In this document: positions 1 through 48,811 of the stretch, one piece after another | Layout: each line of letters opens with the position of its first letter | How positions within the stretch are numbered: the first letter of the stretch is position 1 | Virus record (IMG/VR): IMGVR_UViG_3300021168_000043 | Coordinates: 1-48,811 of that record | Direction: 5' to 3' (one strand) | DNA length: 48,811 bases | DNA from: a virus | Made by a program: the position numbers and the translations under genes | Notes under the pieces: model-generated | The model's database searches: none | The model's input: only the letters and a program-made list of their open reading frames with translations | Told to the model about the DNA's origin: nothing

Positions 1-2
1 CG

Positions 3-674
3 CCGGGGGGCGGGGATGCGTTGGAAAGCGGCTTAGAGAGGGTCTTTAAGATCGCGGAGCGGCTGGGGCTGAAGATGCCGGGGGCGAGGGCGGCGGCGGA
101 GGCGGTGGATACGAAGGCCGGGATCATTGAGGCCTTGCCGGATATTCTTACGGCGGCTAACGGGCTCTTTGCGACGGGGGTGAATGCCTATCAAGCATTT
201 GTGTATCAGCAGGCGATCCAGCGGGGGGCGGTGGTGCAGATGCAGCCGCCTCAGCCTATGCCGATGCCTACCCCAGCGCCTACGCCTCAACCTAATCAGG
301 CCACCCCCCAAGCGATCCCTTCGGGAGCGGGGCCGGTAGAAGGTGAAGCGGCGGCGGCAGGGGATGATGGGTATCTGGATTTCATGCGACTGATTACGCG
401 GCCCGTGCTGAACCATATTAACCGGGGGCTGGGCGGGGATCAGTTCGCGGAATTTCTGATCGATCTGACGGACGTGGCCACCTACGAACAGATCAAGGCC
501 CAAGGCGGGGAGACGTTCTCCATGGCTCTGAATACGTTTGAGCCTATCGCCAGGGAGATCCGGGGGAAGGATCTGGTGGTGAGAAAGTTTGTGGATGAGT
601 TCATGAAGTATGACCCGGATAATCCACCGGACGATATTGGCGGCGAGGGCGAAGAGGAGGGGGTGACAGCATGA
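3..674 (+). CDS. Hypothetical protein, 5' end cut by window edge
   Basis: The reading frame is open to the left edge, so the true start lies outside the window; a TTG at 21 is the first possible start inside it. About 224 residues are visible. An N-terminal helical part is followed by a Pro/Met/Gln-rich low-complexity linker (roughly residues 75-105), then a compact alpha-helical C-terminal half and an acidic tail. No catalytic motif is seen. It overlaps the next gene by 4 bases (ATGA), so it belongs to a rightward operon. The linker between two helical parts suits a virion or scaffold-type protein, but this is inference. Confidence 0.75.
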   Translation, partial: PGGGDALESGLERVFKIAERLGLKMPGARAAAEAVDTKAGIIEALPDILTAANGLFATGVNAYQAFVYQQAIQRGAVVQMQPPQPMPMPTPAPTPQPNQATPQAIPSGAGPVEGEAAAAGDDGYLDFMRLITRPVLNHINRGLGGDQFAEFLIDLTDVATYEQIKAQGGETFSMALNTFEPIAREIRGKDLVVRKFVDEFMKYDPDNPPDDIGGEGEEEGVTA

Positions 675-928
675 GCGACACACAAAAAGTGGAAACACAT
701 CCGATCCAAACACATAACCCACCGGAGAGGTTGCCCAAGGTCGTTACCATGCGCGCTTACCAAGTGTATTGCGCGATGTTCGGATCCCAAGAGGCGCTCG
801 TTACGGGGGGCTGCCGTGGAGGTTTTAGCATTTCCGAGGTAATCGCGTTTCTATACGCTCGCACCTTCCCAGAGAAAGAATGGTCAGCACGGTTCGATGA
901 AGCTCTCCACGGTATGAGAGAGGGATGA
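671..928 (+). CDS. Hypothetical small protein
   Basis: An 85-residue protein whose ATG overlaps the stop of the preceding gene, so it is probably translationally coupled. It has a disordered N-terminus of about 20 residues, then a mixed alpha/beta part. There is no recognisable motif, signal peptide or membrane segment. I do not recognise the family; context makes it a rightward phage operon gene. Confidence 0.7.
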   Translation: MSDTQKVETHPIQTHNPPERLPKVVTMRAYQVYCAMFGSQEALVTGGCRGGFSISEVIAFLYARTFPEKEWSARFDEALHGMREG

Positions 929-944
929 ATAGGAAGAGACAAAA

Positions 945-1178
945 ATGTTTACGGTCAATCTTACGCGGGAGCAGTTTGAAGCGAAGAAGCGGAAGCTGGC
1001 GGTGGACGGGGTAAGGGTGAATGGGGACGCGGGGGAGATCCACCTCCCGCAGTTCGGGGTGAAGCTCAAGTTCTCTTACATCCAAACCAGCTTGATGGTG
1101 CAGGTGGTGGATAAGCCATTTCTGGTGCCGGAGAGCATGGTAGAGTCTAGGGCACGGGAGTGGTTTGAGGGGGCTTGA
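945..1178 (+). CDS. Hypothetical small protein, last gene of the rightward operon
   Basis: 77 residues, starting 16 bases after the previous stop behind an AGGAAGAGA ribosome-binding region. It alternates short beta strands with charged turns (residues 1-50) and has no Cys or catalytic signature. It is the last rightward gene before the tRNA-like region and the long leftward block. Function unknown. Confidence 0.7.
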   Translation: MFTVNLTREQFEAKKRKLAVDGVRVNGDAGEIHLPQFGVKLKFSYIQTSLMVQVVDKPFLVPESMVESRAREWFEGA

Positions 1179-1303
1179 TCACGCTTTCCAATCGTCGGCA
1201 ATCTCTTTAACAAACTGTTAGACATTCTTCGTAAGTACGAAGGACCCGTGCAATAGTCACGAACGGATGCTCAACCCGAGCAAGTGTTTTCAATTTTTTG
1301 GTA

Positions 1304-1332
1304 TTGCGTAGCATGTCAATTCCCTCTATAAT
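1304..1332 (+). promoter_or_regulatory. Promoter candidate ahead of the tRNA-like gene
   Basis: A perfect -10 box TATAAT lies at 1327-1332. A partial -35 TTGCGT lies at 1304-1309, with 17 bp between them. It sits 40 bp upstream of the tRNA-like element at 1373 and reads in the same direction. The 1179-1303 stretch upstream holds no convincing gene, only a possible 35-codon leftward ORF (1207-1314) that I do not call. Confidence 0.5.
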
Positions 1333-1372
1333 CTGCAATTGTCTGCATGGGCCTGATCGCAGGCTCTTGCGC

Positions 1373-1463
1373 GGATGGCTGCCAGAACGGTAATTGGACC
1401 GGCCTTATAAGCCGAGGTCGCGCCCTCAACCAGCGCGTGCGGGTTCGACCCTCGCGCCATCCG
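1373..1463 (+). tRNA. tRNA-like gene, anticodon UAU, long variable arm
   Basis: The fold can be traced by hand. Acceptor GGATGGC (1373-1379) pairs with GCCATCC (1456-1462). The D-arm is CCAG/TTGG around an 8-nt loop containing GG. The anticodon arm has loop CTTATAA at 1404-1410, with four good pairs and a C-A mismatch at its base. A long variable arm has a 5-bp CGCGC/GCGCG stem (1419-1423/1433-1437). The T-arm is GCGGG/CTCGC around TTCGACC. The anticodon is UAU, which would read AUA (Ile), yet long variable arms normally mark Leu, Ser or Tyr tRNAs. No CCA is encoded. The acceptor can extend by two more pairs. Confidence 0.65.
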
Positions 1464-1579
1464 CTCATAACTTACCGCGCTCAATAAAGAAAACGGCGAT
1501 GAACGCAGCGAATAACAGGACGCATACGGATACGATCTGTATAAGCATCAGTCGCTGTGCATGGCCGTAAAAGCGTCTC

Positions 1580-1948
1580 ATGGCTGCATCCGCTTTAGAA
1601 TTGGCGTTGTCCAGTAGACTTAGTGATCTTGAGAAATCTTGGTCCGTCCTTGACCACTGGATGAACTTTTGGACGGCTCTCGTCATAGTCGGCGTAGCCA
1701 TCGAATTAGGTGTGATCGTCAAGGAATACCGTGATGATCGGCACGAATGGTCGCGAGGAATCATACGCCCCCCAGATAAACCAAGCAGATGGTTGCTGTT
1801 TTGGAACCTGTCTGGGACGGCACTGGTTGTTATCGGCATCACGAGTCGTGGGAACGCGCTCAAGGGAGGCGGGTTACATCGCCGCGTAATCGGCGTAGGC
1901 GTGCCCGAGGACTTTCCCATAGAGATCGCCATCGGCAAAAAACCATAG
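1580..1948 (+). CDS. Predicted membrane protein
   Basis: 122 residues with an amphipathic N-terminal helix, a hydrophobic segment near residues 30-48 and a second near 69-86, the two joined by a charged loop. This layout resembles small two-helix membrane proteins of unknown function common in Proteobacteria and Acidobacteria. It follows the tRNA-like gene and could share its promoter. The last 35 residues look unlike a membrane-protein tail and may result from a frameshift. The opposite strand is also open (1465-2088) and includes hydrophobic stretches, so the strand call is uncertain. Confidence 0.45.
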   Translation: MAASALELALSSRLSDLEKSWSVLDHWMNFWTALVIVGVAIELGVIVKEYRDDRHEWSRGIIRPPDKPSRWLLFWNLSGTALVVIGITSRGNALKGGGLHRRVIGVGVPEDFPIEIAIGKKP

Positions 1949-2008
1949 AGCAGGCACACTACGGCCAGCCAGCCTGTCACGCTGAAACCATTAGGGCGTA
2001 ACCGCCGG

Positions 2009-2236
2009 TTACACTTTGTCAAGTGCAGAATCCCCGGGCAATTCGATATCTTCCACCGTCCGTACGACGCCGCCCGTAAGGGCATCAAAATTGTAGATGT
2101 CAGAGAACCAGCTTTCCGAACAGCAATCGCCTGAAACAGTAAACTTAAGAATCCCCTGATCGGTAGTTACATACAAGCTCTCTTCTGCCTCACCGATAAA
2201 CACCTTCTCGATTTTCTTGCCGATAAGCCGCTGCAT
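2009..2236 (-). CDS. DUF7448-like small protein
   Basis: 75 residues. I take the ATG at 2236 because a strong GGGGAG ribosome-binding site precedes it; the upstream extension is not protein-like. The core contains beta strands and a G-D-C-C-x-E-S-W-F stretch, typical of small phage proteins with the GDCCS-S-W motif (DUF7448-type, recalled from family knowledge). Biochemical role unknown. It is the last gene of the leftward block and lies downstream of a pair of hairpins in its leader. Confidence 0.65.
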   Translation of the reverse strand: MQRLIGKKIEKVFIGEAEESLYVTTDQGILKFTVSGDCCSESWFSDIYNFDALTGGVVRTVEDIELPGDSALDKV

Positions 2237-2272
2237 TGATTGCTCCCCTTTCTCCCCCACCTTGCTCTTAAA

Positions 2273-2392
2273 GCCCGATTCGTCTCCCCATTCGGGCCAC
2301 ATGGGGCGTGAGGCGATCCCCGCCTGGAGAAACCTCACACGCAGTCAGACTTCTACAAGCCTGTAGTCCGATTCGCCCCACCATTCGGACTA
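2273..2392 (-). promoter_or_regulatory. Tandem pair of related hairpins in an intergenic leader
   Basis: Two hairpins lie between the ParB-like gene and the DUF7448-like gene. The first pairs 2273-2278 (GCCCGA) with 2292-2297. The second pairs 2364-2371 (TAGTCCGA) with 2385-2392. Both have 13-nt loops of the same pattern (plus-strand TTCG..., ending CAT). The stems differ at paired positions while pairing is kept, which looks like covariation. They may form a structured leader RNA or a protein-binding site on the leftward transcript. Confidence 0.5.
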
Positions 2393-2435
2393 AGATGGCT
2401 GACGTACCCTGGAGGTGGGTTGGGGCTTTCCTTCT

Positions 2436-3410
2436 TCAGCGGGCCGCGTCAATCTTATTCGCCAGCGCCCGCTCGCCCAGTTTGCCGTCCAGCGCCTTAA
2501 TCAGCGCCAGCGCCACTTCCTGAACCTTTCCCGAATACTTACACTCATACTCCTCGCCTTTCGCCTGGGCCTTCTCCGCTTCCTTCCCCACCCCGGCAAG
2601 GCTCTCAAACATCGCCCGCAACTCACGATTCGTCAGACTAATCTTCGCCTCCGACTGTCCATCCCCCTTCGCCTGCGCCTTGGCCCGCTTCTTCGCCCTC
2701 ACCTTATCCCTGGTAACGCCCGCGCCCTTCTTGGCCCCGCCCTTCAGAATCTCCTCCACGATCTCATCCTGCTCGTCATTGTCCAGCCCAATGAGATTCC
2801 GCGCAATCGTATACCCGATCTTGCGCTCATGAATGGCCTTCTGGATATGCGCCCGAAACTCCGCCATCTGGGACACTTCCGTCACCCATGTAGGCGAATG
2901 CCCCAGGATCTTCCCCGCTGCCGACCGGGTGAGCCCAAACTGCTCCGTCATCACCTTAATCACCCGCGCATGATCAATGGGGCTCATCTCAAACCGTCTG
3001 ATATTCGCCGCCGCCCCTGCCGTGAACGCCTCCACGTCCGTCAGATCCACCAGCATGGCCTTCACCTTCATGCGCTTAGTAGCCAGCTTATTCTCGTTGA
3101 TGTATTCGATGGCCCGCACGCGGTTCGCGCCGTCCACCACCACGTTCTTCGTCCCCACCACCCGGTAGAGAATGGGGTAGAGCTGCCCCTGCCGCACAAT
3201 GTCATGCGCCAGCTCCACAATCTTCTTCGCGTCCGGCGCGTACCGGCGCACCTGCATTTCGTCATCAAGCACGATCTCCGAGACATTTAGCTCCGTCACG
3301 TTCTCCGGGAGCACCACGGCCTTCATCGAATCGAGATCAAAGGGGGCGGTCACGTTCGATACGTGGTCAGCGCCGCCTTCTTGAGCCTGTGTTTGTGTTT
3401 CTGCGGTCAT
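2436..3410 (-). CDS. ParB/Srx-domain DNA-binding protein
   Basis: 324 residues from the ATG at 3410, chosen because AAAAAGGAGAACGAA precedes it. Residues about 45-130 form a ParB N-terminal (Srx-fold) domain with a V-V-D-G-A-N-R-V motif, the usual nucleotide/nuclease-site position. Next comes a helix-turn-helix region (about 150-200) with S-A-A-G-K-I-L-G-H-S-P-T-W-V. A basic, Lys/Ala-rich linker follows, then a helical C-terminus. Such proteins act in partition, or as phage regulators or nucleases. No ParA partner is visible nearby, so regulation or replication is as likely as segregation. Confidence 0.85.
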   Translation of the reverse strand: MTAETQTQAQEGGADHVSNVTAPFDLDSMKAVVLPENVTELNVSEIVLDDEMQVRRYAPDAKKIVELAHDIVRQGQLYPILYRVVGTKNVVVDGANRVRAIEYINENKLATKRMKVKAMLVDLTDVEAFTAGAAANIRRFEMSPIDHARVIKVMTEQFGLTRSAAGKILGHSPTWVTEVSQMAEFRAHIQKAIHERKIGYTIARNLIGLDNDEQDEIVEEILKGGAKKGAGVTRDKVRAKKRAKAQAKGDGQSEAKISLTNRELRAMFESLAGVGKEAEKAQAKGEEYECKYSGKVQEVALALIKALDGKLGERALANKIDAAR

Positions 3411-3529
3411 TTCGTTCTCCTTTTTGATTTGTGAATACTTTGGTGGGGAGATCGGGCCAATACGCATGCCAGCCACGCCCTAGCCCGAATTTCGCCCTTT
3501 CTATTTCTGCCTTACCTGCCTACGCTTAC

Positions 3530-3973
3530 CTACTGCCGCCGTCCAGCTACCTGCAATTCCTCTTCTTCGTCCCCGTCTCCGTCCGATTCGTCATCATCTT
3601 CCACGCCCTCATAAGCGCCGTCAAGGTCTTCGTCCTCGTCCCCGTCAAGATCCTCGTCATCATCCTCTACCGACGCCTCAACCTGAGCCTCCGCCTGCCC
3701 TTCTCCTTCGCCTTCCCCAGCGACTTGGAACTCCACATCCTCATGCTCCACCTCCCCCACGTCCCTCCCATCCATCTCCAGCCATTCGTTCTCCGGGAGA
3801 AGGCTCACAACGTCTTTAGGGTCATCGGGATCGATATCGATGAAGGCGAGGAAACGGTGGCCACCGGCGTCGAGTGTGGCGGCTTCTCCGTAGGGGAAGA
3901 GTTCGCCTTCTGTGCCGTCGCCTGCAACGATGCGGTAGGCGTCGTCACCGTATTGAAGTTTGGGGTTAGCCAT
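3530..3973 (-). CDS. Acidic-tailed hypothetical protein
   Basis: 147 residues. The first 75 look folded (beta-rich). The last 65 are almost wholly Asp/Glu/Gly with a few Ala and Gln. Such acidic tails mimic DNA or bind basic partners in some phage proteins (possibility, not shown). An exact copy of the dispersed 13-bp palindrome lies inside it (3789-3801), encoding Leu-Leu-Pro-Glu-Asn. The 3411-3529 gap upstream of the ParB-like gene shows no clear promoter. Confidence 0.7.
   Translation of the reverse strand: MANPKLQYGDDAYRIVAGDGTEGELFPYGEAATLDAGGHRFLAFIDIDPDDPKDVVSLLPENEWLEMDGRDVGEVEHEDVEFQVAGEGEGEGQAEAQVEASVEDDDEDLDGDEDEDLDGAYEGVEDDDESDGDGDEEEELQVAGRRQ
3789..3801. promoter_or_regulatory. 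Exact copy of the dispersed 13-bp palindrome (inside a gene)
   Basis: TTCTCCGGGAGAA, identical on both strands apart from the central base. It falls in codons for Leu-Pro-Glu, which by itself would favour this string, so it is weaker evidence than the intergenic copies. Confidence 0.4.
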
Positions 3974-3997
3974 TGAAGAATAAGCTCCTGAGTAAGA

Positions 3998-4234
3998 TTA
4001 AGGGGTAGAGGGGGGAGTGTCAAGAGGCAAATTCTCCAGCACCTCCCGGCACACGGAGCAGAGCTGGCCGCCGTTTTTTAGGACCGACACGCCGTCTGTG
4101 GTGTGGCAGATGTCGCAGTGGAAGAGATGGGAGATTTTGGCTTGGCGGATCTGTTGGCGGCGGTAAGGGCGGCAGTGCTTCCAGAGCCACGAATCGATGC
4201 GGGGAGGGAGATGGAGGCGTAGGCGTAAGGGCAT
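3998..4234 (-). CDS. Small zinc-ribbon-like protein
   Basis: 78 residues. The N-terminal half is rich in Arg and Leu. A C-x2-C (CDIC) and a second C-x2-C (CSVC) are separated by about 17 residues, typical of a treble-clef or zinc-ribbon metal site. It is probably a nucleic-acid or protein-binding accessory protein. It lies 4 bases from the next gene in the leftward operon. Specific role unknown. Confidence 0.65.
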   Translation of the reverse strand: MPLRLRLHLPPRIDSWLWKHCRPYRRQQIRQAKISHLFHCDICHTTDGVSVLKNGGQLCSVCREVLENLPLDTPPSTP

Positions 4235-4238
4235 GACT

Positions 4239-4442
4239 CTACATCACCCCCTTTTTTGGTGACGTTGGCGTAGGTGGCGTGATCTTGGCTTTCACCGTTT
4301 TACCGCATGAAACCATGTCCATGGCTACTAGTGTGTAGCGGATGTGGGTGATCGGGTCACCACAGATGATTTCTTGGGGTTTACGGAGCTGTTGGCGCAT
4401 CAGCCGGAGATCGCGGGGGGTGATGGGGATGGGGAAGGGCAT
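4239..4442 (-). CDS. Hypothetical small protein
   Basis: 67 residues from the ATG at 4442, preceded by GGGAGAAATAGG. The upstream extension overlaps the next gene fully and is not chosen. It is Pro-rich at the start and Lys-rich at the end, with two Cys. No recognised motif. It sits directly after the 49-residue gene in the leftward operon. Confidence 0.6.
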   Translation of the reverse strand: MPFPIPITPRDLRLMRQQLRKPQEIICGDPITHIRYTLVAMDMVSCGKTVKAKITPPTPTSPKKGVM

Positions 4443-4443
4443 C

Positions 4444-4593
4444 CTATTTCTCCCTTCCATCCCATAGCTTGACGATCTCAAGCCATGTATCCCCCACGAA
4501 TAGGTTCCAAGTCATTAGCCCCGGCTCCGGCTTCTCCAGCAACGCATGGAGTCTATCTGTATGAACTTTTAGCTTCTCCAGTAACTCAGGCAT
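4444..4593 (-). CDS. Short hypothetical protein, coupled to the helicase gene
   Basis: A 49-residue ORF whose ATG overlaps the stop codon of the UvrD-like helicase gene (ATGA). It has an amphipathic helix at the N-terminus (Leu/Lys/Glu pattern) and an aromatic-rich C-terminus. The coupling supports real translation. Function unknown; a helicase accessory peptide is possible but unsupported. Confidence 0.55.
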   Translation of the reverse strand: MPELLEKLKVHTDRLHALLEKPEPGLMTWNLFVGDTWLEIVKLWDGREK

Positions 4594-6269
4594 CAAAGCA
4601 CCTCCTCCATCGGCACCGTCTCCACCCTGCCGCTTGCATACTCCAGCTCCACCGTTTTCTCCGCCCGGTCGGGGTAGGCCGTAGCCTCCCCGCTCTCCGC
4701 CCGGTTCTTAAACTCCGCCTCCCACCATTCCGTGCCATCCCGCCGTTTAAAGGGCACCATAATCTCCACCAGCTCCTTCTTAGCCCTGGTCACGGCTACG
4801 TAAGCAAGGTTGGTTTCCTGCTGAATCTGCCAATCTTTCCGTGCGTAAGGACTAGGCATATAGCGGTTGCGCCCGATTAAGAATACGCGATCCCACTCCC
4901 GGCCTTTCGATCTGTGGATGGTGCATAGGCGTAGGATGTCCTGCTGATTGTCGCCGAAGAGAAACTCAATCTTATTCACCAGATCATCCGTCGTCTTGAC
5001 GCTCCGGTAATGGCAGAGGTCTTTGAGTATCTCGCAGCGGTCCACCAAGGCCTCCGCCTTGCCCTCTTTCCCGGCGTCCTCAAGGCGTTTCGATTCCGAA
5101 TCCTGGTAAGCGCCCAGATACTCCAGGAACTCCTCTATGCCGATGTCCTCCCCCCATTTGGTGGCGAGGGCGATCAAGCCTTTAGTGGATGCGCCTTCTA
5201 CCACGCATGCGATGTCCATCTCCCGCAGCCGCATGGCCACCCCGACGAGGGGCCGAGTGTTCCGGCATAGGATTACGTCGTCGGGGGAGAGGCCGCCAGT
5301 CTGCGCGACCTTCCAGAAATCTGTATGGGTGAGGTTGGTGACATCGCCTTCAGGGGCGGACGGATGCGCCTCAAACTTAGGCACCCACGTCTGGGCCACT
5401 GTCACCACGCTTTTGGGGCAGCGGTAGGTGACGGATAGAGGAAGCTCATTGGAATCGAGCTGCCGCTTGATGATCTCCATCGAATCGGACGAAGCCCCGG
5501 CAAATCCGTAGATGGCCTGATGAGGATCACCCACCGCCACCAGCCGGGAGTTCTTATGCATCATCTCATACGCGATCAGCCGCCGCGCCGTATTGGTATC
5601 CTGGGCTTCGTCGATCATCACCCAATCGTACTTCCGGAACGGCGCATGGTAGTAGAGGGGGGCCAGGAGCATGTCATCGAAATCAATCACCTGCTCACAC
5701 TGTTCCAAACTCTCCCTGTAGACCTTGATGCACACTTGGATGAAGTCTTCCGTGGGCATCCCACCTGGAATCTCCTCCCTGATGTCGTAGTAGTCGATGA
5801 TGTCCTCCCAGGGCTTGGTATCAGACAGTGAGGTCTGCCCGCGTACGCCTAAGCAGTTCTGTTTAGCGAAGCTTACGGCGGAGCAGATGACGCTCACCAG
5901 CTTCTTATCCCACATGGCCGCCGGTGTGGAGGTCTTGGCGATCTTCCTGACCTTCTGCCCGTCCGGCGTCTGCAACCGCTTCGCCACCTGCCGCCATGCC
6001 CCGTACCCGGCGGAGTGGATGGTCGCGCCTTTGACGTGGTGAGAGCCTTGAGCTTGCAGGCGGGCGGAAAATTCATCGGCAATGGCCTTATTAAAAGCGC
6101 CGCAAAAGCCGGAGCCATGGATGATCTTAGCGATCTCCATAAGGGTGGTGGTCTTACCTGTGCCCGCGTAGGAGATGAGGTTTAGGCTGCCATGGCCGTT
6201 CCGTACCCATTCGAATACGGCAAGCTGTTGGGGTGAAGGGATGAAGGGGCGGGCGCTGGAGGGGGTCAT
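4593..6269 (-). CDS. UvrD/Rep-like superfamily 1 DNA helicase
   Basis: 558 residues from the ATG at 6269, which has AGGGGG about 10 bases upstream. Walker A is Y-A-G-T-G-K-T-T-T (about residues 34-42), Walker B is M-I-D-E-A-Q-D-T, and motif VI is Y-V-A-V-T-R-A-K-K-E-L near residue 505. The order matches SF1A 3'-5' helicases, but it is shorter than UvrD (about 720), with reduced 2B-type insertions, as in phage Dda/UvrD-like helicases. It would unwind DNA at the fork or in recombination. It belongs to the leftward replication operon and is coupled to the small gene downstream. Confidence 0.93.
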   Translation of the reverse strand: MTPSSARPFIPSPQQLAVFEWVRNGHGSLNLISYAGTGKTTTLMEIAKIIHGSGFCGAFNKAIADEFSARLQAQGSHHVKGATIHSAGYGAWRQVAKRLQTPDGQKVRKIAKTSTPAAMWDKKLVSVICSAVSFAKQNCLGVRGQTSLSDTKPWEDIIDYYDIREEIPGGMPTEDFIQVCIKVYRESLEQCEQVIDFDDMLLAPLYYHAPFRKYDWVMIDEAQDTNTARRLIAYEMMHKNSRLVAVGDPHQAIYGFAGASSDSMEIIKRQLDSNELPLSVTYRCPKSVVTVAQTWVPKFEAHPSAPEGDVTNLTHTDFWKVAQTGGLSPDDVILCRNTRPLVGVAMRLREMDIACVVEGASTKGLIALATKWGEDIGIEEFLEYLGAYQDSESKRLEDAGKEGKAEALVDRCEILKDLCHYRSVKTTDDLVNKIEFLFGDNQQDILRLCTIHRSKGREWDRVFLIGRNRYMPSPYARKDWQIQQETNLAYVAVTRAKKELVEIMVPFKRRDGTEWWEAEFKNRAESGEATAYPDRAEKTVELEYASGRVETVPMEEVL

Positions 6270-6271
6270 TT

Positions 6272-6484
6272 TTACAATCCCCCTGTGATGCCGCCGCGAG
6301 GATTCCATACTGCTTTGGCGGTACGTTCCCGTGCTTCTGCCAATTTAGAGGCACACTTTTTACACTGTCTTGGCTCTTTGTCGAAACGATCCGCCTCACG
6401 AACTGCAATGTGGGCGTCCTGTCTACCACAATAAACGCGCCCTTGCGGTGCGTAGTGAACTATGCCTTGATTGTTTGCTGCCAT
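6272..6484 (-). CDS. Small Cys/His protein
   Basis: 70 residues. A lone Cys in V-Y-C-G-R and a C-x2-C (C-K-K-C) about 20 residues later give a possible metal site. The C-terminus is basic. It ends 2 bases before the helicase start. Its leader carries an exact copy of the dispersed palindrome (6530-6542) and a G-rich tract ending in GGAGGAAAG before the ATG, so it may start a transcription or regulation sub-unit. Confidence 0.6.
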   Translation of the reverse strand: MAANNQGIVHYAPQGRVYCGRQDAHIAVREADRFDKEPRQCKKCASKLAEARERTAKAVWNPRGGITGGL

Positions 6485-6529
6485 TTCTACTTTCCTCCCA
6501 CCTCCACCTTACCCCAACTTCCCCCATTT

Positions 6530-6542
6530 TTCTCCCGGAGAA
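6530..6542. promoter_or_regulatory. Exact copy of the dispersed 13-bp palindrome (intergenic)
   Basis: TTCTCCCGGAGAA in the 109-bp gap between two leftward genes. On the minus strand it is followed by AAAAA and a G-rich tract containing GGGGTAAG. The same arrangement is found in the leader at 10002-10014. A short GTACTA/TAGTAC inverted repeat lies beside it (6563-6586). Confidence 0.65.
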
Positions 6543-6593
6543 ACACGGGAGGATAGGGGATTTGTACTAGGATTTTTCTGTAGTACCACCAGA

Positions 6594-6761
6594 TCAGCCG
6601 CCGCAATGCTCACACCGGGCACGCATTCCGTAGTTTCCGGCTGTCCATCGACAGAGACGCCCACAATCAGGGCATCGGCGCTTGGCGTTATCCTCTGCAA
6701 TTTTACGCGCTCGCAGTAGCCTCTGCTCAAGTGTCAAGCGATTTACTTGCTTACGCCTCAT
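6594..6761 (-). CDS. 55-residue zinc-ribbon protein
   Basis: A basic N-terminal helix (Arg/Lys/Leu-rich) is followed by C-P-D-C-G and, about 18 residues on, C-E-H-C-G-G at the very end: a complete two-knuckle zinc ribbon. Its ATG overlaps the stop of the gene upstream (6751-6879). A longer ORF in another frame (6509-6730) is its shadow. Likely a nucleic-acid-binding accessory protein; target unknown. Confidence 0.65.
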   Translation of the reverse strand: MRRKQVNRLTLEQRLLRARKIAEDNAKRRCPDCGRLCRWTAGNYGMRARCEHCGG

Positions 6762-6879
6762 CTTCTATTCGCCCTTTTGAAATTGGCGGGGCCGCATCCC
6801 ACGTCACCCAAGAATGCGCCGGACCCGGAGGAAAGAGTGATCCAGCCATCCGGTGGTTTTCCCGCAGTAGCGGCCCCAT
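6751..6879 (-). CDS. 42-residue hypothetical protein
   Basis: Starts one base after the TAA of the Spo11-like gene and overlaps the start of the zinc-ribbon gene by 11 bases, filling the gap exactly. It is rich in Pro, Gly and Trp and ends acidic. The tight packing is the main support. No function can be assigned. Confidence 0.5.
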   Translation of the reverse strand: MGPLLRENHRMAGSLFPPGPAHSWVTWDAAPPISKGRIEDEA

Positions 6880-6880
6880 A

Positions 6881-7786
6881 TTAGGACTCTTCTAAGAATT
6901 CAGTAACAGACTGCCAGTGGTCAGACACGAGTTGTAGATGGGCCTTGGCTTGATCTTCGGCTTCCGTAGCGGCTTCCCAAGCGTCGGCATCCCTTATCCC
7001 CTCCACAGCCTCCCGAATAAGCGCCACAAGCACGGTCGGCTCTAAGGCGTCTAACTCCCAGCTCTCATCCCCATATTCTTCTTGGTACGCCTGAAAGCGG
7101 GCATCCGTGGTTTTAGCGGGGTTGGGCGGAGGATCGAACTCACGGATCTGATCCATGTTAAGCGCCAGCCGCTTCATCCTCACGTCGCCGCGAGTGAAGA
7201 GATTGAGCCGGTCCTGAATATCACGGGTCATATCGAGGCCGGAAGGGTCGTGGTCGCCTAAGTGAAAGATCACCGGCGTCTGCCCCCGCTTCTTATACCC
7301 CTGCAGCCGCATCGCCCCGGCCCACATTTCCGAGGCAGAGGTATAGCCTCTGCACGAGAAGTAGGGCACGTCTAATTCCGTGCATACGCCTGCGATCACG
7401 CCTATGAGGGCGTCCTTCTCGATCCATACTTCAGGCCGCTGCTTCTGGGTGTTCCACTTCTCATGCCGGAACTGATAGGCGCATGCCTCTACGATGGAAG
7501 AGGGGTCGGCCCAATGCGCGTTCTGGCGCACGTTGCGGGTGCGGTCCTCAAGATGCTCCCAGTCGATCAGGCCAGCAAGGCGGGCGTCGTTGATAAGGGA
7601 GCCTAGATTCTTGTAAGACTTCTCCTGGTTCGGGATGAGGTCGCGGGAAACGAATTGGTAGTAGAGCTGGCGGAGAGTGAGGGTGAAGCCTTGGGCTTCG
7701 TACTGGGTGATGATTTCGTTTGCCTTATCGATCATCGCGATGGAGCGGGCGTTAAAGTTCTTGGGCGTATAGCAGATTTTAGGCAT
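6881..7786 (-). CDS. Spo11/TopoVI-A-like TOPRIM protein
   Basis: 301 residues. Near residues 38-47 it has L-R-Q-L-Y-Y-Q-F, like the tyrosine motif of the winged-helix 5Y-CAP domain in Spo11 and topoisomerase VI A. The second half carries a TOPRIM signature: E123 in W-I-E-K-D and D178/D180 in G-D-H-D-P-S-G. Both catalytic parts of a TopoVI-A-type DNA-cleaving enzyme are therefore visible, with no B-subunit ATPase in the window. Similar phage and prophage proteins are mostly unnamed. It overlaps the SLOG gene by 8 bases. Role in DNA cleavage or replication is inferred. Confidence 0.75.
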   Translation of the reverse strand: MPKICYTPKNFNARSIAMIDKANEIITQYEAQGFTLTLRQLYYQFVSRDLIPNQEKSYKNLGSLINDARLAGLIDWEHLEDRTRNVRQNAHWADPSSIVEACAYQFRHEKWNTQKQRPEVWIEKDALIGVIAGVCTELDVPYFSCRGYTSASEMWAGAMRLQGYKKRGQTPVIFHLGDHDPSGLDMTRDIQDRLNLFTRGDVRMKRLALNMDQIREFDPPPNPAKTTDARFQAYQEEYGDESWELDALEPTVLVALIREAVEGIRDADAWEAATEAEDQAKAHLQLVSDHWQSVTEFLEES

Positions 7787-8267
7787 TGAATTTCTCCCAC
7801 TTCCCCCACAGATTCACAACTTCCTTCTTCTGCTCAATCGCATATTTGATACAATTCCAGGTGCCGCCCTTTGAGCCGTCGTGAAGCGCCAGAATCTTAT
7901 CAGCCCGTTGCACCATCCATTGATTACGGGCTTGCATCTTCCAGGCGTCGTAAGTGCCCGCGCACACTACTGTAACGGATTCAGCTTCCTTCAATAGTTT
8001 GAAGTACCGGCGTTGCGTCTCGACGGGCCATAAGTCTGACTGGCCATGAAAAGGTACAGCGGCAATGAATGGTATGGCGGAGTCTACACAGGCGGACGCT
8101 ACCGCCATATCCCATCCATCAGCCATGCCGCAGATTAGCTTCAGGCTGGCGTCGGCGCTGGCCATATTCTCAATTTCTCGCAAGGCGAAGCCCATAAGCT
8201 TCCCTTGAGCGAAAGCTGTAAAGCCGCCTAGTTTAAGCGGTCTATGTCCAGTTGCTGCCCAAATCAT
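7779..8267 (-). CDS. SLOG-family (YpsA/DUF1273-like) protein
   Basis: 162 residues with a Rossmann-like pattern: N-terminal A-A-T-G-H-R-P, then I-C-G-M-A-D-G-W-D near residue 48, and a final strand with L-A-L-H-D-G-S-K-G-G-T. These match the SLOG superfamily (YpsA, TIR-associated and DprA-related nucleotide-binding folds). Members bind nucleotide or nucleic-acid ligands; several work in stress, NAD or defence systems. The gene is coupled to the Spo11-like gene downstream. Its ligand is unknown. Confidence 0.8.
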   Translation of the reverse strand: MIWAATGHRPLKLGGFTAFAQGKLMGFALREIENMASADASLKLICGMADGWDMAVASACVDSAIPFIAAVPFHGQSDLWPVETQRRYFKLLKEAESVTVVCAGTYDAWKMQARNQWMVQRADKILALHDGSKGGTWNCIKYAIEQKKEVVNLWGKWEKFNA

Positions 8268-8374
8268 TTCTTCCTCCGATTCACTGGAAACGCATAAAAC
8301 GACACAAATATCACGGCGTAGGTTGCGGCGGCAAGCAAGATGCCGGAGAGGACCAAGCCTCTAACGATACTCAT
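8264..8374 (-). CDS. 36-residue single-span membrane peptide
   Basis: An N-terminal Arg followed by about 22 hydrophobic residues, then a basic tail ending R-R-K-K. Start and stop overlap both neighbours by 4 bases (ATGA on each side), strong support for translation. It may be a small inner-membrane effector; function unknown. Confidence 0.6.
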   Translation of the reverse strand: MSIVRGLVLSGILLAAATYAVIFVSFYAFPVNRRKK

Positions 8375-8541
8375 CTTCGGCTCGCCTCAAGTTTGGCTGC
8401 GGATAATTTGAACGCTTTTTTCAGCCAGGAGATAAACGACCGCTTGTCGGGATGGCCCCACGTTTCAATTTCGTCGATGATCTCCGCAAAACACTGGTCG
8501 TAACCCTGCTCGAAGTACTTCTGTTTTTCGTCTTCAGTCAT
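8371..8541 (-). CDS. Hypothetical helical protein
   Basis: 56 residues from the ATG at 8541, behind a GGGAAGGGGGAGGGGG tract. The upstream in-frame extension overlaps the next gene and is not used. It is acidic in the middle (E-I-I-D-E-I-E-T-W) and basic at the end. Translational coupling links it to the membrane peptide gene. Not recognised. Confidence 0.6.
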   Translation of the reverse strand: MTEDEKQKYFEQGYDQCFAEIIDEIETWGHPDKRSFISWLKKAFKLSAAKLEASRR

Positions 8542-8750
8542 TGCGGCCCCCTCCCCCTTCCCTTTCTTCCCCAACCCGTCAAGTAATCGACGCCTTCCTC
8601 CCATTGGATCAGCTCGTCGATCTTATCCTTCAGCTCCACCGCCAGATCGTACTGCTTCTGTGGCAGCCCCAGCGCAAGCACATGCTCCATCAGTAAACGG
8701 GCACGGCGGTACTGCTTCTGCTTGGGGCTGATGCTGATGGGATTAGCCAT
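8538..8750 (-). CDS. Hypothetical helical protein
   Basis: 70 residues from the ATG at 8750; the longer ORF start falls inside the upstream gene. Amphipathic helices run from about 10 to 55, with many Gln, Leu and Lys. A UvrB/UvrC-like helical hairpin pattern (L-A-V-E-L-K-D-K-I-D-E-L) is visible: this short motif occurs in UVR domains and in other protein-protein clamps. The C-terminus is a basic Gly/Arg tail. Role unknown. Confidence 0.6.
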   Translation of the reverse strand: MANPISISPKQKQYRRARLLMEHVLALGLPQKQYDLAVELKDKIDELIQWEEGVDYLTGWGRKGRGRGPQ

Positions 8751-9273
8751 GCACAAGCTCCGACGCGGGCACAGGCGTAGGCTTGGGCGTAGGCGTCTTG
8801 AACTCAATCCACGCAAACCCCCGCTTACACTCCGGCGTAGAGCAGTTCTGAAAGAACCGCCCATGATTATCCGTGGGGGCCTTCACCACAAACGCCTTCC
8901 GCATCTCCTTGCACCCAGGACAAGGCGTAAGACTCAGCCCCAGCTTGTAAAGGAGCCGCAGCCTATCCGTAAGCCGCTTTTCCCATCCCTTCACCCGCGT
9001 CACATACTTCTTGATCTTGCTCCCATAAGGCTTATCCGTCTCGATGTCGGCTAACCAGCACCGGATCGAATCTTCCCCAGCGGCGGCGGACGTGCCAGAT
9101 TCGTGGACAGAGGAACGGATGATAATCCCCAGCGTAGGAAGATGCTTATTCGGCACCATCAGATGGTAGGTATGCTCCCCATCCTGCACTCCACGGTAGA
9201 CCCATAGGACGCCGTGTTGGTCGTGAGGGAGAGCGGCCTCGAATTGCTGGCGGGTGAATAGGTCTACAGGCAT
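8743..9273 (-). CDS. Zinc-finger-containing hypothetical protein
   Basis: 176 residues from the ATG at 9273. The N-terminal two thirds are mixed alpha/beta. Near residue 117 a C-P-G-C is followed about 30 residues later by C-S-T-P-E-C, a topoisomerase-like zinc ribbon with an intervening basic and aromatic stretch (F-V-V-K...F-F-Q-N). The tail is Pro/Thr-rich. It probably binds DNA or RNA. It overlaps both neighbours. Confidence 0.65.
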   Translation of the reverse strand: MPVDLFTRQQFEAALPHDQHGVLWVYRGVQDGEHTYHLMVPNKHLPTLGIIIRSSVHESGTSAAAGEDSIRCWLADIETDKPYGSKIKKYVTRVKGWEKRLTDRLRLLYKLGLSLTPCPGCKEMRKAFVVKAPTDNHGRFFQNCSTPECKRGFAWIEFKTPTPKPTPVPASELVHG

Positions 9274-9374
9274 CGGCACATCCCCCAACGCATCAGTGCC
9301 AGATCGAGGCATAAGCCTAAGAACGGGCCTACGCCGAAGAGTACGAGGAGGGAAGTGAAGGAGGGGCGGGTCAT
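9264..9374 (-). CDS. 36-residue membrane peptide
   Basis: One hydrophobic span of about 22 residues after a short basic N-terminus, ending in Cys/Arg. It overlaps the downstream gene by 10 bases and the Ala-rich gene's stop by 4 bases. Packing and hydrophobic profile support it. Function unknown. Confidence 0.5.
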   Translation of the reverse strand: MTRPSFTSLLVLFGVGPFLGLCLDLALMRWGMCRCL

Positions 9375-9949
9375 TTGGTCGCTTCCACAGTAAAGTCCTC
9401 AGACCAAGGTTGTGCTAATCGGGAACGGATTAATGCAAGAGAATTGGCGTGCGATTCTGCCCGTGCAGCATCAGCAGCATCAGCATCAGCAGCAGCATCA
9501 GCTGCAGCATAAGCAGCAGCATCAGCAGCATAAGCAGCATCAGCTGCAGCATAAGCAGCATCAGCTGCAGCAGCATCAGCAGCATCAGCAGCAGCATCAG
9601 CTGCAGCATAAGCAGCATCAGCAGCATAAGCAGCATAAGCAGCAGCATCAGCAGCAGCAGCCCGCGCCTTGCGTCGATTCTCCTCGCTCGGATCATCGGC
9701 CCAACGCTCCGCCGCTTCAATAGCAGCTAACGCTCGTGGGTCCTTCGTGAGGTGTAACACTGTTCTGGCAATCGCGCACGCCACAAGCACGATCTCTTGC
9801 TTTGAGGCCCCATCCTTAGCAGCCCACCACAATAGCCAATCCGCCCGTTCGCATTGCTCCCATGCCTCTTTGGCCGTGCGATCCCCAGCCCATACACGGG
9901 CTTCTTGGCATGCGCCGATTGCTTTTAAGTGTTGCTTAAACGTCATCAT
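9371..9949 (-). CDS. Ala-rich repeat protein of the 'putative immunity protein' type
   Basis: 192 residues from the ATG at 9949, which has AAGGAG about 9 bases upstream. The N-terminal domain (1-95) has the pattern A-C-x-E-A...W-x-x-C-E-R-x-D-W-L-L-W-W and T-V-L-H-L, familiar from a widespread phage and bacterial family often labelled putative immunity protein. Residues about 97-160 are near-pure Ala with Asp and Tyr every few positions (A-D-A-A, A-Y-A-A), encoded by a short tandem DNA repeat. The repeat should form a long helix and may vary in length between relatives. True role unknown. Confidence 0.7.
   Translation of the reverse strand: MMTFKQHLKAIGACQEARVWAGDRTAKEAWEQCERADWLLWWAAKDGASKQEIVLVACAIARTVLHLTKDPRALAAIEAAERWADDPSEENRRKARAAAADAAAYAAYAADAAYAAADAAADAADAAAADAAYAAADAAYAADAAAYAAADAAADADAADAARAESHANSLALIRSRLAQPWSEDFTVEATK
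9465..9660. repeat. Tandem GCAGCATCA/GCAGCATAA-type repeat
   Basis: About 195 bp built from 3-bp-phased variants of GCAGCATCAGCAGCATAA and GCATCAGCTGCAG. It encodes the Ala/Asp/Tyr helix of the gene on the minus strand. The repeat stays in frame throughout. Such repeats expand and contract by slippage. Confidence 0.85.
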
Positions 9950-10001
9950 TCTTTTCCTCTCCTTCACGATCTTACCCCTATTCCTCCCTATTCCTCCCTT
10001 T

Positions 10002-10014
10002 TTCTCCCGGAGAA
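10002..10014. promoter_or_regulatory. Exact copy of the dispersed 13-bp palindrome (intergenic)
   Basis: TTCTCCCGGAGAA in the leader of the Ala-rich repeat gene, followed on the minus strand by AAAAAGGGAGG and, further on, GGGGTAAG. The neighbouring TAGGATTTTTC stretch (10018-10028) is also found beside the copy at 6530, so the two leaders are related beyond the 13 bp. Confidence 0.65.
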
Positions 10015-10043
10015 TTGCATAGGATTTTTCCGTATTTATCCAC

Positions 10044-10073
10044 TTGACACAGTGGATCGATCTAAGCCATAAT
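10044..10073 (+). promoter_or_regulatory. Transposase promoter, apparently leaderless
   Basis: A perfect -35 TTGACA (10044-10049), an 18-bp spacer and CATAAT (10068-10073), one base from consensus. Transcription would begin near 10080, essentially at the ATG (10079), leaving no room for a ribosome-binding site. Either the transposase mRNA is leaderless or a downstream start is used. Confidence 0.6.
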
Positions 10074-10078
10074 TAGGC

Positions 10079-11101
10079 ATGGACTTGATACGGATCGCCA
10101 CCGAATACGGAACCGAGGAAGCCTGCCTGAACTACCTGGAAAAGGCCCGTTGGCCGGAAGGCGTCCGCTGCATTCACCGGAACGAGGAAACCGGAGAATT
10201 GGACTGCCAGTCCGACAAGATCACGAAGTTTTCCACGAAAGAAGGTCAGCGAAAGCCCAAGGCCGGAGAAAAAGAGGGGCGCAAGATCCCCGCACGGCAT
10301 CTCTACCAGTGCCAAGAATGCGGCTACCAGTTCACGGCCAAGACTGAAACCCTGTTCAACGATTCGCACTTGCCCCTAGTGAAGTGGTTCATCGCCGTCA
10401 CGCTGCTTACCAACGCGAAAAAGGGCATGAGTGCGGCACAGCTTCAGCGCGATCTGAAGGTAAACTATCAGACGGCGTGGTATGTATCCCACCGTATCCG
10501 TGAAGCGATGAAGGCAGAAGGCGGCTTATTCGGCGGTACGGTCGAGATGGACGAAACCTACATTGGTGGACGCTTTGACCCACGTCGGCATGAAGAGCGG
10601 CAGACTCATAAGCAAACGGTGATGGGTGTGGTGCAACGCTCGAACGAAGAAAAACCCTCGCAAGTTGTCGCCTTCCCCGTTCCTGGTCGCGGAACGCCAG
10701 TGATTCGCGCAGCCGTTCGGGAGCACGTTGCAAAGGACGCCAAGATCTACACCGACGAATGGTCCGGATATCGCCACATGCGCCACGAGCGCCCAGGTCT
10801 GTTCGAGATAGTCATACACTCGCGCGGTGAGTATGTTCGCGGCGACGTTCACGTGAACACGCTGGAAGGCTTCTGGTCACTATTTGAGCGCCAACTGACC
10901 GGCCAGCACCACTGGGTTTCCGTTAAACATTTGCAGAGGTATTTGGATGAGCGGTGTTGGTCGTACAACAATCGCAAGGAAGCCGACCTATTTCAGGCGG
11001 TCATCATTCGCTTGGCGATAACGGCGGCGCTGCCTTATGCGAAGTTGACCGCTGGACCGAGCGCCTCCCCGCGAACGAAACGTCGCGGCCCTCGCGCCTA
11101 A
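10079..11101 (+). mobile_element. IS1595-family (ISXO2-like) transposase
   Basis: 340 residues. The N-terminal zinc-ribbon region is modified (C-I-H-R-N...C-Q-E-C-G-Y-Q-F). The ISXO2-like DDE domain then carries V-E-M-D-E-T-Y-I-G-G, a second Asp in I-Y-T-D-E-W-S-G-Y, and H-V-N-T-L-E-G-F-W-S near residue 260, the hallmark third segment. It would cut and join its own element's DNA. It reads against the surrounding leftward operon, consistent with an insertion into a phage intergenic gap. I could not find terminal inverted repeats or a target duplication by eye, so the ends are unset (somewhere near 10030 and between 11300 and 11790). Confidence 0.9.
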
Positions 11102-11225
11102 CCTTTGCGGCTATTCCCTGTTTGGTTATCGGCTTCGTGCCGATCAACTTCTTCATGATGGCGTCGAACTCAGTGCGGTCGATGGTCGTGTTTTTTGCCT
11201 CTTCGCTGATATTTTTATTTTTCAT
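11004..11225 (-). CDS. Small ORF antisense to the transposase tail
   Basis: 73 residues from the ATG at 11225 (AAAGG just upstream). TTGCGC and TATGCT, spaced 17 bp, lie upstream as a possible promoter. Residues 1-42 are protein-like (T-E-F-D-A-I-M-K-K-L). The rest is antisense to the transposase end and may not be meaningful. Short genes of this kind accompany some IS1595 elements, so it may be a passenger gene. Confidence 0.4.
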   Translation of the reverse strand: MKNKNISEEAKNTTIDRTEFDAIMKKLIGTKPITKQGIAAKVRREGRDVSFAGRRSVQRSTSHKAAPPLSPSE

Positions 11226-11387
11226 TCGGCCTTTAGGCTCTAGCATAGGGTTGATTGCGTAGTTGCGCAAGGTACCATCTGGACAGCTAGGTGTAAAAAT
11301 ATATGAAGCTTTATAATCTGAACGTTACGGACATTGCGCTACTATCAACTAGTTGAACCGATCCTGCCTTTTTGTGATCATCTGAGC

Positions 11388-11579
11388 ATGCGCAGTTCCT
11401 CTGATAAAGGGCTTGGCAAGATGGCCGAGCTGCTATACGGTGCGATCTCGGAAGTTTCTCTCCCTGAGCGAAAGGCCAGGATTTCGGCCTTCGAGAAGGC
11501 TACGAAAGCATCCGCCAAATCTTCAAAGCAGCCAAAACCCGTGGATCGTCGGGCTTTATCCTCAACTCGTTCACGATAA
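11388..11579 (+). CDS. Possible small ORF in the IS region
   Basis: 63 residues with a plausible helical middle (M-A-E-L-L-Y-G-A-I-S-E-V-S-L-P-E-R-K) and a basic, low-complexity end. It overlaps the better-supported leftward ORF (11500-11736) by 80 bp in convergent orientation. No clear ribosome-binding site. Could be a truncated remnant. Confidence 0.25.
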   Translation: MRSSSDKGLGKMAELLYGAISEVSLPERKARISAFEKATKASAKSSKQPKPVDRRALSSTRSR

Positions 11580-11736
11580 ACGATTTAACATCTTCTTCGC
11601 TTCTGCCGTCGTCGTATAGACGTTTGAGGCCGCGTTTGATGCGCAGTACAAACCTTTTCGTTTCTATATCTACGGGTCTTTTACCGCGTCGTCTCTCCGC
11701 CTGAATTACGTCTTCGATGTCGGAGTTCATGGTCAT
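11500..11736 (-). CDS. Hypothetical basic helical protein
   Basis: 78 residues, charged and helical throughout (R-R-R-G-K-R-P-V-D-I-E-T-K-R-F-V-L), ending L-K-I-W-R-M. It lies between the IS transposase and the phage gene at 11795, in a stretch that is not obviously part of the phage operon. It could be IS cargo or imported DNA. No family recognised. Confidence 0.45.
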   Translation of the reverse strand: MTMNSDIEDVIQAERRRGKRPVDIETKRFVLRIKRGLKRLYDDGRSEEDVKSFIVNELRIKPDDPRVLAALKIWRMLS

Positions 11737-11794
11737 GTCTACGCGGCCCCACTAATTGGGAGCATGGATTTCGTCGCCGATTTTTCCTAGTACC

Positions 11795-12166
11795 TTAAGG
11801 GGTGGGAGGGATGGTACTCAGGGGAATATCGATAATGTGAATCGGGTGGCGATCCGGTTCCCCACAAAGGCAACAAGGCCGGTCAGGGATGCCGCTGCCG
11901 CCGCCCATATCGAAACGGTGAGGCTGATGGGGATTGGGAATAGAAAGTGGTGGCTGCGGCTGCTGCGACGGCAGGGCCGGGGGGTGGGTTACGTCCCAAG
12001 CCCAATCGAAGAGGTCCTGGGGGGCGTCTTCTAAGCCGATGAGGCAACGGGCCAAGGTTTGGAGTTCGGCTTCGGTGAGAATGAGGATGCGGCCTCCGAT
12101 ATAGGCTGGAGGGACGGTGAAGGAGAAGCGTTTGGGCTTGAGAAGTGGATTGGTGGCGGTCATCAT
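11795..12166 (-). CDS. Hypothetical protein with C-x2-C knuckle
   Basis: 123 residues from the ATG at 12166, which overlaps the stop of the upstream gene. The N-terminal half is beta/alpha (P-P-A-Y-I-G-G-R-I-L-I-L-T-E-A-E-L). A Pro-rich linker leads to R-P-C-C-L-C-G-E-P-D-R-H-P-I-H, a small metal-knuckle motif seen in unannotated phage proteins. Located directly after the IS region in the replication operon. Confidence 0.6.
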   Translation of the reverse strand: MMTATNPLLKPKRFSFTVPPAYIGGRILILTEAELQTLARCLIGLEDAPQDLFDWAWDVTHPPALPSQQPQPPLSIPNPHQPHRFDMGGGSGIPDRPCCLCGEPDRHPIHIIDIPLSTIPPTP

Positions 12167-12570
12167 TTTTCGTATTCCATTCTTCGGTCTTCGTATTTTT
12201 TTCCCGGTGTGAAGCGGTAATCCCACCACTGATCTGCGAGGAGGAACATGATTCGTATGGGATGCTCGACGAAGAAGGGCCAACGGGGCTTACGCTCACG
12301 ATGGGATAGATAGTCCGTTTCTCCGGGAGGTAGTCCGAAGCGGATCATCCTCACTTCGGTTTTGAAGTCCATGGCGGGGATAGTGAACGTTTTGAAATCT
12401 ATCTTGGGGGAAGAATCCAACGGTTCATACAGTTCCACGGCATGGAGAGGGCAACGCCGGTAAACCAAGTTGTCTTTGACGATCTCTACGGCGTAGCTGT
12501 CGAGCGTGGCGTAGATATCGGAAAGTCGGCTTTCAGGGGACCAAATCATTTTTAGTTCATCGCTCGTCAT
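12163..12570 (-). CDS. Hypothetical protein downstream of the polymerase
   Basis: 135 residues from the ATG at 12570, overlapping the polymerase stop. The middle has two Cys (R-R-C-P-L-H). The C-terminal half is rich in aromatic and basic residues (W-P-F-F, W-W-D-Y-R-F). No known domain. Coupling to the polymerase gene suggests a replication-linked role (inference). Confidence 0.6.
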   Translation of the reverse strand: MTSDELKMIWSPESRLSDIYATLDSYAVEIVKDNLVYRRCPLHAVELYEPLDSSPKIDFKTFTIPAMDFKTEVRMIRFGLPPGETDYLSHRERKPRWPFFVEHPIRIMFLLADQWWDYRFTPGKKYEDRRMEYEK

Positions 12571-14045
12571 TTGAGGTCCGACCACCTTTCTCCTTCGTCC
12601 GAAGAGGACCGTATTGGGATAGAAAGCGGGGTGGCATGTTCCAACACGTCCGTAGCTACGTCCGCGTAGTCCTTGGCCTGCCCTTTATTCACCTCTGACA
12701 AAATCTCGTCATGCACCTGGGCGAGAGGCAAGCAAACACCACCTTTGTTGAGAAGCTCAGTAATGGGGCAAAGCTCTGCCATTCCTAGTTTTATGGTACC
12801 TGTCGCGCTCGACTGGACCCCGTGATTTCCGGCCTTGCGGAGGCCTTCGTTTTTGATACGTTTATGGACTGAATAGACTTCAGGAACGTAGCGCATACGT
12901 CCGAATGCGTCCCAGACCATGCCCCAGCGGCGGGCACGCGAATACTGAAGCTCAAGCCATTCTTTGATCTTGGCGTAAGTCGCGTACCACTGATTGATGA
13001 GTTCTTCACAACGGGCGAGGGTCCATTTTTGCTCGAATGCGCGGCGCTCCTCATCTGTCCAATTGGGATCTTTGGAAAGCATGATCGATTCCAGGAGTCC
13101 CTGGGCAGTCTGGCCGTAGAGGATGCCGAAGCCTAGGGTCTTAGAGGGGAGGCGCTCGAATTGGGTGAAATATTTGTACGTTCTCTGTTCGTCTATAGAG
13201 GCCACTCCCGATTTGACTTTCTTTTTGAGGGTGGAGATTTCGTTGAGATCGCGCCCGAATATTTCGCATGCGGTCCGATCATGCACATCTTCATCCCTGA
13301 AGAACACATCCATCATCAAAGGGTCTTGTGAGAGATGAGCGGCCCATCGCATCTCGATTTGACTTAAATCATTTGCAACCAACACGTTACCGGGGGAGGC
13401 GATGAAGGCCCCTCGGATCATTTTCCCCAGTACGGTACGGGTCGGCTGATTTTGGATATTGGGATTGAACGCGGCTAGGCGGCCTGTGGCGGCAGTCGTT
13501 ACGGAGAATCTCGGATGGACACGGGAGTTTGAATCTGCCCATTGTTGAAGCGGGAGGACGTAAGTGCCTAGGAGCTTGTCTAGCTCACGCCAATCTAGGA
13601 CTAGGCCACAAGCCGGGTGGCGATCCCGATAAAGCTCAAGCACATCATCAGACGTAGAAGCGCGTTTCTCACTCTTCGTAAGCGGGAGAGGATTGGTGCC
13701 CTGGATCTTGAGATGCCGGAAGAGAAGGCGCTCGACTTGATCCGGGGAGCCTACGTTGAAGGGCTGATAGGAGCCTTTGTGGAAGTCCTGGTAGGAAGGG
13801 CCGATGGAGGCCATTAAGGCTTCTTCTATGCCGAGTTGGCCACGGAAGGATTTTTCTTTGCCGTCGATGATGCGGGTGAAGTGGTGAGAGGTGAAATCGG
13901 ATTGGAGCTGGCGGAGGTAGGGGAGGTCTACACGGATGCCGTTCTGATGAAAGAGCTGGATCATCGGCAAAGCCCCAAAATCCAATCTCCTGACGTTTAC
14001 GGGACTAGGCCGATCGATAAAACGAACGCCGTTGTAGAGCCGCAT
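12567..14045 (-). CDS. Family A DNA polymerase, polymerase domain only
   Basis: 492 residues from the ATG at 14045, one base after the upstream TAA. Motifs in order: T-G-R-L-A-A-F-N-P-N-I-Q-N-Q (about 188-201), motif A D-L-S-Q-I-E-M-R (226-233), motif B K-T-L-G-F-G-I-L-Y-G (302-311) with the Phe that favours dideoxy discrimination, and motif C V-H-D-E (444-447). It begins in the thumb, so the 3'-5' exonuclease domain is missing here; that domain is encoded separately at 16715-18268. Together the two products would form a complete proofreading phage replicase. Confidence 0.95.
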   Translation of the reverse strand: MRLYNGVRFIDRPSPVNVRRLDFGALPMIQLFHQNGIRVDLPYLRQLQSDFTSHHFTRIIDGKEKSFRGQLGIEEALMASIGPSYQDFHKGSYQPFNVGSPDQVERLLFRHLKIQGTNPLPLTKSEKRASTSDDVLELYRDRHPACGLVLDWRELDKLLGTYVLPLQQWADSNSRVHPRFSVTTAATGRLAAFNPNIQNQPTRTVLGKMIRGAFIASPGNVLVANDLSQIEMRWAAHLSQDPLMMDVFFRDEDVHDRTACEIFGRDLNEISTLKKKVKSGVASIDEQRTYKYFTQFERLPSKTLGFGILYGQTAQGLLESIMLSKDPNWTDEERRAFEQKWTLARCEELINQWYATYAKIKEWLELQYSRARRWGMVWDAFGRMRYVPEVYSVHKRIKNEGLRKAGNHGVQSSATGTIKLGMAELCPITELLNKGGVCLPLAQVHDEILSEVNKGQAKDYADVATDVLEHATPLSIPIRSSSDEGERWSDLK

Positions 14046-14046
14046 C

Positions 14047-14340
14047 TTATTTGAGAGTTCTCCCGCAGAATCGGCAGGTGCGGCCAAAGACACGTAATTC
14101 GCCCGGGGAAACGAATGCGCGTTTTAGATGAGCGGCGCGGCCAGAACAGTGGATGCAAACTCCAAGCATCTTCAGAGCAACTACGGCATTGGGCTTAAAC
14201 GGTTTGAACTCCGGCGGTTTGTAGTTAGCGGCCCACTTGCCCAAGGTTGAGCCTAGAGCGGCCCCAGCCATCGAGAAGAGATCTTCCCGGCTGATCGAAT
14301 CTGCGAAGCTGGGGGAAACAGGATTCTTTCTTCGTTTCAT
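14047..14340 (-). CDS. Small Cys-rich protein ahead of the polymerase
   Basis: 97 residues. Two Cys pairs sit in the C-terminal half: C-I-H-C around residue 58 and C-R-F-C near the end, making a likely zinc-binding site. The N-terminus is basic and Ser-rich. It overlaps the upstream gene by 4 bases and ends one base before the polymerase ATG. Could be a DNA-binding accessory protein. Confidence 0.6.
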   Translation of the reverse strand: MKRRKNPVSPSFADSISREDLFSMAGAALGSTLGKWAANYKPPEFKPFKPNAVVALKMLGVCIHCSGRAAHLKRAFVSPGELRVFGRTCRFCGRTLK

Positions 14341-14732
14341 ACTTTGTCGTCCAGATTTATTGGATCTTGTTTCCAGCTAGAATCGTGGGCACGCCATTCC
14401 CCTGCCTTGTGGTACGGTCCTTCTTTGCGGTGCCAGAAAGTAACCCATACATCAGCCCAGTCAGAATCAACGCGGTGCATCCGAAGATCAATGAACAGCT
14501 TATTAGCAATTTCGGCTGGGCCAGAATCTCCACGCATGGAATAGCTGTGGATTGCAGCGACGACATAAGGCCCGCCATCTTTGGCCGTGCCTAAGTAACC
14601 GCCGGAAGGCTCTACTAACTCCGCTACGCAGTAGGTCGAATGAAAGGCTTCGTAGACGGCTTCTTTGAATTGCTCGATAGTAGTGCCGGGAAGAAGCTCG
14701 CCTTCGATGTAGTAGGTCTTAGTATTGCCCAT
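14337..14732 (-). CDS. Hypothetical protein
   Basis: 131 residues, mixed alpha/beta, starting T-Y-Y-I-E-G-E-L-L-P-G-T-T. The C-terminal half is rich in Trp, His and Asp (D-S-D-W-A-D-V-W-V-T-F-W-H). No signal peptide or known motif. A GGGCGAA leader precedes it. The gap upstream (14733-14910) holds one partial palindrome, TTCTCCCGGATCA (14810-14822), and no clear gene. Confidence 0.6.
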   Translation of the reverse strand: MGNTKTYYIEGELLPGTTIEQFKEAVYEAFHSTYCVAELVEPSGGYLGTAKDGGPYVVAAIHSYSMRGDSGPAEIANKLFIDLRMHRVDSDWADVWVTFWHRKEGPYHKAGEWRAHDSSWKQDPINLDDKV

Positions 14733-14910
14733 TTCGCCCTTTCTTTTCTTTACTTTAGTGCGGAGTCCGGTACTGATTCATGAGAGCATTTTCCTTGCTC
14801 TGTATCCGGTTCTCCCGGATCAACACATCCCGGCCCGCACTACAATGCCTCGCCTTGCCCCCAGAAACGACGCAGGAGCGGCTTTCAGCCCCTCCGCCGC
14901 CCCCAACTAT

Positions 14911-15285
14911 CTACCTCTCGCGGCGCGTCCTGAGGCGTTTCTTACCTTTAGCCTTTGTTAACAACGACTTCCCACACTTATTAGCCTCTCCCCCCTGTTT
15001 CTCCCGCATCGCCTTACGTTCGCGGCGCTCTTTTTCTTCCCTGGCGTCGATCTCCTCCAGATTCAACTCCACCAAGGTGGGCTTGGCTTTGGGGTTGCGC
15101 CGGATGCCGATGGATTCGAGGAAGCTGCCCGTCATGGTCGCTTGAGAACGATTCTGCGGGTGGGCGCGAATTTCGTCCATCTTATCCCGGACACGCTCGA
15201 TCTCGCGTAGGCTCGCATTGACCGCACGTTTCCTGTCTTCTTCGAGGATGTCCAGAATTTCGAGAGCTGCGGGATCGTAGGCCAT
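14911..15285 (-). CDS. Basic coiled-coil hypothetical protein
   Basis: 124 residues. The whole N-terminal half is a predicted coiled coil (I-L-D-I-L-E-E-D-R-K-R...I-E-R-V-R-D-K-M-D-E-I). A second charged helix follows (E-E-K-E-R-R-E-R-K), and then a very basic Lys/Arg tail. It looks like a nucleic-acid or virion-binding scaffold; the true role is unknown. It starts 5 bases after the HTH gene. Confidence 0.6.
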   Translation of the reverse strand: MAYDPAALEILDILEEDRKRAVNASLREIERVRDKMDEIRAHPQNRSQATMTGSFLESIGIRRNPKAKPTLVELNLEEIDAREEKERRERKAMREKQGGEANKCGKSLLTKAKGKKRLRTRRER

Positions 15286-15290
15286 AAGAT

Positions 15291-15671
15291 TCAGGAGACT
15301 CCTTCACGCTCCGGCATGTACCAGAGTTCGTTTTGCCCTGCTGGTCTAGGGCCGCGTCTGGGCTTCATCCGGAGATGCGTGTGAATGAAGCCCAGATACT
15401 TGGCAAGAGACGGAAGCTGGTAAGCAGTAGCTAGGGCTATCGCCCGATCCACCGTGTCAAGCTGCGGACTACCGCCGTAAGCTCCAGATTCGATCTTCTC
15501 CAGCATCGGCACCGAAATCGCCAGCTTGAAGGCGAGAGACTCACGGCTCAGGTGGGAGTGCTCTCGCAGTGCGGAGAAGGCTTGGGCAGGATTGGCATAG
15601 CGTTCTGGCTCTTGAGCTACACCGCGCCGACGCCGGAGGAGCTTGCCGTAAAAATTTACTGCTGCGTTCAT
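15291..15671 (-). CDS. XRE-like helix-turn-helix protein
   Basis: 126 residues from the ATG at 15671, with AAGGAG upstream. Residues about 28-80 form an HTH: F-S-A-L-R-E-H-S-H-L-S-R-E-S-L-A-F-K-L, then P-M-L-E-K-I-E-S-G. This is the classic Cro/CI pattern, where the second helix and E-S-G turn close the motif. It is a candidate to bind the dispersed palindrome or the nearby repeat region. The C-terminus is basic and Pro-rich. Confidence 0.7.
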   Translation of the reverse strand: MNAAVNFYGKLLRRRRGVAQEPERYANPAQAFSALREHSHLSRESLAFKLAISVPMLEKIESGAYGGSPQLDTVDRAIALATAYQLPSLAKYLGFIHTHLRMKPRRGPRPAGQNELWYMPEREGVS

Positions 15672-15889
15672 ACATGCTCCTTGAGCCAAGCCTTCTCATC
15701 ATCGGACTGAGTTTCTTCCGGCCAACGGATCGCCACGGCGCGGGCATAATTCGGCGTGTTGAATTGCGGGGGGCATTTCTTCAAAGCCGCTTCAGGGCTA
15801 CTTGCTCTCACTTCTCTCAGACACGAATACATCGACACACCGCGCACTGAACGCCGATCATTCGTGAAAATTCGATATCTCTGCGTCAT
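15668..15889 (-). CDS. Hypothetical small protein
   Basis: 73 residues from the ATG at 15889, overlapping the previous gene's stop (TTATGA) and the next gene's start. The start M-T-Q-R-Y-R-I-F and the A-S-S-P-E-A-A-L-K-K-C segment resemble small phage proteins with a beta-alpha-beta DsrE-like or dsRBD-like pattern, but I cannot assign a family. Confidence 0.55.
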   Translation of the reverse strand: MTQRYRIFTNDRRSVRGVSMYSCLREVRASSPEAALKKCPPQFNTPNYARAVAIRWPEETQSDDEKAWLKEHV

Positions 15890-16233
15890 AATTGCATGTC
15901 CTTCAGGCTTGGGTTCAGCCGGTTCAGCTCCGTATGCGGAAATTGGAGTACCTTCAGCGCCCCTCTGCCCCGCGCCACTTCCCAAAGCGCCTCCGACAGA
16001 TTGGATTCAATCAGCGCCTCAAGCTGCGGGTTAATCGAATGCCACGTAGCTTGCGCCCTCCCCCACGGCCCCGCCGCGACCGCCCGCTCGTACAACAAAT
16101 GGTGGGAGTAGTAAACCTTCAACCCCTCATCCGCCAGCACCAGATAGCATACAATCTCGCTTTTCGACCTCTGGCTGTGGATGGACGTAATCTCCACCCG
16201 CCACACATCCGGGTTATCGGTAGCAGTGACCAA
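15886..16233 (-). CDS. Hypothetical protein with TTG start
   Basis: 115 residues. The start is TTG at 16233, backed by AAAGGAG about 9 bases upstream; no ATG fits. The N-terminal half is beta-rich (W-R-V-E-I-T-S-I-H...I-V-C-Y-L-V-L) and the C-terminal half helical. It is the first gene leftward of the repeat-rich origin-like region, so its transcript probably begins in that region. Confidence 0.55.
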   Translation of the reverse strand: MVTATDNPDVWRVEITSIHSQRSKSEIVCYLVLADEGLKVYYSHHLLYERAVAAGPWGRAQATWHSINPQLEALIESNLSEALWEVARGRGALKVLQFPHTELNRLNPSLKDMQL

Positions 16234-16479
16234 GCCCCAGCTCCTTTCTTCTCTTAACCACCCTCTTATTATATATCACGCTTTTCCAATTATGACGCGT
16301 AATCATTGGTAAAATCACAGCGTGCACATTACCCCTAATCAACACATTCTACATATACTTAGGTACGTTTTTAGGTGTTTTTAGGTGTGCAATAAGGCCG
16401 GAAAACGTCGGGAGAAATCGTCAACTTTACGCTTTCTTTACCTTTTCTTCGCCTTTTTGGCCTTTCTCCCGTGTTTTTT

Positions 16480-16492
16480 GTCTCCGGGAGAA
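16480..16492. promoter_or_regulatory. Dispersed palindrome, 12 of 13 match
   Basis: GTCTCCGGGAGAA, the inner end of the left arm of the 32-bp inverted repeat. It is followed by AATTTGGAGGAGGGG, the same A-tract plus G-tract order seen after other copies. Confidence 0.6.
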
Positions 16493-16598
16493 ATTTGGAG
16501 GAGGGGTAAAAACGTGGAAAAAACTCCTAAATTTCCGGGAGAAAGGGGTTTGTAAAAAACCGGGTGGTCATTTTCTTTACGTACCTTTACAAATAGTC

Positions 16599-16611
16599 TT
16601 CTCCCGGAGAC
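16599..16611. promoter_or_regulatory. Dispersed palindrome, 12 of 13 match
   Basis: TTCTCCCGGAGAC, the inner end of the right arm of the 32-bp inverted repeat. A half site GGGAGAAAGGGG follows 10 bp later. Confidence 0.6.
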
Positions 16612-16714
16612 AAAAAACACGGGAGAAAGGGGTTTGTAAAAAGTTGCCGGTCCATTTTCTTTACAGTCCTTTACAAATGGCTTACAAATTCTGCGGTTTT
16701 AGGCTTAGGGCTTC

Positions 16715-18268
16715 TTATGGGCGGTAGGTATTGAGGTACCGGGAGAGCCTAAGCGTGGCATCGGCGTCAGGGCAAGCATACCCTACCAGCTCCTTTTCGG
16801 GGACTAAGGCGATGGATTTCTCCGGGAGAAGGCCGAAGAGGGAGTAGAGGAGATCGATCTCCCAGGGGTGCCATTCGGAAATGGTGTGCCAGGGATCGAC
16901 AGGTTTGGGGGAAGAATGAGGCGTAAGAAGATCATTAAGCACCTTGGTGGAGAGGCCACGGAGCTTGCGGATGAGAAGATTGGTAAGCTTGTCGGGCTTA
17001 GGGGATGGACGGCGGGAGAACTTTTCGCAGGAGCATGGGCCGAAATTAGATTCTTCGGCTTCATGGAGGCAGTAGCCGGAATGGCGCTTGCTCTTGCCTT
17101 TTTCCTTATGCTTGCTTTGTGGGTGGCCACACATACAAAAGGGTTCAGGATCGGATGCTTCAGAGGACGCTAGAAAGGATGTGGCTCGATCCAGATAATC
17201 ATAGACTAGGGGAAGGGCGTGAGGGCGAACCACATCATTAAAAGACTGCATCTTCATATTGAGATGGCGATAGGCCAAGACCTTTAAGCCTAAGCTTCCT
17301 CTGGCGGCCCCGGAGTCTTCATCGTCGCCGCCTCCGCCGATGCCTAGGTTGTAGGCGCGGACCATGGTGTCACTGAATCTTCTGGGGTCGATGGGCAGAC
17401 CCATGGAGGCGTAGGGGGAGGCGTCGGCTAGGTAAGCGTGGAAAGAGAGCAGAGGGCGGTAAGCTTTCAGGTAAGAGGCGTAGGAACCAAGGATAGCTTT
17501 ATTGTCGGCGTAGATGAGACGGGCGGTGCCAGGGGTATGGGAGAAAGTTAGGCAGTGGGGATGGGTGGGGGAGAGGAATTCTGTGTCTGTGCCAAATTCG
17601 TAGAAGTGTTCGTTGAATCTGCCTATACCACCAACTAGGTCTAAATAGGCGTCGAATTCGGAGAGAGTGCATAGGACGGAGTAGTCGGTGGCGGGGTATG
17701 AGTCGGAGGGCCAGGAGAAGGTGCCGGAGTCCAGATCCTTAAGGAGAAGGCGGAGGGCGGCGAAATCCTTGCGAAGGGGGATCATGTAGGCGGTGGAGCG
17801 GAGACCAGCGGCGGGGTGGAAGGTGGGGAAGACGATGCCGGACCAAGGGCCGTAAGATGCGGGTTGGGGGAGGCCGTGGTGAAGGACTAGGGAGATAGAG
17901 GGGAAGAGAGAGGCGGAGATCGCGCCCATGGTGACGATTACTTGGGGGTTTACTTTTTCGAGGAGGGCGGGGAGGTGCTTGGCGGAGCATGTGGCGGCTT
18001 CGTGTTCTTTGGGATTACGGTAACCTTTATCGGAACAGAGCACAGCATTAGAAACGGCTACGTCTTCGCGGTAGAGAGCACAGAGGGGGAGGTATCCGTT
18101 ATTAAACTCCATCCCCGATTGGCCACGGTCGGCAAGGGGGATGCCTTGCTCGTCTTCGTGACGGGCGGGCCTTTCTGCCAAGAAAAGAATTCGGCAGGGG
18201 GAGGGGCCGGAAGGGGGGATGGGATTGCGGCCACGAACGCATGGGCATATGGAGCAACGGGAGATCAT
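16715..18268 (-). CDS. Uracil-DNA glycosylase-like domain fused to a 3'-5' exonuclease
   Basis: 517 residues. Residues 1-175 follow the Fe-S UDG family 4 plan: Cys at 5/8/10, then Cys78 and Cys94 spaced as in that family, and H-P-A-A at 151-154. The first UDG motif is altered (A-E-R-P-A-R-H-E-D-E), so glycosylase activity is doubtful. Residues 215-517 match the PolA proofreading domain: D-T-E (228-230), H-A-Y-L-A-D, D-T-M (300-302) and Y-A-C-P-D near the end. A C-M-C-G-H...C...C-S-C zinc-knuckle insert lies near 378-414. An exact palindrome copy lies inside the gene (16818-16830). It supplies the exonuclease that the polymerase at 12567-14045 lacks. Confidence 0.85.
   Translation of the reverse strand: MISRCSICPCVRGRNPIPPSGPSPCRILFLAERPARHEDEQGIPLADRGQSGMEFNNGYLPLCALYREDVAVSNAVLCSDKGYRNPKEHEAATCSAKHLPALLEKVNPQVIVTMGAISASLFPSISLVLHHGLPQPASYGPWSGIVFPTFHPAAGLRSTAYMIPLRKDFAALRLLLKDLDSGTFSWPSDSYPATDYSVLCTLSEFDAYLDLVGGIGRFNEHFYEFGTDTEFLSPTHPHCLTFSHTPGTARLIYADNKAILGSYASYLKAYRPLLSFHAYLADASPYASMGLPIDPRRFSDTMVRAYNLGIGGGGDDEDSGAARGSLGLKVLAYRHLNMKMQSFNDVVRPHALPLVYDYLDRATSFLASSEASDPEPFCMCGHPQSKHKEKGKSKRHSGYCLHEAEESNFGPCSCEKFSRRPSPKPDKLTNLLIRKLRGLSTKVLNDLLTPHSSPKPVDPWHTISEWHPWEIDLLYSLFGLLPEKSIALVPEKELVGYACPDADATLRLSRYLNTYRP
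16818..16830. promoter_or_regulatory. Exact copy of the dispersed 13-bp palindrome (inside a gene)
   Basis: TTCTCCGGGAGAA near the 3' end of the UDG-exonuclease gene, encoding Leu-Leu-Pro-Glu-Lys. It lies about 200 bp from the repeat cluster and may add to it, or may only reflect preferred codons. Confidence 0.4.
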
Positions 18269-18957
18269 TCCACTAATCCGCCTTCCGCGTTTTCTTCTTC
18301 TAAGGCTAAGGTGTCTTCTTCGTTGATCTGGGAGGCTTCCCAGGCTTCGCTGAATTCCCGGTTGGAGAACATTTCGGCTAGGCCGCTGATTTGAGAGAGG
18401 CGGAGGACTTCATCAGGGTCCATGCCAAGCTCGCGGCCTATCTTCTCATTGCTCCAGTTACGGCGCTTCAGCTCCACCACAATTTCACTCATGGCGTCGA
18501 TCTGGTGCTTGCCGCGAGCGCGGTTATGGCGGATGGTGGCGGCGATTAGGTCGGAGCGGTCTTGACGGTCGGAGTTGATGATGGTGATGGGGAGGTAGCC
18601 TAGGACACGGTCCCGGACTTCGGCACATTCTTTGCCTACGCGGTTGCGGTGGAATCCGTCTACGACTACGAAGCCCTTGCCTTCTGCCATGGCGACGATT
18701 GGTTGGGTGTAGCCGTCATTCTCGATAGAAATCTGGAGAAGCTTCATTTCAGGGGGAGCCACGTTGTTTGGGTTGTAATCGTTGGCTTCCACTAGATCGC
18801 TCTTTATCCAGAGTACGCAGTCTACAGGCTCATTCTTGAGTGGGCTTACAGAATGAATAGCGAGCTTGATCTTGTTAATCGCTTCTACGCAGTCATCCGT
18901 GTCGAGCTTCTTAAGATACTTCAACAAGGCGTTGACGTAGGGCTTTATAGATTCCAT
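18265..18957 (-). CDS. ibrB: IbrB-like ParB/Srx-fold protein
   Basis: 230 residues from the ATG at 18957, with GGAGAGAGAA just upstream. A ParB-type N-terminal domain has L-V-E-A-N-D-Y-N-P-N-N-V-A and V-V-V-D-G-F-H-R-N-R (about 105-115), then a helical DNA-binding-like region (I-A-A-T-I-R-H-N-R-A-R-G, and I-G-R-E-L-G-M-D-P-D-E-V-L-R). This is the domain order of IbrB, which with IbrA activates distant prophage genes in E. coli. It overlaps the IbrA-like gene by 13 bases. Whether it regulates, or acts in DNA modification, is open. Confidence 0.8.
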   Translation of the reverse strand: MESIKPYVNALLKYLKKLDTDDCVEAINKIKLAIHSVSPLKNEPVDCVLWIKSDLVEANDYNPNNVAPPEMKLLQISIENDGYTQPIVAMAEGKGFVVVDGFHRNRVGKECAEVRDRVLGYLPITIINSDRQDRSDLIAATIRHNRARGKHQIDAMSEIVVELKRRNWSNEKIGRELGMDPDEVLRLSQISGLAEMFSNREFSEAWEASQINEEDTLALEEENAEGGLVE

Positions 18958-20156
18958 TTCTCTCTCCGGCGTTTCATCAAGTCCAGGTATTTTTGGTAGG
19001 CTTCGGAGCGGTGCTGGGTGAAGCTTAGGCCTTTGCACCAATAATCGTTCCTAAGAAGACTTTTGCACACTCGCCGCCACGAGGGAACTTTGCGGTCAGC
19101 CTCCAATTTGTAATCGGCTTCGTCGGGGATGCCGTCTGGATAGCCACGTTCCATCCACCATTTTCTGAAGACAGCGATCTTATTCCCATAATGGATACGG
19201 GTGCATGGAGGCATGGAACGGATGAGAAGATCGGCGAAGCTTTCCCAGGTGTGGCCTTCGGGTTTGCTGATGCGGCGGTACCCGGTCATGTTGCCGGATT
19301 CCTGGACGTAGAGAGCGCCTCCGTTAGCGCCGTTTACGCGGGCGACAACGCGGCCCCAGGTTTCGGGCTCGATGAGGTGGAAGAGCCATAAGCCCTTGCG
19401 CTGGTCGTCGCCGTAGGGCTGGCAGATACGCATCTGGGAGACGGTGAGGCCAGCCTTGTGCATGAGGTCGTAGAGGTGATTATGGGGGAGGGATTTGTTT
19501 TTGCCGTGGTAGGTCCAGATGTCTTCGGTCTTCCAGTCGTAAATGGGGTAGACGTTGTAGACTTCTGGGGAGGTTACTAGAGTGGTCCAGCGTACTCCGT
19601 CCTTCATTTGCTTGTTGGGGCTTGAGATGGTGCGGTAGCGGTTGAGGCTTTCATCGGCCCGGATGCCTACGAAGCAGGCGCATGGGAGGCCTTGGCCGTA
19701 CCAAGCTCCGAATTCAGGGACGAACTCCTCGAATTCCATGCCGGAGTGGAAGAATGGGAAGAAGGACGGATCAGTGATCGCTATGGCTGGGGGAGTTCTG
19801 ATCCAAGCTGGTTCTTTTGTTTTTTCCCAACACACCCAATGAGTCTCGTATACGCTTACGGCGTTACGAAGATGAATAGGCAGGCAGCACCAATACGGGT
19901 CGATGTGGTCTTCGTATTGGCGGTAACACCGCATGATGTGGTTGATAGTGATAGTGTATTGGCCTTCGAGGTCGATGAAGAGGACGCCTACTTTTCTGTC
20001 TCTTCTCACGGCTTCGTCCATTACGAGGTGGAGCATCACGGTGGAGTCTTTGCCGCCGCTGAAACTTATGTAGATGCGCTCGAAATGATCGAAGGTCCAG
20101 GAGATGCGGCGGCAGGCGGCCCGGAGGACGTTGATGCCTAGGCCGTGTTTAGGCAT
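18945..20156 (-). CDS. ibrA: IbrA-like PAPS-reductase-family (PP-loop) protein
   Basis: 403 residues. The PP-loop S-G-G-K-D-S sits at 33-38, typical of N-type ATP pyrophosphatases and PAPS reductase/DndC relatives. The downstream pattern (F-I-D-L-E-G-Q-Y, P-Y-W-C-C-L-P, P-I-Y-D-W-K-T-E-D-I-W) matches IbrA/DUF3440-type proteins. PAPS-reductase-specific ends are absent, so sulphate reduction is unlikely. Adenylation of a substrate, perhaps DNA sulphur or base chemistry or a regulatory activity with IbrB, is inferred. Operon order is 20149-20532 gene, ibrA, ibrB, all overlapping. Confidence 0.85.
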   Translation of the reverse strand: MPKHGLGINVLRAACRRISWTFDHFERIYISFSGGKDSTVMLHLVMDEAVRRDRKVGVLFIDLEGQYTITINHIMRCYRQYEDHIDPYWCCLPIHLRNAVSVYETHWVCWEKTKEPAWIRTPPAIAITDPSFFPFFHSGMEFEEFVPEFGAWYGQGLPCACFVGIRADESLNRYRTISSPNKQMKDGVRWTTLVTSPEVYNVYPIYDWKTEDIWTYHGKNKSLPHNHLYDLMHKAGLTVSQMRICQPYGDDQRKGLWLFHLIEPETWGRVVARVNGANGGALYVQESGNMTGYRRISKPEGHTWESFADLLIRSMPPCTRIHYGNKIAVFRKWWMERGYPDGIPDEADYKLEADRKVPSWRRVCKSLLRNDYWCKGLSFTQHRSEAYQKYLDLMKRRREKWNL

Positions 20157-20532
20157 GGGCGTGGGCTTCTTCCCATTCCCGGATGATGCGGTCGGCTATG
20201 GCGTTGGCTTTGTCTTGCTGGAGAAGAGTGAGGCGGTGCCATGCCTGTTTAGTGAGGTGTTCGGGGACCTGGTGCTCGTAGCAGCAGGCGGCTTGTCCTA
20301 GCCATGCTTGACGGTTGATGGATTTGTGGCTTAGGTTTACTTCGGAAGCGATAGGCCAGTCCAAAACGACGGAGGACATGGAGGCGTAGAGGGACTTGGG
20401 GGAGGAGAGTAGGGAGAAGGCGTATTGGATGAGTTCTTCGGCTTCGGCGTCGTCGGCTTGGATGGTGGATCGGTACATGCCGTTTTGCCAGTCCTCCCAT
20501 TTGAGGTAGTGGTGGTAGATGCGTTGGATCAC
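20149..20532 (-). CDS. Small partner gene upstream of the IbrA/IbrB pair
   Basis: 127 residues, helical, starting M-I-Q-R-I-Y-H-H-Y-L-K-W-E-D-W and containing I-N-R-Q-A-W-L-G-Q-A-A-C-C. The C-terminus is a charged helix ending in His/Ala repeats. It overlaps the ibrA-like start by 8 bases and the upstream gene by 4. Small helical proteins like this are often found next to IbrA/B in phage genomes (recalled, not checked). Likely part of the same system. Confidence 0.6.
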   Translation of the reverse strand: MIQRIYHHYLKWEDWQNGMYRSTIQADDAEAEELIQYAFSLLSSPKSLYASMSSVVLDWPIASEVNLSHKSINRQAWLGQAACCYEHQVPEHLTKQAWHRLTLLQQDKANAIADRIIREWEEAHAHA

Positions 20533-21209
20533 TCTTGCTTAGACTCCGTCGCCTCGGTTAAGCAGATCCCGGCCCAGCCTAAGGCGGCGGCGTCATCGTC
20601 TTCGGGGTTGGGGACTGGGCGGCCCTCAAGCTTGTCGATAAGCCTAAGAGCGTGGTGGATGGCGTGGACGCAGCGGGCGATGAGGAATTCTTTGTCCTGG
20701 AGGGCCTGGGGGTTCTGGCGGGCGTTCCAGGCACGTTCTTTGTGTTTGGTTATGCCTTCCTCGAAGCGGAGGGCGATGCGGTTGAGGGCGCGGCGGGGGA
20801 TGAGGTCTAAGCGGGGGACGCGGGAGGAGGAAGCGCCGGAGGAGAAGGTGACCAAGGGTGTGGATTCAGGCACGCTCATTGGCCGCGCTACTTTTAGAAA
20901 CGATTCTTCGTTGCTCTCCCGATAGATGGGTGCTTCGTTTTCTGCGTAAGTGAGTGGTGAGAAGTATAAGCCGTGAGAGAGGTTGTCTACTATGCGGACA
21001 CGTTGGCCTGGGAATAGGTTTTTGGATGTGGGTCCAGTCCATACGAAAATGCTGTTCTGCGTAATCATCGTATGTGTGGTAGTTTGCTCGCGAATCTTCT
21101 CCCAAAGATGATTCCTAGTACCGTCTTTGCAAGTGCCCATGCGTTCGGCGGTGAGGTCGCCGAATGTGATGATTCCGCCACACAAGCTGCATTTGCGTAG
21201 ATCGGTCAT
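20529..21209 (-). CDS. DUF5664-like dNTP pyrophosphohydrolase with N-terminal zinc motif
   Basis: 226 residues. The N-terminus has C-S-L-C-G and a Cys further on, a possible zinc knuckle. Residues about 125-222 follow the DUF5664/dATP-dGTP diphosphohydrolase all-alpha pattern: R-L-D-L-I-P-R-R-A-L-N-R-I-A, a conserved N-A-R-Q segment, C-V-H-A-I-H-H-A, and a late E-D-D-D-A-A-A-L-G-W-A. That family relates to MazG-type enzymes that hydrolyse dNTPs. Placed directly after thyX in the operon, it fits nucleotide-pool control. Substrate not shown. Confidence 0.55.
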   Translation of the reverse strand: MTDLRKCSLCGGIITFGDLTAERMGTCKDGTRNHLWEKIREQTTTHTMITQNSIFVWTGPTSKNLFPGQRVRIVDNLSHGLYFSPLTYAENEAPIYRESNEESFLKVARPMSVPESTPLVTFSSGASSSRVPRLDLIPRRALNRIALRFEEGITKHKERAWNARQNPQALQDKEFLIARCVHAIHHALRLIDKLEGRPVPNPEDDDAAALGWAGICLTEATESKQE

Positions 21210-21922
21210 CGTGGCTTCCTCATGTTATCGATCTGGCGGGCGTTGGGATCAATGTCATCATACAGAAGAGGGATCGCGGCCTTGAACTCCTGGAGAAGTG
21301 GGATGGTAACCTCGCGCATTTGGGGATGGGATTCTTTAGTAGTACGCATAAGAAGAAAGTGACGCCAATTACGGAGATTGCCGGTGATGACGATGCGGGA
21401 GGCGAGGGCGTTGGGGAAGACGGAACGGGCGATCTGAGGAGGGACGCCGTTCTTAATCATGCAGCGGTAGGAGTCTTCGGCTTGATTGATAGCGCACTCC
21501 CAGGCGTCCTGAATCTGATTGATCTGAATAACGTGCTTCGGATCTGCGGGTGGATCGGGCAGAGGTGGAAGAATGAAAGAAGGCGACATCTTTTTTTCGT
21601 AATTCACGAAGCGTGTGCTCTCCTGGGTGAAGGCGAAGAGGCGGTGGCGCACTAGCTCATGGGTAATCCCACGATCCACCAGAAAATCGACGGTGGCGGA
21701 GGCGTGCTCGACGATGGACCAATCGCCGTGGTCGAGTACAACGGCCTGAATGAATCGCCGCCACGATCCCTCAGCTTGGGCCTCTTCGGTACGGTGGGAG
21801 ATTCGTCCGCACCACTCGATCTTTTTGAGGGTGGCTTCTCCAACCATTCTTACGCCTTGTTCGTTGTATGGCACCAGACCATCCACAGAAATGATCTTGG
21901 CGTAGGGCTTGACGATGTTCAT
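21206..21922 (-). CDS. thyX: Flavin-dependent thymidylate synthase ThyX
   Basis: 238 residues, a normal ThyX length. The signature R-H-R-x7-E-S-T-R-F is at about 92-105 (R-H-R-L-F-A-F-T-Q-E-S-T-R-F), with the dUMP-contacting Ser and Arg. E-H-A-S near 72 and the R-N-W-R-H-F-L motif near the end also fit. It methylates dUMP to dTMP using FAD and methylene-tetrahydrofolate, supplying dTTP for phage DNA. It overlaps both neighbours by 4 bases, linking dNTP genes to a DnaJ-like gene. Confidence 0.95.
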   Translation of the reverse strand: MNIVKPYAKIISVDGLVPYNEQGVRMVGEATLKKIEWCGRISHRTEEAQAEGSWRRFIQAVVLDHGDWSIVEHASATVDFLVDRGITHELVRHRLFAFTQESTRFVNYEKKMSPSFILPPLPDPPADPKHVIQINQIQDAWECAINQAEDSYRCMIKNGVPPQIARSVFPNALASRIVITGNLRNWRHFLLMRTTKESHPQMREVTIPLLQEFKAAIPLLYDDIDPNARQIDNMRKPR

Positions 21923-22362
21923 CTCTGGCTCCTTAATAATTGGTCGTATAGGCGGCGCTTGCTCATGTCGCTTAAGATGTCGTGGGCGTCGTTAATCAGC
22001 TTCATCTTCTCTGCATTCCCTGTGGTGTGATTGTCGGGATGGAAACGCTTGGAAAGACTTTTCCAGGCAGCCTCGATAGTTTCTGGGGAGGCGGAGGCGC
22101 TCACCTCTAAGATGTCATAGAGGGTAGGGGCGGAGGCCGTGGCGGTACGCCGTGGGGCGCGTGGGGGCGGCGCGGCTGGACGGGTGGCGGTGTTGGGGAG
22201 GCCTAGGAAGCGATCCATGAGACGCTCCATAAGCTCGTCCATGAGGTTTGCGCCGTGGTCGATCAAGGCGTCCTGGATCTCCTGCATGTGGCGCTGGGCG
22301 TCACGGAGGGGGTTCTGGCGGCGCCTGGGGCGAGAGGGGCGCTTGCGGGGGAGATTAGGCAT
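21919..22362 (-). CDS. J-domain protein with C-terminal DnaJ domain
   Basis: 147 residues. A basic, helical N-terminus (1-55) and a Pro-rich linker lead to a J-domain at about 78-145: L-Y-D-I-L-E-V, K-S-L-S-K-R-F-H-P-D (HPD at 108-110), M-K-L-I-N-D-A-H-D-I-L, R-L-Y-D. The HPD loop is intact, so it should stimulate host DnaK. A C-terminal J-domain on a small basic protein suits a phage adaptor that redirects DnaK, for replication-complex remodelling or head assembly (inference). Confidence 0.85.
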   Translation of the reverse strand: MPNLPRKRPSRPRRRQNPLRDAQRHMQEIQDALIDHGANLMDELMERLMDRFLGLPNTATRPAAPPPRAPRRTATASAPTLYDILEVSASASPETIEAAWKSLSKRFHPDNHTTGNAEKMKLINDAHDILSDMSKRRLYDQLLRSQR

Positions 22363-22801
22363 GAGTTTGCTCCAACCTCACAATGGCTAGAGAGATGATT
22401 GGCTTTACGTACCAAACCAAGTTAATACCACTCCCCGCTGCCAACACATATGTAATATCAAATACCTTGACCGGCTCCTCAGGCTGCCCGTGAGCGGATT
22501 CTAGAAAAACGTAAGGGAGTCTAGCCGCGTAAACGTATACGTCGTGCTCTGCTTCTGTGGGATCGCAATTGCAAGGGAACGAAAGAACACAGCGCATGTC
22601 TTCCGAGGAGACTCTGATTTTAGCTTCTTCGTAGGTCTCACGGATTGCGGCGGCTTTTGGGTTCCCGTCATTGTCCTCGATCTTGCCGCCTGGGGCGGTC
22701 CATCGGCCACGGAAAAGGGGGTTGTGGTGCGTGATTGGCTTACGGAGCAAGAGTATGTTTTTAAGGCTGGTGTCGAACAGGAAGGTGAGCGTGTAGTTCA
22801 T
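22355..22801 (-). CDS. Nudix hydrolase
   Basis: 148 residues. It starts with a strand pattern typical of Nudix folds (Y-T-L-T-F-L-F-D-T-S), then R-W-T-A-P-G-G-K-I-E, and the Nudix helix A-A-A-I-R-E-T-Y-E-E-A-K. The spacing between the first Gly and R-E is slightly altered, but R-E-x2-E-E is intact. It would hydrolyse a nucleoside diphosphate linked to another group (dNTP, NAD or capped RNA). Position beside thyX favours nucleotide sanitation or dUTP removal. Confidence 0.85.
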   Translation of the reverse strand: MNYTLTFLFDTSLKNILLLRKPITHHNPLFRGRWTAPGGKIEDNDGNPKAAAIRETYEEAKIRVSSEDMRCVLSFPCNCDPTEAEHDVYVYAARLPYVFLESAHGQPEEPVKVFDITYVLAAGSGINLVWYVKPIISLAIVRLEQTHA

Positions 22802-22950
22802 AAGATCCCTTCATAGTTCAGAAACCACATCAGAAGCGTGGTGATAGAGACGGTGCATACGAACGAGAGTATGCGGTTGGTGGTGAACGTGCCTACGATC
22901 CGGGCGATGATAAAGCCAAAAAGCACGCCGAAGAAAAAGTACTTGGTCAT
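22798..22950 (-). CDS. 50-residue two-span membrane peptide
   Basis: Two hydrophobic stretches (about 3-20 and 27-43) with Arg and Thr in the loop. Its stop overlaps the Nudix start by 4 bases, and it starts 2 bases after the ERCC4-gene stop. Too short to be called automatically. Function unknown; small membrane proteins recur in this operon. Confidence 0.6.
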   Translation of the reverse strand: MTKYFFFGVLFGFIIARIVGTFTTNRILSFVCTVSITTLLMWFLNYEGIL

Positions 22951-22952
22951 GC

Positions 22953-23768
22953 CTACAATTCCTCTCCCTTAGGCTTATACTTCCCTCTCAACTGATCGAA
23001 GGCCCGTTGTGCCAAGACCTTCCCGATTCCCGGCATTATCCATCCCTTGGCGTCGGCGTTAATCATTTCCTCCACCGTATTGAACTTCACCGCCACGTTT
23101 GCCGACTTTTGCCACCCAATCCCCTCGATACAAGCCGCCACCTTTCTTACTAAGCCCGCCTTGCCGATGGTGGCATGGTTCTGGGGCTTATGAAGCGCCT
23201 GATGCGCGTGGTGGTCTTCGGGGGCCGTCTGGTGGTGCGTGTAGAGGGAGAGTATTTCGGCGCATGTTTCGTGATCAGTATGAGTCCTACGCACATGCAC
23301 GGAAGTGCAGGATTCTAGGGTGGCGATGAAGTGGTCCAGCTCGAAGAACCGGAAGGTGCTGGAGTTCCCGGCGGTGACCGGCACCCATTTGCCGCCTAGC
23401 GAATCGCCTAAGGGGTGGGCGCTCGTCATCAAGGTCTCCAGCTCCCCATCACGGCTACATCGCTGGTAGCCCTCGATGATGAGGTAGCAGTGGTCGAAAT
23501 AATCGAGCATCTCCGGAAGCTGGTGTCCGGAGTAGCGCCCGCTTCGTATGCTATTCATCATGTCCCGAACGCGCTTGCGCTCGATCCCCACGGCGGTCTT
23601 TTTCCCTTGCGTGCCTACGCCGTCGAAGCATACATCCGAGGAGAGGAGGCGGGTGGGGAGAATGGAGGGGATGGGGACGCCGCTAGAGGGCTTGATGAGA
23701 ATGGGGGCGAGCTGCCTGAGGGCGGGGAGGAGTTCGATGCTGCCTGTGCGGTCGTCCACGGAGATCAT
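22953..23768 (-). CDS. ERCC4-type (XPF/Mus81-like) nuclease
   Basis: 271 residues. The catalytic G-I-E-R-K-x3-D motif is at about 61-69. F-D-G upstream (48-50) and the following pattern (L-P-E-M-L-D-Y-F-D-H-C-Y-L-I-I-E-G) match ERCC4 nucleases. The C-terminus (205-262) has helix-hairpin-helix features: K-V-A-A-C-I-E-G-I-G-W and M-P-G-I-G-K-V-L-A. Enzymes of this kind cut branched or flapped DNA. In a phage replication operon it could resolve recombination junctions or process forks. Confidence 0.85.
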   Translation of the reverse strand: MISVDDRTGSIELLPALRQLAPILIKPSSGVPIPSILPTRLLSSDVCFDGVGTQGKKTAVGIERKRVRDMMNSIRSGRYSGHQLPEMLDYFDHCYLIIEGYQRCSRDGELETLMTSAHPLGDSLGGKWVPVTAGNSSTFRFFELDHFIATLESCTSVHVRRTHTDHETCAEILSLYTHHQTAPEDHHAHQALHKPQNHATIGKAGLVRKVAACIEGIGWQKSANVAVKFNTVEEMINADAKGWIMPGIGKVLAQRAFDQLRGKYKPKGEEL

Positions 23769-23773
23769 CAGCT

Positions 23774-24010
23774 CTACCGGCAGTAATCCCTCTTGAGATT
23801 CTCCAGTGATCTAAGTACTGCTGTAACGTCAGGCTTGCCGACCCGCGAGGACGCAGAAATCAGAAGAATCAATGCAGTATCGTTTAGCCCAGACGCTTTT
23901 CTTAGCTCATCGGCGGCTTTGGAGAGCCTTACGATTGAGTTGGCTAAGATAGACTTCTCGACCGTATTTTTTTCGTCTTGAACAATTTTCACTATAGTAT
24001 TTTTCTTCAT
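23774..24010 (-). CDS. Hypothetical small helical protein
   Basis: 78 residues from the ATG at 24010, which overlaps the TSCPD gene's stop. It has alternating helical segments, Lys/Asn-rich at the start and Arg-rich at the end. No motif. Placed between the TSCPD gene and the ERCC4 nuclease. Confidence 0.6.
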   Translation of the reverse strand: MKKNTIVKIVQDEKNTVEKSILANSIVRLSKAADELRKASGLNDTALILLISASSRVGKPDVTAVLRSLENLKRDYCR

Positions 24011-24390
24011 GATACCTCCGAGAATCTCAGCTCCATCCACTGAAAAATATAATCCACGATGGACTTCGCAAACTTGATCTGCTTATGCGTCGTCATCCCT
24101 GACGGCTCAAAGTCCATATGCTTAAACTTATTCGCCAGATCCTTCAGTGGCACCCCGTACTGCAAGCACATGCTGATGGCGATAGAGAAGGCGTCGGCGA
24201 ACCCGCTTAAGGTTGAGCCTTCTTTGGCGATCCGAATGAAGATTTCGCCGGGGGTGCCGTCTTCGTAGAGGCCCACAGTGAGGTAGCCCTTATGGATGGT
24301 GGCGGCGTCCTGCTGAATCTGGAAGCGGTGTGTGATCGAGGTGCGGGTGGTGGGGAGGCGGCGACGACCTACGGCAGCGGAGGCGCTCAT
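24007..24390 (-). CDS. Stand-alone TSCPD domain, like the C-terminus of B12-dependent ribonucleotide reductase
   Basis: 127 residues from the ATG at 24390, just after the previous stop. It contains R-R-R-L-P-T-T-R-T-S-I-T, G-Y-L-T-V-G-L-Y-E-D-G-T-P-G-E-I-F-I, A-K-E-G-S-T-L-S-G and L-K-D-L-A-N-K-F-K-H-M, which closely match the last part of NrdJ (class II RNR). No catalytic RNR domain is found in this window. It could be a remnant, a substrate or regulator-binding decoy, or a partner for the host NrdJ. Confidence 0.8.
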   Translation of the reverse strand: MSASAAVGRRRLPTTRTSITHRFQIQQDAATIHKGYLTVGLYEDGTPGEIFIRIAKEGSTLSGFADAFSIAISMCLQYGVPLKDLANKFKHMDFEPSGMTTHKQIKFAKSIVDYIFQWMELRFSEVS

Positions 24391-24395
24391 GGGGC

Positions 24396-24716
24396 CTACT
24401 TCCCCTTCCCCACAACGCTGGATACGTGCCACATCTTTAAGAAGCTTCGGTAGCATACTCCTGTAGTCGTATTCTTAATCGTCACCACGTCATCAGGCAG
24501 GTTCTTCTGCTCACTCCTATACTTGGCCACAAGATCGGCCATGTGAAGATTAGCCGTATCCTCCGCACAGGCGAGATTAGAGAAGCGTTCTCGTTCTTCC
24601 CCCTCCACCACCACTACGAAGGGTTGGATGGTGATGTCGATGTGGGAGGTAGCCGCCGCGCCATGACGCTTCACGATCTCATGAAGCATGCGGTAAGAAT
24701 AATTGCTGTCGCTCAT
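24396..24716 (-). CDS. Hypothetical small protein upstream of the TSCPD gene
   Basis: 106 residues: a helical start (Y-R-M-L-H-E-I-V-K-R-H-G), a beta stretch (I-D-I-T-I-Q-P-F-V-V-V-V-E) and a charged C-terminus. Lacks metal or catalytic motifs. Coupled to the downstream small genes (4-base overlap at 24713-24716). Confidence 0.6.
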   Translation of the reverse strand: MSDSNYSYRMLHEIVKRHGAAATSHIDITIQPFVVVVEGEERERFSNLACAEDTANLHMADLVAKYRSEQKNLPDDVVTIKNTTTGVCYRSFLKMWHVSSVVGKGK

Positions 24717-24856
24717 GGCTTATCCGGCGTCTCCATCCACTTAACGCATTCCTTATAACCCGTTTTATAGGCCGCGAAGATGAAGGCACAATTAGCGCCA
24801 ATAAGCCAAGCGATGCATTGTAACGGCAGTGTGAGTATTCCAATAGCAAACTTCAT
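24713..24856 (-). CDS. 47-residue membrane peptide
   Basis: A hydrophobic N-terminal span of about 25 residues (F-A-I-G-I-L-T-L-P-L-Q-C), then a Lys/Thr/Trp tail. Start and stop overlap both neighbours (ATGA and ATGA). Possible small inner-membrane protein; unknown role. Confidence 0.55.
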   Translation of the reverse strand: MKFAIGILTLPLQCIAWLIGANCAFIFAAYKTGYKECVKWMETPDKP

Positions 24857-25086
24857 AAGCCTGGGAATCTCTCTTCAGTCTTCTCTAGCGCCTTGTCCGC
24901 AACTTTGGCGGCGGAGGCGGCGATCTCTGCGGCTTCCTGGTCGGTGAACTCCTTCACCTTTTCGTCGTCGGAGGAGAGGAGGGATTCCAGGGCGGCGGAG
25001 AAGAAGTCCAGCCATAGATCGCGGGAGCGGTTCACCCGGCGGCGGGAAGTGGCTTCGGAGGAACGGATGCGTGAGGCGGCCATCAC
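24853..25086 (-). CDS. Hypothetical helical protein
   Basis: 77 residues. A basic N-terminus (R-S-S-E-A-T-S-R-R-R-V-N-R-S-R) is followed by an acidic helix with heptad spacing. It overlaps both neighbouring genes by 4 bases. No recognised motif. Confidence 0.6.
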   Translation of the reverse strand: MMAASRIRSSEATSRRRVNRSRDLWLDFFSAALESLLSSDDEKVKEFTDQEAAEIAASAAKVADKALEKTEERFPGL

Positions 25087-25517
25087 CGGCCCCTCTCTTT
25101 GATTCTTTGTCTTACAGCCATTAGGAGTTTACCCAGATGGTTCTCGCCTTCACCATCGTGTACGCCCCAAAACCGATCATGCCATAAGTTTCCTTCTACT
25201 ATTTCTTTGTCGCCGGTATTCAGTAGAAGATTACGGAAGTACGGATTCTCGAACTTCAGCCACAAAAGATCCTGCATGATCGATACTCTTTGGTTGTCCC
25301 AATTAGGCCGTAGATTCTTAATACTCCGCCCGTACCTCTTCGCATTCCCCGGCGTCTCCAGCCGCGCAATCGCCGCTTGCTCCGTCTTATCCGTGGTCTT
25401 CTGGGCCTGATAGGCGTGCTCCACGGTCGGGTAGGTGACGCCTTCGTAAGTGATCCCGCCGGGGATGCGGTGGAAGTTAGAGAGGAAGGAGTTTTTTCCA
25501 GTGAAGCTCTCGATCAC
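25083..25517 (-). CDS. NADAR-family N-glycosidase (YbiA-like)
   Basis: 144 residues, the standard NADAR length. Motifs: F-L-S-N-F-H near 11-16, V-T-Y-P-T-V-E-H-A-Y-Q-A-Q-K near 27-40, and L-W-H-D-R-F-W-G near 110-117. The family cleaves N-glycosidic bonds in riboflavin intermediates. Some members remove ADP-ribose from guanosine, countering DarT-type toxins. In a phage operon the second role (anti-defence or NAD-linked) is attractive but not shown here. Confidence 0.88.
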   Translation of the reverse strand: MIESFTGKNSFLSNFHRIPGGITYEGVTYPTVEHAYQAQKTTDKTEQAAIARLETPGNAKRYGRSIKNLRPNWDNQRVSIMQDLLWLKFENPYFRNLLLNTGDKEIVEGNLWHDRFWGVHDGEGENHLGKLLMAVRQRIKERGR

Positions 25518-25765
25518 GATGCCACCTCAAACAGCGCCAACGGCAATGGGGCCATCGGCATGTCAGGATTAAGCTTCTGACTACACTTGATGACTCTTAC
25601 GTTGTCTTGCGTCTTCCCACAACCACCACAGCGGTAGCGATAGAGATGGCGCACAGAATCGGCGTCTGCGTTGTATACGGTGCCTAATTGAATGGAGTCA
25701 TCGAGCACCGCGAAGCCGCATTCGCATATTGAGAGGCGGCGTAGAGTGAGCTGGGTGATCTTCAC
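25514..25765 (-). CDS. Small zinc-ribbon protein
   Basis: 83 residues. A C-E-C-G pair near 13-17 and a C-G-G-C-G near 50-55 form a classic two-knuckle zinc ribbon. It overlaps the NADAR start and the Sak4-like stop by 4 bases each. Probably nucleic-acid binding. Confidence 0.65.
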   Translation of the reverse strand: MKITQLTLRRLSICECGFAVLDDSIQLGTVYNADADSVRHLYRYRCGGCGKTQDNVRVIKCSQKLNPDMPMAPLPLALFEVAS

Positions 25766-26622
25766 GATGCGGCCTCCAGCTTCTTAAAATACAACGGGTC
25801 CCAATACTCCGGGTCGGCCCCAACCGCATCATAATCAGGGTGCTCCTTGAAAATATGAAGCGCCAGATCCGTGAAAGAATTCTCTTCATCAAAAAAATCC
25901 AACCCCGCGAACTGCGGCCCAAACCGTGTGGCCTCATTGGCCAGCGTCGTGAACCCGAACTTCTTCTCTTTGAAGTAGTGGGAGATGGAGAGGTCCACCA
26001 GATAATCGAGGGTCCCAAACCCGGCGGGCTTCATACTCTTCCCATCCCAGTTATCGCCCACGTACTCTTTCTTCACCTTCTGAATCAGCACAATATTCAG
26101 ATCAGGCCGGGAATAATAGGCCTCCTCGATCAGCCCGCCGAACTCTGCATTCAGCGGCCCATACGCATACTTATTGTTTTGCTTGACCTTCCCAAACTCC
26201 GCCATCTGGATCAGCTCCCAGGCTTCGTCAATCGTATCCACCACCAACGTTCTGATCGATTTGGTGGCCATGATCGCCCGCCACGCCTTCCGATACTCCC
26301 CCCACAGCACCTTCGCCGCCTCCTGCTCCGCCTTCTTACTGTGCTCGATGTACTTGGGGAAGATCTTCCGCCCCCTATTAACCGCTTTCTGGCTCAGCTC
26401 CAACGCGCCGGGATCGAGCATCAGGTACCCAATTGGCTCAGGCGTAGTCATGAGCGCCCAGTGGCTCTTCCCGTTCTTGGTCTTCCCACGAGTCGCCACC
26501 GTAATCCGGGGCGTCTTCTTCTTCGTAGGCGTAGGCGCGGTGAACCCGGCGGCTTTGAGCGCGTTAAGATCAGATGCCGGTATAACCAGCGTGTTCAGGT
26601 TCGGATTCGTCATAAGTCCCAT
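25762..26622 (-). CDS. Sak4-like (RecA-fold) phage ATPase
   Basis: 286 residues. Walker A is G-K-T-K-N-G-K-S (46-53) and the Walker B region is I-R-T-L-V-V-D-T-I-D. The size and the later D-L-S-I-S-H-Y-F-K-E pattern match AAA_24/Sak4 single-strand annealing or RecA-like ATPases of phages. It probably promotes strand exchange or annealing with the phage's ssDNA-binding protein. A start at 26613 is also possible. AAGGA about 10 bases upstream supports 26622. Confidence 0.8.
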   Translation of the reverse strand: MGLMTNPNLNTLVIPASDLNALKAAGFTAPTPTKKKTPRITVATRGKTKNGKSHWALMTTPEPIGYLMLDPGALELSQKAVNRGRKIFPKYIEHSKKAEQEAAKVLWGEYRKAWRAIMATKSIRTLVVDTIDEAWELIQMAEFGKVKQNNKYAYGPLNAEFGGLIEEAYYSRPDLNIVLIQKVKKEYVGDNWDGKSMKPAGFGTLDYLVDLSISHYFKEKKFGFTTLANEATRFGPQFAGLDFFDEENSFTDLALHIFKEHPDYDAVGADPEYWDPLYFKKLEAAS

Positions 26623-26845
26623 CGATTTCGATTCCTTTTAAGAGTTTTTCCCTGAGTTGGTCTTCGTAGGCGCGGCGCTCTTGCTCAATCCCCAAGAAGG
26701 CGGCACGGCGCTCCTGCGCGGCTTTGTGCTTGGCGATCAGCCACGCCGCAGCCTTGAGCATGGCGTTAGGGGCGGAGAAGAGGTAAACCGCCGTGAGGAT
26801 CAGGAGAAGGTTTACGGCGGTGGTGACGAAGCAAAGAGCGCCCAT
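26570..26845 (-). CDS. Membrane-anchored hypothetical protein
   Basis: 91 residues from the ATG at 26845. An N-terminal membrane span (about 2-23: L-C-F-V-T-T-A-V-N-L-L-L-I-L) is followed by a charged cytoplasmic helix (E-R-R-A-A-F-L-G-I-E-Q-E-R-R) and an acidic tail. It overlaps the Sak4-like gene by 53 bases. Function unknown. Confidence 0.6.
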   Translation of the reverse strand: MGALCFVTTAVNLLLILTAVYLFSAPNAMLKAAAWLIAKHKAAQERRAAFLGIEQERRAYEDQLREKLLKGIEIDGTYDESEPEHAGYTGI

Positions 26846-27240
26846 CACTTTTGCTCCGGTCTTTTAGAAAAAAGGCGGAATAGCCTTTTTCCCAAAGTGT
26901 TTCTCTCCCGCCCCATGTAATAAATCACGCAATCAGCCAAAGAACCAAAAGCTGTATGCTGCCCCAGGCTGACCTCACGGGCGTAATTTTCACGGATGAA
27001 AATGGCAATCTTGTCCGCGTCTTTTTTCATCGTGATGTTGTCTTGATTGATCCGGCGATTCTCCGCCAGCTCCGAATCCAGTACCGCCCCATTCTTCCGA
27101 AGCTGCTTCAGATCCTCATTCAGCACATTAAGCTGCCCCTGAAGCTCTTCATAAGCAGCAAATGACACCCACTCCCTGCCTTCAAACTCCCTAACATTCA
27201 GCTCAATCCTCCCACCCGGCGTATCAATCACTTGGCTCAT
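26845..27240 (-). CDS. Coiled-coil hypothetical protein
   Basis: 131 residues. A beta N-terminus (G-G-R-I-E-L-N-V-R-E-F-E) precedes a long coiled coil (about 30-70, with Leu/Asn/Glu heptads: L-Q-G-Q-L-N-V-L-N-E-D-L-K-Q-L). A helical C-terminal part follows. It overlaps the next gene's stop. Could be a recombination or scaffold accessory protein; unassigned. Confidence 0.6.
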   Translation of the reverse strand: MSQVIDTPGGRIELNVREFEGREWVSFAAYEELQGQLNVLNEDLKQLRKNGAVLDSELAENRRINQDNITMKKDADKIAIFIRENYAREVSLGQHTAFGSLADCVIYYMGRERNTLGKRLFRLFSKRPEQK

Positions 27241-27244
27241 CTTC

Positions 27245-27667
27245 TTATTCCTTTCCTTTTTTATTTCTGTGCCGCCGCCCCACTACGACAACCACCCGAT
27301 CAGCAAGGCGACGTGGCGGCGTTGTGTTGAATAGGGAAGCAGCCCCAGCCGCAAACCATTCCACGTAGCCACGCTCACGGAACCATTCTGCTGTGGAGTT
27401 GTCGATAAAAGCGTTTACGCTCTCGAAATCCTGTAAATCCAGAGCGATGGCGCGGCAGTCGAAGGCCGCATGCACAAGGTAGGCAAGACCGGAAGCCACC
27501 GAATCCCGCACAGCAGTATCAAAACCACTTGAAAGTTCATACACTTCGCAGCAGTGCTGTAGCATACTTTCAGCCGCGTTATTCCAACGTTCCTTTTCGG
27601 CTGTGGATAATGGGCGTCTAACAAAAGCCCTTCGTGTGTGCCTTTTACGCCGTTTGGTCTTCGCCAT
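27245..27667 (-). CDS. Hypothetical protein, basic at both ends
   Basis: 140 residues from the second ATG (27667). Basic tails at the start (K-T-K-R-R-K-R-H-T-R-R) and end (R-R-H-R-N-K-K-G-K-E) flank a helical, Ala/Ser-rich middle. Could bind nucleic acid. It is the first gene downstream of a terminator and an exact palindrome copy (27713-27725), so it opens a sub-operon. Confidence 0.6.
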   Translation of the reverse strand: MAKTKRRKRHTRRAFVRRPLSTAEKERWNNAAESMLQHCCEVYELSSGFDTAVRDSVASGLAYLVHAAFDCRAIALDLQDFESVNAFIDNSTAEWFRERGYVEWFAAGAASLFNTTPPRRLADRVVVVVGRRHRNKKGKE

Positions 27668-27712
27668 CATATTTCTCCATTTCTCTGTTTACTCTCAGCA
27701 ACACTTCCTAGG

Positions 27713-27778
27713 TTCTCCGGGAGAAAAAAGGGGGGAACGGCGGCCCCGGAGAAGAATAGTGAGAACCCGTTCCCCCTT
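27713..27778 (-). terminator. Terminator hairpin with adjoining exact palindrome
   Basis: On the minus strand the gene at 27823 is followed by a stem between 27767-27776 and 27730-27740 (GGGGGAACGG pairing with CCGTTCCCCC). A CTTTTTT run then leads straight into TTCTCCCGGAGAA (27713-27725 is the exact 13-bp palindrome). The stem and U-tract form a Rho-independent terminator. The palindrome sits right at the RNA-release point, which recalls stoperators that sit near promoters and stop sites. Confidence 0.65.
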
Positions 27779-27822
27779 CAGCCCGACCCCTACCCAATAA
27801 GCAGAGGCGGGCGTAAGCGCGA

Positions 27823-28704
27823 TTAGGCGGCGGTGAGGACGCCGTTGTCGTAGGTCCAAGGAGCGGGGGTCTCCATGGATTGCTCGATCAGGTAATCCTC
27901 GGTGGCGAGCTTGGCGGTTTCGTTGGATTCGCGTGCGCCCAGGCCGTCACCTTTGGCTTGGAGGAAAACGGCTTTGGCGAGGGCGTCCAGAGCGAGAGTG
28001 CCAGAGTTGGCAGCCAAAGCCCCCACGATGTACTCCCGGAGCTTAGAGGAGCCTCCATCGCCATTAGCTGGGGCGGAAGCGGCTGCGGCAGGGGCGGCGG
28101 CGGGTTTGGGGGCTGCTGGGGCTTTGCGGCCAGCCGCGCCTTTCTTTTCGCCGGGGAGGGTGATGACTTTGAGGCATGTGTAGTACTCTTTGTCCCGGCC
28201 TTTGGCGTTCTTCGCGTCGAGCCCTGAACGCTCAGGCTGCTTAATACGGCGTAGGGTCCATTCCATACCTTCAAGCCCGCGGATGCCGCGAGGGCCGTTG
28301 AGGATTTTGGTGTCCACGGAGCAATCCTTGAGGGAGTTTTGGAGGAGCGCCCAGTTGGAGGTGTTGGTGAGGGAGTTTTTGCTGCCAGTGGGGGCGAGGT
28401 AGCCGCCGTCGTCAACAATGGCGAATTCGGACATCTTCGCGCCGGTGGTCCATTCGATGTCGAACTCCTTGCCTTCGTTGGAGCCGTCGATGGGGAGAAG
28501 GGTGGCCTTGACAGAGACTACCGGGTCGTGAGCCATGGTGCCCGCGTAGTCGAAGGAGATGTAGGAGATGGAGGTGACGCGGCAGTCGGCTTGGTCCGGC
28601 CCGATGCCGGGGGAAGTCATGTCGTCTACGGCGTTGGAGAGGCGGCGGATTTCTCCGGCGGGGGCCGAGGAAGATGCGGTGGTTGCGGATACGTCTGTGG
28701 GCAT
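27823..28704 (-). CDS. Hypothetical protein, possible ssDNA-binding protein
   Basis: 293 residues. Residues about 35-185 are beta-rich with W-T-L-R-R-I-K-Q-P. A disordered Ala/Pro/Lys linker follows (about 188-225). The C-terminus is a folded helical domain that looks like a winged helix (L-R-E-Y-I-V-G-A-L-A). It is flanked by the Sak4-like and helicase genes. Phage ssDNA-binding proteins often have an OB-like core plus a tail, so an SSB role is inferred; no diagnostic motif is seen. Confidence 0.55.
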   Translation of the reverse strand: MPTDVSATTASSSAPAGEIRRLSNAVDDMTSPGIGPDQADCRVTSISYISFDYAGTMAHDPVVSVKATLLPIDGSNEGKEFDIEWTTGAKMSEFAIVDDGGYLAPTGSKNSLTNTSNWALLQNSLKDCSVDTKILNGPRGIRGLEGMEWTLRRIKQPERSGLDAKNAKGRDKEYYTCLKVITLPGEKKGAAGRKAPAAPKPAAAPAAAASAPANGDGGSSKLREYIVGALAANSGTLALDALAKAVFLQAKGDGLGARESNETAKLATEDYLIEQSMETPAPWTYDNGVLTAA

Positions 28705-28709
28705 TTTTG

Positions 28710-30374
28710 CTAAGTTCCTTTCAAGTTTGTGTTTGAGATGGAAGTGAGTAATGGATCTCCTTCCGGGTTGTAGAGGGTGGATGGTTCCGGCTCGCGGTTA
28801 AGCGGGGCCGGTGGAGAAGGCATGGTGCGGGGGTAAGAGATGAGACGATGGAACCAGAATGGGAAAAGGGCGTGATATTTGCGGATGAACCAGATGAAAT
28901 TTGCATCAAGAATCCACGACTCAGAACGGTCATCGGCGGCCCGCATGGTACGGCCATGGGCCTGGACGATGGTTTGGGCGGTGATGTAGGGGGCGTACTC
29001 CTTATCCTCTTCCTGGCGGGCGGTGAGGACCTTGCCACGAGTGTCCAGGAAAGGGACCTTGGGGATGATATTGTACTCACTGCTGGAGTACGAAAAATCT
29101 AATCCTGTCGTGATTGCGGGGGAGACTAATATCGCGGGGGGCTTGGCGGCACGGAAGCGGGCGATGCAATCGGCGGTCTCACTTCCCTTCTTGGGGACGA
29201 TCATGTGAGCGGAGAACTCGGAGTTGGCGCGGATCGTTTGGGAGCGTTCATAAGAGACGGAGTGGATGATGCCTTTGCGGTCGAGACGGCGGCGGATGAT
29301 GTTGTCCATGCGGGCCGTCCAGAGAACGTAATCATCCTCAGAAGTGCGGTGGTTGATCTGAAGGGGACGGCCATTGGAGCCGGTAGCCGGATAGACGTAG
29401 ACGGGGGAATGAGACGGCGGGAAGGAAGAAGCGTACTCGTAGAAGTCAATTTCGTCATCTTCAATGCCCAAAAGATGGATCGTCTTCTTCACCATCGTGG
29501 CGGAGACGAGAATGACCTTAGGGACGTTCCTGAACAGAATGGCGGCGGCGTAGTCTTCGGCCCAGACGGGTTCTAATCTGTAGCCGTCGCCAATGTGCTC
29601 CACCACCCACTCACCGGAGATTTCTAAGATGGATTTGACCTTGGTAGCTACGGAATTCCAGAAGCGCATCTCTTTGACGGTGGAGATGTGGGGGCGGCCC
29701 CGCTCTAGCTTGTCGGATTCGGCTACTAGTTTGAGTTGGTCAAGGTGGTCGGTGATGATGGGGAGCGATTCAGCGGCCCATTCGTGCCAGTCTTCAAGAG
29801 TGCCTTCACGGGGGAGGTTGATGCCAATCTTAGAGGCTTCCCAATAAGCCACTTCGATGGCCATAGCGGCGCATACTTCTGAATCTGAATCGTGTGCCTC
29901 GTCACATACCAGGAGATCGAACTCGCCCATACCGCGCCCGTAGCGATAGGAGCGGGTGTAGTAAGAATAATTGCTCACTACGAGAGAGGCGTCCAGCATT
30001 TTATTGCGGGCTTGCTCGTAGGCGCACTCTTCTGGCGGGCAACGGTGGTACTGGCCGTCTTCGCACGAACGACAGTCTTTGTCGATGCACGGGTAGTTGT
30101 TGCGCCCCCGCATGTCGATGAGGCCTATTAAGTTGAAGTCTGACACCAACTGACTCTGAAGACCCTTGGTAGAGGTGAGGATACAGGCGCGGGTGGAAGA
30201 GAGGAGAGCCTGGGCGATGTAGTAGGCGGATTTTCCGTCGCCGACCGGCATCGAGTGGGCTTGATAGACGTGGGTGGAGGCAAGGCCGCGAGTGAGGGCA
30301 AGGGTCTGGTTAGGCCGCCAAGTGCGGAATTTGGCGGGGAGGCCAACGTCGGAAGGTGTAAGGCCGGGGATCAC
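28710..30374 (-). CDS. DinG/XPD-like helicase with Fe-S cluster
   Basis: 554 residues; start GTG at 30374. Motifs: Walker A P-V-G-D-G-K-S near 46-52; four Cys in C-I-D-K-D-C-R-S-C and C-P-P-E-E-C, placed as in the Fe-S insert of XPD/DinG; D-E-A-H; and late Y-I-T-A-Q-T-I-V-Q-A-H-G-R-T-M-R (motif VI, Arg finger). This is an SF2 XPD-family 5'-3' DNA helicase. It reads in the core replication cluster with the ssDNA-binding candidate and Sak4-like gene. Confidence 0.9.
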   Translation of the reverse strand: MIPGLTPSDVGLPAKFRTWRPNQTLALTRGLASTHVYQAHSMPVGDGKSAYYIAQALLSSTRACILTSTKGLQSQLVSDFNLIGLIDMRGRNNYPCIDKDCRSCEDGQYHRCPPEECAYEQARNKMLDASLVVSNYSYYTRSYRYGRGMGEFDLLVCDEAHDSDSEVCAAMAIEVAYWEASKIGINLPREGTLEDWHEWAAESLPIITDHLDQLKLVAESDKLERGRPHISTVKEMRFWNSVATKVKSILEISGEWVVEHIGDGYRLEPVWAEDYAAAILFRNVPKVILVSATMVKKTIHLLGIEDDEIDFYEYASSFPPSHSPVYVYPATGSNGRPLQINHRTSEDDYVLWTARMDNIIRRRLDRKGIIHSVSYERSQTIRANSEFSAHMIVPKKGSETADCIARFRAAKPPAILVSPAITTGLDFSYSSSEYNIIPKVPFLDTRGKVLTARQEEDKEYAPYITAQTIVQAHGRTMRAADDRSESWILDANFIWFIRKYHALFPFWFHRLISYPRTMPSPPAPLNREPEPSTLYNPEGDPLLTSISNTNLKGT

Positions 30375-30377
30375 GTT

Positions 30378-30752
30378 TCAGATTCCAGAAAGGTGGCCGT
30401 CGGTGAACGCACGGACGATGTTTTTGAAGATGAAATCTTTTATGCGCTGTTCGACAGGTAACAAGCCGTACAGGACCATGCAGGGGTGCTCTTTTTTAGC
30501 GGCGTCCTTTACCGGGCCGTACTTCCAGCCGTCCTTGAGTTTGTCCTCTCGCCACGCCTCGTGCTGTGCTGAGGCTGGAGCGGCGGGATTAGCGATGGCA
30601 TATTCCACGCCTCTGATGGCGGATAGCCGTTGCCAGTCCTCCGCGTCTTTCCACTCTTTTTGTGAATCGTCGCCGATGGTCTGGCAGTACGATCTATTCG
30701 CATCGTGGCAGACACGAGCGATCTGTTCAACGTTCAAAAGTATCTCTGTCAT
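30378..30752 (-). CDS. RyR-domain protein
   Basis: 124 residues. It follows the RyR domain of ryanodine receptors and phage proteins: V-C-H-D-A-N-R-S-Y-C, D-A-E-D-W-Q-R-L-S-A, G-W-K-Y-G-P-V-K-D, and E-H-P-C-M-V-L-Y-G-L-L-P. Bacterial and phage RyR domains are often linked to nucleotide or ligand sensing and may take part in host-phage conflict; the ligand is unknown. Confidence 0.85.
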   Translation of the reverse strand: MTEILLNVEQIARVCHDANRSYCQTIGDDSQKEWKDAEDWQRLSAIRGVEYAIANPAAPASAQHEAWREDKLKDGWKYGPVKDAAKKEHPCMVLYGLLPVEQRIKDFIFKNIVRAFTDGHLSGI

Positions 30753-30780
30753 ATTCGCCCTTTCAAAAAACCTTCGTTAC

Positions 30781-31383
30781 TTACTCTTCGTCTTCGTCTG
30801 GCGGCCCCTTCGTACTCCTTAGCCACACCCCATACTTCGTGAAGAATCTCTCCCCGAACTTACGCATCCACATACTTGGCTTCAGCCTCAGGAGATGCTG
30901 GTGGATCTGGCTTATCAATCTTAGGCTCTCGCCTTGCTCACCTCTACCCACGTGCTCATTCACGCGATCCTCAAGTGCCAGAAACACCCTTTCCATCTTC
31001 ATCCCGGCTTCGTCCTCACGGATCAGTTCGATGTCGGCCTCAAACATCGACATATAGTGAACGGGCACCGTCTTACGGATCTGGCAGAGCCAAGCGCAAT
31101 GGCGGGCGGCGGCGTGGCGGAGCAGGTCTTTTTTGTTGGCGTAGGGGAAGCGTTTGGAGCCTAAGATCACGTCGAGCTGACGGTCCAGATTAGGGTGGAT
31201 GTTAAACGTTACGGTTACCTTCCTGCCTTTGTCGTCGGAGCCGGGGATCACGAATTCGTCCAGCTCCTTCAGAAGAAGCTCGCCGTCTACGTCGGCGTCC
31301 TGGAAGGGGACAACGACTTGTTCGTCTTCCTGGGAACGGCGGCGACGGCGCGGCGAGGAAGAGGAAGAAGGGGAAGAAGACAT
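30781..31383 (-). CDS. Ribbon-helix-helix-like hypothetical protein
   Basis: 200 residues. A Ser/Arg disordered N-terminus is followed by an acidic stretch. Then comes G-R-K-V-T-V-T-F-N-I-H-P-N-L-D-R-Q-L (about 62-80), reminiscent of an RHH strand-helix start. A helical C-terminus (F-L-A-L-E-D-R-V-N-E-H) ends in an acidic tail. Could be a DNA-binding regulator; support is limited to this pattern. Confidence 0.5.
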   Translation of the reverse strand: MSSSPSSSSSPRRRRRSQEDEQVVVPFQDADVDGELLLKELDEFVIPGSDDKGRKVTVTFNIHPNLDRQLDVILGSKRFPYANKKDLLRHAAARHCAWLCQIRKTVPVHYMSMFEADIELIREDEAGMKMERVFLALEDRVNEHVGRGEQGESLRLISQIHQHLLRLKPSMWMRKFGERFFTKYGVWLRSTKGPPDEDEE

Positions 31384-31392
31384 TCAAGGCCC

Positions 31393-31701
31393 TTAAGCTT
31401 TGGGTACGCGGAAGCCGTGCGGCTGAAGGATTGGGCCGTCTAATTGCGCTAACACGCTTTCAATCTGCTTCAGCTTCTCGCCCAGCCCGCGAAGAGTCAG
31501 CCCATACTCGATGCGCTGGATCTCCACGAAATTGGTGAGGGCGGCGGATAAGCTGCCTGCTGCGATATTCCCCTCCATCTCGTCAAGCTTGGCGACAATG
31601 GCGGTCTTGATGGCTAAGACCTCTTCGATGGCGGCCCTTTCGGCTTTATGCTGAGCCACGATGGCGGGGATCTGTTCGGGGGTGATCTGGACTTGAGGCA
31701 T
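31393..31701 (-). CDS. Coiled-coil hypothetical protein
   Basis: 102 residues, nearly all helix. A heptad-like pattern spans about 15-85 (A-E-R-A-A-I-E-E-V-L-A-I-K-T-A-I-V). The start M-P-Q-V-Q-I-T-P and the end P-H-G-F-R-V-P-K are likely ordered caps. A scaffold or binding partner; function unknown. Confidence 0.6.
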   Translation of the reverse strand: MPQVQITPEQIPAIVAQHKAERAAIEEVLAIKTAIVAKLDEMEGNIAAGSLSAALTNFVEIQRIEYGLTLRGLGEKLKQIESVLAQLDGPILQPHGFRVPKA

Positions 31702-31706
31702 AATTC

Positions 31707-32186
31707 TTAAGAAACCACCGATTGGTTGGCGATTCTATCTTCTGTCAGACGGTTGTGGAGTTGTTCCACCGTTTCCACATTGAGATGCATGGAATGAACC
31801 ATCTGAGCATAAAGAGGAAAAGCCATCTCACGGATAAGCTTACTGGGATGGTGATAGCCAATAATTTCCAGAGCATGCATCACATGCGAATACCAATGCT
31901 GGGGAAGATGGCCGAAGTTCGATGGTTTGAATGGGCGCGGCGGTGTGGACATGAAGAATGCGCCTTCTTCGTGATCCACTTCCCTCTCGTCTGCCGGATT
32001 CATAAAACAACAACGGATGAACGCTGTGATGCGGCGGCCCGGAGAAAATGCAACCCCTGTGCTGGTCCAAGCCTTAGGCTGTAGATCACAACCCCGCACG
32101 GCGGTTAGAAGTGTTCCCTGGTAGCGCAGAGGGAGTTCCATAACCCACGCCTGCAACACGCTCTTAGGTGTTTTTTGGTTTTCCAT
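31707..32186 (-). CDS. First gene of the leftward operon, hypothetical
   Basis: 159 residues from the ATG at 32186. Longer starts fall within the promoter itself. N-terminus V-L-Q-A-W-V-M-E-L-P-L-R-Y-Q-G-T-L-L-T-A-V, then C-D-L, D-E-R-E-V-D-H-E-E-G-A and a His-rich helical C-terminus. Phage early operons often begin with host-takeover proteins, but nothing specific is recognised. Transcription is predicted to start about 4 bases before the ATG. Confidence 0.6.
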   Translation of the reverse strand: MENQKTPKSVLQAWVMELPLRYQGTLLTAVRGCDLQPKAWTSTGVAFSPGRRITAFIRCCFMNPADEREVDHEEGAFFMSTPPRPFKPSNFGHLPQHWYSHVMHALEIIGYHHPSKLIREMAFPLYAQMVHSMHLNVETVEQLHNRLTEDRIANQSVVS

Positions 32187-32196
32187 CAGGGAATTC

Positions 32197-32225
32197 ATCA
32201 TAGATCTAGCGTTGCTGAGAGTCAA
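32197..32225 (-). promoter_or_regulatory. Strong leftward early promoter, nearly leaderless
   Basis: On the minus strand: TTGACT (32225-32220), a 17-bp spacer and TATGAT (32202-32197), five of six consensus bases in each box. Only 10 bases separate the -10 box from the ATG at 32186, so the RNA would carry a leader of about 3-5 bases. It likely drives the early replication operon. Confidence 0.65.
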
Positions 32226-32254
32226 CACTTATTTATACGCAAAATCTTGTATGC

Positions 32255-32297
32255 CCTTCTCCCTCTATGCACAAGCGGGAGAAGACGCGGGAGAAAC
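32255..32297. promoter_or_regulatory. Operator-like half sites between the divergent promoters
   Basis: CTTCTCCC (32257-32264) and GGGAGAAG (32277-32284) form a dyad, followed by a third half site GGGAGAAAC (32290-32298). These are halves of the 13-bp palindrome, set between the leftward and rightward promoters, where a regulator could act on both. Confidence 0.5.
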
Positions 32298-32307
32298 CTA
32301 CTATTAT

Positions 32308-32337
32308 TTGACTTCCGCTTGGGACTAGCCGGATAAT
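32308..32337 (+). promoter_or_regulatory. Rightward promoter of the Cro-like gene
   Basis: TTGACT (32308-32313), an 18-bp spacer and GATAAT (32332-32337): five of six consensus bases in each box. It reads toward the structured leader and the HTH gene at 32440. Confidence 0.65.
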
Positions 32338-32347
32338 GTGCCTCAGA

Positions 32348-32431
32348 GGGGGCCGGTCCACTCACTTGCTAATCAGTCATGCGATGCTGGCGCGTTCCGG
32401 GAGGGGCGTCAGTTTCTCCCGACCGGCCCCC
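32348..32431 (+). ncRNA. Structured leader RNA with an 11-bp closing stem
   Basis: GGGGGCCGGTC at 32348-32358 pairs perfectly with 32421-32431, enclosing 62 nt. A second stem, GGGAG/CTCCC, lies inside (32400-32420). It lies between the promoter and the start of the HTH gene, which itself lacks a good ribosome-binding site. It could be a regulatory 5' leader, attenuator or small RNA. It is not a tRNA: no TTCGA loop or D-arm fits. Confidence 0.5.
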
Positions 32432-32439
32432 GGTAATAA

Positions 32440-32646
32440 ATGAGTATGAAGACTGAAAAGAAATCCGAAGAATCGAAGGATTTGAGGATCAGCGAGCTGG
32501 CCCGCGAGATCGGAGTGAACCGCAGCCACGTAAGCCTGATCTTAAATGGGAAGCGGATGCCTAGTCTGCCGGTGGCCGGGAAGCTGGCCAAGGCCATGGG
32601 TGTTAGTCTTGATGAGCTGCACGCCCGCTTAGTCACAGCGGCGTAA
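32440..32646 (+). CDS. Cro/CI-family (XRE) regulator
   Basis: 68 residues. After a charged start, a full XRE HTH is visible: I-S-E-L-A-R-E-I-G-V-N-R-S-H-V-S-L-I-L-N-G-K-R, then L-A-K-A-M-G-V-S-L-D-E-L. This is the size of a Cro-like repressor. Its position beside divergent promoters suggests it controls the phage switch. It is the best candidate to bind the dispersed palindrome. Confidence 0.85.
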   Translation: MSMKTEKKSEESKDLRISELAREIGVNRSHVSLILNGKRMPSLPVAGKLAKAMGVSLDELHARLVTAA

Positions 32647-32679
32647 AAGGAAGAGTAAACAAGAAAGGATGCTGTAGAG

Positions 32680-33129
32680 ATGATGCATAAGACTAGCCCC
32701 AAGCTGGGGTCCTTCGACGTACTTGAGATTATGCCGCGTGGGAACTTCCCCATGCTGCTGCCGGGGGTTCTTCCTGGAAACGATAAATTCTTTTGCACCC
32801 AATCGGAAGCGACGGCGCTCATGGGCGCAATGTCGGGCCTATTGAACGCCCCCGGCAACGGCGGCAACGCCACGCTTACTGTGGTGCTCGACACTGAACC
32901 CGACACAGAATTCGTCTTCATGAAGGCGGACGCCCCCAACGTGTACGACGTAACGGGCACTTACTCTGTCGATCAGAAGACTTTTTCGGTGGGGGAGACG
33001 GCGGGCGAGCTGCTTGACCGGCAGACCACCCCACTTACCGGCATCGACCACACGCCGTATGCCGACCCCAAGAATCCCAAGCTGGCATTCTCGCTTGTGG
33101 CTGATGCCGTCAGATTCTTCTGGGAGTAG
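32680..33129 (+). CDS. Hypothetical protein behind the Cro-like gene
   Basis: 149 residues, starting 33 bases after the regulator behind AGAAAGGATG-type sequence. Early Pro/Met-rich part (M-P-R-G-N-F-P-M-L-L-P-G-V-L-P-G), a Gly/Asn stretch in the middle, and a C-terminal half with beta-like repeats and D-H-T-P-Y-A. Not recognised. It ends before a bidirectional terminator. Confidence 0.6.
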   Translation: MMHKTSPKLGSFDVLEIMPRGNFPMLLPGVLPGNDKFFCTQSEATALMGAMSGLLNAPGNGGNATLTVVLDTEPDTEFVFMKADAPNVYDVTGTYSVDQKTFSVGETAGELLDRQTTPLTGIDHTPYADPKNPKLAFSLVADAVRFFWE

Positions 33130-33148
33130 TGAATAAGAAAACGACTCC

Positions 33149-33200
33149 CCGGACCTAAAAAATCCGGTTGGGCGGTCTATATGGCCGCCCATTTATTTTT
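33149..33200. terminator. Terminator between convergent genes
   Basis: GGGCGGTC/GGCCGCCC (33170-33177/33183-33190) is followed by ATTTATTTTTC on the plus strand, a Rho-independent terminator for the rightward pair. A shorter CCGGA/TCCGG stem with an A-tract loop (33149-33166) precedes it. On the minus strand the same region may end the lipoprotein transcript. Confidence 0.65.
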
Positions 33201-33201
33201 C

Positions 33202-33693
33202 TTACTTCCTTGCCGCCTTCGCATCCCCCGCCGCCTTCTCACACTTCCCCCGCGTAGTCTCCAGCTTCATCTTCACATCATGCGTCATCTTAAACGTCTT
33301 TTCATTCGTCTTCCCCGTACCCACCGCCACCAATACCGCCTGCACCGCTGCCAGCACCCCTTGCGCCACCGCCTGAGCTTGTGGACTCAGCCCCGGAATC
33401 GTGGCAGGCAGATTCGAGTAATCCGCAATGATGGCTGCGCTGATCTTCGCCGTACTCAACCCCGATTCCGAATCCGTAATAGCCTTCCCCGTATCCTGTG
33501 CCACCGTCTCCGTAAGCGCCATCACCTTATTCCCATCCGCCGTGCTCACCACCCCGCTTGCCTCTAACGCCGCAATCGCCGCCGGAGCCGCTGCCGCCGC
33601 CACCGCCACCGCATCCAACAACCCAGTCAAGTGTGAGCATCCGCTTAAGCCTAAGCAAAGGCTCAAAATCGCTACAATCATAAGATTCTTCAT
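33202..33693 (-). CDS. Predicted lipoprotein
   Basis: 163 residues. A signal peptide with lipobox L-S-G-C (cleavage before Cys19) opens the protein, followed by a long Ala/Val-rich helix and a Lys-rich C-terminus with two Cys-flanked segments. Expected in the host envelope. Phage lipoproteins at this position can block superinfection or act at lysis; either is inference. Its leader carries a 12-of-13 palindrome (33705-33717) close to the ATG. Confidence 0.75.
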   Translation of the reverse strand: MKNLMIVAILSLCLGLSGCSHLTGLLDAVAVAAAAAPAAIAALEASGVVSTADGNKVMALTETVAQDTGKAITDSESGLSTAKISAAIIADYSNLPATIPGLSPQAQAVAQGVLAAVQAVLVAVGTGKTNEKTFKMTHDVKMKLETTRGKCEKAAGDAKAARK

Positions 33694-33704
33694 ACTCTCT
33701 GTTT

Positions 33705-33717
33705 TTCTCCCGGAGTA
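33705..33717. promoter_or_regulatory. Dispersed palindrome, 12 of 13 match
   Basis: TTCTCCCGGAGTA, 12 bp upstream of the lipoprotein ATG on the minus strand. Its CGGGAGAAAAAC end overlaps the likely ribosome-binding region, so bound protein or the RNA hairpin could block translation. Confidence 0.55.
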
Positions 33718-33835
33718 AAGAATAACAGACTTAGGGGCAGGAGAGAAATTATTTGCAAGCAGCCGGGGGAAGGGTTAAGATTGCTTGTGTTTACAGGCAG
33801 CAAACAAACGAGAAAGGGCGAAAAACGGAAAAACT

Positions 33836-34936
33836 ATGCCAGTGGAGCATTTTAGGCATCATCCTGATGTGCATCAGCCGTGGGCGGAATGGAGCGAGGA
33901 CGAGACGCTCCATGTGGCAGCTTGTTACTCTAATCCGTTTCGGTGGCGGACCCGGAGGGAACTGGCGAATGACTTTCGGCGGCATCTGAATGGAATGCCG
34001 AATGTCAGACTGTATATGGGGGAGTTGGCGTATGGGGACCGGCCTTTTGAAGTGACGGACCCAAGCCAACGCCTTGGAGACGTTCAATTCAGAACCACAT
34101 GCGAACTCTTTCATAAAGAGAATATTCTCAATCAAGTCATCAAACGGTTCCCGCCGGGATGGAAGTATGGGGCGGTGGTGGATGCGGACTTTCACTTCAC
34201 TCGGCATGATATTGCGCTGGAGACGATTCACCAGCTCCAGCATTATGACTGGGTGCAGATGTTCAGCAACTATGCCGATCTGAGCGGAGAGACATACGGG
34301 ACTGGGCATCAAGTGATTGGGACCAATTACGGGTTCGCCTACAACTACATTCAGAATGGGTACAAGCTGCCGGACGGATATGAGAACGGCGGCTGGAAGA
34401 AAGCCGGTTTTGAAGATTGCGACGATTACCACTACGCCATGGCGATGGGGAGGGGGTTAAAGGGCGTGGGGGCCACAGGCGGGGCTTGGGCGTTCAAGCG
34501 TGCGCCGTTCGATATGTGCGGTGGGTTGCTGGATCGGTGCATCTTGGGCCATGGGGATTGGTTCCAGACGTTCGGACTAGTGGGGGAAGAAGCGCCGGAC
34601 ATGCACATCGAGGGGTACACGCCCGATTATCGTCAATACATCCATGCGTGGCAGCAGAACGCGGCCAAGCTGAAGAAGAACATCGGATACGTCGATGGAT
34701 TCGCAACCCATTTCTTCCATGGGAGTAAGAATCGGCGGGCGTATGCTTCCAGGGATTTGATTCTGGTGAAGCATAAGTTTGCGCCGACCTACGATCTGAA
34801 GACGGATTGGCAGGGCATCTATCAGCTCACTCCGGATAAGCCGGGGCTACGGGATGACATCCGGCGATACTTTATCAGCCGCGACGAAAATGATCCGAAT
34901 CTTTATTCAACAGGAAAAGGAGATCGACCCAGATGA
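33836..34936 (+). CDS. Glycosyltransferase-like protein (GT-A pattern)
   Basis: 366 residues from the ATG at 33836. A D-A-D motif lies in A-V-V-D-A-D-F-H-F-T (about 117-126), the usual metal site of GT-A enzymes. G-T-N-Y-G-F-A-Y-N, a G-A-T-G-G-A-W-A-F-K segment and a late H-F-F-H-G-S pattern also fit. It would transfer a sugar from a nucleotide donor. Such phage enzymes may modify host surface sugars, DNA or virion proteins. It leads a rightward four-gene operon. Confidence 0.7.
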   Translation: MPVEHFRHHPDVHQPWAEWSEDETLHVAACYSNPFRWRTRRELANDFRRHLNGMPNVRLYMGELAYGDRPFEVTDPSQRLGDVQFRTTCELFHKENILNQVIKRFPPGWKYGAVVDADFHFTRHDIALETIHQLQHYDWVQMFSNYADLSGETYGTGHQVIGTNYGFAYNYIQNGYKLPDGYENGGWKKAGFEDCDDYHYAMAMGRGLKGVGATGGAWAFKRAPFDMCGGLLDRCILGHGDWFQTFGLVGEEAPDMHIEGYTPDYRQYIHAWQQNAAKLKKNIGYVDGFATHFFHGSKNRRAYASRDLILVKHKFAPTYDLKTDWQGIYQLTPDKPGLRDDIRRYFISRDENDPNLYSTGKGDRPR

Positions 34937-35181
34937 GGAATATTCAGACTGTGATCGCTCAGATTATCGCGGCGATTCCGCCTCAGCCGCCGTCTGCGCT
35001 GACGGATAACTTGACGGCGCTGACCGCCGAACTCAGCATCATCAACAGAACGGCGTCGTATTGGCCGCCGGAGGTGGAAAATGAGTTGTGGTCCCGGCTG
35101 GGGGCGGTGTGTTATCGGTACCTGCCTCCGCCGACCTTTGCCCCGTGGGCGGCGGCGATCTCGGTGATTATCACGCAATAG
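34933..35181 (+). CDS. Hypothetical small protein
   Basis: 82 residues: a hydrophobic N-terminal helix (I-Q-T-V-I-A-Q-I-I-A-A-I), Pro-rich turns and an A-A-A-I-S-V-I-I-T-Q end. Overlaps the preceding gene by 4 bases and lies 15 bases before the papain-like gene. Not recognised. Confidence 0.6.
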   Translation: MRNIQTVIAQIIAAIPPQPPSALTDNLTALTAELSIINRTASYWPPEVENELWSRLGAVCYRYLPPPTFAPWAAAISVIITQ

Positions 35182-35196
35182 GAGAAAGGAAGACTT

Positions 35197-35949
35197 ATGC
35201 AGCTTCACAAACTTGGAAAACACGCGCCGAAGTTCGACAGGCGGACGCTGATGCTGGATCGGTACACCAAGGCCCTTCCACCACCGCCGCCACAGGCTTA
35301 TTACCAGACCAAGGTATCGGCTTGGGGGATGCTTATGAACGATACGCTGGGAGATTGCGTCCCGGCGGCGTCGGGCCACATGATCGAGCAGTGGACCACG
35401 TATACGCTGAAGCCAGTGCCGGTCACCGATGAAGAGATCCTGATTGCTTACGAAGACATCGGCGGGTACGTCCCTGGTGATCCTTCGACCGACAACGGAT
35501 GCAATATGCTCGATGCGCTGAATTACTGGCGCAAGACCGGGATCGCGGGGCATAAGATTTCGGTGTACGCGGGGATCAATTTGCAGGGCGGGGAGTTGGC
35601 AGTCAGGAATCTTAAGTACTCCGTGTCGTTGTTCGGGAATTGCTATCTGGGCTTGGCGCTTCCTATCTCAGCGCAAGGGCAGACTGGTTGGCATGTCGAT
35701 GACTCAGACCCCACATCGGCCCAGGCGGGGAGTTGGGGCGGTCACTGCGTACCTATCGTGGGCTATAGTCCCAAATCGATCACGGTCGTCACCTGGGGGA
35801 GCATCTTGAACATGAGCTGGAATTTCTTCCAGCGTTACGCCGACGAAGCCTATTGTGTGCTTTCACAGGATTGGATCGAGACAAACGGTCTTGCTCCATC
35901 CGGTTTCGACTTCAACGCGCTTGACGCCGATCTGAAAGGCATCAACTGA
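35197..35949 (+). CDS. Papain-like (C39/C1-type) cysteine peptidase fold
   Basis: 250 residues, with AGGAGAAAGGAAG upstream. Catalytic-site pattern: Cys in M-L-M-N-D-T-L-G-D-C-V-P-A-A-S, His in W-G-G-H-C-V-P-I-V-G-Y, then W-G-S and an aromatic run (S-W-N-F-F-Q-R-Y), as in papain-like folds. The Asn is replaced by a Gly/Ser-Trp context, so activity is not certain. It could cleave a virion or host protein, or act as a structural domain. Confidence 0.7.
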   Translation: MQLHKLGKHAPKFDRRTLMLDRYTKALPPPPPQAYYQTKVSAWGMLMNDTLGDCVPAASGHMIEQWTTYTLKPVPVTDEEILIAYEDIGGYVPGDPSTDNGCNMLDALNYWRKTGIAGHKISVYAGINLQGGELAVRNLKYSVSLFGNCYLGLALPISAQGQTGWHVDDSDPTSAQAGSWGGHCVPIVGYSPKSITVVTWGSILNMSWNFFQRYADEAYCVLSQDWIETNGLAPSGFDFNALDADLKGIN

Positions 35950-35950
35950 A

Positions 35951-36313
35951 ATGCTTCCCTCAACCTCAAGCTTCCGCACGGATCGTAATCGAAACCCAAC
36001 TGCTTTTACCATCGACATCGCTAAAGAAGGCGGGCTGGTGGAGAACACGGATTATGTGACGGGCGATCCGTTTGAGGCTGGGGGACGCACTTACTTCACG
36101 GCCAAGCTGCTGGGCGATCCGGTGGCGCTGACGATTAAGGTGATTGATGCGATTGGGTTCTATACGCACGCGGGGGGAGAGCGGTGGGCGTATATTGGGA
36201 TGCCCCAATTTATCTGGGAGGCGCTGACGCCGGATCAGAAGAGAGATGTGGTGGGGGAGATGTACAAACGAGAAGGAGGGACGGAGATGCGGGGGCTATT
36301 CCCGCGTTTGTGA
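35951..36313 (+). CDS. Hypothetical protein, end of the rightward operon
   Basis: 120 residues starting 2 bases after the papain-like gene. A Ser/Thr-rich start leads to a beta core with F-T-I-D-I-A-K-E-G-G and a C-terminal helix (L-T-P-D-Q-K-R-D-V-V-G-E-M-Y). Overlaps the leftward gene at 36296 by 18 bases, tail to tail. Not recognised. Confidence 0.6.
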   Translation: MLPSTSSFRTDRNRNPTAFTIDIAKEGGLVENTDYVTGDPFEAGGRTYFTAKLLGDPVALTIKVIDAIGFYTHAGGERWAYIGMPQFIWEALTPDQKRDVVGEMYKREGGTEMRGLFPRL

Positions 36314-36568
36314 TTCGACGATAAGGGCACGTCCCTGATCCAAAACCTCTTGCATAAAGGCCCGCTGATCTTCCGTCAGTTGCTCTGGTAATTCTTCTTG
36401 CCCATTTATCAAACGGCGGGCCTTCTCATCGTTTTCAAAACAGCCTTTTAACCATTCAGCGAACTCTTCGTCATTCATTTTCCAACACTCCCCAAATCTG
36501 ATCAATAATCCGACCAAAAATGACGCAAGCCCAAACGCCATAAGCCAAGTTTGGATTCGTTCGCTCAT
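36296..36568 (-). CDS. Small membrane-anchored protein
   Basis: 90 residues. A membrane span at about 8-26 (L-M-A-F-G-L-A-S-F-L-V-G-L-L-I) precedes a charged soluble part. An internal ATG at 36478 with a good GGGGAG site could give a soluble short form. The stop of the GroES-like gene overlaps its ATG. Function unknown. Confidence 0.55.
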   Translation of the reverse strand: MSERIQTWLMAFGLASFLVGLLIRFGECWKMNDEEFAEWLKGCFENDEKARRLINGQEELPEQLTEDQRAFMQEVLDQGRALIVESQTRE

Positions 36569-36903
36569 TCCTCAAGCACCCCCCAAATCTGCCCGTGCTT
36601 CACCACCACGTACTGATTATCCATCTCATCCATATGCCCCTGATAAAACACCCTCACCCCGTACACCAGCCTACCCAAATCCTCCTCCAGCCACTCCGTC
36701 TTCAGATACTTATCCCGCTGCGGATTATTCCTCACCACCACCCCCTCGCGCATCGCCTTAAGCTGCTCATGTGCTTCGGCGGCGTTCTCCGGGAGATGTA
36801 GAGAGCCGTGCATGAGCGGCGTGGGGGAGACGCGTAAGAGGCAGGAGCCGGGAAGCGGGAGGAAGCGGACAGCCATGCCGGGGGTGAGATGGAGGCTAGG
36901 CAT
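36565..36903 (-). CDS. GroES-like co-chaperonin
   Basis: 112 residues, the size of phage GroES/Gp31-type proteins. Ends with the typical strand pattern V-R-V-F-Y-Q-G-H-M-D...Y-V-V-V-K-H-G-Q-I-W-G-V-L-E. The central mobile-loop equivalent is L-H-L-P-E-N-A-A-E-A. It would cap host GroEL to fold phage proteins such as the capsid. Contains a 12-of-13 palindrome copy (36785-36797) in the loop-coding region. Confidence 0.75.
   Translation of the reverse strand: MPSLHLTPGMAVRFLPLPGSCLLRVSPTPLMHGSLHLPENAAEAHEQLKAMREGVVVRNNPQRDKYLKTEWLEEDLGRLVYGVRVFYQGHMDEMDNQYVVVKHGQIWGVLEE
36785..36797. promoter_or_regulatory. Dispersed palindrome, 12 of 13 match (inside a gene)
   Basis: TTCTCCGGGAGAT within the GroES-like gene, encoding Leu-Pro-Glu-Asn on the minus strand. 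May reflect codon choice rather than an operator. Confidence 0.3.
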
Positions 36904-37693
36904 GGGAAGCGGCCTCTTTCTCCAGAACGGCTTTGAGCATGGGAAGAGCTAACACAGCATCGATCTCAGCGGCAATTACACGGGGAGAACGACGGGTGCC
37001 ATGGCCTACGGACGCTGGAACGGGGTATAAAACCGCTCCAGACGCTCCCAGAGCGTCCGCCAAGGCTTTCAGGTACTCAGACAGGCCTCTAAGATAGAGA
37101 AGGAATTTGGCTGTCACTCCAGGAGAGAACGCTTCCACGTTGCCTTTGATCGTGATCTCCACGTACACATCGCCGTCACCTTCTCTAAGGTAACGGAAGA
37201 TACTTGCGCCTTCGGTGACGAATTCACTGAAATCGACCACGGTGATTTCTTCGTCGGTTACTTCTATGCCGATAGGAGAAGGGGGTTCTGGGAGCTTCGG
37301 CATCGCTGGTATCGATGGCGCTGACGGAAATGCAAAAGACCCGCTGAAGTCATTCGGGCTTTGGTTCTTTGGTACGATGCTCTCGATCATTCTTCCGTAG
37401 CCTTCGATGATCGCATCCCGTTCCTCGCCACGCTTGCCAAGTTGGTCGGCCAACATCTCCCCCATAGAGCTGGAGAAGATTTTTAGGCGGCGGGCCTTAT
37501 CGTCCTCAGAAAGAGATTGGATGTCGGCTACGTCGGCGGCGGAGAGCAAGGTATTCATGTCGGCGTTGGAAGGGAAAGCCGGATCTTGTGTCCATTCGTG
37601 TGGAGCACCGTTAGCTACCTCACAAGCTTGGTCCACGCCGGGGGCGTCAACTAGGCCACAATTTTTGCAGTACACTTCATTGGTTTCAGACAT
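36896..37693 (-). CDS. Hypothetical protein with N-terminal zinc-knuckle
   Basis: 265 residues. The N-terminus has C-K-N-C-G and a further Cys (Q-A-C-E), followed by H-E-W. The middle is a disordered Pro/Ser stretch (about 105-140). The C-terminal half is mixed with D-V-Y-V-E-I-T-I-K-G and a helical end. Placed before the GroES-like gene. Not recognised. Confidence 0.6.
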   Translation of the reverse strand: MSETNEVYCKNCGLVDAPGVDQACEVANGAPHEWTQDPAFPSNADMNTLLSAADVADIQSLSEDDKARRLKIFSSSMGEMLADQLGKRGEERDAIIEGYGRMIESIVPKNQSPNDFSGSFAFPSAPSIPAMPKLPEPPSPIGIEVTDEEITVVDFSEFVTEGASIFRYLREGDGDVYVEITIKGNVEAFSPGVTAKFLLYLRGLSEYLKALADALGASGAVLYPVPASVGHGTRRSPRVIAAEIDAVLALPMLKAVLEKEAASHA

Positions 37694-37874
37694 CGATCTT
37701 CCTTCCTTGCATGGTGATGACGGAGGCTACGTGGACAGATGGGTTGAGGGGCTGCTTGCCGGTCTCAGGGTCCTTACGAAGAAGAGGCCATGTGGTGGTT
37801 CCTGAACCTCGCTTGCTGGTGAAGCGGAAGCGTAGGGGGATGCGGCGATGATCACGGATCTGGCGACGGTTCAT
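37686..37874 (-). CDS. Small basic protein
   Basis: 62 residues, Arg/Lys-rich throughout (R-R-Q-I-R-D-H-R-R-I-P-L-R-F-R-F-T). Overlaps both neighbours by 4-8 bases. Probably nucleic-acid binding; unassigned. Confidence 0.55.
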   Translation of the reverse strand: MNRRQIRDHRRIPLRFRFTSKRGSGTTTWPLLRKDPETGKQPLNPSVHVASVITMQGRKIDV

Positions 37875-38017
37875 AATCCCTCCCAGTAGACAGTTTTGCA
37901 GCGTTCACACAACTCGATCCCGATGATCGGGAAGTGAAGTATGTCACGGACGGCGTAGGGCAATCTGCCGCTTGGAAGCCGCATAGGTTTGTGGCCGAAC
38001 AGCCAACAGAGAATCAT
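37871..38017 (-). CDS. 48-residue Cys-containing protein
   Basis: The start ATG at 38017 overlaps the stop of the gene upstream. Begins with C-W-L-F-G-H-K and ends with L-C-E-R-C-K-T, a possible metal knuckle (C-x2-C plus His). Longer in-frame starts overlap the upstream gene and are not used. Confidence 0.5.
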   Translation of the reverse strand: MILCWLFGHKPMRLPSGRLPYAVRDILHFPIIGIELCERCKTVYWEGL

Positions 38018-38289
38018 GCAGCCTCTTCTTGTTGGTCCTTCGTCCATTGAATCATTTTCTCTTCCGACCCGTGGGAAGGGGCCGGAGCTTCGTTGTAGAG
38101 GAAGAGGCACACCTGCCTAAGATCCGTGATCTGGTCCACGCGCCCCACGGCTTCCCGCAGATCGTTCTTCAGGCAAGCCTGTAAGAAGTGGCCGGGGAGG
38201 ATGCCGTGCTCCAGATACCGCTTCATCCCGCCGGTGAGGTGCTCCGGGAGAATCGAGTAGTCGATGTCAGCGGGGAGAAGATGCTTCAT
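38014..38289 (-). CDS. Conserved-type small phage protein
   Basis: 91 residues with pattern L-T-G-G-M-K-R-Y-L-E-H-G-I-L-P-G-H-F-L-Q-A and L-K-N-D-L-R-E-A-V-G-R-V-D, then L-Y-N-E-A-P-A-P-S-H-G-S. I recall this pattern from many unnamed phage proteins. A 12-of-13 palindrome lies within it (38240-38252). Role unknown. Confidence 0.7.
   Translation of the reverse strand: MKHLLPADIDYSILPEHLTGGMKRYLEHGILPGHFLQACLKNDLREAVGRVDQITDLRQVCLFLYNEAPAPSHGSEEKMIQWTKDQQEEAA
38240..38252. promoter_or_regulatory. Dispersed palindrome, 12 of 13 match (inside a gene)
   Basis: TGCTCCGGGAGAA near the start of the 38014-38289 gene, encoding Leu-Pro-Glu. Weak on its own because of codon context. Confidence 0.3.
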
Positions 38290-38389
38290 CGAGTGGCCTT
38301 TTCCTTTTCTGTTTTCTGAAAAATCGTCGGCGGGATCGTATCGCGCCCCTCAAGCATAGCCTTCGTGGTGATGCCCTTCTGCATCTTCA

Positions 38390-38423
38390 ACAGTTTACAC
38401 TATTCGCCGGAATTGTGTACAGT
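38390..38423 (+). promoter_or_regulatory. Dyad ahead of the recombinase gene
   Basis: TTTACAC (38394-38400) and GTGTACA (38415-38421) are near-perfect inverted halves around a 14-bp centre, just upstream of the recombinase start. It may be an operator or a recombinase binding site. No clear -10/-35 pair was picked. Confidence 0.35.
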
Positions 38424-38428
38424 GAAAA

Positions 38429-39103
38429 GTGATGGAAACGGCAGAAAAACCCCTAGGACTAGCATTTGCTTATCTCCGGGTGAGCGGCAAGGGGCAGATC
38501 GAAGGGGATGGCTTCACTAGGCAGCTTACGGCGATCCAGGCGTACGCGAAGGCCCAGGGGGTGAAGATCATCGATGTGTACCAGGAGAAGGGCGTGACGG
38601 GCACTGTAGACGGCATGGACCGGCCTGCCTGGGTCGAGATGATCGAGCGGATCATGGCGAGCGGTGGGGAGGGAATCGTAATCGAAAGGCTAGACCGGCT
38701 TGCCAGGGATCTGATGATTCAAGAGCACATTTTGAAGGATCTGAAGCGCCGGGGGATTAAGATCGTTTCTGTGGCAGAGCCGGACCTGTGCACCGACGAT
38801 CCCACCAGAAAGCTTCTCCGCCAGATCATGGGCGCGATCGCGGAGTACGACAAGACCATGATCGTGTTGAAGCTCCGGGGGGCGCGGCAGCGGAAGCGGG
38901 CGAATGGGGAGAGATGCGAGGGGGCCAAGCGGTACGGAGAAAAGCCGGGAGAAAGGCTGGTGCTGAAGCGGATCGCCACAGCGCGGGCGGCGGGGGAAGG
39001 GCTCCAGAAGATTGCCCAGACGCTTAATGACGAGGGGATCAAGCCCCGGCGCGGGGAGAAGTGGCATGCCAGCAGCGTGAGAAGCGTGCTGATGAACGCT
39101 TAA
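38429..39103 (+). CDS. Small serine recombinase (resolvase/invertase family)
   Basis: 224 residues; GTG at 38429 or ATG at 38432. The catalytic Ser lies in A-Y-L-R-V-S-G-K-G-Q (residue 19). R-L-D-R-L-A-R-D and M-G-A-I-A-E-Y-D-K follow, as in resolvases. A C-terminal HTH (G-L-Q-K-I-A-Q-T-L-N-D-E-G-I-K-P) ends the protein. It lacks the long C-terminal part of large serine integrases, so it is more likely a resolvase or invertase than the phage integrase. It may invert nearby fibre genes or resolve multimers. Confidence 0.9.
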   Translation: MMETAEKPLGLAFAYLRVSGKGQIEGDGFTRQLTAIQAYAKAQGVKIIDVYQEKGVTGTVDGMDRPAWVEMIERIMASGGEGIVIERLDRLARDLMIQEHILKDLKRRGIKIVSVAEPDLCTDDPTRKLLRQIMGAIAEYDKTMIVLKLRGARQRKRANGERCEGAKRYGEKPGERLVLKRIATARAAGEGLQKIAQTLNDEGIKPRRGEKWHASSVRSVLMNA

Positions 39104-39159
39104 GAATCATCATTCGGCCTCCCACATGCTATACAATTCTCCCGAAGGAGCTTCTTCTT

Positions 39160-39327
39160 ATGGGTAGTCCTATTCTGATTCTGATGTGGCTTGCGCTGAT
39201 CTGTTACGCGGCTGCGTTCTTCATCGCCTTCTGGCGGCGAGATCCGGCCCCGTGGCCTGCTTCGATTGGATTGATCGCGGCAGGCCTATTCTTACAAACA
39301 TTATTCGGTCTGGTGAAAGGCGGCTGA
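39160..39327 (+). CDS. Small membrane protein
   Basis: 55 residues, with two hydrophobic spans (about 4-22 and 34-50) separated by a short basic Trp-rich loop. A GAAGGAG site lies 10 bases before the ATG at 39160. Holin-like size and topology, but there is no lysis context proof. Ends at a large hairpin. Confidence 0.55.
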   Translation: MGSPILILMWLALICYAAAFFIAFWRRDPAPWPASIGLIAAGLFLQTLFGLVKGG

Positions 39328-39334
39328 AGGTTTC

Positions 39335-39388
39335 CTTCGGGCCGGTCTGGAGTCTCTGAAGGTTAGTCTCTAGAAGACCGGCCCGAAG
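39335..39388 (+). terminator. 14-bp hairpin after the rightward genes
   Basis: CTTCGGGCCGGTCT (39335-39348) pairs perfectly with 39375-39388 across a 26-nt loop. It lies 8 bases past the stop at 39327. No U-tract follows, so it may stop or stabilise the RNA in another way. The GGCCGGTC core is shared with the leader hairpin at 32348-32431. Confidence 0.5.
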
Positions 39389-39440
39389 TTCGCGTTGGGT
39401 GCGAAAGCAGATTAAAGCATACCCCTGCCGGTGCTCCATG

Positions 39441-39674
39441 TCAATCCGCACTGTTAAGGATTTTGTCTATCCCTCTGGAGATCTCACGATTCTCCCGGAT
39501 CATCACATTGAGAGCGCGGTTGATCGCCCGTGCGATCCCTGGGCGCAAATGCCTCCGCCGCCACATCTGACAGTTCTTACATGGGCACAGAACACGCTCT
39601 GACCAGCCACCTCTACCTGGATTGAAAGAAGTTGGCTTGCGGTGGATCGTGGCGGCATGCTTGCTCAGCTTCAT
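39441..39674 (-). CDS. Small basic Cys protein
   Basis: 77 residues: Lys/His-rich start, C-P-C-K-N-C near 30-35, and a basic helical C-terminus (R-A-I-N-R-A-L-N-V-M-I-R-E-N-R). Possibly a metal- and nucleic-acid-binding protein. A partial palindrome (39490-39502) lies in its coding region. Unassigned. Confidence 0.5.
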   Translation of the reverse strand: MKLSKHAATIHRKPTSFNPGRGGWSERVLCPCKNCQMWRRRHLRPGIARAINRALNVMIRENREISRGIDKILNSAD

Positions 39675-39697
39675 CCTCGTTCACACAACCCGTAAAA

Positions 39698-40096
39698 TCA
39701 GAGCCCGTGTTCGCGCAGCCACTGATCCCATAGCGGGTCTTGGCGCAGTATCGTAAACCAAGCTGGAGGCGCGTGCTCAAAGCGCAATATGGTGCCGGAG
39801 TGGTCGTTCTGAAAAACCGGCACGTAGGATAAGAGGTAGTTGGCGTCGGCGTGGATGTCGGGAGTAATCGCTATAAGCAGGCAAGTCCATCCGGAAGAAT
39901 CGGTGCATGGTGTAAAAAGCGCCTTGACGGTATCCGAAGCGATCTGGTTCCTGGGATCGATCCGCGTTCCGGCATACGGGCCAAACCAAATATTTACCTG
40001 ATTTTGATTTCTAATCTGCGAAGGAGAAACACGAGTCTGAGCAAAGCATAAGGCTGCGAGCACAGCTAAAAGGAGAGTCTTCACGGAGCTTGCCAT
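39698..40096 (-). CDS. Secreted or virion-associated hypothetical protein
   Basis: 132 residues from the ATG at 40096. Signal peptide about 1-19 (V-K-T-L-L-L-A-V-L-A-A-L-C-F-A), then A-Q-T-R-V-S-P-S-Q-I-R after the cut. The body is beta-like and ends L-W-D-Q-W-L-R-E-H. It shares the post-signal Q-T-R-V...Q-I-R motif with its neighbour at 40081. Function unknown. Confidence 0.65.
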   Translation of the reverse strand: MASSVKTLLLAVLAALCFAQTRVSPSQIRNQNQVNIWFGPYAGTRIDPRNQIASDTVKALFTPCTDSSGWTCLLIAITPDIHADANYLLSYVPVFQNDHSGTILRFEHAPPAWFTILRQDPLWDQWLREHGL

Positions 40097-40809
40097 ATCG
40101 TGCTTAGAGTCCCCGGAGCAGAGCACAATTTCACGGCCTTTACTACACCGCCCACCGTCATCAAATACATTTCTCCGAGCGTACAATTAGGAGGATCAGC
40201 CGAAATGAGCCGCGCTGGAATCGTCTTGGCTGCGTTGCTGGCATCCTCGCTGCCCGTATAGGCATTGTACCCTCCCAAATCAGGCACGATTGCAGGATCG
40301 CGAGAGATTAAGCACGGGCCGATTGTGCAATCGATAATGATCCCGTCTCCAGCCATCACCGAATTTTGCGAGTACACAGAACGCTTATCGGAAAGTGCAG
40401 TGAACTGGCCGTCAGCAATCGTCACATCAGCAACGGGAAACGCCGTATCCGGCACACTCGGATTGATAACCGCCTGAGCTGTGATACTAATATTGGTCGT
40501 ATCGAAGTTCAACGTGAAAGCGTTCGGGTACTCCAACACCAGAGCGCACGAATCACTGACGTATAACTTGCCTACCATCGGACCAGAAGAGCCAGATAGC
40601 AAGCGAGCGGAAGAAGTGGAAGTGAAGTTGTCGCATACGCGTGTTAGAAACCTTACCCGCCCAGCCGCCACAGTAAGCAGACTCCCTTGAATTGTTGGCG
40701 TGAAGTCGCGAATCTGTATTCCTACGACTCTGGTTTGCCCAAGACTAAAAGTCAGCACCAGACCCAACGCCAAACCACAAAGCATGCTGATTAAAGCCTT
40801 GTTCATCAC
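40081..40809 (-). CDS. Secreted or virion-associated hypothetical protein
   Basis: 242 residues. Signal-like helix 1-24 (L-I-S-M-L-C-G-L-A-L-G-L-V-L-T-F-S), followed by Q-T-R-V-V-G-I-Q-I-R-D-F. The rest is a beta-rich body with N-T-T repeats and a late D-L-G-G-Y-N-A-Y-T. The Q-T-R-V...Q-I-R motif repeats in the next gene. Could be a tail or baseplate protein, or an exported decoy. Confidence 0.65.
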   Translation of the reverse strand: MMNKALISMLCGLALGLVLTFSLGQTRVVGIQIRDFTPTIQGSLLTVAAGRVRFLTRVCDNFTSTSSARLLSGSSGPMVGKLYVSDSCALVLEYPNAFTLNFDTTNISITAQAVINPSVPDTAFPVADVTIADGQFTALSDKRSVYSQNSVMAGDGIIIDCTIGPCLISRDPAIVPDLGGYNAYTGSEDASNAAKTIPARLISADPPNCTLGEMYLMTVGGVVKAVKLCSAPGTLSTIWQAP

Positions 40810-41327
40810 TTCCTATACGTGCAGGAGAAAGAATCCCCAGGCTGCGGCGTAGCAGCAGCATTCACAAACGTCATCGTGGCCCCGGCAAGCGTGAAGTCCA
40901 CAGGCGGACTGGCTCCAATCACCGCCGTCAGCACCAAGCCGTTCCGTATGCATTGCAGTCCTGTCTGCGGGTTAGGCGAGTCCGGCAGCGTAAACACCAG
41001 ATTCACCCCATCCTGCGCCCCCGCCGGGATCACAGGCCCAACAAAAACCGGCCCGCCGGTTCCCCCCGCCCCTCGCTGTGTCGGAGGCGTCGTGCTCAGA
41101 TCGAGCGGCAACGTCGCCGCGTCCACCTGCACACACGTAAACAGAATGAAAGTCCCCAGCCCCGTGACAACCGGCTTCCCCACCACCATAAACTCCGGCT
41201 GAGACGCCCCCGGCGCGACCGCAATCGCCGGACACCGGATCTGATTTGCGTTGATCGCTGACGGCTTCTGAGCCACCACAAACGGCGCAAGCACCAAAAC
41301 GGACAACAATACGACTATTTTCTTCAT
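40806..41327 (-). CDS. Secreted or virion-associated hypothetical protein with a tail-protein-like core
   Basis: 173 residues. Signal peptide about 1-19 (I-V-V-L-L-S-V-L-V-L-A-P-F-V-V-A), then A-N-Q-I-R-C-P. The C-terminal half has D-G-V-N-L-V-F-T-L-P-D-S-P-N-P and a C-I-R-N-G-L-V-L segment, a pattern familiar from phage tail proteins. Overlaps the neighbouring genes by 4 bases. Confidence 0.65.
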   Translation of the reverse strand: MKKIVVLLSVLVLAPFVVAQKPSAINANQIRCPAIAVAPGASQPEFMVVGKPVVTGLGTFILFTCVQVDAATLPLDLSTTPPTQRGAGGTGGPVFVGPVIPAGAQDGVNLVFTLPDSPNPQTGLQCIRNGLVLTAVIGASPPVDFTLAGATMTFVNAAATPQPGDSFSCTYRK

Positions 41328-41328
41328 C

Positions 41329-41457
41329 TTAGAGCCTTTCCAGCCGCCAATACGGCGTAAACTTCACCCTTCTCCACACCGCCCCATTACAAATCCATAC
41401 ATTGGCCACCGGCCTCCCCAGCACCCTTGCTTTTAACAGATCCCAGAACGTTCCCAT
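41329..41457 (-). CDS. 42-residue basic peptide
   Basis: A short ORF in the gap between the fibre genes and the muralytic-like gene, with many Trp and Arg (F-W-D-L-L-K-A-R-V-L-G-R-P) and one Cys. Placement fits the operon exactly. Unknown. Confidence 0.45.
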   Translation of the reverse strand: MGTFWDLLKARVLGRPVANVWICNGAVWRRVKFTPYWRLERL

Positions 41458-41479
41458 GCCTTCCTCCTACGATGCCCCC

Positions 41480-42112
41480 TCAACGCCTAGAAACGAGCGC
41501 CAACGCGACGACCCCTATCGCTACCAGCCCAACCACCCCCAAGCTTACACCACTTCCCAGGCCTAGGGAAGCCATTAAATCCGTCCCCGTGCCCGCAGAG
41601 TCTCCCGGAGAAACCGTGAAGTCCGGCGGGAGTGGAGGGCCATATGGGATGAAGGGGGAGGCGGAAGAATCGGCAGCGGCGATGGCGGCGGAAAGAGGGT
41701 CGTCTACGCTAAGCCCTGTAGCTGCCGCGATGGATTGAGCGTAAGCAGCCGGGTTGTTGCCAGATCCAGCGGGGGCGTAACGGGCAGTGAATTGGGAGAT
41801 GGTGAGGCCGGATGCGGCGAGATTCTGAATAAGAGCTTGCTCCGCTTGTACTCCGGCGTCGAGAGAAGAGAATTGGGCGATGCAGTCTTGAGCACCAGTG
41901 TTGGTGTCGGTAAAGCAGTTGGAGGAGGGAGAGGCGTTGGGTTGGCCTACGTAAATGAGGTTGCCGGGATTGTTGAGGCCCGGTTTGGAAGATTCGGTCT
42001 TGGAGATGGTGGCCATCACCTGATCAATGGTGCCTAGGCCGGAAAGAGGGATAGGACGGAGGAGGGAGCGTCTAGCCCAGTTTGGAGGCGTGCGTGCATT
42101 GATGTAGGCCAT
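41480..42112 (-). CDS. Muralytic-like protein with C-terminal membrane span
   Basis: 210 residues from the ATG at 42112. Core: L-N-N-P-G-N-L, then F-S-S-L-D-A-G-V-Q-A-E-Q-A-L, and R-Y-A-P-A-G-S-G-N-N-P-A-A-Y-A-Q-S-I-A-A-A-T-G, which resembles structural P5/transglycosylase-like peptidoglycan proteins (N-N-P-G-N-I pattern). A C-terminal hydrophobic span (about 185-207) ends in S-R-R. It could degrade or bind peptidoglycan during entry or at release. Confidence 0.6.
   Translation of the reverse strand: MAYINARTPPNWARRSLLRPIPLSGLGTIDQVMATISKTESSKPGLNNPGNLIYVGQPNASPSSNCFTDTNTGAQDCIAQFSSLDAGVQAEQALIQNLAASGLTISQFTARYAPAGSGNNPAAYAQSIAAATGLSVDDPLSAAIAAADSSASPFIPYGPPLPPDFTVSPGDSAGTGTDLMASLGLGSGVSLGVVGLVAIGVVALALVSRR
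41600..41612. promoter_or_regulatory. Dispersed palindrome, 12 of 13 match (inside a gene)
   Basis: GTCTCCCGGAGAA in the muralytic-like gene, in a Ser-Pro-Gly-Asp codon context rather than Leu-Pro-Glu. Confidence 0.35.
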
Positions 42113-42122
42113 CTCTTTTGTT

Positions 42123-43616
42123 TTATTGAATGATGGGGAAGCCTTTTTGTCCTGAGTTGGTGGGTGGATCGGCATGCTGCACTGCGCCGATGTCTAAGTT
42201 TCCAGTCGTGGTCCCGCCTGGAAATGCCCCCGGCCAACAAGCCGCCCGCGCCGCTGCACCGCCACCGGCTGTAGAGTTCAAGGAATAATCCCCGCTGCCG
42301 CTGTTTGTGAAAGGCCCCGCGCTGAGAGTGACATCCCCGTTTCCAGCTACGATATTGTTGATGTTTCCAGAGCCGTTCGACCCGTAGGCGTTCGTGCGGT
42401 TTACCACAATTGCTCCCGGCGTTGCCGGTCCGTTCAGCCCCCAGCCTGTATTTCCGTAGATCACATTGCAGATCATTTGTAGTGATGCTGCGCCTGTGAG
42501 TGAAGTGACAACAGTCACGCCGTCGCTGGAATTGTTGGCGATGGTGTTGTTCTGAAGATCCAACTGCGGGCCAGCCGTAGATGCTGCTAATCCGTGTGTT
42601 GCGTTGATGCCATGCACGTTGGAGACGATTACATTTCCGATGAATTGGGCGTAAAAACCTCCGATGGCGGAGTGGGCACCATAAGTGAACCCGTCGCCGC
42701 CACAGGCATGGATGTAGTTGTTCTTGAAAATTCCGCCCTCAGTGTTATTAATGCAGTGGCTTACTGTCCCGGTGATTTCCGTGTTGCGAACCAGGAGATA
42801 CTGTATCGGAAAATCTACCTGATCTTCTCCATTGATCCCGATATTGCAGCCGGAGAGCTTGGCGTTGATAATTGTGAGTCCCACCCACAGATTAGTTGCA
42901 TGAAAACAGTCTCCTTTTGTTGCCGCCGTGCTGCTGACCGTGATGTTACAGAACAACGTGAACTGGGCCGCGTTTGGGCCAGTGTTGAAGATGTTAACTG
43001 AGTTGGTTGAGCTGGTGACCAGCGGCCTTGTGTCGCTCTGGGCCTCGCAGTTTGAGATCGTATGGTGACTCGTCTGGTAGCCGATGATCGCGATGTTCTG
43101 GAGGGTTGTATTGCCTAGGCCGGTTGTGACCGTATAAGTGCCGTTTTTGAGATGTGCGATATTCCCATTCACCGCACTGGAATAGAACTTTGAGATGGTT
43201 AAGAGGGGACCACCGACCACACCGACGCAGGCATTTGTAGCACTACCCATCGTATGGTCGACTGTGATTGTGCCTGCTGCTTGACTGAGAATCTCAAACA
43301 AACCAGTCGTACAGCCGGTACCACTTGCAATATTGATGAAATTTCCAGGCCCATGCGTAGTTGAAGTGCAGGCCGGGGAGCATGTGCCCGTGGTGCCGCT
43401 TGCGAGGGTTACTGTGATTGCTGTGCCTGCTCCAGTGCTTTCATCTGTGCCGGGAGATGCTACTCCTCCATCGAATGCTCCGCCATTGGTATCTGCCCCT
43501 GTCGTCTGAATATCCCAATTAGCAGCTACACCGAACGCGGCGTAGGCCGGAGCCTGCGAAAGAAGAACAAGCCATACGCCCAACAGCGTTTTGAGTTTTA
43601 GAAAGTAGCGTTGCAT
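42123..43616 (-). CDS. Right-handed beta-helix protein (pectate-lyase fold)
   Basis: 497 residues. Signal peptide about 1-26 (L-L-G-V-W-L-V-L-L-S-Q-A-P-A-Y-A). The body is full of repeated short strands with Asn/Thr/Gly turns (for example I-A-I-I-G-Y, L-Q-N-N-T-I-A-N-N, N-V-I-Y-G-N), typical of a parallel beta-helix. Phage tailspikes have this fold and cut or bind host surface sugars. It overlaps the next gene by 19 bases. Confidence 0.8.
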   Translation of the reverse strand: MQRYFLKLKTLLGVWLVLLSQAPAYAAFGVAANWDIQTTGADTNGGAFDGGVASPGTDESTGAGTAITVTLASGTTGTCSPACTSTTHGPGNFINIASGTGCTTGLFEILSQAAGTITVDHTMGSATNACVGVVGGPLLTISKFYSSAVNGNIAHLKNGTYTVTTGLGNTTLQNIAIIGYQTSHHTISNCEAQSDTRPLVTSSTNSVNIFNTGPNAAQFTLFCNITVSSTAATKGDCFHATNLWVGLTIINAKLSGCNIGINGEDQVDFPIQYLLVRNTEITGTVSHCINNTEGGIFKNNYIHACGGDGFTYGAHSAIGGFYAQFIGNVIVSNVHGINATHGLAASTAGPQLDLQNNTIANNSSDGVTVVTSLTGAASLQMICNVIYGNTGWGLNGPATPGAIVVNRTNAYGSNGSGNINNIVAGNGDVTLSAGPFTNSGSGDYSLNSTAGGGAAARAACWPGAFPGGTTTGNLDIGAVQHADPPTNSGQKGFPIIQ

Positions 43617-44800
43617 TGCACCACCAAGGAAGCTTTCGTGGCCGTGGCCACAGTGTTAATATTCACGCCTATGATGTCATTTGCCGCCACACTTGTAGTC
43701 CACCCACTCAATGTAGTCGAATGAACCGCCGTGCCGCTTGAGATCGCCGGAAGTGCTGCCGCCGTGATCGAATTACCGGACGTAGGAATCGCCGTGCCTG
43801 TCGCCACTTTCCATATGTCGAAGGTGATGGTGCCAGTATCAACCGTGATATTCCATGCTGTAATCGTGCAGGCGAATGGGACGGTGAAATAGGTAGTCTG
43901 AGTTGCCCCGCTAGTAAGAGCCGATCCACCGCCATCGAATCCACCGCCGAAGCTGCGGATGGATAGATTAGTGCTCCCACTCACTGCTGCCCCATTGGCA
44001 GAGTAGGCCGCCGTCTGGTTAATCGTCCCCGTGTTCACCGTTCCTGTTGCTGTGATATTCCCGAACTGAAACGTAAAAGTGAGGTTAATTGTCCCCACAA
44101 TCGTCCCACCCACCACGGACTTAAGCGTAAGCAGATCGCCCTGGCTCACATTGAAGCTGTGCGTCGTATCGTTACAGCTCTTGCTATTCCCACCTCCACT
44201 CCCCGTGATTACACACGTCACGGATTGATCCGCTGCATTCTTACGGAATGTCAAGGTTATGGAGTTCCCGGCCCCTGGGTCAGTAACAAGCTGCACAAAT
44301 AGGTTCGTCACGGTGGACGCCGCTGGGGAATCCACATCCACGTTCGTTTCGGTGGAGCTTGGCGCTCCGCCTCCTACGATAGGAAAGAATTGCGTGCCAG
44401 TGAATGTGACTGCCGCCGCCGAAGAATATCCGCCGAAGCCGCCGCCACTCGAAGATCCAGTATTAAGCTGCTGCGTCCACACACAAGTTCCCACGCCGCT
44501 GTTTTCGTAAAGCTGCTGTCCTAGTGTGGCCCCGGTCACTACGGCTAACTCCCCGTTCACGCATCCCGACGCGGGAAGCGCCCCTGTGTTGGCCACCACA
44601 ATCGTAGGCGCGGTGTGCACAGCGGAAGAAAAATTCTGTGTCCCCGTAGTGTAGGCGTTGGATTGGTTGGTTTGTACTACCGTGGACGGTAGGGAAGTTA
44701 TGCTACTAGCATCAAGCCGCCTTCCCCCGTCTCTCCCGAACCAAGCTAGTACCAGCACGAACGCCAGCAACCAACGAATCTTAGGTCTAGTATTGAGCAT
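43598..44800 (-). CDS. Tail-fibre-like protein
   Basis: 400 residues. The signal-like N-terminus (W-L-L-A-F-V-L-V-L-A-W-F) is followed by repeated Thr/Ser/Gly beta pieces: V-V-Q-T-N-Q-S-N-A-Y, C-V-N-G-E-L-A-V-V-T, and Q-Q-L-Y-E-N-S-G-V-G-T-C-V-W-T-Q. I recognise the latter as similar to secreted or fibre proteins with a trefoil-like small repeat. Likely host-surface binding. Confidence 0.6.
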   Translation of the reverse strand: MLNTRPKIRWLLAFVLVLAWFGRDGGRRLDASSITSLPSTVVQTNQSNAYTTGTQNFSSAVHTAPTIVVANTGALPASGCVNGELAVVTGATLGQQLYENSGVGTCVWTQQLNTGSSSGGGFGGYSSAAAVTFTGTQFFPIVGGGAPSSTETNVDVDSPAASTVTNLFVQLVTDPGAGNSITLTFRKNAADQSVTCVITGSGGGNSKSCNDTTHSFNVSQGDLLTLKSVVGGTIVGTINLTFTFQFGNITATGTVNTGTINQTAAYSANGAAVSGSTNLSIRSFGGGFDGGGSALTSGATQTTYFTVPFACTITAWNITVDTGTITFDIWKVATGTAIPTSGNSITAAALPAISSGTAVHSTTLSGWTTSVAANDIIGVNINTVATATKASLVVQCNATF

Positions 44801-45919
44801 AAATCACCGTTCCGCCCGCCGTCACCGTGGCCCCGAACAATACGCATACGTCGCTCGCCGCCACCGTAGTCCTGAGCGCCGCCGTAGGCTGGAAGTCCAA
44901 CGCCACCGCAGTCACATTCTTATAAGTCCCCGTGATACTTACCGTGCTCGACCCACACACGCTCCCGGTTCCCTGCTGAATCGTAAAGTCAGCCGCCGTC
45001 GAAGAAGAGATACTGATGTGGCAGATCCGTACTTGCGTGGACGCTACCCCGCTAATAATCTTCGCACTCGTCCCAGACGATACCGTAATGTTGGCCTGAT
45101 TCGTACAGGCAAAATCCTTATCCCAAGTCGAGCTATTAAACTTAAACGGATACGTGGGCATCTTGATCGCCGCCCCATTCGCCTCCGGCACCGTAGGCGT
45201 ATTCGTAGCCCCATCCGCTTGGGCCGTCGCCGCCCCCAGAGGATTGTTGATGATCTCCCCGCTTGTATCCGTCTTGATATTCTGAATGTTGGTGCCGTCA
45301 TTCCCCGCCACCTGCACGGGAGCATTCACACTAGGCGATCCCGCCGCAGTCGGCCCATCACCACACAAGGCGTCCCCACTGTGCCCACGCACCCGCTCCC
45401 TGGAGCCGATCCGCCGCCCCCTGTGTAGCCTGTTTTGTACCCGTAGAGGACGCCAAAGACCGTCCCTGATCCGGTCAATCCGCTTAATGTCACCCTTACC
45501 CACGGAATATCTACCGCCCCGTTTGAGAACGTGCTCACCGCGCCCGTCGTGCTGGTATTGGGATTGATCCCCGTCGCCACGGTCCCCGCAAAGTTCACGA
45601 ATGCGCCGGGGGTTGTAGCCGTCGCCGCCGGGGCTGATTGGACAGTGAGAGTTAAGCCGGAGAACCCAACACTCGTATACTGGAGTGTCCATGAGGTACA
45701 CCCCGTAAAGTAATTGGGGAATGCCGTGGATGATCTGGCACTTGTCCAACTATTCAGAAAAATCTGGCAATCCGGCGGCACCGGCGTAGGCCCTTGCGCC
45801 CTCGCCCTTCCACACGTCGCCATCACGGCCACGATGAGTACGATCACACTTAAGCATCCGAGTCCGATCTTCTTCATCTTCTCCCGGAGAAAACTAGGCT
45901 TAGGTTTAAGTTTAGGCAT
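44787..45919 (-). pseudogene. Fibre-like gene with apparent frameshift near 45354
   Basis: The 5' part (from the ATG at 45919) has a signal peptide and a beta-rich body ending G-C-V-G-T-V-G-T-P-C-V-V-M. The 3' part, in the -1 frame, continues G-P-T-A-A-G-S-P-S-V-N-A-P-V-Q-V-A-G-N-D-G, the expected next segment of a common fibre-protein pattern. One extra G in the G-run (plus-strand C-run at 45354-45356) would restore one protein of about 380 residues. It may be a real mutation, a sequencing error in a homopolymer, or a programmed -1 shift. Confidence 0.7.
45879..45891. promoter_or_regulatory. Exact copy of the dispersed palindrome (start of a gene)
   Basis: TTCTCCCGGAGAA, 28 bp inside the frameshifted fibre gene, encoding Phe-Leu-Arg-Glu-Lys. 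The codon context differs from the Leu-Pro-Glu copies, and it lies near a gene start, so an operator role is plausible. Confidence 0.45.
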
Positions 45920-46283
45920 TGGAATCGCCCCCTTCTTGTAAGTATGGAGTTTGTTTGCGGCGTTCGCGGAGTAGGCCGATGCCACGTTCCCCTAAGAGTC
46001 CGGACATGCCGACGATTAAGGCCCACATCGAGTTTTGGAGGAAAGAGGTGCGGCTGTCAATATTATCTAGCTTAGTTTCCAGAACGGAGAAGCGATGTTC
46101 GTTGGCGATGTTCTGGAGATACTGGGCGGAAGCGGAATCGTCGGGGATGCGTGGGCGGCCTTGCGCGAGAACCATAATGTTCAGAGAAGCACAGAAAAGA
46201 AGCCATAGGGAACATGAGAGCAAGGCTGTGATGCGGAGGTTGGTGAAGACCTTGCTGCCGAGAATGGTTTGTATGAGAGTCAT
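45912..46283 (-). CDS. Two-span membrane protein with coiled coil
   Basis: 123 residues from the ATG at 46283 (46316 is an alternative). Hydrophobic span about 18-38 (L-L-S-C-S-L-W-L-L-F-C-A-S-L-N-I), then a helical region with heptads (H-R-F-S-V-L-E-T-K-L-D-N-I-D). A second hydrophobic stretch near 85-104 is followed by a basic end. The layout fits a holin/spanin-like or tail-tube accessory membrane protein; no diagnostic motif. Confidence 0.5.
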   Translation of the reverse strand: MTLIQTILGSKVFTNLRITALLSCSLWLLFCASLNIMVLAQGRPRIPDDSASAQYLQNIANEHRFSVLETKLDNIDSRTSFLQNSMWALIVGMSGLLGERGIGLLRERRKQTPYLQEGGDSNA

Positions 46284-46290
46284 TTTCGTG

Positions 46291-48123
46291 TTAGTGACGT
46301 GGATAGAAGTAGCCATGGAGACCAGCTACGATAGAGCCTACGCCGGGGGCTAAAGCGCCGGAAGTGTTGGGGACGTTGACGAGGTATTTTACGAGATCCC
46401 CGGATCGCAATTGGATGCCGCCCGCGATAGGGGATTGGGAGCGGATGGAGCCGATACTCACGAGCATGTTGCCGCAATCCTTCACGAATCGCCCATTAGC
46501 CGAAATTCGCCATTGGATGTCACCGGAGCCTTGAACGAAATTAGGGGGAGGCGGCCCAGGGAGCACAGGCACAGCATAATAACCGTGGAATTGGCCTAAT
46601 AAGATGCCGTCGTAGCCGTAGGGGACGAGGAAAGAGAGGATGGTTACGTCGCCGTCTGCCGGGGCGGGGAGGACGACGGAGCCGCGTGGGTTGAGAGCGA
46701 TGGCGGCGTTGTCTAATGGGGGGCCTACGCCTAGTTCTTCGTCTTCGTTCCATTGCTCGCCGTACCATTCGCGTTCGTCGATAAGAAAGCAGGAAGGCTT
46801 ACGGGCGCATGAGAGGGCGTAGGGATCGATTTGGAGAATGAGGCGGAAGCGGCGGTAAAGGCAGAAGTCGGCATCGGTGAGAGAGAGGGTGCGGTGCCCG
46901 CCACGAGTGCCACCTCCGCCAGAGGAGGCGATAACAACCGATGCCGGAGAAAAAAGGACGTAGCTGGCGTCTACGAAGCTGGTGAAGCCAATCTTAGCCA
47001 CCATCCCAGTGAGATACATCCACGCGCCGTTGCTGAGTTGCAGGGCGGACCCGGAGAAGATGAAATCATCAATGGGGTTGGGGTCTACGCTGGGAGGCGG
47101 ATTGGTGATGGCGTCGTAGAAGAGGACTTGCGGACCCCATGAGGAAATGCCGTTAAAGGTGAACTGGAGAAGCTGAAGAAGACTGCCATCGCCGTTATTG
47201 TTGAGGGTGACAAACACCACTAGATTACCGTTGCGGTCTACAGCGAGAGTGGGGCTGAAGGTGAGTAGACTGACGCTCATGGGAGGGACGATAGTGAAGA
47301 CCAAGTAAGTGGTGAAGGCCGTGGTGCCCAATGGAGCGATGGCCACTTTCAGACTGGCCGCCCCGGTTCCAGCCGTGTCTTCCGTAAAGGCTACGACTAC
47401 GTTGCCCTTCCAGATACGTTGATCGATCACCTGATTGTCCCAGGTGGTAGAGATCACGGAGGAGGCGAGCACGGCTAAAGCTGGGGAGAGGATTAAGAAA
47501 TGCAGATCGCCTGCTGGGTCGTCGTAGAAGACGTAGCCGTTATCGGAAGAATCCACCAATACTCCGTATACGGTGGAGGCGCTGGAGAGAGCGGTTAAGG
47601 CTGTCGGGCCGGTCCATACTCCGCCCGCCAATGCGAGGGAGCTTACGGCCTGATTGGCGGCAAGGCCATTGTTGGTAATGATGACGGTGGTGCCGCCAGA
47701 TTGTTGATAAACGGCGGGGGATGTAGCATTGTGGACCGCGCCGGAAACAGCACTGGTGCCGGTGTAGAGGTTCGTGGCAGTTGAGAAGGTTTGAATCTCA
47801 AATACGAAGTTGGGGCCGCTCGTGGTCTGAATCAAAATCAAGATGATTCCTGTGGCGGCGTTGAAGGCCACGCTTCTGCCTACTATGTTTCCAGACTGTA
47901 TGATGTGGTGGGCGGCGTCCTGTTCAGTCCAAGTTGCACCGTTGTCCGTGCTTAGGTAGACGGCAATCGCAGGACTTCCCATCCCTGGCGCATTGTAAGT
48001 AAGAACCTGATAAAGATTCGCGCCGACTTGAAAAGGCCCCCAGGGGTGAATAGCTACGAAGAACGGACAAGACGCATTTGTGGCGTCCACGAAGACAGGC
48101 GGGGCTGTAACGAGGGCAGGCAT
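46291..48123 (-). CDS. Asp-box beta-propeller protein with shared C-terminal domain
   Basis: 610 residues. Residues 1-400 have propeller-type strands and an Asp box S-T-D-N-G-A-T-W-T-E near 62-71, typical of sialidases and BNR-repeat proteins; the sialidase catalytic set was not found. From about 405 a different domain begins (D-A-D-F-C-L-Y-R-R-F), with P-Y-G-Y-D-G-I, G-S-G-D-I-Q-W-R-I-S-A-N-G-R-F and a C-terminal Y-F-Y-P-R. The same domain makes up the neighbouring gene at 48153. Likely a tail or receptor-binding protein. Confidence 0.75.
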   Translation of the reverse strand: MPALVTAPPVFVDATNASCPFFVAIHPWGPFQVGANLYQVLTYNAPGMGSPAIAVYLSTDNGATWTEQDAAHHIIQSGNIVGRSVAFNAATGIILILIQTTSGPNFVFEIQTFSTATNLYTGTSAVSGAVHNATSPAVYQQSGGTTVIITNNGLAANQAVSSLALAGGVWTGPTALTALSSASTVYGVLVDSSDNGYVFYDDPAGDLHFLILSPALAVLASSVISTTWDNQVIDQRIWKGNVVVAFTEDTAGTGAASLKVAIAPLGTTAFTTYLVFTIVPPMSVSLLTFSPTLAVDRNGNLVVFVTLNNNGDGSLLQLLQFTFNGISSWGPQVLFYDAITNPPPSVDPNPIDDFIFSGSALQLSNGAWMYLTGMVAKIGFTSFVDASYVLFSPASVVIASSGGGGTRGGHRTLSLTDADFCLYRRFRLILQIDPYALSCARKPSCFLIDEREWYGEQWNEDEELGVGPPLDNAAIALNPRGSVVLPAPADGDVTILSFLVPYGYDGILLGQFHGYYAVPVLPGPPPPNFVQGSGDIQWRISANGRFVKDCGNMLVSIGSIRSQSPIAGGIQLRSGDLVKYLVNVPNTSGALAPGVGSIVAGLHGYFYPRH

Positions 48124-48152
48124 TTCAGATTAATAACCACTGCATTTTCTTC

Positions 48153-48803
48153 TTAGCGCGGATACCACCACCCTGTGATCGAGCACACCACATTTGCGTC
48201 GGCGGCAATACGGGCATCAGCGCCCACGGCGAAGGCCACGGAGAAGACTAAGAGATCGTCTGACCATACCCGCAAGCCGCCGCGAGGCACCGGGGTAGGC
48301 GTCACCAAGCTACCCAACGTGGTGAGGATGTTGCCTTCGTCACGAAGGAAACGCCCATTTGAGCTTAACCGCCAAGTCAGATCGCCTGAACCTTCAATAA
48401 ATCCTGTGCTTCCGCTTGGGCCGGGAAGGATCTCACATACCAGATCCGTAATCACCCCATCGTAGCCAAGGGGAACGCGGACGGTGAGGACTGGCGTGTC
48501 GAGCCCAGTGAAGGGCGGGGCAGGAACTGGGAGGATGCCAATAGGCTTAAACCTTCTGCCTTCGCTGGGCATCATAATCCAGGGTGGGTTCTTATACTGC
48601 TTCTTCCCTCGCGGGCAGCAAATTTTCTTCAGCCCGCCCAGAGCCACCAGCACATCCATATTCATCCGGCGCGATAGCAAGCAGGCGTCGGCTGGGTTCA
48701 GCGGCCCACGAAGCCGCCGCCGCAGTCCTGCTACGTCGAGCACCGAAGTGATCCGCGAGGCGGACCGACTTAACTCTCTTTGGATAAGCTGCGCTTGATT
48801 CAT
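48153..48803 (-). CDS. Paralogue of the propeller protein's C-terminal domain
   Basis: 216 residues. It matches the last 200 residues of the 46291 gene: P-A-D-A-C-L-L-S-R-R-M-N-M-D, P-L-G-Y-D-G-V-I, G-S-G-D-L-T-W-R-L-S-S-N-G-R-F-L and a final W-W-Y-P-R. This is a stand-alone copy of the shared domain. Its N-terminus is Ser/Arg-rich. The start lies 8 bp from the window edge. Confidence 0.7.
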   Translation of the reverse strand: MNQAQLIQRELSRSASRITSVLDVAGLRRRLRGPLNPADACLLSRRMNMDVLVALGGLKKICCPRGKKQYKNPPWIMMPSEGRRFKPIGILPVPAPPFTGLDTPVLTVRVPLGYDGVITDLVCEILPGPSGSTGFIEGSGDLTWRLSSNGRFLRDEGNILTTLGSLVTPTPVPRGGLRVWSDDLLVFSVAFAVGADARIAADANVVCSITGWWYPR

Positions 48804-48811
48804 ACGCCCAC

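Follow-up and report, generated by a model that had tools for sequence, protein, structure and literature searches.

Family A DNA polymerases as a rule carry the exonuclease and the polymerase on a single rigid chain, and in the replicase of phage SPO1 a UDG-like domain is fused to PolA. We know of no explanation for the presence of UDG-like Fe-S domains in many phage replicases. The gp205 protein of phage PaBG consists of an N-terminal UDG, a 3'-5' exonuclease and a C-terminal polymerase (PMC7412058), and the fused UDG-exonuclease-polymerases of phages PMBT14, Tlacuache, StAshley and Manatee Spring are single annotated genes. The polymerase and the 3'-exonuclease lie on separate genes in the LUZ24-group phages tf, PaP3 and LUZ24 and in phiEco32 (PMC3517423), and the annotations of these phages also list the two separately. 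Separate proofreaders are likewise described for phiKZ-type family B polymerases (PMC7824862), for Pol III with DnaQ (PMC12926913) and for Pol D, DP1/DP2 (PMC8775771), all of which belong to other polymerase families than the enzyme described here. In the OM43 phages MEP401/402 the family A polymerase is divided over two ORFs, separated by a small one; according to PMC10580990 the cut lies inside the polymerase domain and the exonuclease stays with the N-terminal part, unlike in our locus.

We analysed a viral stretch of 48,811 nucleotides (the window; IMG/VR record IMGVR_UViG_3300021168_000043). It encodes the same parts in the same order as the fused phage replicases, but whereas the SPO1/PaBG type is one polypeptide, here they are found on two genes 2.7 kb apart. 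We consider it probable that the pair makes up one proofreading replicase of family A with two subunits, of which the UDG-exonuclease is detachable. The features of the locus are:

12567..14045, minus strand: polymerase subunit, 492 aa from the ATG at 14045; the ORF is open to a GTG at 14093
13965..14045, minus strand: N-terminal tag, MRLYNGVRF-IDRPSPVNVRRLDFGALP, from an LYNGVR-like regular expression and the conservation of residues 1-9
14047..16233, minus strand: six small ORFs of 97-132 aa between the two genes, from the ORF list
14047-14340, minus strand: between-gene ORF
14337-14732, minus strand: between-gene ORF
14911-15285, minus strand: between-gene ORF
15291-15689, minus strand: between-gene ORF, HTH-like
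15668-15985, minus strand: between-gene ORF
15886-16233, minus strand: between-gene ORF
16234..16714, no strand: AT-rich gap of 481 bases, 41.6% GC, no long minus-strand gene
16715..18268, minus strand: UDG-exonuclease subunit, 517 aa, from Pfam, profile, AlphaFold and fold match
16718..17695, minus strand: PolA-type DEDDy 3'-5' exonuclease domain, residues 192-517, from profile, fold and catalytic residues
17027..17137, minus strand: Cys/His-rich insert CxCGH...C...CxC in the exonuclease, residues 378-414, low pLDDT
17729..18268, minus strand: family-4-like Fe-S UDG domain with an altered uracil pocket, residues 1-180, from PF03167, fold and residue table

The polymerase ORF (12567-14093, minus strand) matches PF00476 over residues 102-505 with an E-value of 1.4e-78 and contains the thumb, palm and fingers. 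In the alignment, motif A (D242/E247), motif B (R314/K318/F322) and motif C (H461-D462-E463; 508-aa numbering) were all present, and by its sequence it is a family A DNA polymerase. The ATG at 14045 is the likely start, because similarity to the relative L010 begins there and the L010 start overlaps the upstream stop. A domain search of this ORF found no 3'-5' exonuclease, as the earlier note had claimed, in which it differs from the one-chain phage replicase. That note had named a second complete polymerase as grounds for giving up its reading; the window, which is possibly a fragment (a linear record of 48.8 kb), showed no further polymerase from families A, B or C. Neither a family C nor a family B polymerase was detected in the window and eight split records (0/9 each). 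The number of PF00476 genes was at most one in all 12 records of one set; in a second set there was one gene in 15 of the 17 and none in the remaining two.

Pfam gave no match for the exonuclease half at E 0.1 and PHROG a weak one only (1.8e-4), so that further proof was needed for its assignment. This half was detected with an E-value of 2.1e-26 by a profile made solely from ten fused relatives, and the complete DEDDy set was present (D228, E230, D282, Y497 and D501; DxE, D, YxxxD). Of the 32 rows in the UDG-exonuclease alignment, 31 retained this set, the exception being the separate UDG of L027, which carries no exonuclease. In the AlphaFold model of the whole subunit (pLDDT 86.2, pTM 0.81), residues 192-517 superimposed on Klenow 324-518 with Z 16.5 and 2.7-2.9 Å over 173-175 residues. 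The residue set and the modelled Klenow exonuclease fold together identify it as a PolA-type DEDDy exonuclease, encoded 2.7 kb from the polymerase as had been claimed. Among the fold matches of the subunit was also 9qhs, the family A polymerase of phiLo, with an alignment of 359 residues at 16.1 Å; this structure is possibly a fused UDG-exonuclease-polymerase, and we found no publication on it.

The N-terminal half was matched by PF03167 (residues 19-159, E 3.9e-17), and model residues 1-180 aligned with Tth UDG (1ui1) with Z 23.9 and 2.1 Å over 173 residues. According to sequence and model, the fold and the four Fe-S cysteines (C5, C8, C78 and C94) are those of a family 4 UDG, while the GExPG motif 1 and the stacking Phe are lacking; the earlier description of an Fe-S UDG-like domain with an altered first motif thus holds. 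GEGPG...PF of 1ui0 is replaced by AERPA...PL, which corresponds to G40A, G42R, G44A and F54L in 1ui0 numbering, with L45 at the position of F54, presumably the stacking Phe of the uracil pocket. One could suppose that the domain is an active glycosylase, released by the split together with the exonuclease for uracil repair. The equivalents of the E, N and H of 1ui0 are retained in the window, and most split relatives keep the canonical GEAPG...PF and four Cys, but R and L occupy the places of G42 and F54 in both the window and L010, and we regard this explanation as quite improbable. Since the uracil pocket is altered, we favour the view that the domain would not be a working uracil glycosylase but a module that binds DNA or a partner.

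L010 has the same split and the same gene order, and its proteins are 62% and 73% identical to those of the window. Comparison of the two shows both the polymerase and the UDG-exonuclease gene to be under purifying selection, with pN/pS of 0.26 for the polymerase, 0.39 for the UDG and 0.51 for the exonuclease, the least constrained part, at synonymous sites near or beyond saturation. The six ORFs and the 481-base gap fit the seven segments that the earlier note had counted between the halves. Three of these ORFs have L010 counterparts in the same place (35%, 46% and 62% identity), and the L010 counterpart of the gap is also AT-rich (41%), with no clear sequence similarity.

Collecting viral stretches by one exonuclease-motif pattern gave 42, among which the UDG-exonuclease and polymerase genes were separate in 20, fused in one frame in 18 and cut inside the exonuclease in two, with two undecided. 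The survey for fused versions suggested earlier thus did find them. The claim that the fusion is broken here stands in that a two-gene UDG-exonuclease-polymerase has fused relatives; it fails in that the split is not private to the window. From the sequences, the split is real, old and common to at least 20 other records. Cuts were also found elsewhere: L027 has three genes (UDG, exonuclease and polymerase), L030 a UDG gene followed by a fused exonuclease-polymerase, and L046 and L048 are cut inside the exonuclease.

These relatives were recovered through the topoisomerase gene and through motif patterns. When viral contigs were searched with the window proteins, either as single sequences or as two-row alignments, no split record besides L010 came up, and the same search with L010's own protein likewise added none. 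A tblastn search of phages with the exonuclease half at E 10 gave one chance match, and a scan of genome contigs found a single stretch, L070 (Patescibacteria MAG), in which the locus stops short of any polymerase.

Alternatively, the halves could end up in one protein through splicing of the RNA or of the protein, or the split could be an artefact, from misassembly or a frameshift. Introns are frequent in phage polymerase genes (PMC10580990), and inserts resembling inteins, with Cys/HN-Cys or HN-Ser ends, do occur in the family (L062 and L068). On the other hand, no Rfam intron turned up in the 141,498 bases of nine sources, the window and L010 among them, which also speaks against an intron as the origin of the split. 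Intein-like ends were not seen by eye at the ends of the halves, each chain has its own start and stop, the between-gene ORFs are in their own frames with three kept in L010, and the split is found on many contigs. We therefore consider a single spliced or misassembled protein highly improbable. A homing endonuclease was also examined as a cause of the split; among 10 ORFs between split genes there was one weak HNH_3 match below the cut-off (L040), which is insufficient.

A rather unlikely but more serious alternative is that the polymerase works without proofreading and the UDG-exonuclease is a free repair or degrading nuclease, the two sharing only a fused ancestor. It would accord with the three genes of L027 and with the distance of 4.2 kb between the split genes of L034. 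Against it, the DEDDy set is complete and both genes lie in one module in every record that shows both. In addition, exonuclease and polymerase distances run parallel (r 0.90 across 17 loci, a value reached in none of 2000 shuffles), which at the sequence level shows co-inheritance, not contact. The N-terminal tag, with the consensus (M)RLYNGVRL, also speaks against uncoupled enzymes. The LYNGVR-like expression matched 18 of 21 split polymerases, or 19 of 22 once L079 was added, and none of 20 ORFs with exonuclease motif and polymerase together; nor was LYNGVRL seen at the exonuclease-polymerase junction of the fused ORFs checked. Residues 1-9 are the most conserved stretch across 17 split polymerases, and the tag occupies the very position at which, in fused relatives, the chain arrives from the exonuclease. 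Its reduction in L033 and L027, both of them split, counts against the two-subunit reading, as does the comparatively weak constraint on the exonuclease.

The earlier note had proposed structure prediction to see whether the halves dock like one Klenow fragment. We modelled the split pair of L065 with AlphaFold as a read-through, with stops as Gly and a meaningless spacer of 299 residues. Both parts were well folded, but they were not arranged as in Klenow (8.8-9.1 Å rmsd over 522-556 residues), an outcome which does not support docking and favours uncoupled enzymes, in a weak test given the spacer, the pTM of 0.51 and the lack of a fused control. The L065 polymerase alone gave 2.1 Å over 395 residues (3sz2), and the approximately 440 columns aligned by Foldseek are consistent with the polymerase alone.

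For two subunits of one replicase, the epsilon subunit, which acts in trans for Pol III alpha, offers a model of recruitment. The exonuclease would join the polymerase in trans and trim mismatched 3' ends there, with the tag standing in for the covalent link as a docking element. More tentatively, and with considerable doubt, this phage clade may have made the Klenow-type proofreader exchangeable, with LYNGVRL docking the UDG-exonuclease and the Fe-S UDG-like domain as a DNA sensor or anchor; on this view the enzyme would be modular enough to be cut in evolution at the UDG-exonuclease border, at the exonuclease-polymerase border and inside the exonuclease. The fused, two-gene and three-gene forms of the same enzyme make a matched set for studying how a proofreader is recruited and for asking whether a covalent link is required to switch between synthesis and excision; as a candidate for the recruiting element, the tag is short and can be tested directly. 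That the UDG-like domain travels with the exonuclease and not with the polymerase narrows the question of its role.

In the polymerase tree, fused IMG/VR relatives adjoin the split set. The 19 tagged-lineage polymerases are not monophyletic in the best tree, where L067, L046 and L048 are interspersed on weak branches; a single clade of these 19 was not rejected (p-AU 0.426), nor was one of all split polymerases including MW202554 (p-AU 0.077). The main tree left out L029, L041, L047, L049, L050, L056, L062 and L068 (truncated, intein-bearing or near-copies) and L002, L017, L019, L021 and L075 (far); 13 rows were omitted from one further comparison and five from the quick tree with tf and phiEco32. 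Separate exonuclease and polymerase genes are already published for the LUZ24 group and phiEco32, in a different polymerase lineage: the tf and phiEco32 polymerases form their own far branch (starred value of 100, quick tree) and have no tag and no UDG, and by sequence the window polymerase lies outside that lineage. Their exonucleases of 168 and 185 aa were undetected by the exonuclease profiles used here. The circular MW202554.1 (ctLwi270, 44,345 bp) has a UDG-exonuclease gene followed by a separate polymerase gene, with a ParB-like gene just upstream. Its polymerase has no tag and groups with the fused L026 and L073 (98/97), so that its split is probably a separate event. Finally, the CxCGH insert of the exonuclease, possibly a zinc site, was seen in the window and L010 only among the exonuclease-profile ORFs tested.

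The family A polymerase gene of the window, a linear virus sequence of 48,811 bases, lies on the minus strand, where the genes run in transcription order as follows:

18265–19041, minus strand, ParB-like gene (weak match), first
16715–18268, minus strand, UDG-exo (UDG-like domain joined to an exonuclease), second
between UDG-exo and the polymerase, minus strand, six small ORFs, and among these parts an AT-rich gap
12567–14045, minus strand, polymerase, after these

The polymerase matched PF00476 (E 1.4e-78) and no exonuclease model in the same domain search, which bears out the earlier note's description of a family A polymerase devoid of an exonuclease. On the upstream side, a PAPS-reductase-like gene (18945–20156, minus strand; DUF3440 domain, 1e-34) adjoins the ParB-like gene and UDG-exo. 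An IS1595-type transposase gene (10079–11101, plus strand; PF12762, 1.5e-31) is encoded on the other strand from the replication genes. Rfam gave a 91-base tRNA at 1373–1463 (plus strand), and 9371–9967 holds an Ala/Asp/Tyr-rich low-complexity ORF with several frames open.

The N-terminal part of UDG-exo matched PF03167 (E 3.9e-17). Its C-terminal two thirds had no Pfam match at E 0.1 and reached phrog_17 only weakly, at 1.8e-4, so the exonuclease assigned to this gene earlier was insecure by itself. Ten fused relatives (exonuclease and polymerase in one frame), and no others, supplied exonuclease regions for a profile; when the collected ORFs were searched with it, the window UDG-exo matched at 2.1e-26. 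The same region passed the Pfam cut-off for PF01612 in four fused (L031, L051, L044, L066) and four unfused (L064, L038, L033, L027) stretches of viral contigs and fell below it in unfused L059 and L010. In an AlphaFold model of UDG-exo (32-row alignment; pLDDT 86.2, pTM 0.81), the UDG domain occupied residues 1–180 (Thermus UDG, Z 23.9) and the exonuclease domain residues 192–517, matching Klenow 324–518 with Z 16.5 and M. smegmatis Pol1 with Z 17.4. The full DEDDy residue set is present; at the Asn position preceding the second Asp the window carries Ala, and each of the remaining 30 exonuclease rows Asn or His. Profile, fold and residues agree that the C-terminal part of UDG-exo is a genuine exonuclease. 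Within it lies a CxCGH...C...CxC insert (17027–17137), which among the exo-profile ORFs tested only L010 shares.

In family 4 UDGs, roles are known for G40, E41, G42, G44, F54, N80, H155 and the cysteines (numbering of structure 1ui0). When the window domain was aligned with 1ui0, E41, N80, H155 and the four cysteines were kept; the first motif was altered, as had been noticed before, G40, G42 and G44 being replaced by A, R and A, and F54 by L. L010 is changed likewise (AERPS...PL), and most split relatives, in which UDG-exo and polymerase are separate genes, carry the canonical GEAPG...PF. Because pocket residues are changed, ordinary uracil excision would not be expected of the window protein, judging from its sequence; relatives with the canonical motif may retain it. 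In L062 (9591–11972, plus strand), about 355 intein-like residues with a Cys start and a VVHN-Cys end interrupt the UDG domain at the third Fe-S cysteine.

L010 (19.3 kb) was retrieved by a search with the window topoisomerase gene; UDG-exo is 62% and the polymerase 73% identical, the gene order is unchanged and, of the six small ORFs, three are retained. The topoisomerase of G003, the record of L012, is 61% identical to that of the window; the same record holds a fused exo-pol (L021:1489–4176, minus strand), ParB-like by eye in its N-terminal part, with UDG unmatched. Viral contigs were also scanned, at the DNA level, with a pattern for YACxDADATLR, the third exonuclease motif, and 42 stretches matched; the counts rest on that single pattern and do not amount to a census. 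UDG-exo and polymerase occupied separate ORFs in 20 (L028, which is the record of L010; L033, L034, L035, L038, L039, L040, L043, L045, L047, L052, L054, L056, L058, L059, L061, L062, L064, L065, L069), counting L047 with the exonuclease part alone in view and L035 and L045 with the missing part taken from the remainder of their records. Exonuclease and polymerase shared one ORF in 18, some truncated and some with no UDG in that ORF (L029, L030, L031, L032, L037, L041, L042, L044, L049, L050, L051, L053, L055, L060, L063, L066, L067, L068). Two (L046, L048) are cut within the exonuclease, and two (L036, L057) end before a class can be assigned. L038/L047, L064/L065 and L029/L068 are near-copies.

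The distance between the split genes varies: their open frames overlap in L054, L061 and L069, and 4.2 kb separate them in L034. L027, a relative of the window found with a second pattern, has three genes (UDG, 7942–8499; exonuclease, 5829–6920; polymerase, 2754–4154; minus strand), and in L030 UDG stands apart from exo-pol. L046 and L048 are cut at the same exonuclease site, which places the third exonuclease motif on the polymerase chain; the second ORF could start at TTG/GTG, followed by GCTAARCAA. Their frames overlap (L046:80–1093 and 787–2493, plus strand; L048:2496–3581 and 1120–2643, minus strand) in diverged records. In L068 (3683–6427, plus strand) and L029, about 275 intein-like residues with a Cys start and a VHN-Ser end interrupt the polymerase at TGRL..NPNL.

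Split polymerases open with a tag resembling (M)xRLYNGVRLL..GPSxxNVxxLDxGAMPMI. A search for [LC][YF][NG]G[VI][RKQ] matched 18 of 21 split polymerases (19 of 22 with L079, the record of L045) and none of 20 ORFs combining the YAC motif with a polymerase, a set to which L046 and L048 contributed their second ORFs. The L054 tag varies by one letter; L027 and L033 have its second half only. Fused chains have the exonuclease end and polymerase entry at this position. Among the stretches compared across 17 split polymerases, residues 1–9 are conserved best (mean top-residue frequency 0.77 versus 0.56–0.66), and in a model of L065 block 621–630, within the tag region, has a mean pLDDT of 94 versus 60 for the preceding block. 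We infer that the tag docks the exonuclease.

That model joined the L065 exonuclease and polymerase by reading through the 299-residue spacer, using rows from split records only. Each part folded well (pTM 0.51), and the polymerase alone superposed at 2.1 Å over 395 residues; jointly they matched Klenow at 8.8–9.1 Å over 522–556 residues, so a Klenow-like arrangement was not reproduced in this construct, which has a meaningless spacer and no control. The outcome tilts, at most slightly, against docking of a plain Klenow-like kind. Both genes are kept by selection (pN/pS: polymerase 0.26, UDG 0.39, exonuclease 0.51, the synonymous sites being close to saturation or past it). Exonuclease and polymerase distances across 17 loci correlated at 0.90, a value reached by none of 2000 shuffles. 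Correlation and selection are compatible with two parts of one enzyme and do not imply contact. A second polymerase, which would have spoken against the earlier reading, was not found: PF00476 genes never exceeded one per record searched (at most one in each of 12 records of the first set, and one in 15 of 17 of the second, the other two being fragments with none), and families B and C were each unmatched in all nine records searched (MW202554.1 and eight split records, one of them the window).

Separate genes for the family A exonuclease and polymerase are described for the LUZ24 group and phiEco32 in PMC3517423, and the annotations of tf and phiEco32 agree; in this the window is like them. 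PaBG, according to PMC7412058, has UDG, exonuclease and polymerase in one chain, whereas the window distributes the same parts over two genes. No report of a UDG-exo and tagged-polymerase pair was found in the open-licence PMC literature, subscription papers being mostly outside this scope.

In a careful tree of 45 polymerases, the window and L010 paired at 100/100, joined by L027 at 100/99 and by L034, L064 and L065 at 98/92. A single clade of the 19 polymerases counted as tagged, with L027 and L033 among them, was absent from the best tree and not rejected (p-AU 0.426); for all split polymerases as one clade p-AU was 0.077. MW202554.1, the only split record among the phage-collection matches opened, has an untagged polymerase that grouped on a long branch with those of fused L026 and L073 at 98/97, and the tf and phiEco32 polymerases were remote from the window lineage. 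These placements indicate that the exo-pol join was probably cut more than once.

Follow-up and report, generated by a model that had tools for sequence, protein, structure and literature searches.

The window, i.e., the whole stretch of DNA analysed here, is a virus record of IMG/VR of 48,811 bases, classed as linear and possibly a fragment. The locus under study is a noncoding gap with minus-strand genes on both flanks, which an earlier note, made from the letters alone, had read as an origin or control centre lying next to an AT-rich stretch, between the genes of the polymerase and the proofreading exonuclease. The description of the setting is accurate: the GC content of the gap is 41.6%, compared to 55.4% overall, and the gap is located between the family-A polymerase gene cluster and the gene encoding uracil-DNA glycosylase (UDG) and 3'-5' exonuclease domains. 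The main features of the locus are as follows:

12567–14093, minus strand: family-A DNA polymerase domain, separate gene
15291–15689, minus strand: helix-turn-helix protein of the XRE type, encoded two genes downstream of the control region and a candidate for binding the palindrome
15886–16233, minus strand: g115, first gene after the control region, no family, conserved in the related contig L014
16234–16714, no strand: noncoding control region, 481 bp, between the UDG-exonuclease gene and g115
16715–18268, minus strand: UDG and 3'-5' exonuclease half of a family-A replicative polymerase

Past the gap, the order is g115, the XRE-type protein, further small genes and the family-A polymerase gene. 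The two polymerase proteins match consecutive segments of the profile PHROG 17 (1445 long), 739–825 and 844–1233, so that a single polymerase appears to be divided over two genes, the control region lying in between. When viral and genome collections were searched with proteins, one close relative was found, the 19.3-kb contig L014, which shows 62–73% identity in the main proteins, the same gene order and the same polymerase split. The halves lie at 12567–14093 and 16715–18268 in the window and at 1206–2774 and 5031–6521 in L014, and in both phages some 2.6 kb, made up of small genes and regulatory DNA, separates them.

The gap is rich in repeats, which are listed below:

16282–16313, no strand: imperfect 32-bp dyad TTTTCCAATTATGACGCGTAATCATTGGTAAA, 13 of 16 pairs, immediately upstream of a TATAAT for g115
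16409–16417, minus strand: isolated half-site TTTCTCCCG; more isolated half-sites occur elsewhere
16425–16441, minus strand: GTAAAG pair, 11-bp spacing
16461–16492, plus strand: arm 1 of the inverted repeat, with the half-site TTTCTCCCG at 16463–16471 and a palindrome copy at 16480–16492
16480–16492, no strand: palindrome copy GTCTCCGGGAGAA, one mismatch, in arm 1
16531–16543, no strand: weaker palindrome copy ATTTCCGGGAGAA
16536–16594, plus strand: direct repeat copy A, 59 bp
16575–16590, minus strand: GTAAAG pair, 10-bp spacing
16599–16630, plus strand: arm 2 of the inverted repeat, with a palindrome copy at 16599–16611 and a half-site at 16620–16628
16599–16611, no strand: palindrome copy TTCTCCCGGAGAC, one mismatch, in arm 2
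16620–16678, plus strand: direct repeat copy B, 59 bp, 81% identical to A
16659–16674, minus strand: GTAAAG pair, 10-bp spacing

The two 32-nt arms, 106 nt apart, are 100% complementary; none of 40 dinucleotide shuffles of the gap gave an exact inverted repeat longer than 16 (mean of the longest 9.75), so the repeat is far beyond chance. The perfect inverted repeat of the earlier note is thus borne out, as is its observation that the palindrome and its half-sites are built into both arms; the same palindrome has many copies genome-wide. The two direct repeats that were said to follow the arms are present (59 nt, 81% identity, spacing 84), but not simply after them: copy A sits between the arms and copy B overlaps the end of arm 2. 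The iterons CTTTACAAAT were found at 16585–16594 and 16669–16678. The motif GTAAAG/CTTTAC occurs six times in the gap (mean 0.5, maximum 3 in shuffles), forming three direct pairs with spacings of 10, 10 and 11 bp, and there are no other such pairs within the window. The dyad at 16282–16313 is unrelated to the 13-bp palindrome and may be an operator of another protein.

It could be supposed that the inverted repeat acts chiefly by forming a hairpin in RNA or DNA (for processing or attenuation, or as a cruciform) rather than as paired operators, and the minus-strand RNA indeed folds to −75.9 kcal/mol (z = −8.8). Any perfect 32-bp repeat, however, would fold equally well, the loop is 106 nt long, L014 lacks the inverted repeat and the content of the arms is that of operator half-sites, which are found elsewhere without partners; the hairpin reading is very improbable. 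The Rfam search yielded a tRNA as its sole match and no known RNA element. The promoter-proximal leader, a part of which is conserved in L014, was also considered as a structured RNA and rejected (z = −1.0).

The core palindrome TTCTCCSGGAGAA is a near-perfect dyad with a mixed central base (TTCTCC-S-GGAGAA), and no other 13-bp palindrome recurs in the record. TTCTCC-N-GGAGAA has six exact copies, and each other half-site among the listed exact 13-bp palindromes occurs once. Scanning with a symmetrised matrix, where strong sites were those scoring at least 18.8 (control maximum 14.5), revealed about 14 strong sites in the 48.8-kb record and about ten weaker ones. The gap contains their densest cluster, with copies at 16480, 16531 and 16599 and extra half-sites, and an exact fourth copy lies nearby, inside the exonuclease gene. 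The copies outside the gap, listed without strand, are as follows:

3301–3313: one mismatch, inside the ParB-like gene
3789–3801: exact, intragenic; raw skew step at 3795
6530–6542: exact, between the topoisomerase and helicase genes; without a skew step; L014 equivalent at 10972
10002–10014: exact, upstream of the 9371–9967 gene, beside an IS1595 transposase gene; L014 equivalent at 7472
14058–14070: one mismatch, at the polymerase start; downward skew step
16818–16830: exact, TTCTCCGGGAGAA, at the 3' end of the UDG-exonuclease gene; raw GC-skew step at 16799
27713–27725: exact, intergenic; skew step
33705–33717: one mismatch, upstream of plus-strand genes; raw skew step at 33712
36785–36797: one mismatch, intragenic; raw skew step at 36770
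38240–38252: one mismatch, intragenic; weak skew step only
41600–41612: one mismatch, intragenic; raw skew step at 41625
45879–45891: exact, intergenic; raw skew step at 45897

About half of the sites are intergenic, while intergenic DNA makes up 18% of the window by our own gene calls. Intragenic copies with at most one mismatch number seven, compared to 0.34 expected under synonymous shuffling; none of 300 shuffles reached seven (maximum 3), which rules out chance or codon usage as their source. The divergent intergenic region 32288–32421 contains two half-sites TTTCTCCCG and lacks both a full palindrome and an upward skew step. Near the copy at 10002, the predicted protein of 9371–9967 includes a long low-complexity Ala/Asp/Tyr repeat AAADAAYAAADAA, and the neighbouring IS1595-family transposase gene occupies 10079–11101.

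A comparison with L014 showed a different motif in equivalent places. The palindrome TTCTCCSGGAGAA has no copy in L014, which carries a dispersed element of its own, i.e., five exact copies of TTCACCCGCAAAA inside a longer ATTCACCCGCAAAAATTTCGGGG context. Equivalent sites were found before the helicase (6530 in the window, 10972 in L014, with homologous downstream sequence, GTTGGG...GTGGGAGGAA), in the gene run downstream of the polymerase (10002 versus 7472) and within the 3' portion of the exonuclease gene (16818 versus 2564, at a different codon). The position of the gap is kept as well (2778–3071 in L014) with a different sequence, including a tandem GAATCGGGTGAATCGGG; the conservation of the repeats, which the earlier note had proposed as a check, was not observed for the 32-bp inverted repeat. 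Position 3789 has both an element and a skew step in the window and neither in L014. Judging from the two sequences, the network of sites is conserved and its motif is spelled differently, which is what the co-evolution of a regulator with its sites would be expected to produce.

The palindrome copies coincide with changes in strand composition. The coding-strand skew of G versus C, taken at four-fold sites, declines along most gene runs and resets upward at the elements, giving a sawtooth, and the largest coding-strand step of the window (+1.2) is in the region of the gap. In raw GC skew, computed without any gene calls, all of the top seven upward steps of the window lie close to a palindrome copy (25, 19, 7, 18, 113, 6 and 15 bp away), and all of the top four in L014 lie 7, 19, 6 and 83 bp from an element. 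The observed mean step was reached by no rotated set of elements in the window and by one of 692 in L014. On a 300-bp scale, the skew is about −0.4 to −0.55 to the left of a site and about +0.2 to +0.4 to the right (sites 3789, 33705, 36785 and 41600 and L014 site 7472). The exceptions are 6530, which has no upward step, 38240, where it is weak, and 14058, where the step is downward. An artefact of gene calling was rejected as the source of the steps, since the gene-free version keeps them. The skew consists of an exchange of C and G with A and T nearly constant, which simple cytosine deamination does not explain.

The same calculation gave a mean step of 0.01 for 15 T7 promoters and of −0.002 for 33 Bxb1 stoperators, so ordinary promoters and stoperators give no step by default, and the steps are not a general property of operators or promoters. 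This adds weight to a different explanation, in which the dyads would be replication-start sites: an initiator would be loaded at each copy, bidirectional forks would be launched and a G-rich leading strand would produce the upward step, with the gap, containing iteron-like GTAAAG pairs, an AT-rich leader and the inverted repeat, as the main origin. The steps have the sign and the symmetry of those at origins, they are sharply placed even within genes, the skew falls smoothly from site to site and continues to do so past the divergent gene switch at 32.3 kb, and the largest coding-strand step is at the gap. On the other hand, this explanation requires about ten origins in 49 kb, the AT skew shows no consistent step, there is no DnaA-box cluster, site 6530 lacks a step, and a model of skew following gene direction fits the window better (log-likelihood −2439) than site-symmetric models (−2466 to −2473); in L014, the gene-direction model is slightly worse (−918 versus −914). 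Such mixed fits do not separate the transcription and replication readings. On balance, we regard initiator loading at each dyad as rather unlikely. In a broader form, each dispersed dyad would be a replication start or the site of some other two-sided strand-asymmetric process, giving about ten sawtooth domains in 49 kb, which also seems unlikely; if a multi-start reading of this kind were true, relatives could differ in the recognition sequence and still keep the domain boundaries in place.

Two proteins of the window were considered as candidates for binding the palindrome. The XRE-type protein encoded at 15291–15689 matches Pfam HTH_3 with an E-value of 5e-4, below the curated cut-off; its predicted structure (pLDDT 76) has XRE/Cro-type folds as the best matches (E-value about 0.03–0.3) and resembles Cro, P2 C, DdrO and controller proteins (E-value 0.03 and above). 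The alternative candidate is an orphan ParB/Noc-like protein:

2436–3476, minus strand: orphan ParB/Noc-like protein

HMM searches clearly indicate the relationship of this protein to the ParB family (HTH_ParB, E-value 6e-11; TIGR00180 above its cut-off), and it matches Noc/ParB structures; its own structure model was of low confidence and was left out of the analysis. Both proteins are conserved in the window and L014, with diverged recognition helices; as both helices differ between the genomes, covariation cannot choose between the two candidates. We prefer the XRE-type protein, a choice which rests on its place beside the cluster in the gap. A ParB-like gene adjoins a PAPS-reductase-like gene at 18265–20156 (phrog_2159, phrog_2302), a pair reminiscent of IbrB/IbrA.

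Should the orphan ParB/Noc-like protein be the reader, the dyads might serve as loading sites of a clamp protein, either a KorB-like global silencer or an organiser of the nucleoid or of segregation, and the gap would be only one cluster among the loading sites. The protein is a true member of the ParB family with an HTH_ParB domain, conserved in L014, and the copies at 3301 and 3789 lie in or beside its gene; KorB is able to exert its effect far from the operators that it binds (PMC11790492), and the sites of Noc are spread over the chromosome (PMC4331003). Against this, no ParA was seen among the ORFs scanned, which were a part of those in a record that is possibly a fragment; the ParB gene of L014 has no element next to it, and the dyad differs from the consensus of parS and of the Noc-binding sites (NBS). 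Loading by a ParB-type clamp is, in our view, improbable.

The best explanation, with about an even chance of being right, is that the region is the hub, in a tailed phage, of genome-wide sites of the operator or promoter type, recognised by a phage-encoded dimeric DNA-binding protein and marking the starts of transcription units. Such a protein would read the dyad and control the transcription starting at the sites, and the sawtooth of skew would be the footprint of transcription beginning at each of them. The XRE-type protein is the first candidate and would then regulate its own gene and serve as the immunity or early repressor. Second in line as a reader comes the orphan ParB/Noc-like protein. 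The cluster in the gap lies upstream of the g115–XRE–g124–polymerase run, on a background of GTAAAG direct-repeat pairs. This reading is favoured by the copy number and specificity of the palindrome, the excess of intragenic copies, the equivalent placement of a changed motif in L014, the skew steps at the elements of both genomes, the XRE-type fold and the ParB-family membership of the two candidates and the better fit of the gene-direction model in the window. Several findings argue against the operator or promoter reading: a scan of the control region for sigma-70-type promoters and terminators passed nothing, sites 6530, 38240 and 14058 deviate, Bxb1 and T7 show no steps, the skew is an exchange of C and G that simple cytosine deamination does not account for, and the comparison rests on one close relative.

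Of the two functions named in the earlier note, that of a control centre is upheld in part, inasmuch as the gap holds the densest operator-like cluster, upstream of an XRE-type gene, at a position kept in L014. A unique origin is not supported. The gap has GTAAAG pairs and is AT-rich; it contains no DnaA-box cluster, and no known initiator was recognised. The skew change proposed as a check was indeed found at the region, as the largest coding-strand step of the window, but about ten sites share the signal, the switch occurring also at many other palindrome copies, so the step does not single out the hub as an origin. A single origin of the chromosome type was rejected on the same two grounds.

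A few phages and plasmids are known to have dispersed networks of operators. As far as limited literature searches go, none is known to us whose sites match flips in strand composition to within tens of bases, also inside genes and in a relative using a different motif. The closest known systems are the stoperators of Cluster A phages (PMC6550527) and sites of the KorB/Noc type (PMC11790492, PMC7383237); the network is filed under neither, because each has one or more defining features that are absent or unproven here. Stoperators of L5 and Bxb1 are 13–14-bp repressor sites found genome-wide, mostly off promoters, and related Cluster A phages use related but different motifs (PMC6550527). The likeness lies in the many dispersed sites of 13–14 bp, 20–30 in Cluster A and 14 strong plus weaker ones here, seven of them intragenic; stoperators, however, are asymmetric and oriented with transcription, whereas the window site is a near-perfect dyad, and those of Bxb1 have no skew step while the window sites mostly do. 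The OB operators of plasmid RK2 are read by KorB, a long-range repressor of the ParB family (PMC11790492), and the phage genome likewise encodes an orphan protein of this family with an HTH_ParB domain (2436–3476); unlike in RK2, no KorA- or IncC-like partner was identified in the phage, and the protein is a candidate binder only. Noc sites and parS are dyads read by HTH_ParB proteins, and the phage protein matches Noc/ParB structures, but the 13-bp dyad with its central S differs from both consensus sequences.

In the immunity and early control regions of phages lambda, P2 and P22, clustered operators adjoin the gene of an XRE-type regulator, an arrangement that the hub may resemble; here, the putative operators are also found genome-wide. 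What could point to an immunity region in the window is the XRE-type gene two genes downstream (a weak match, below the Pfam cut-off, for a putative repressor), and what could point to a temperate lifestyle is a short serine-recombinase gene (38429–39103). The latter is possibly truncated and contains a Resolvase domain and the beginning of a Recombinase domain. Start-associated sequences of Cluster K mycobacteriophages are short sequences repeated at many gene starts (PMC3203893); in contrast, the window copies are dyads, several of them intragenic, and are not placed as ribosome-binding sites.

If the coincidence of sites and steps were confirmed, the skew sawtooth would become a sequence-only locator of transcription or replication starts in uncultured phages, and the cause of phage strand asymmetry would become directly testable. 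The topoisomerase-sharing phages L015–L019 were rejected as comparators, being too distant and showing no comparable sawtooth. One of them, L015, has its own repeated dyad, TGCGCGATATCGCGCA, at 4329–4386 and 5784–5880.
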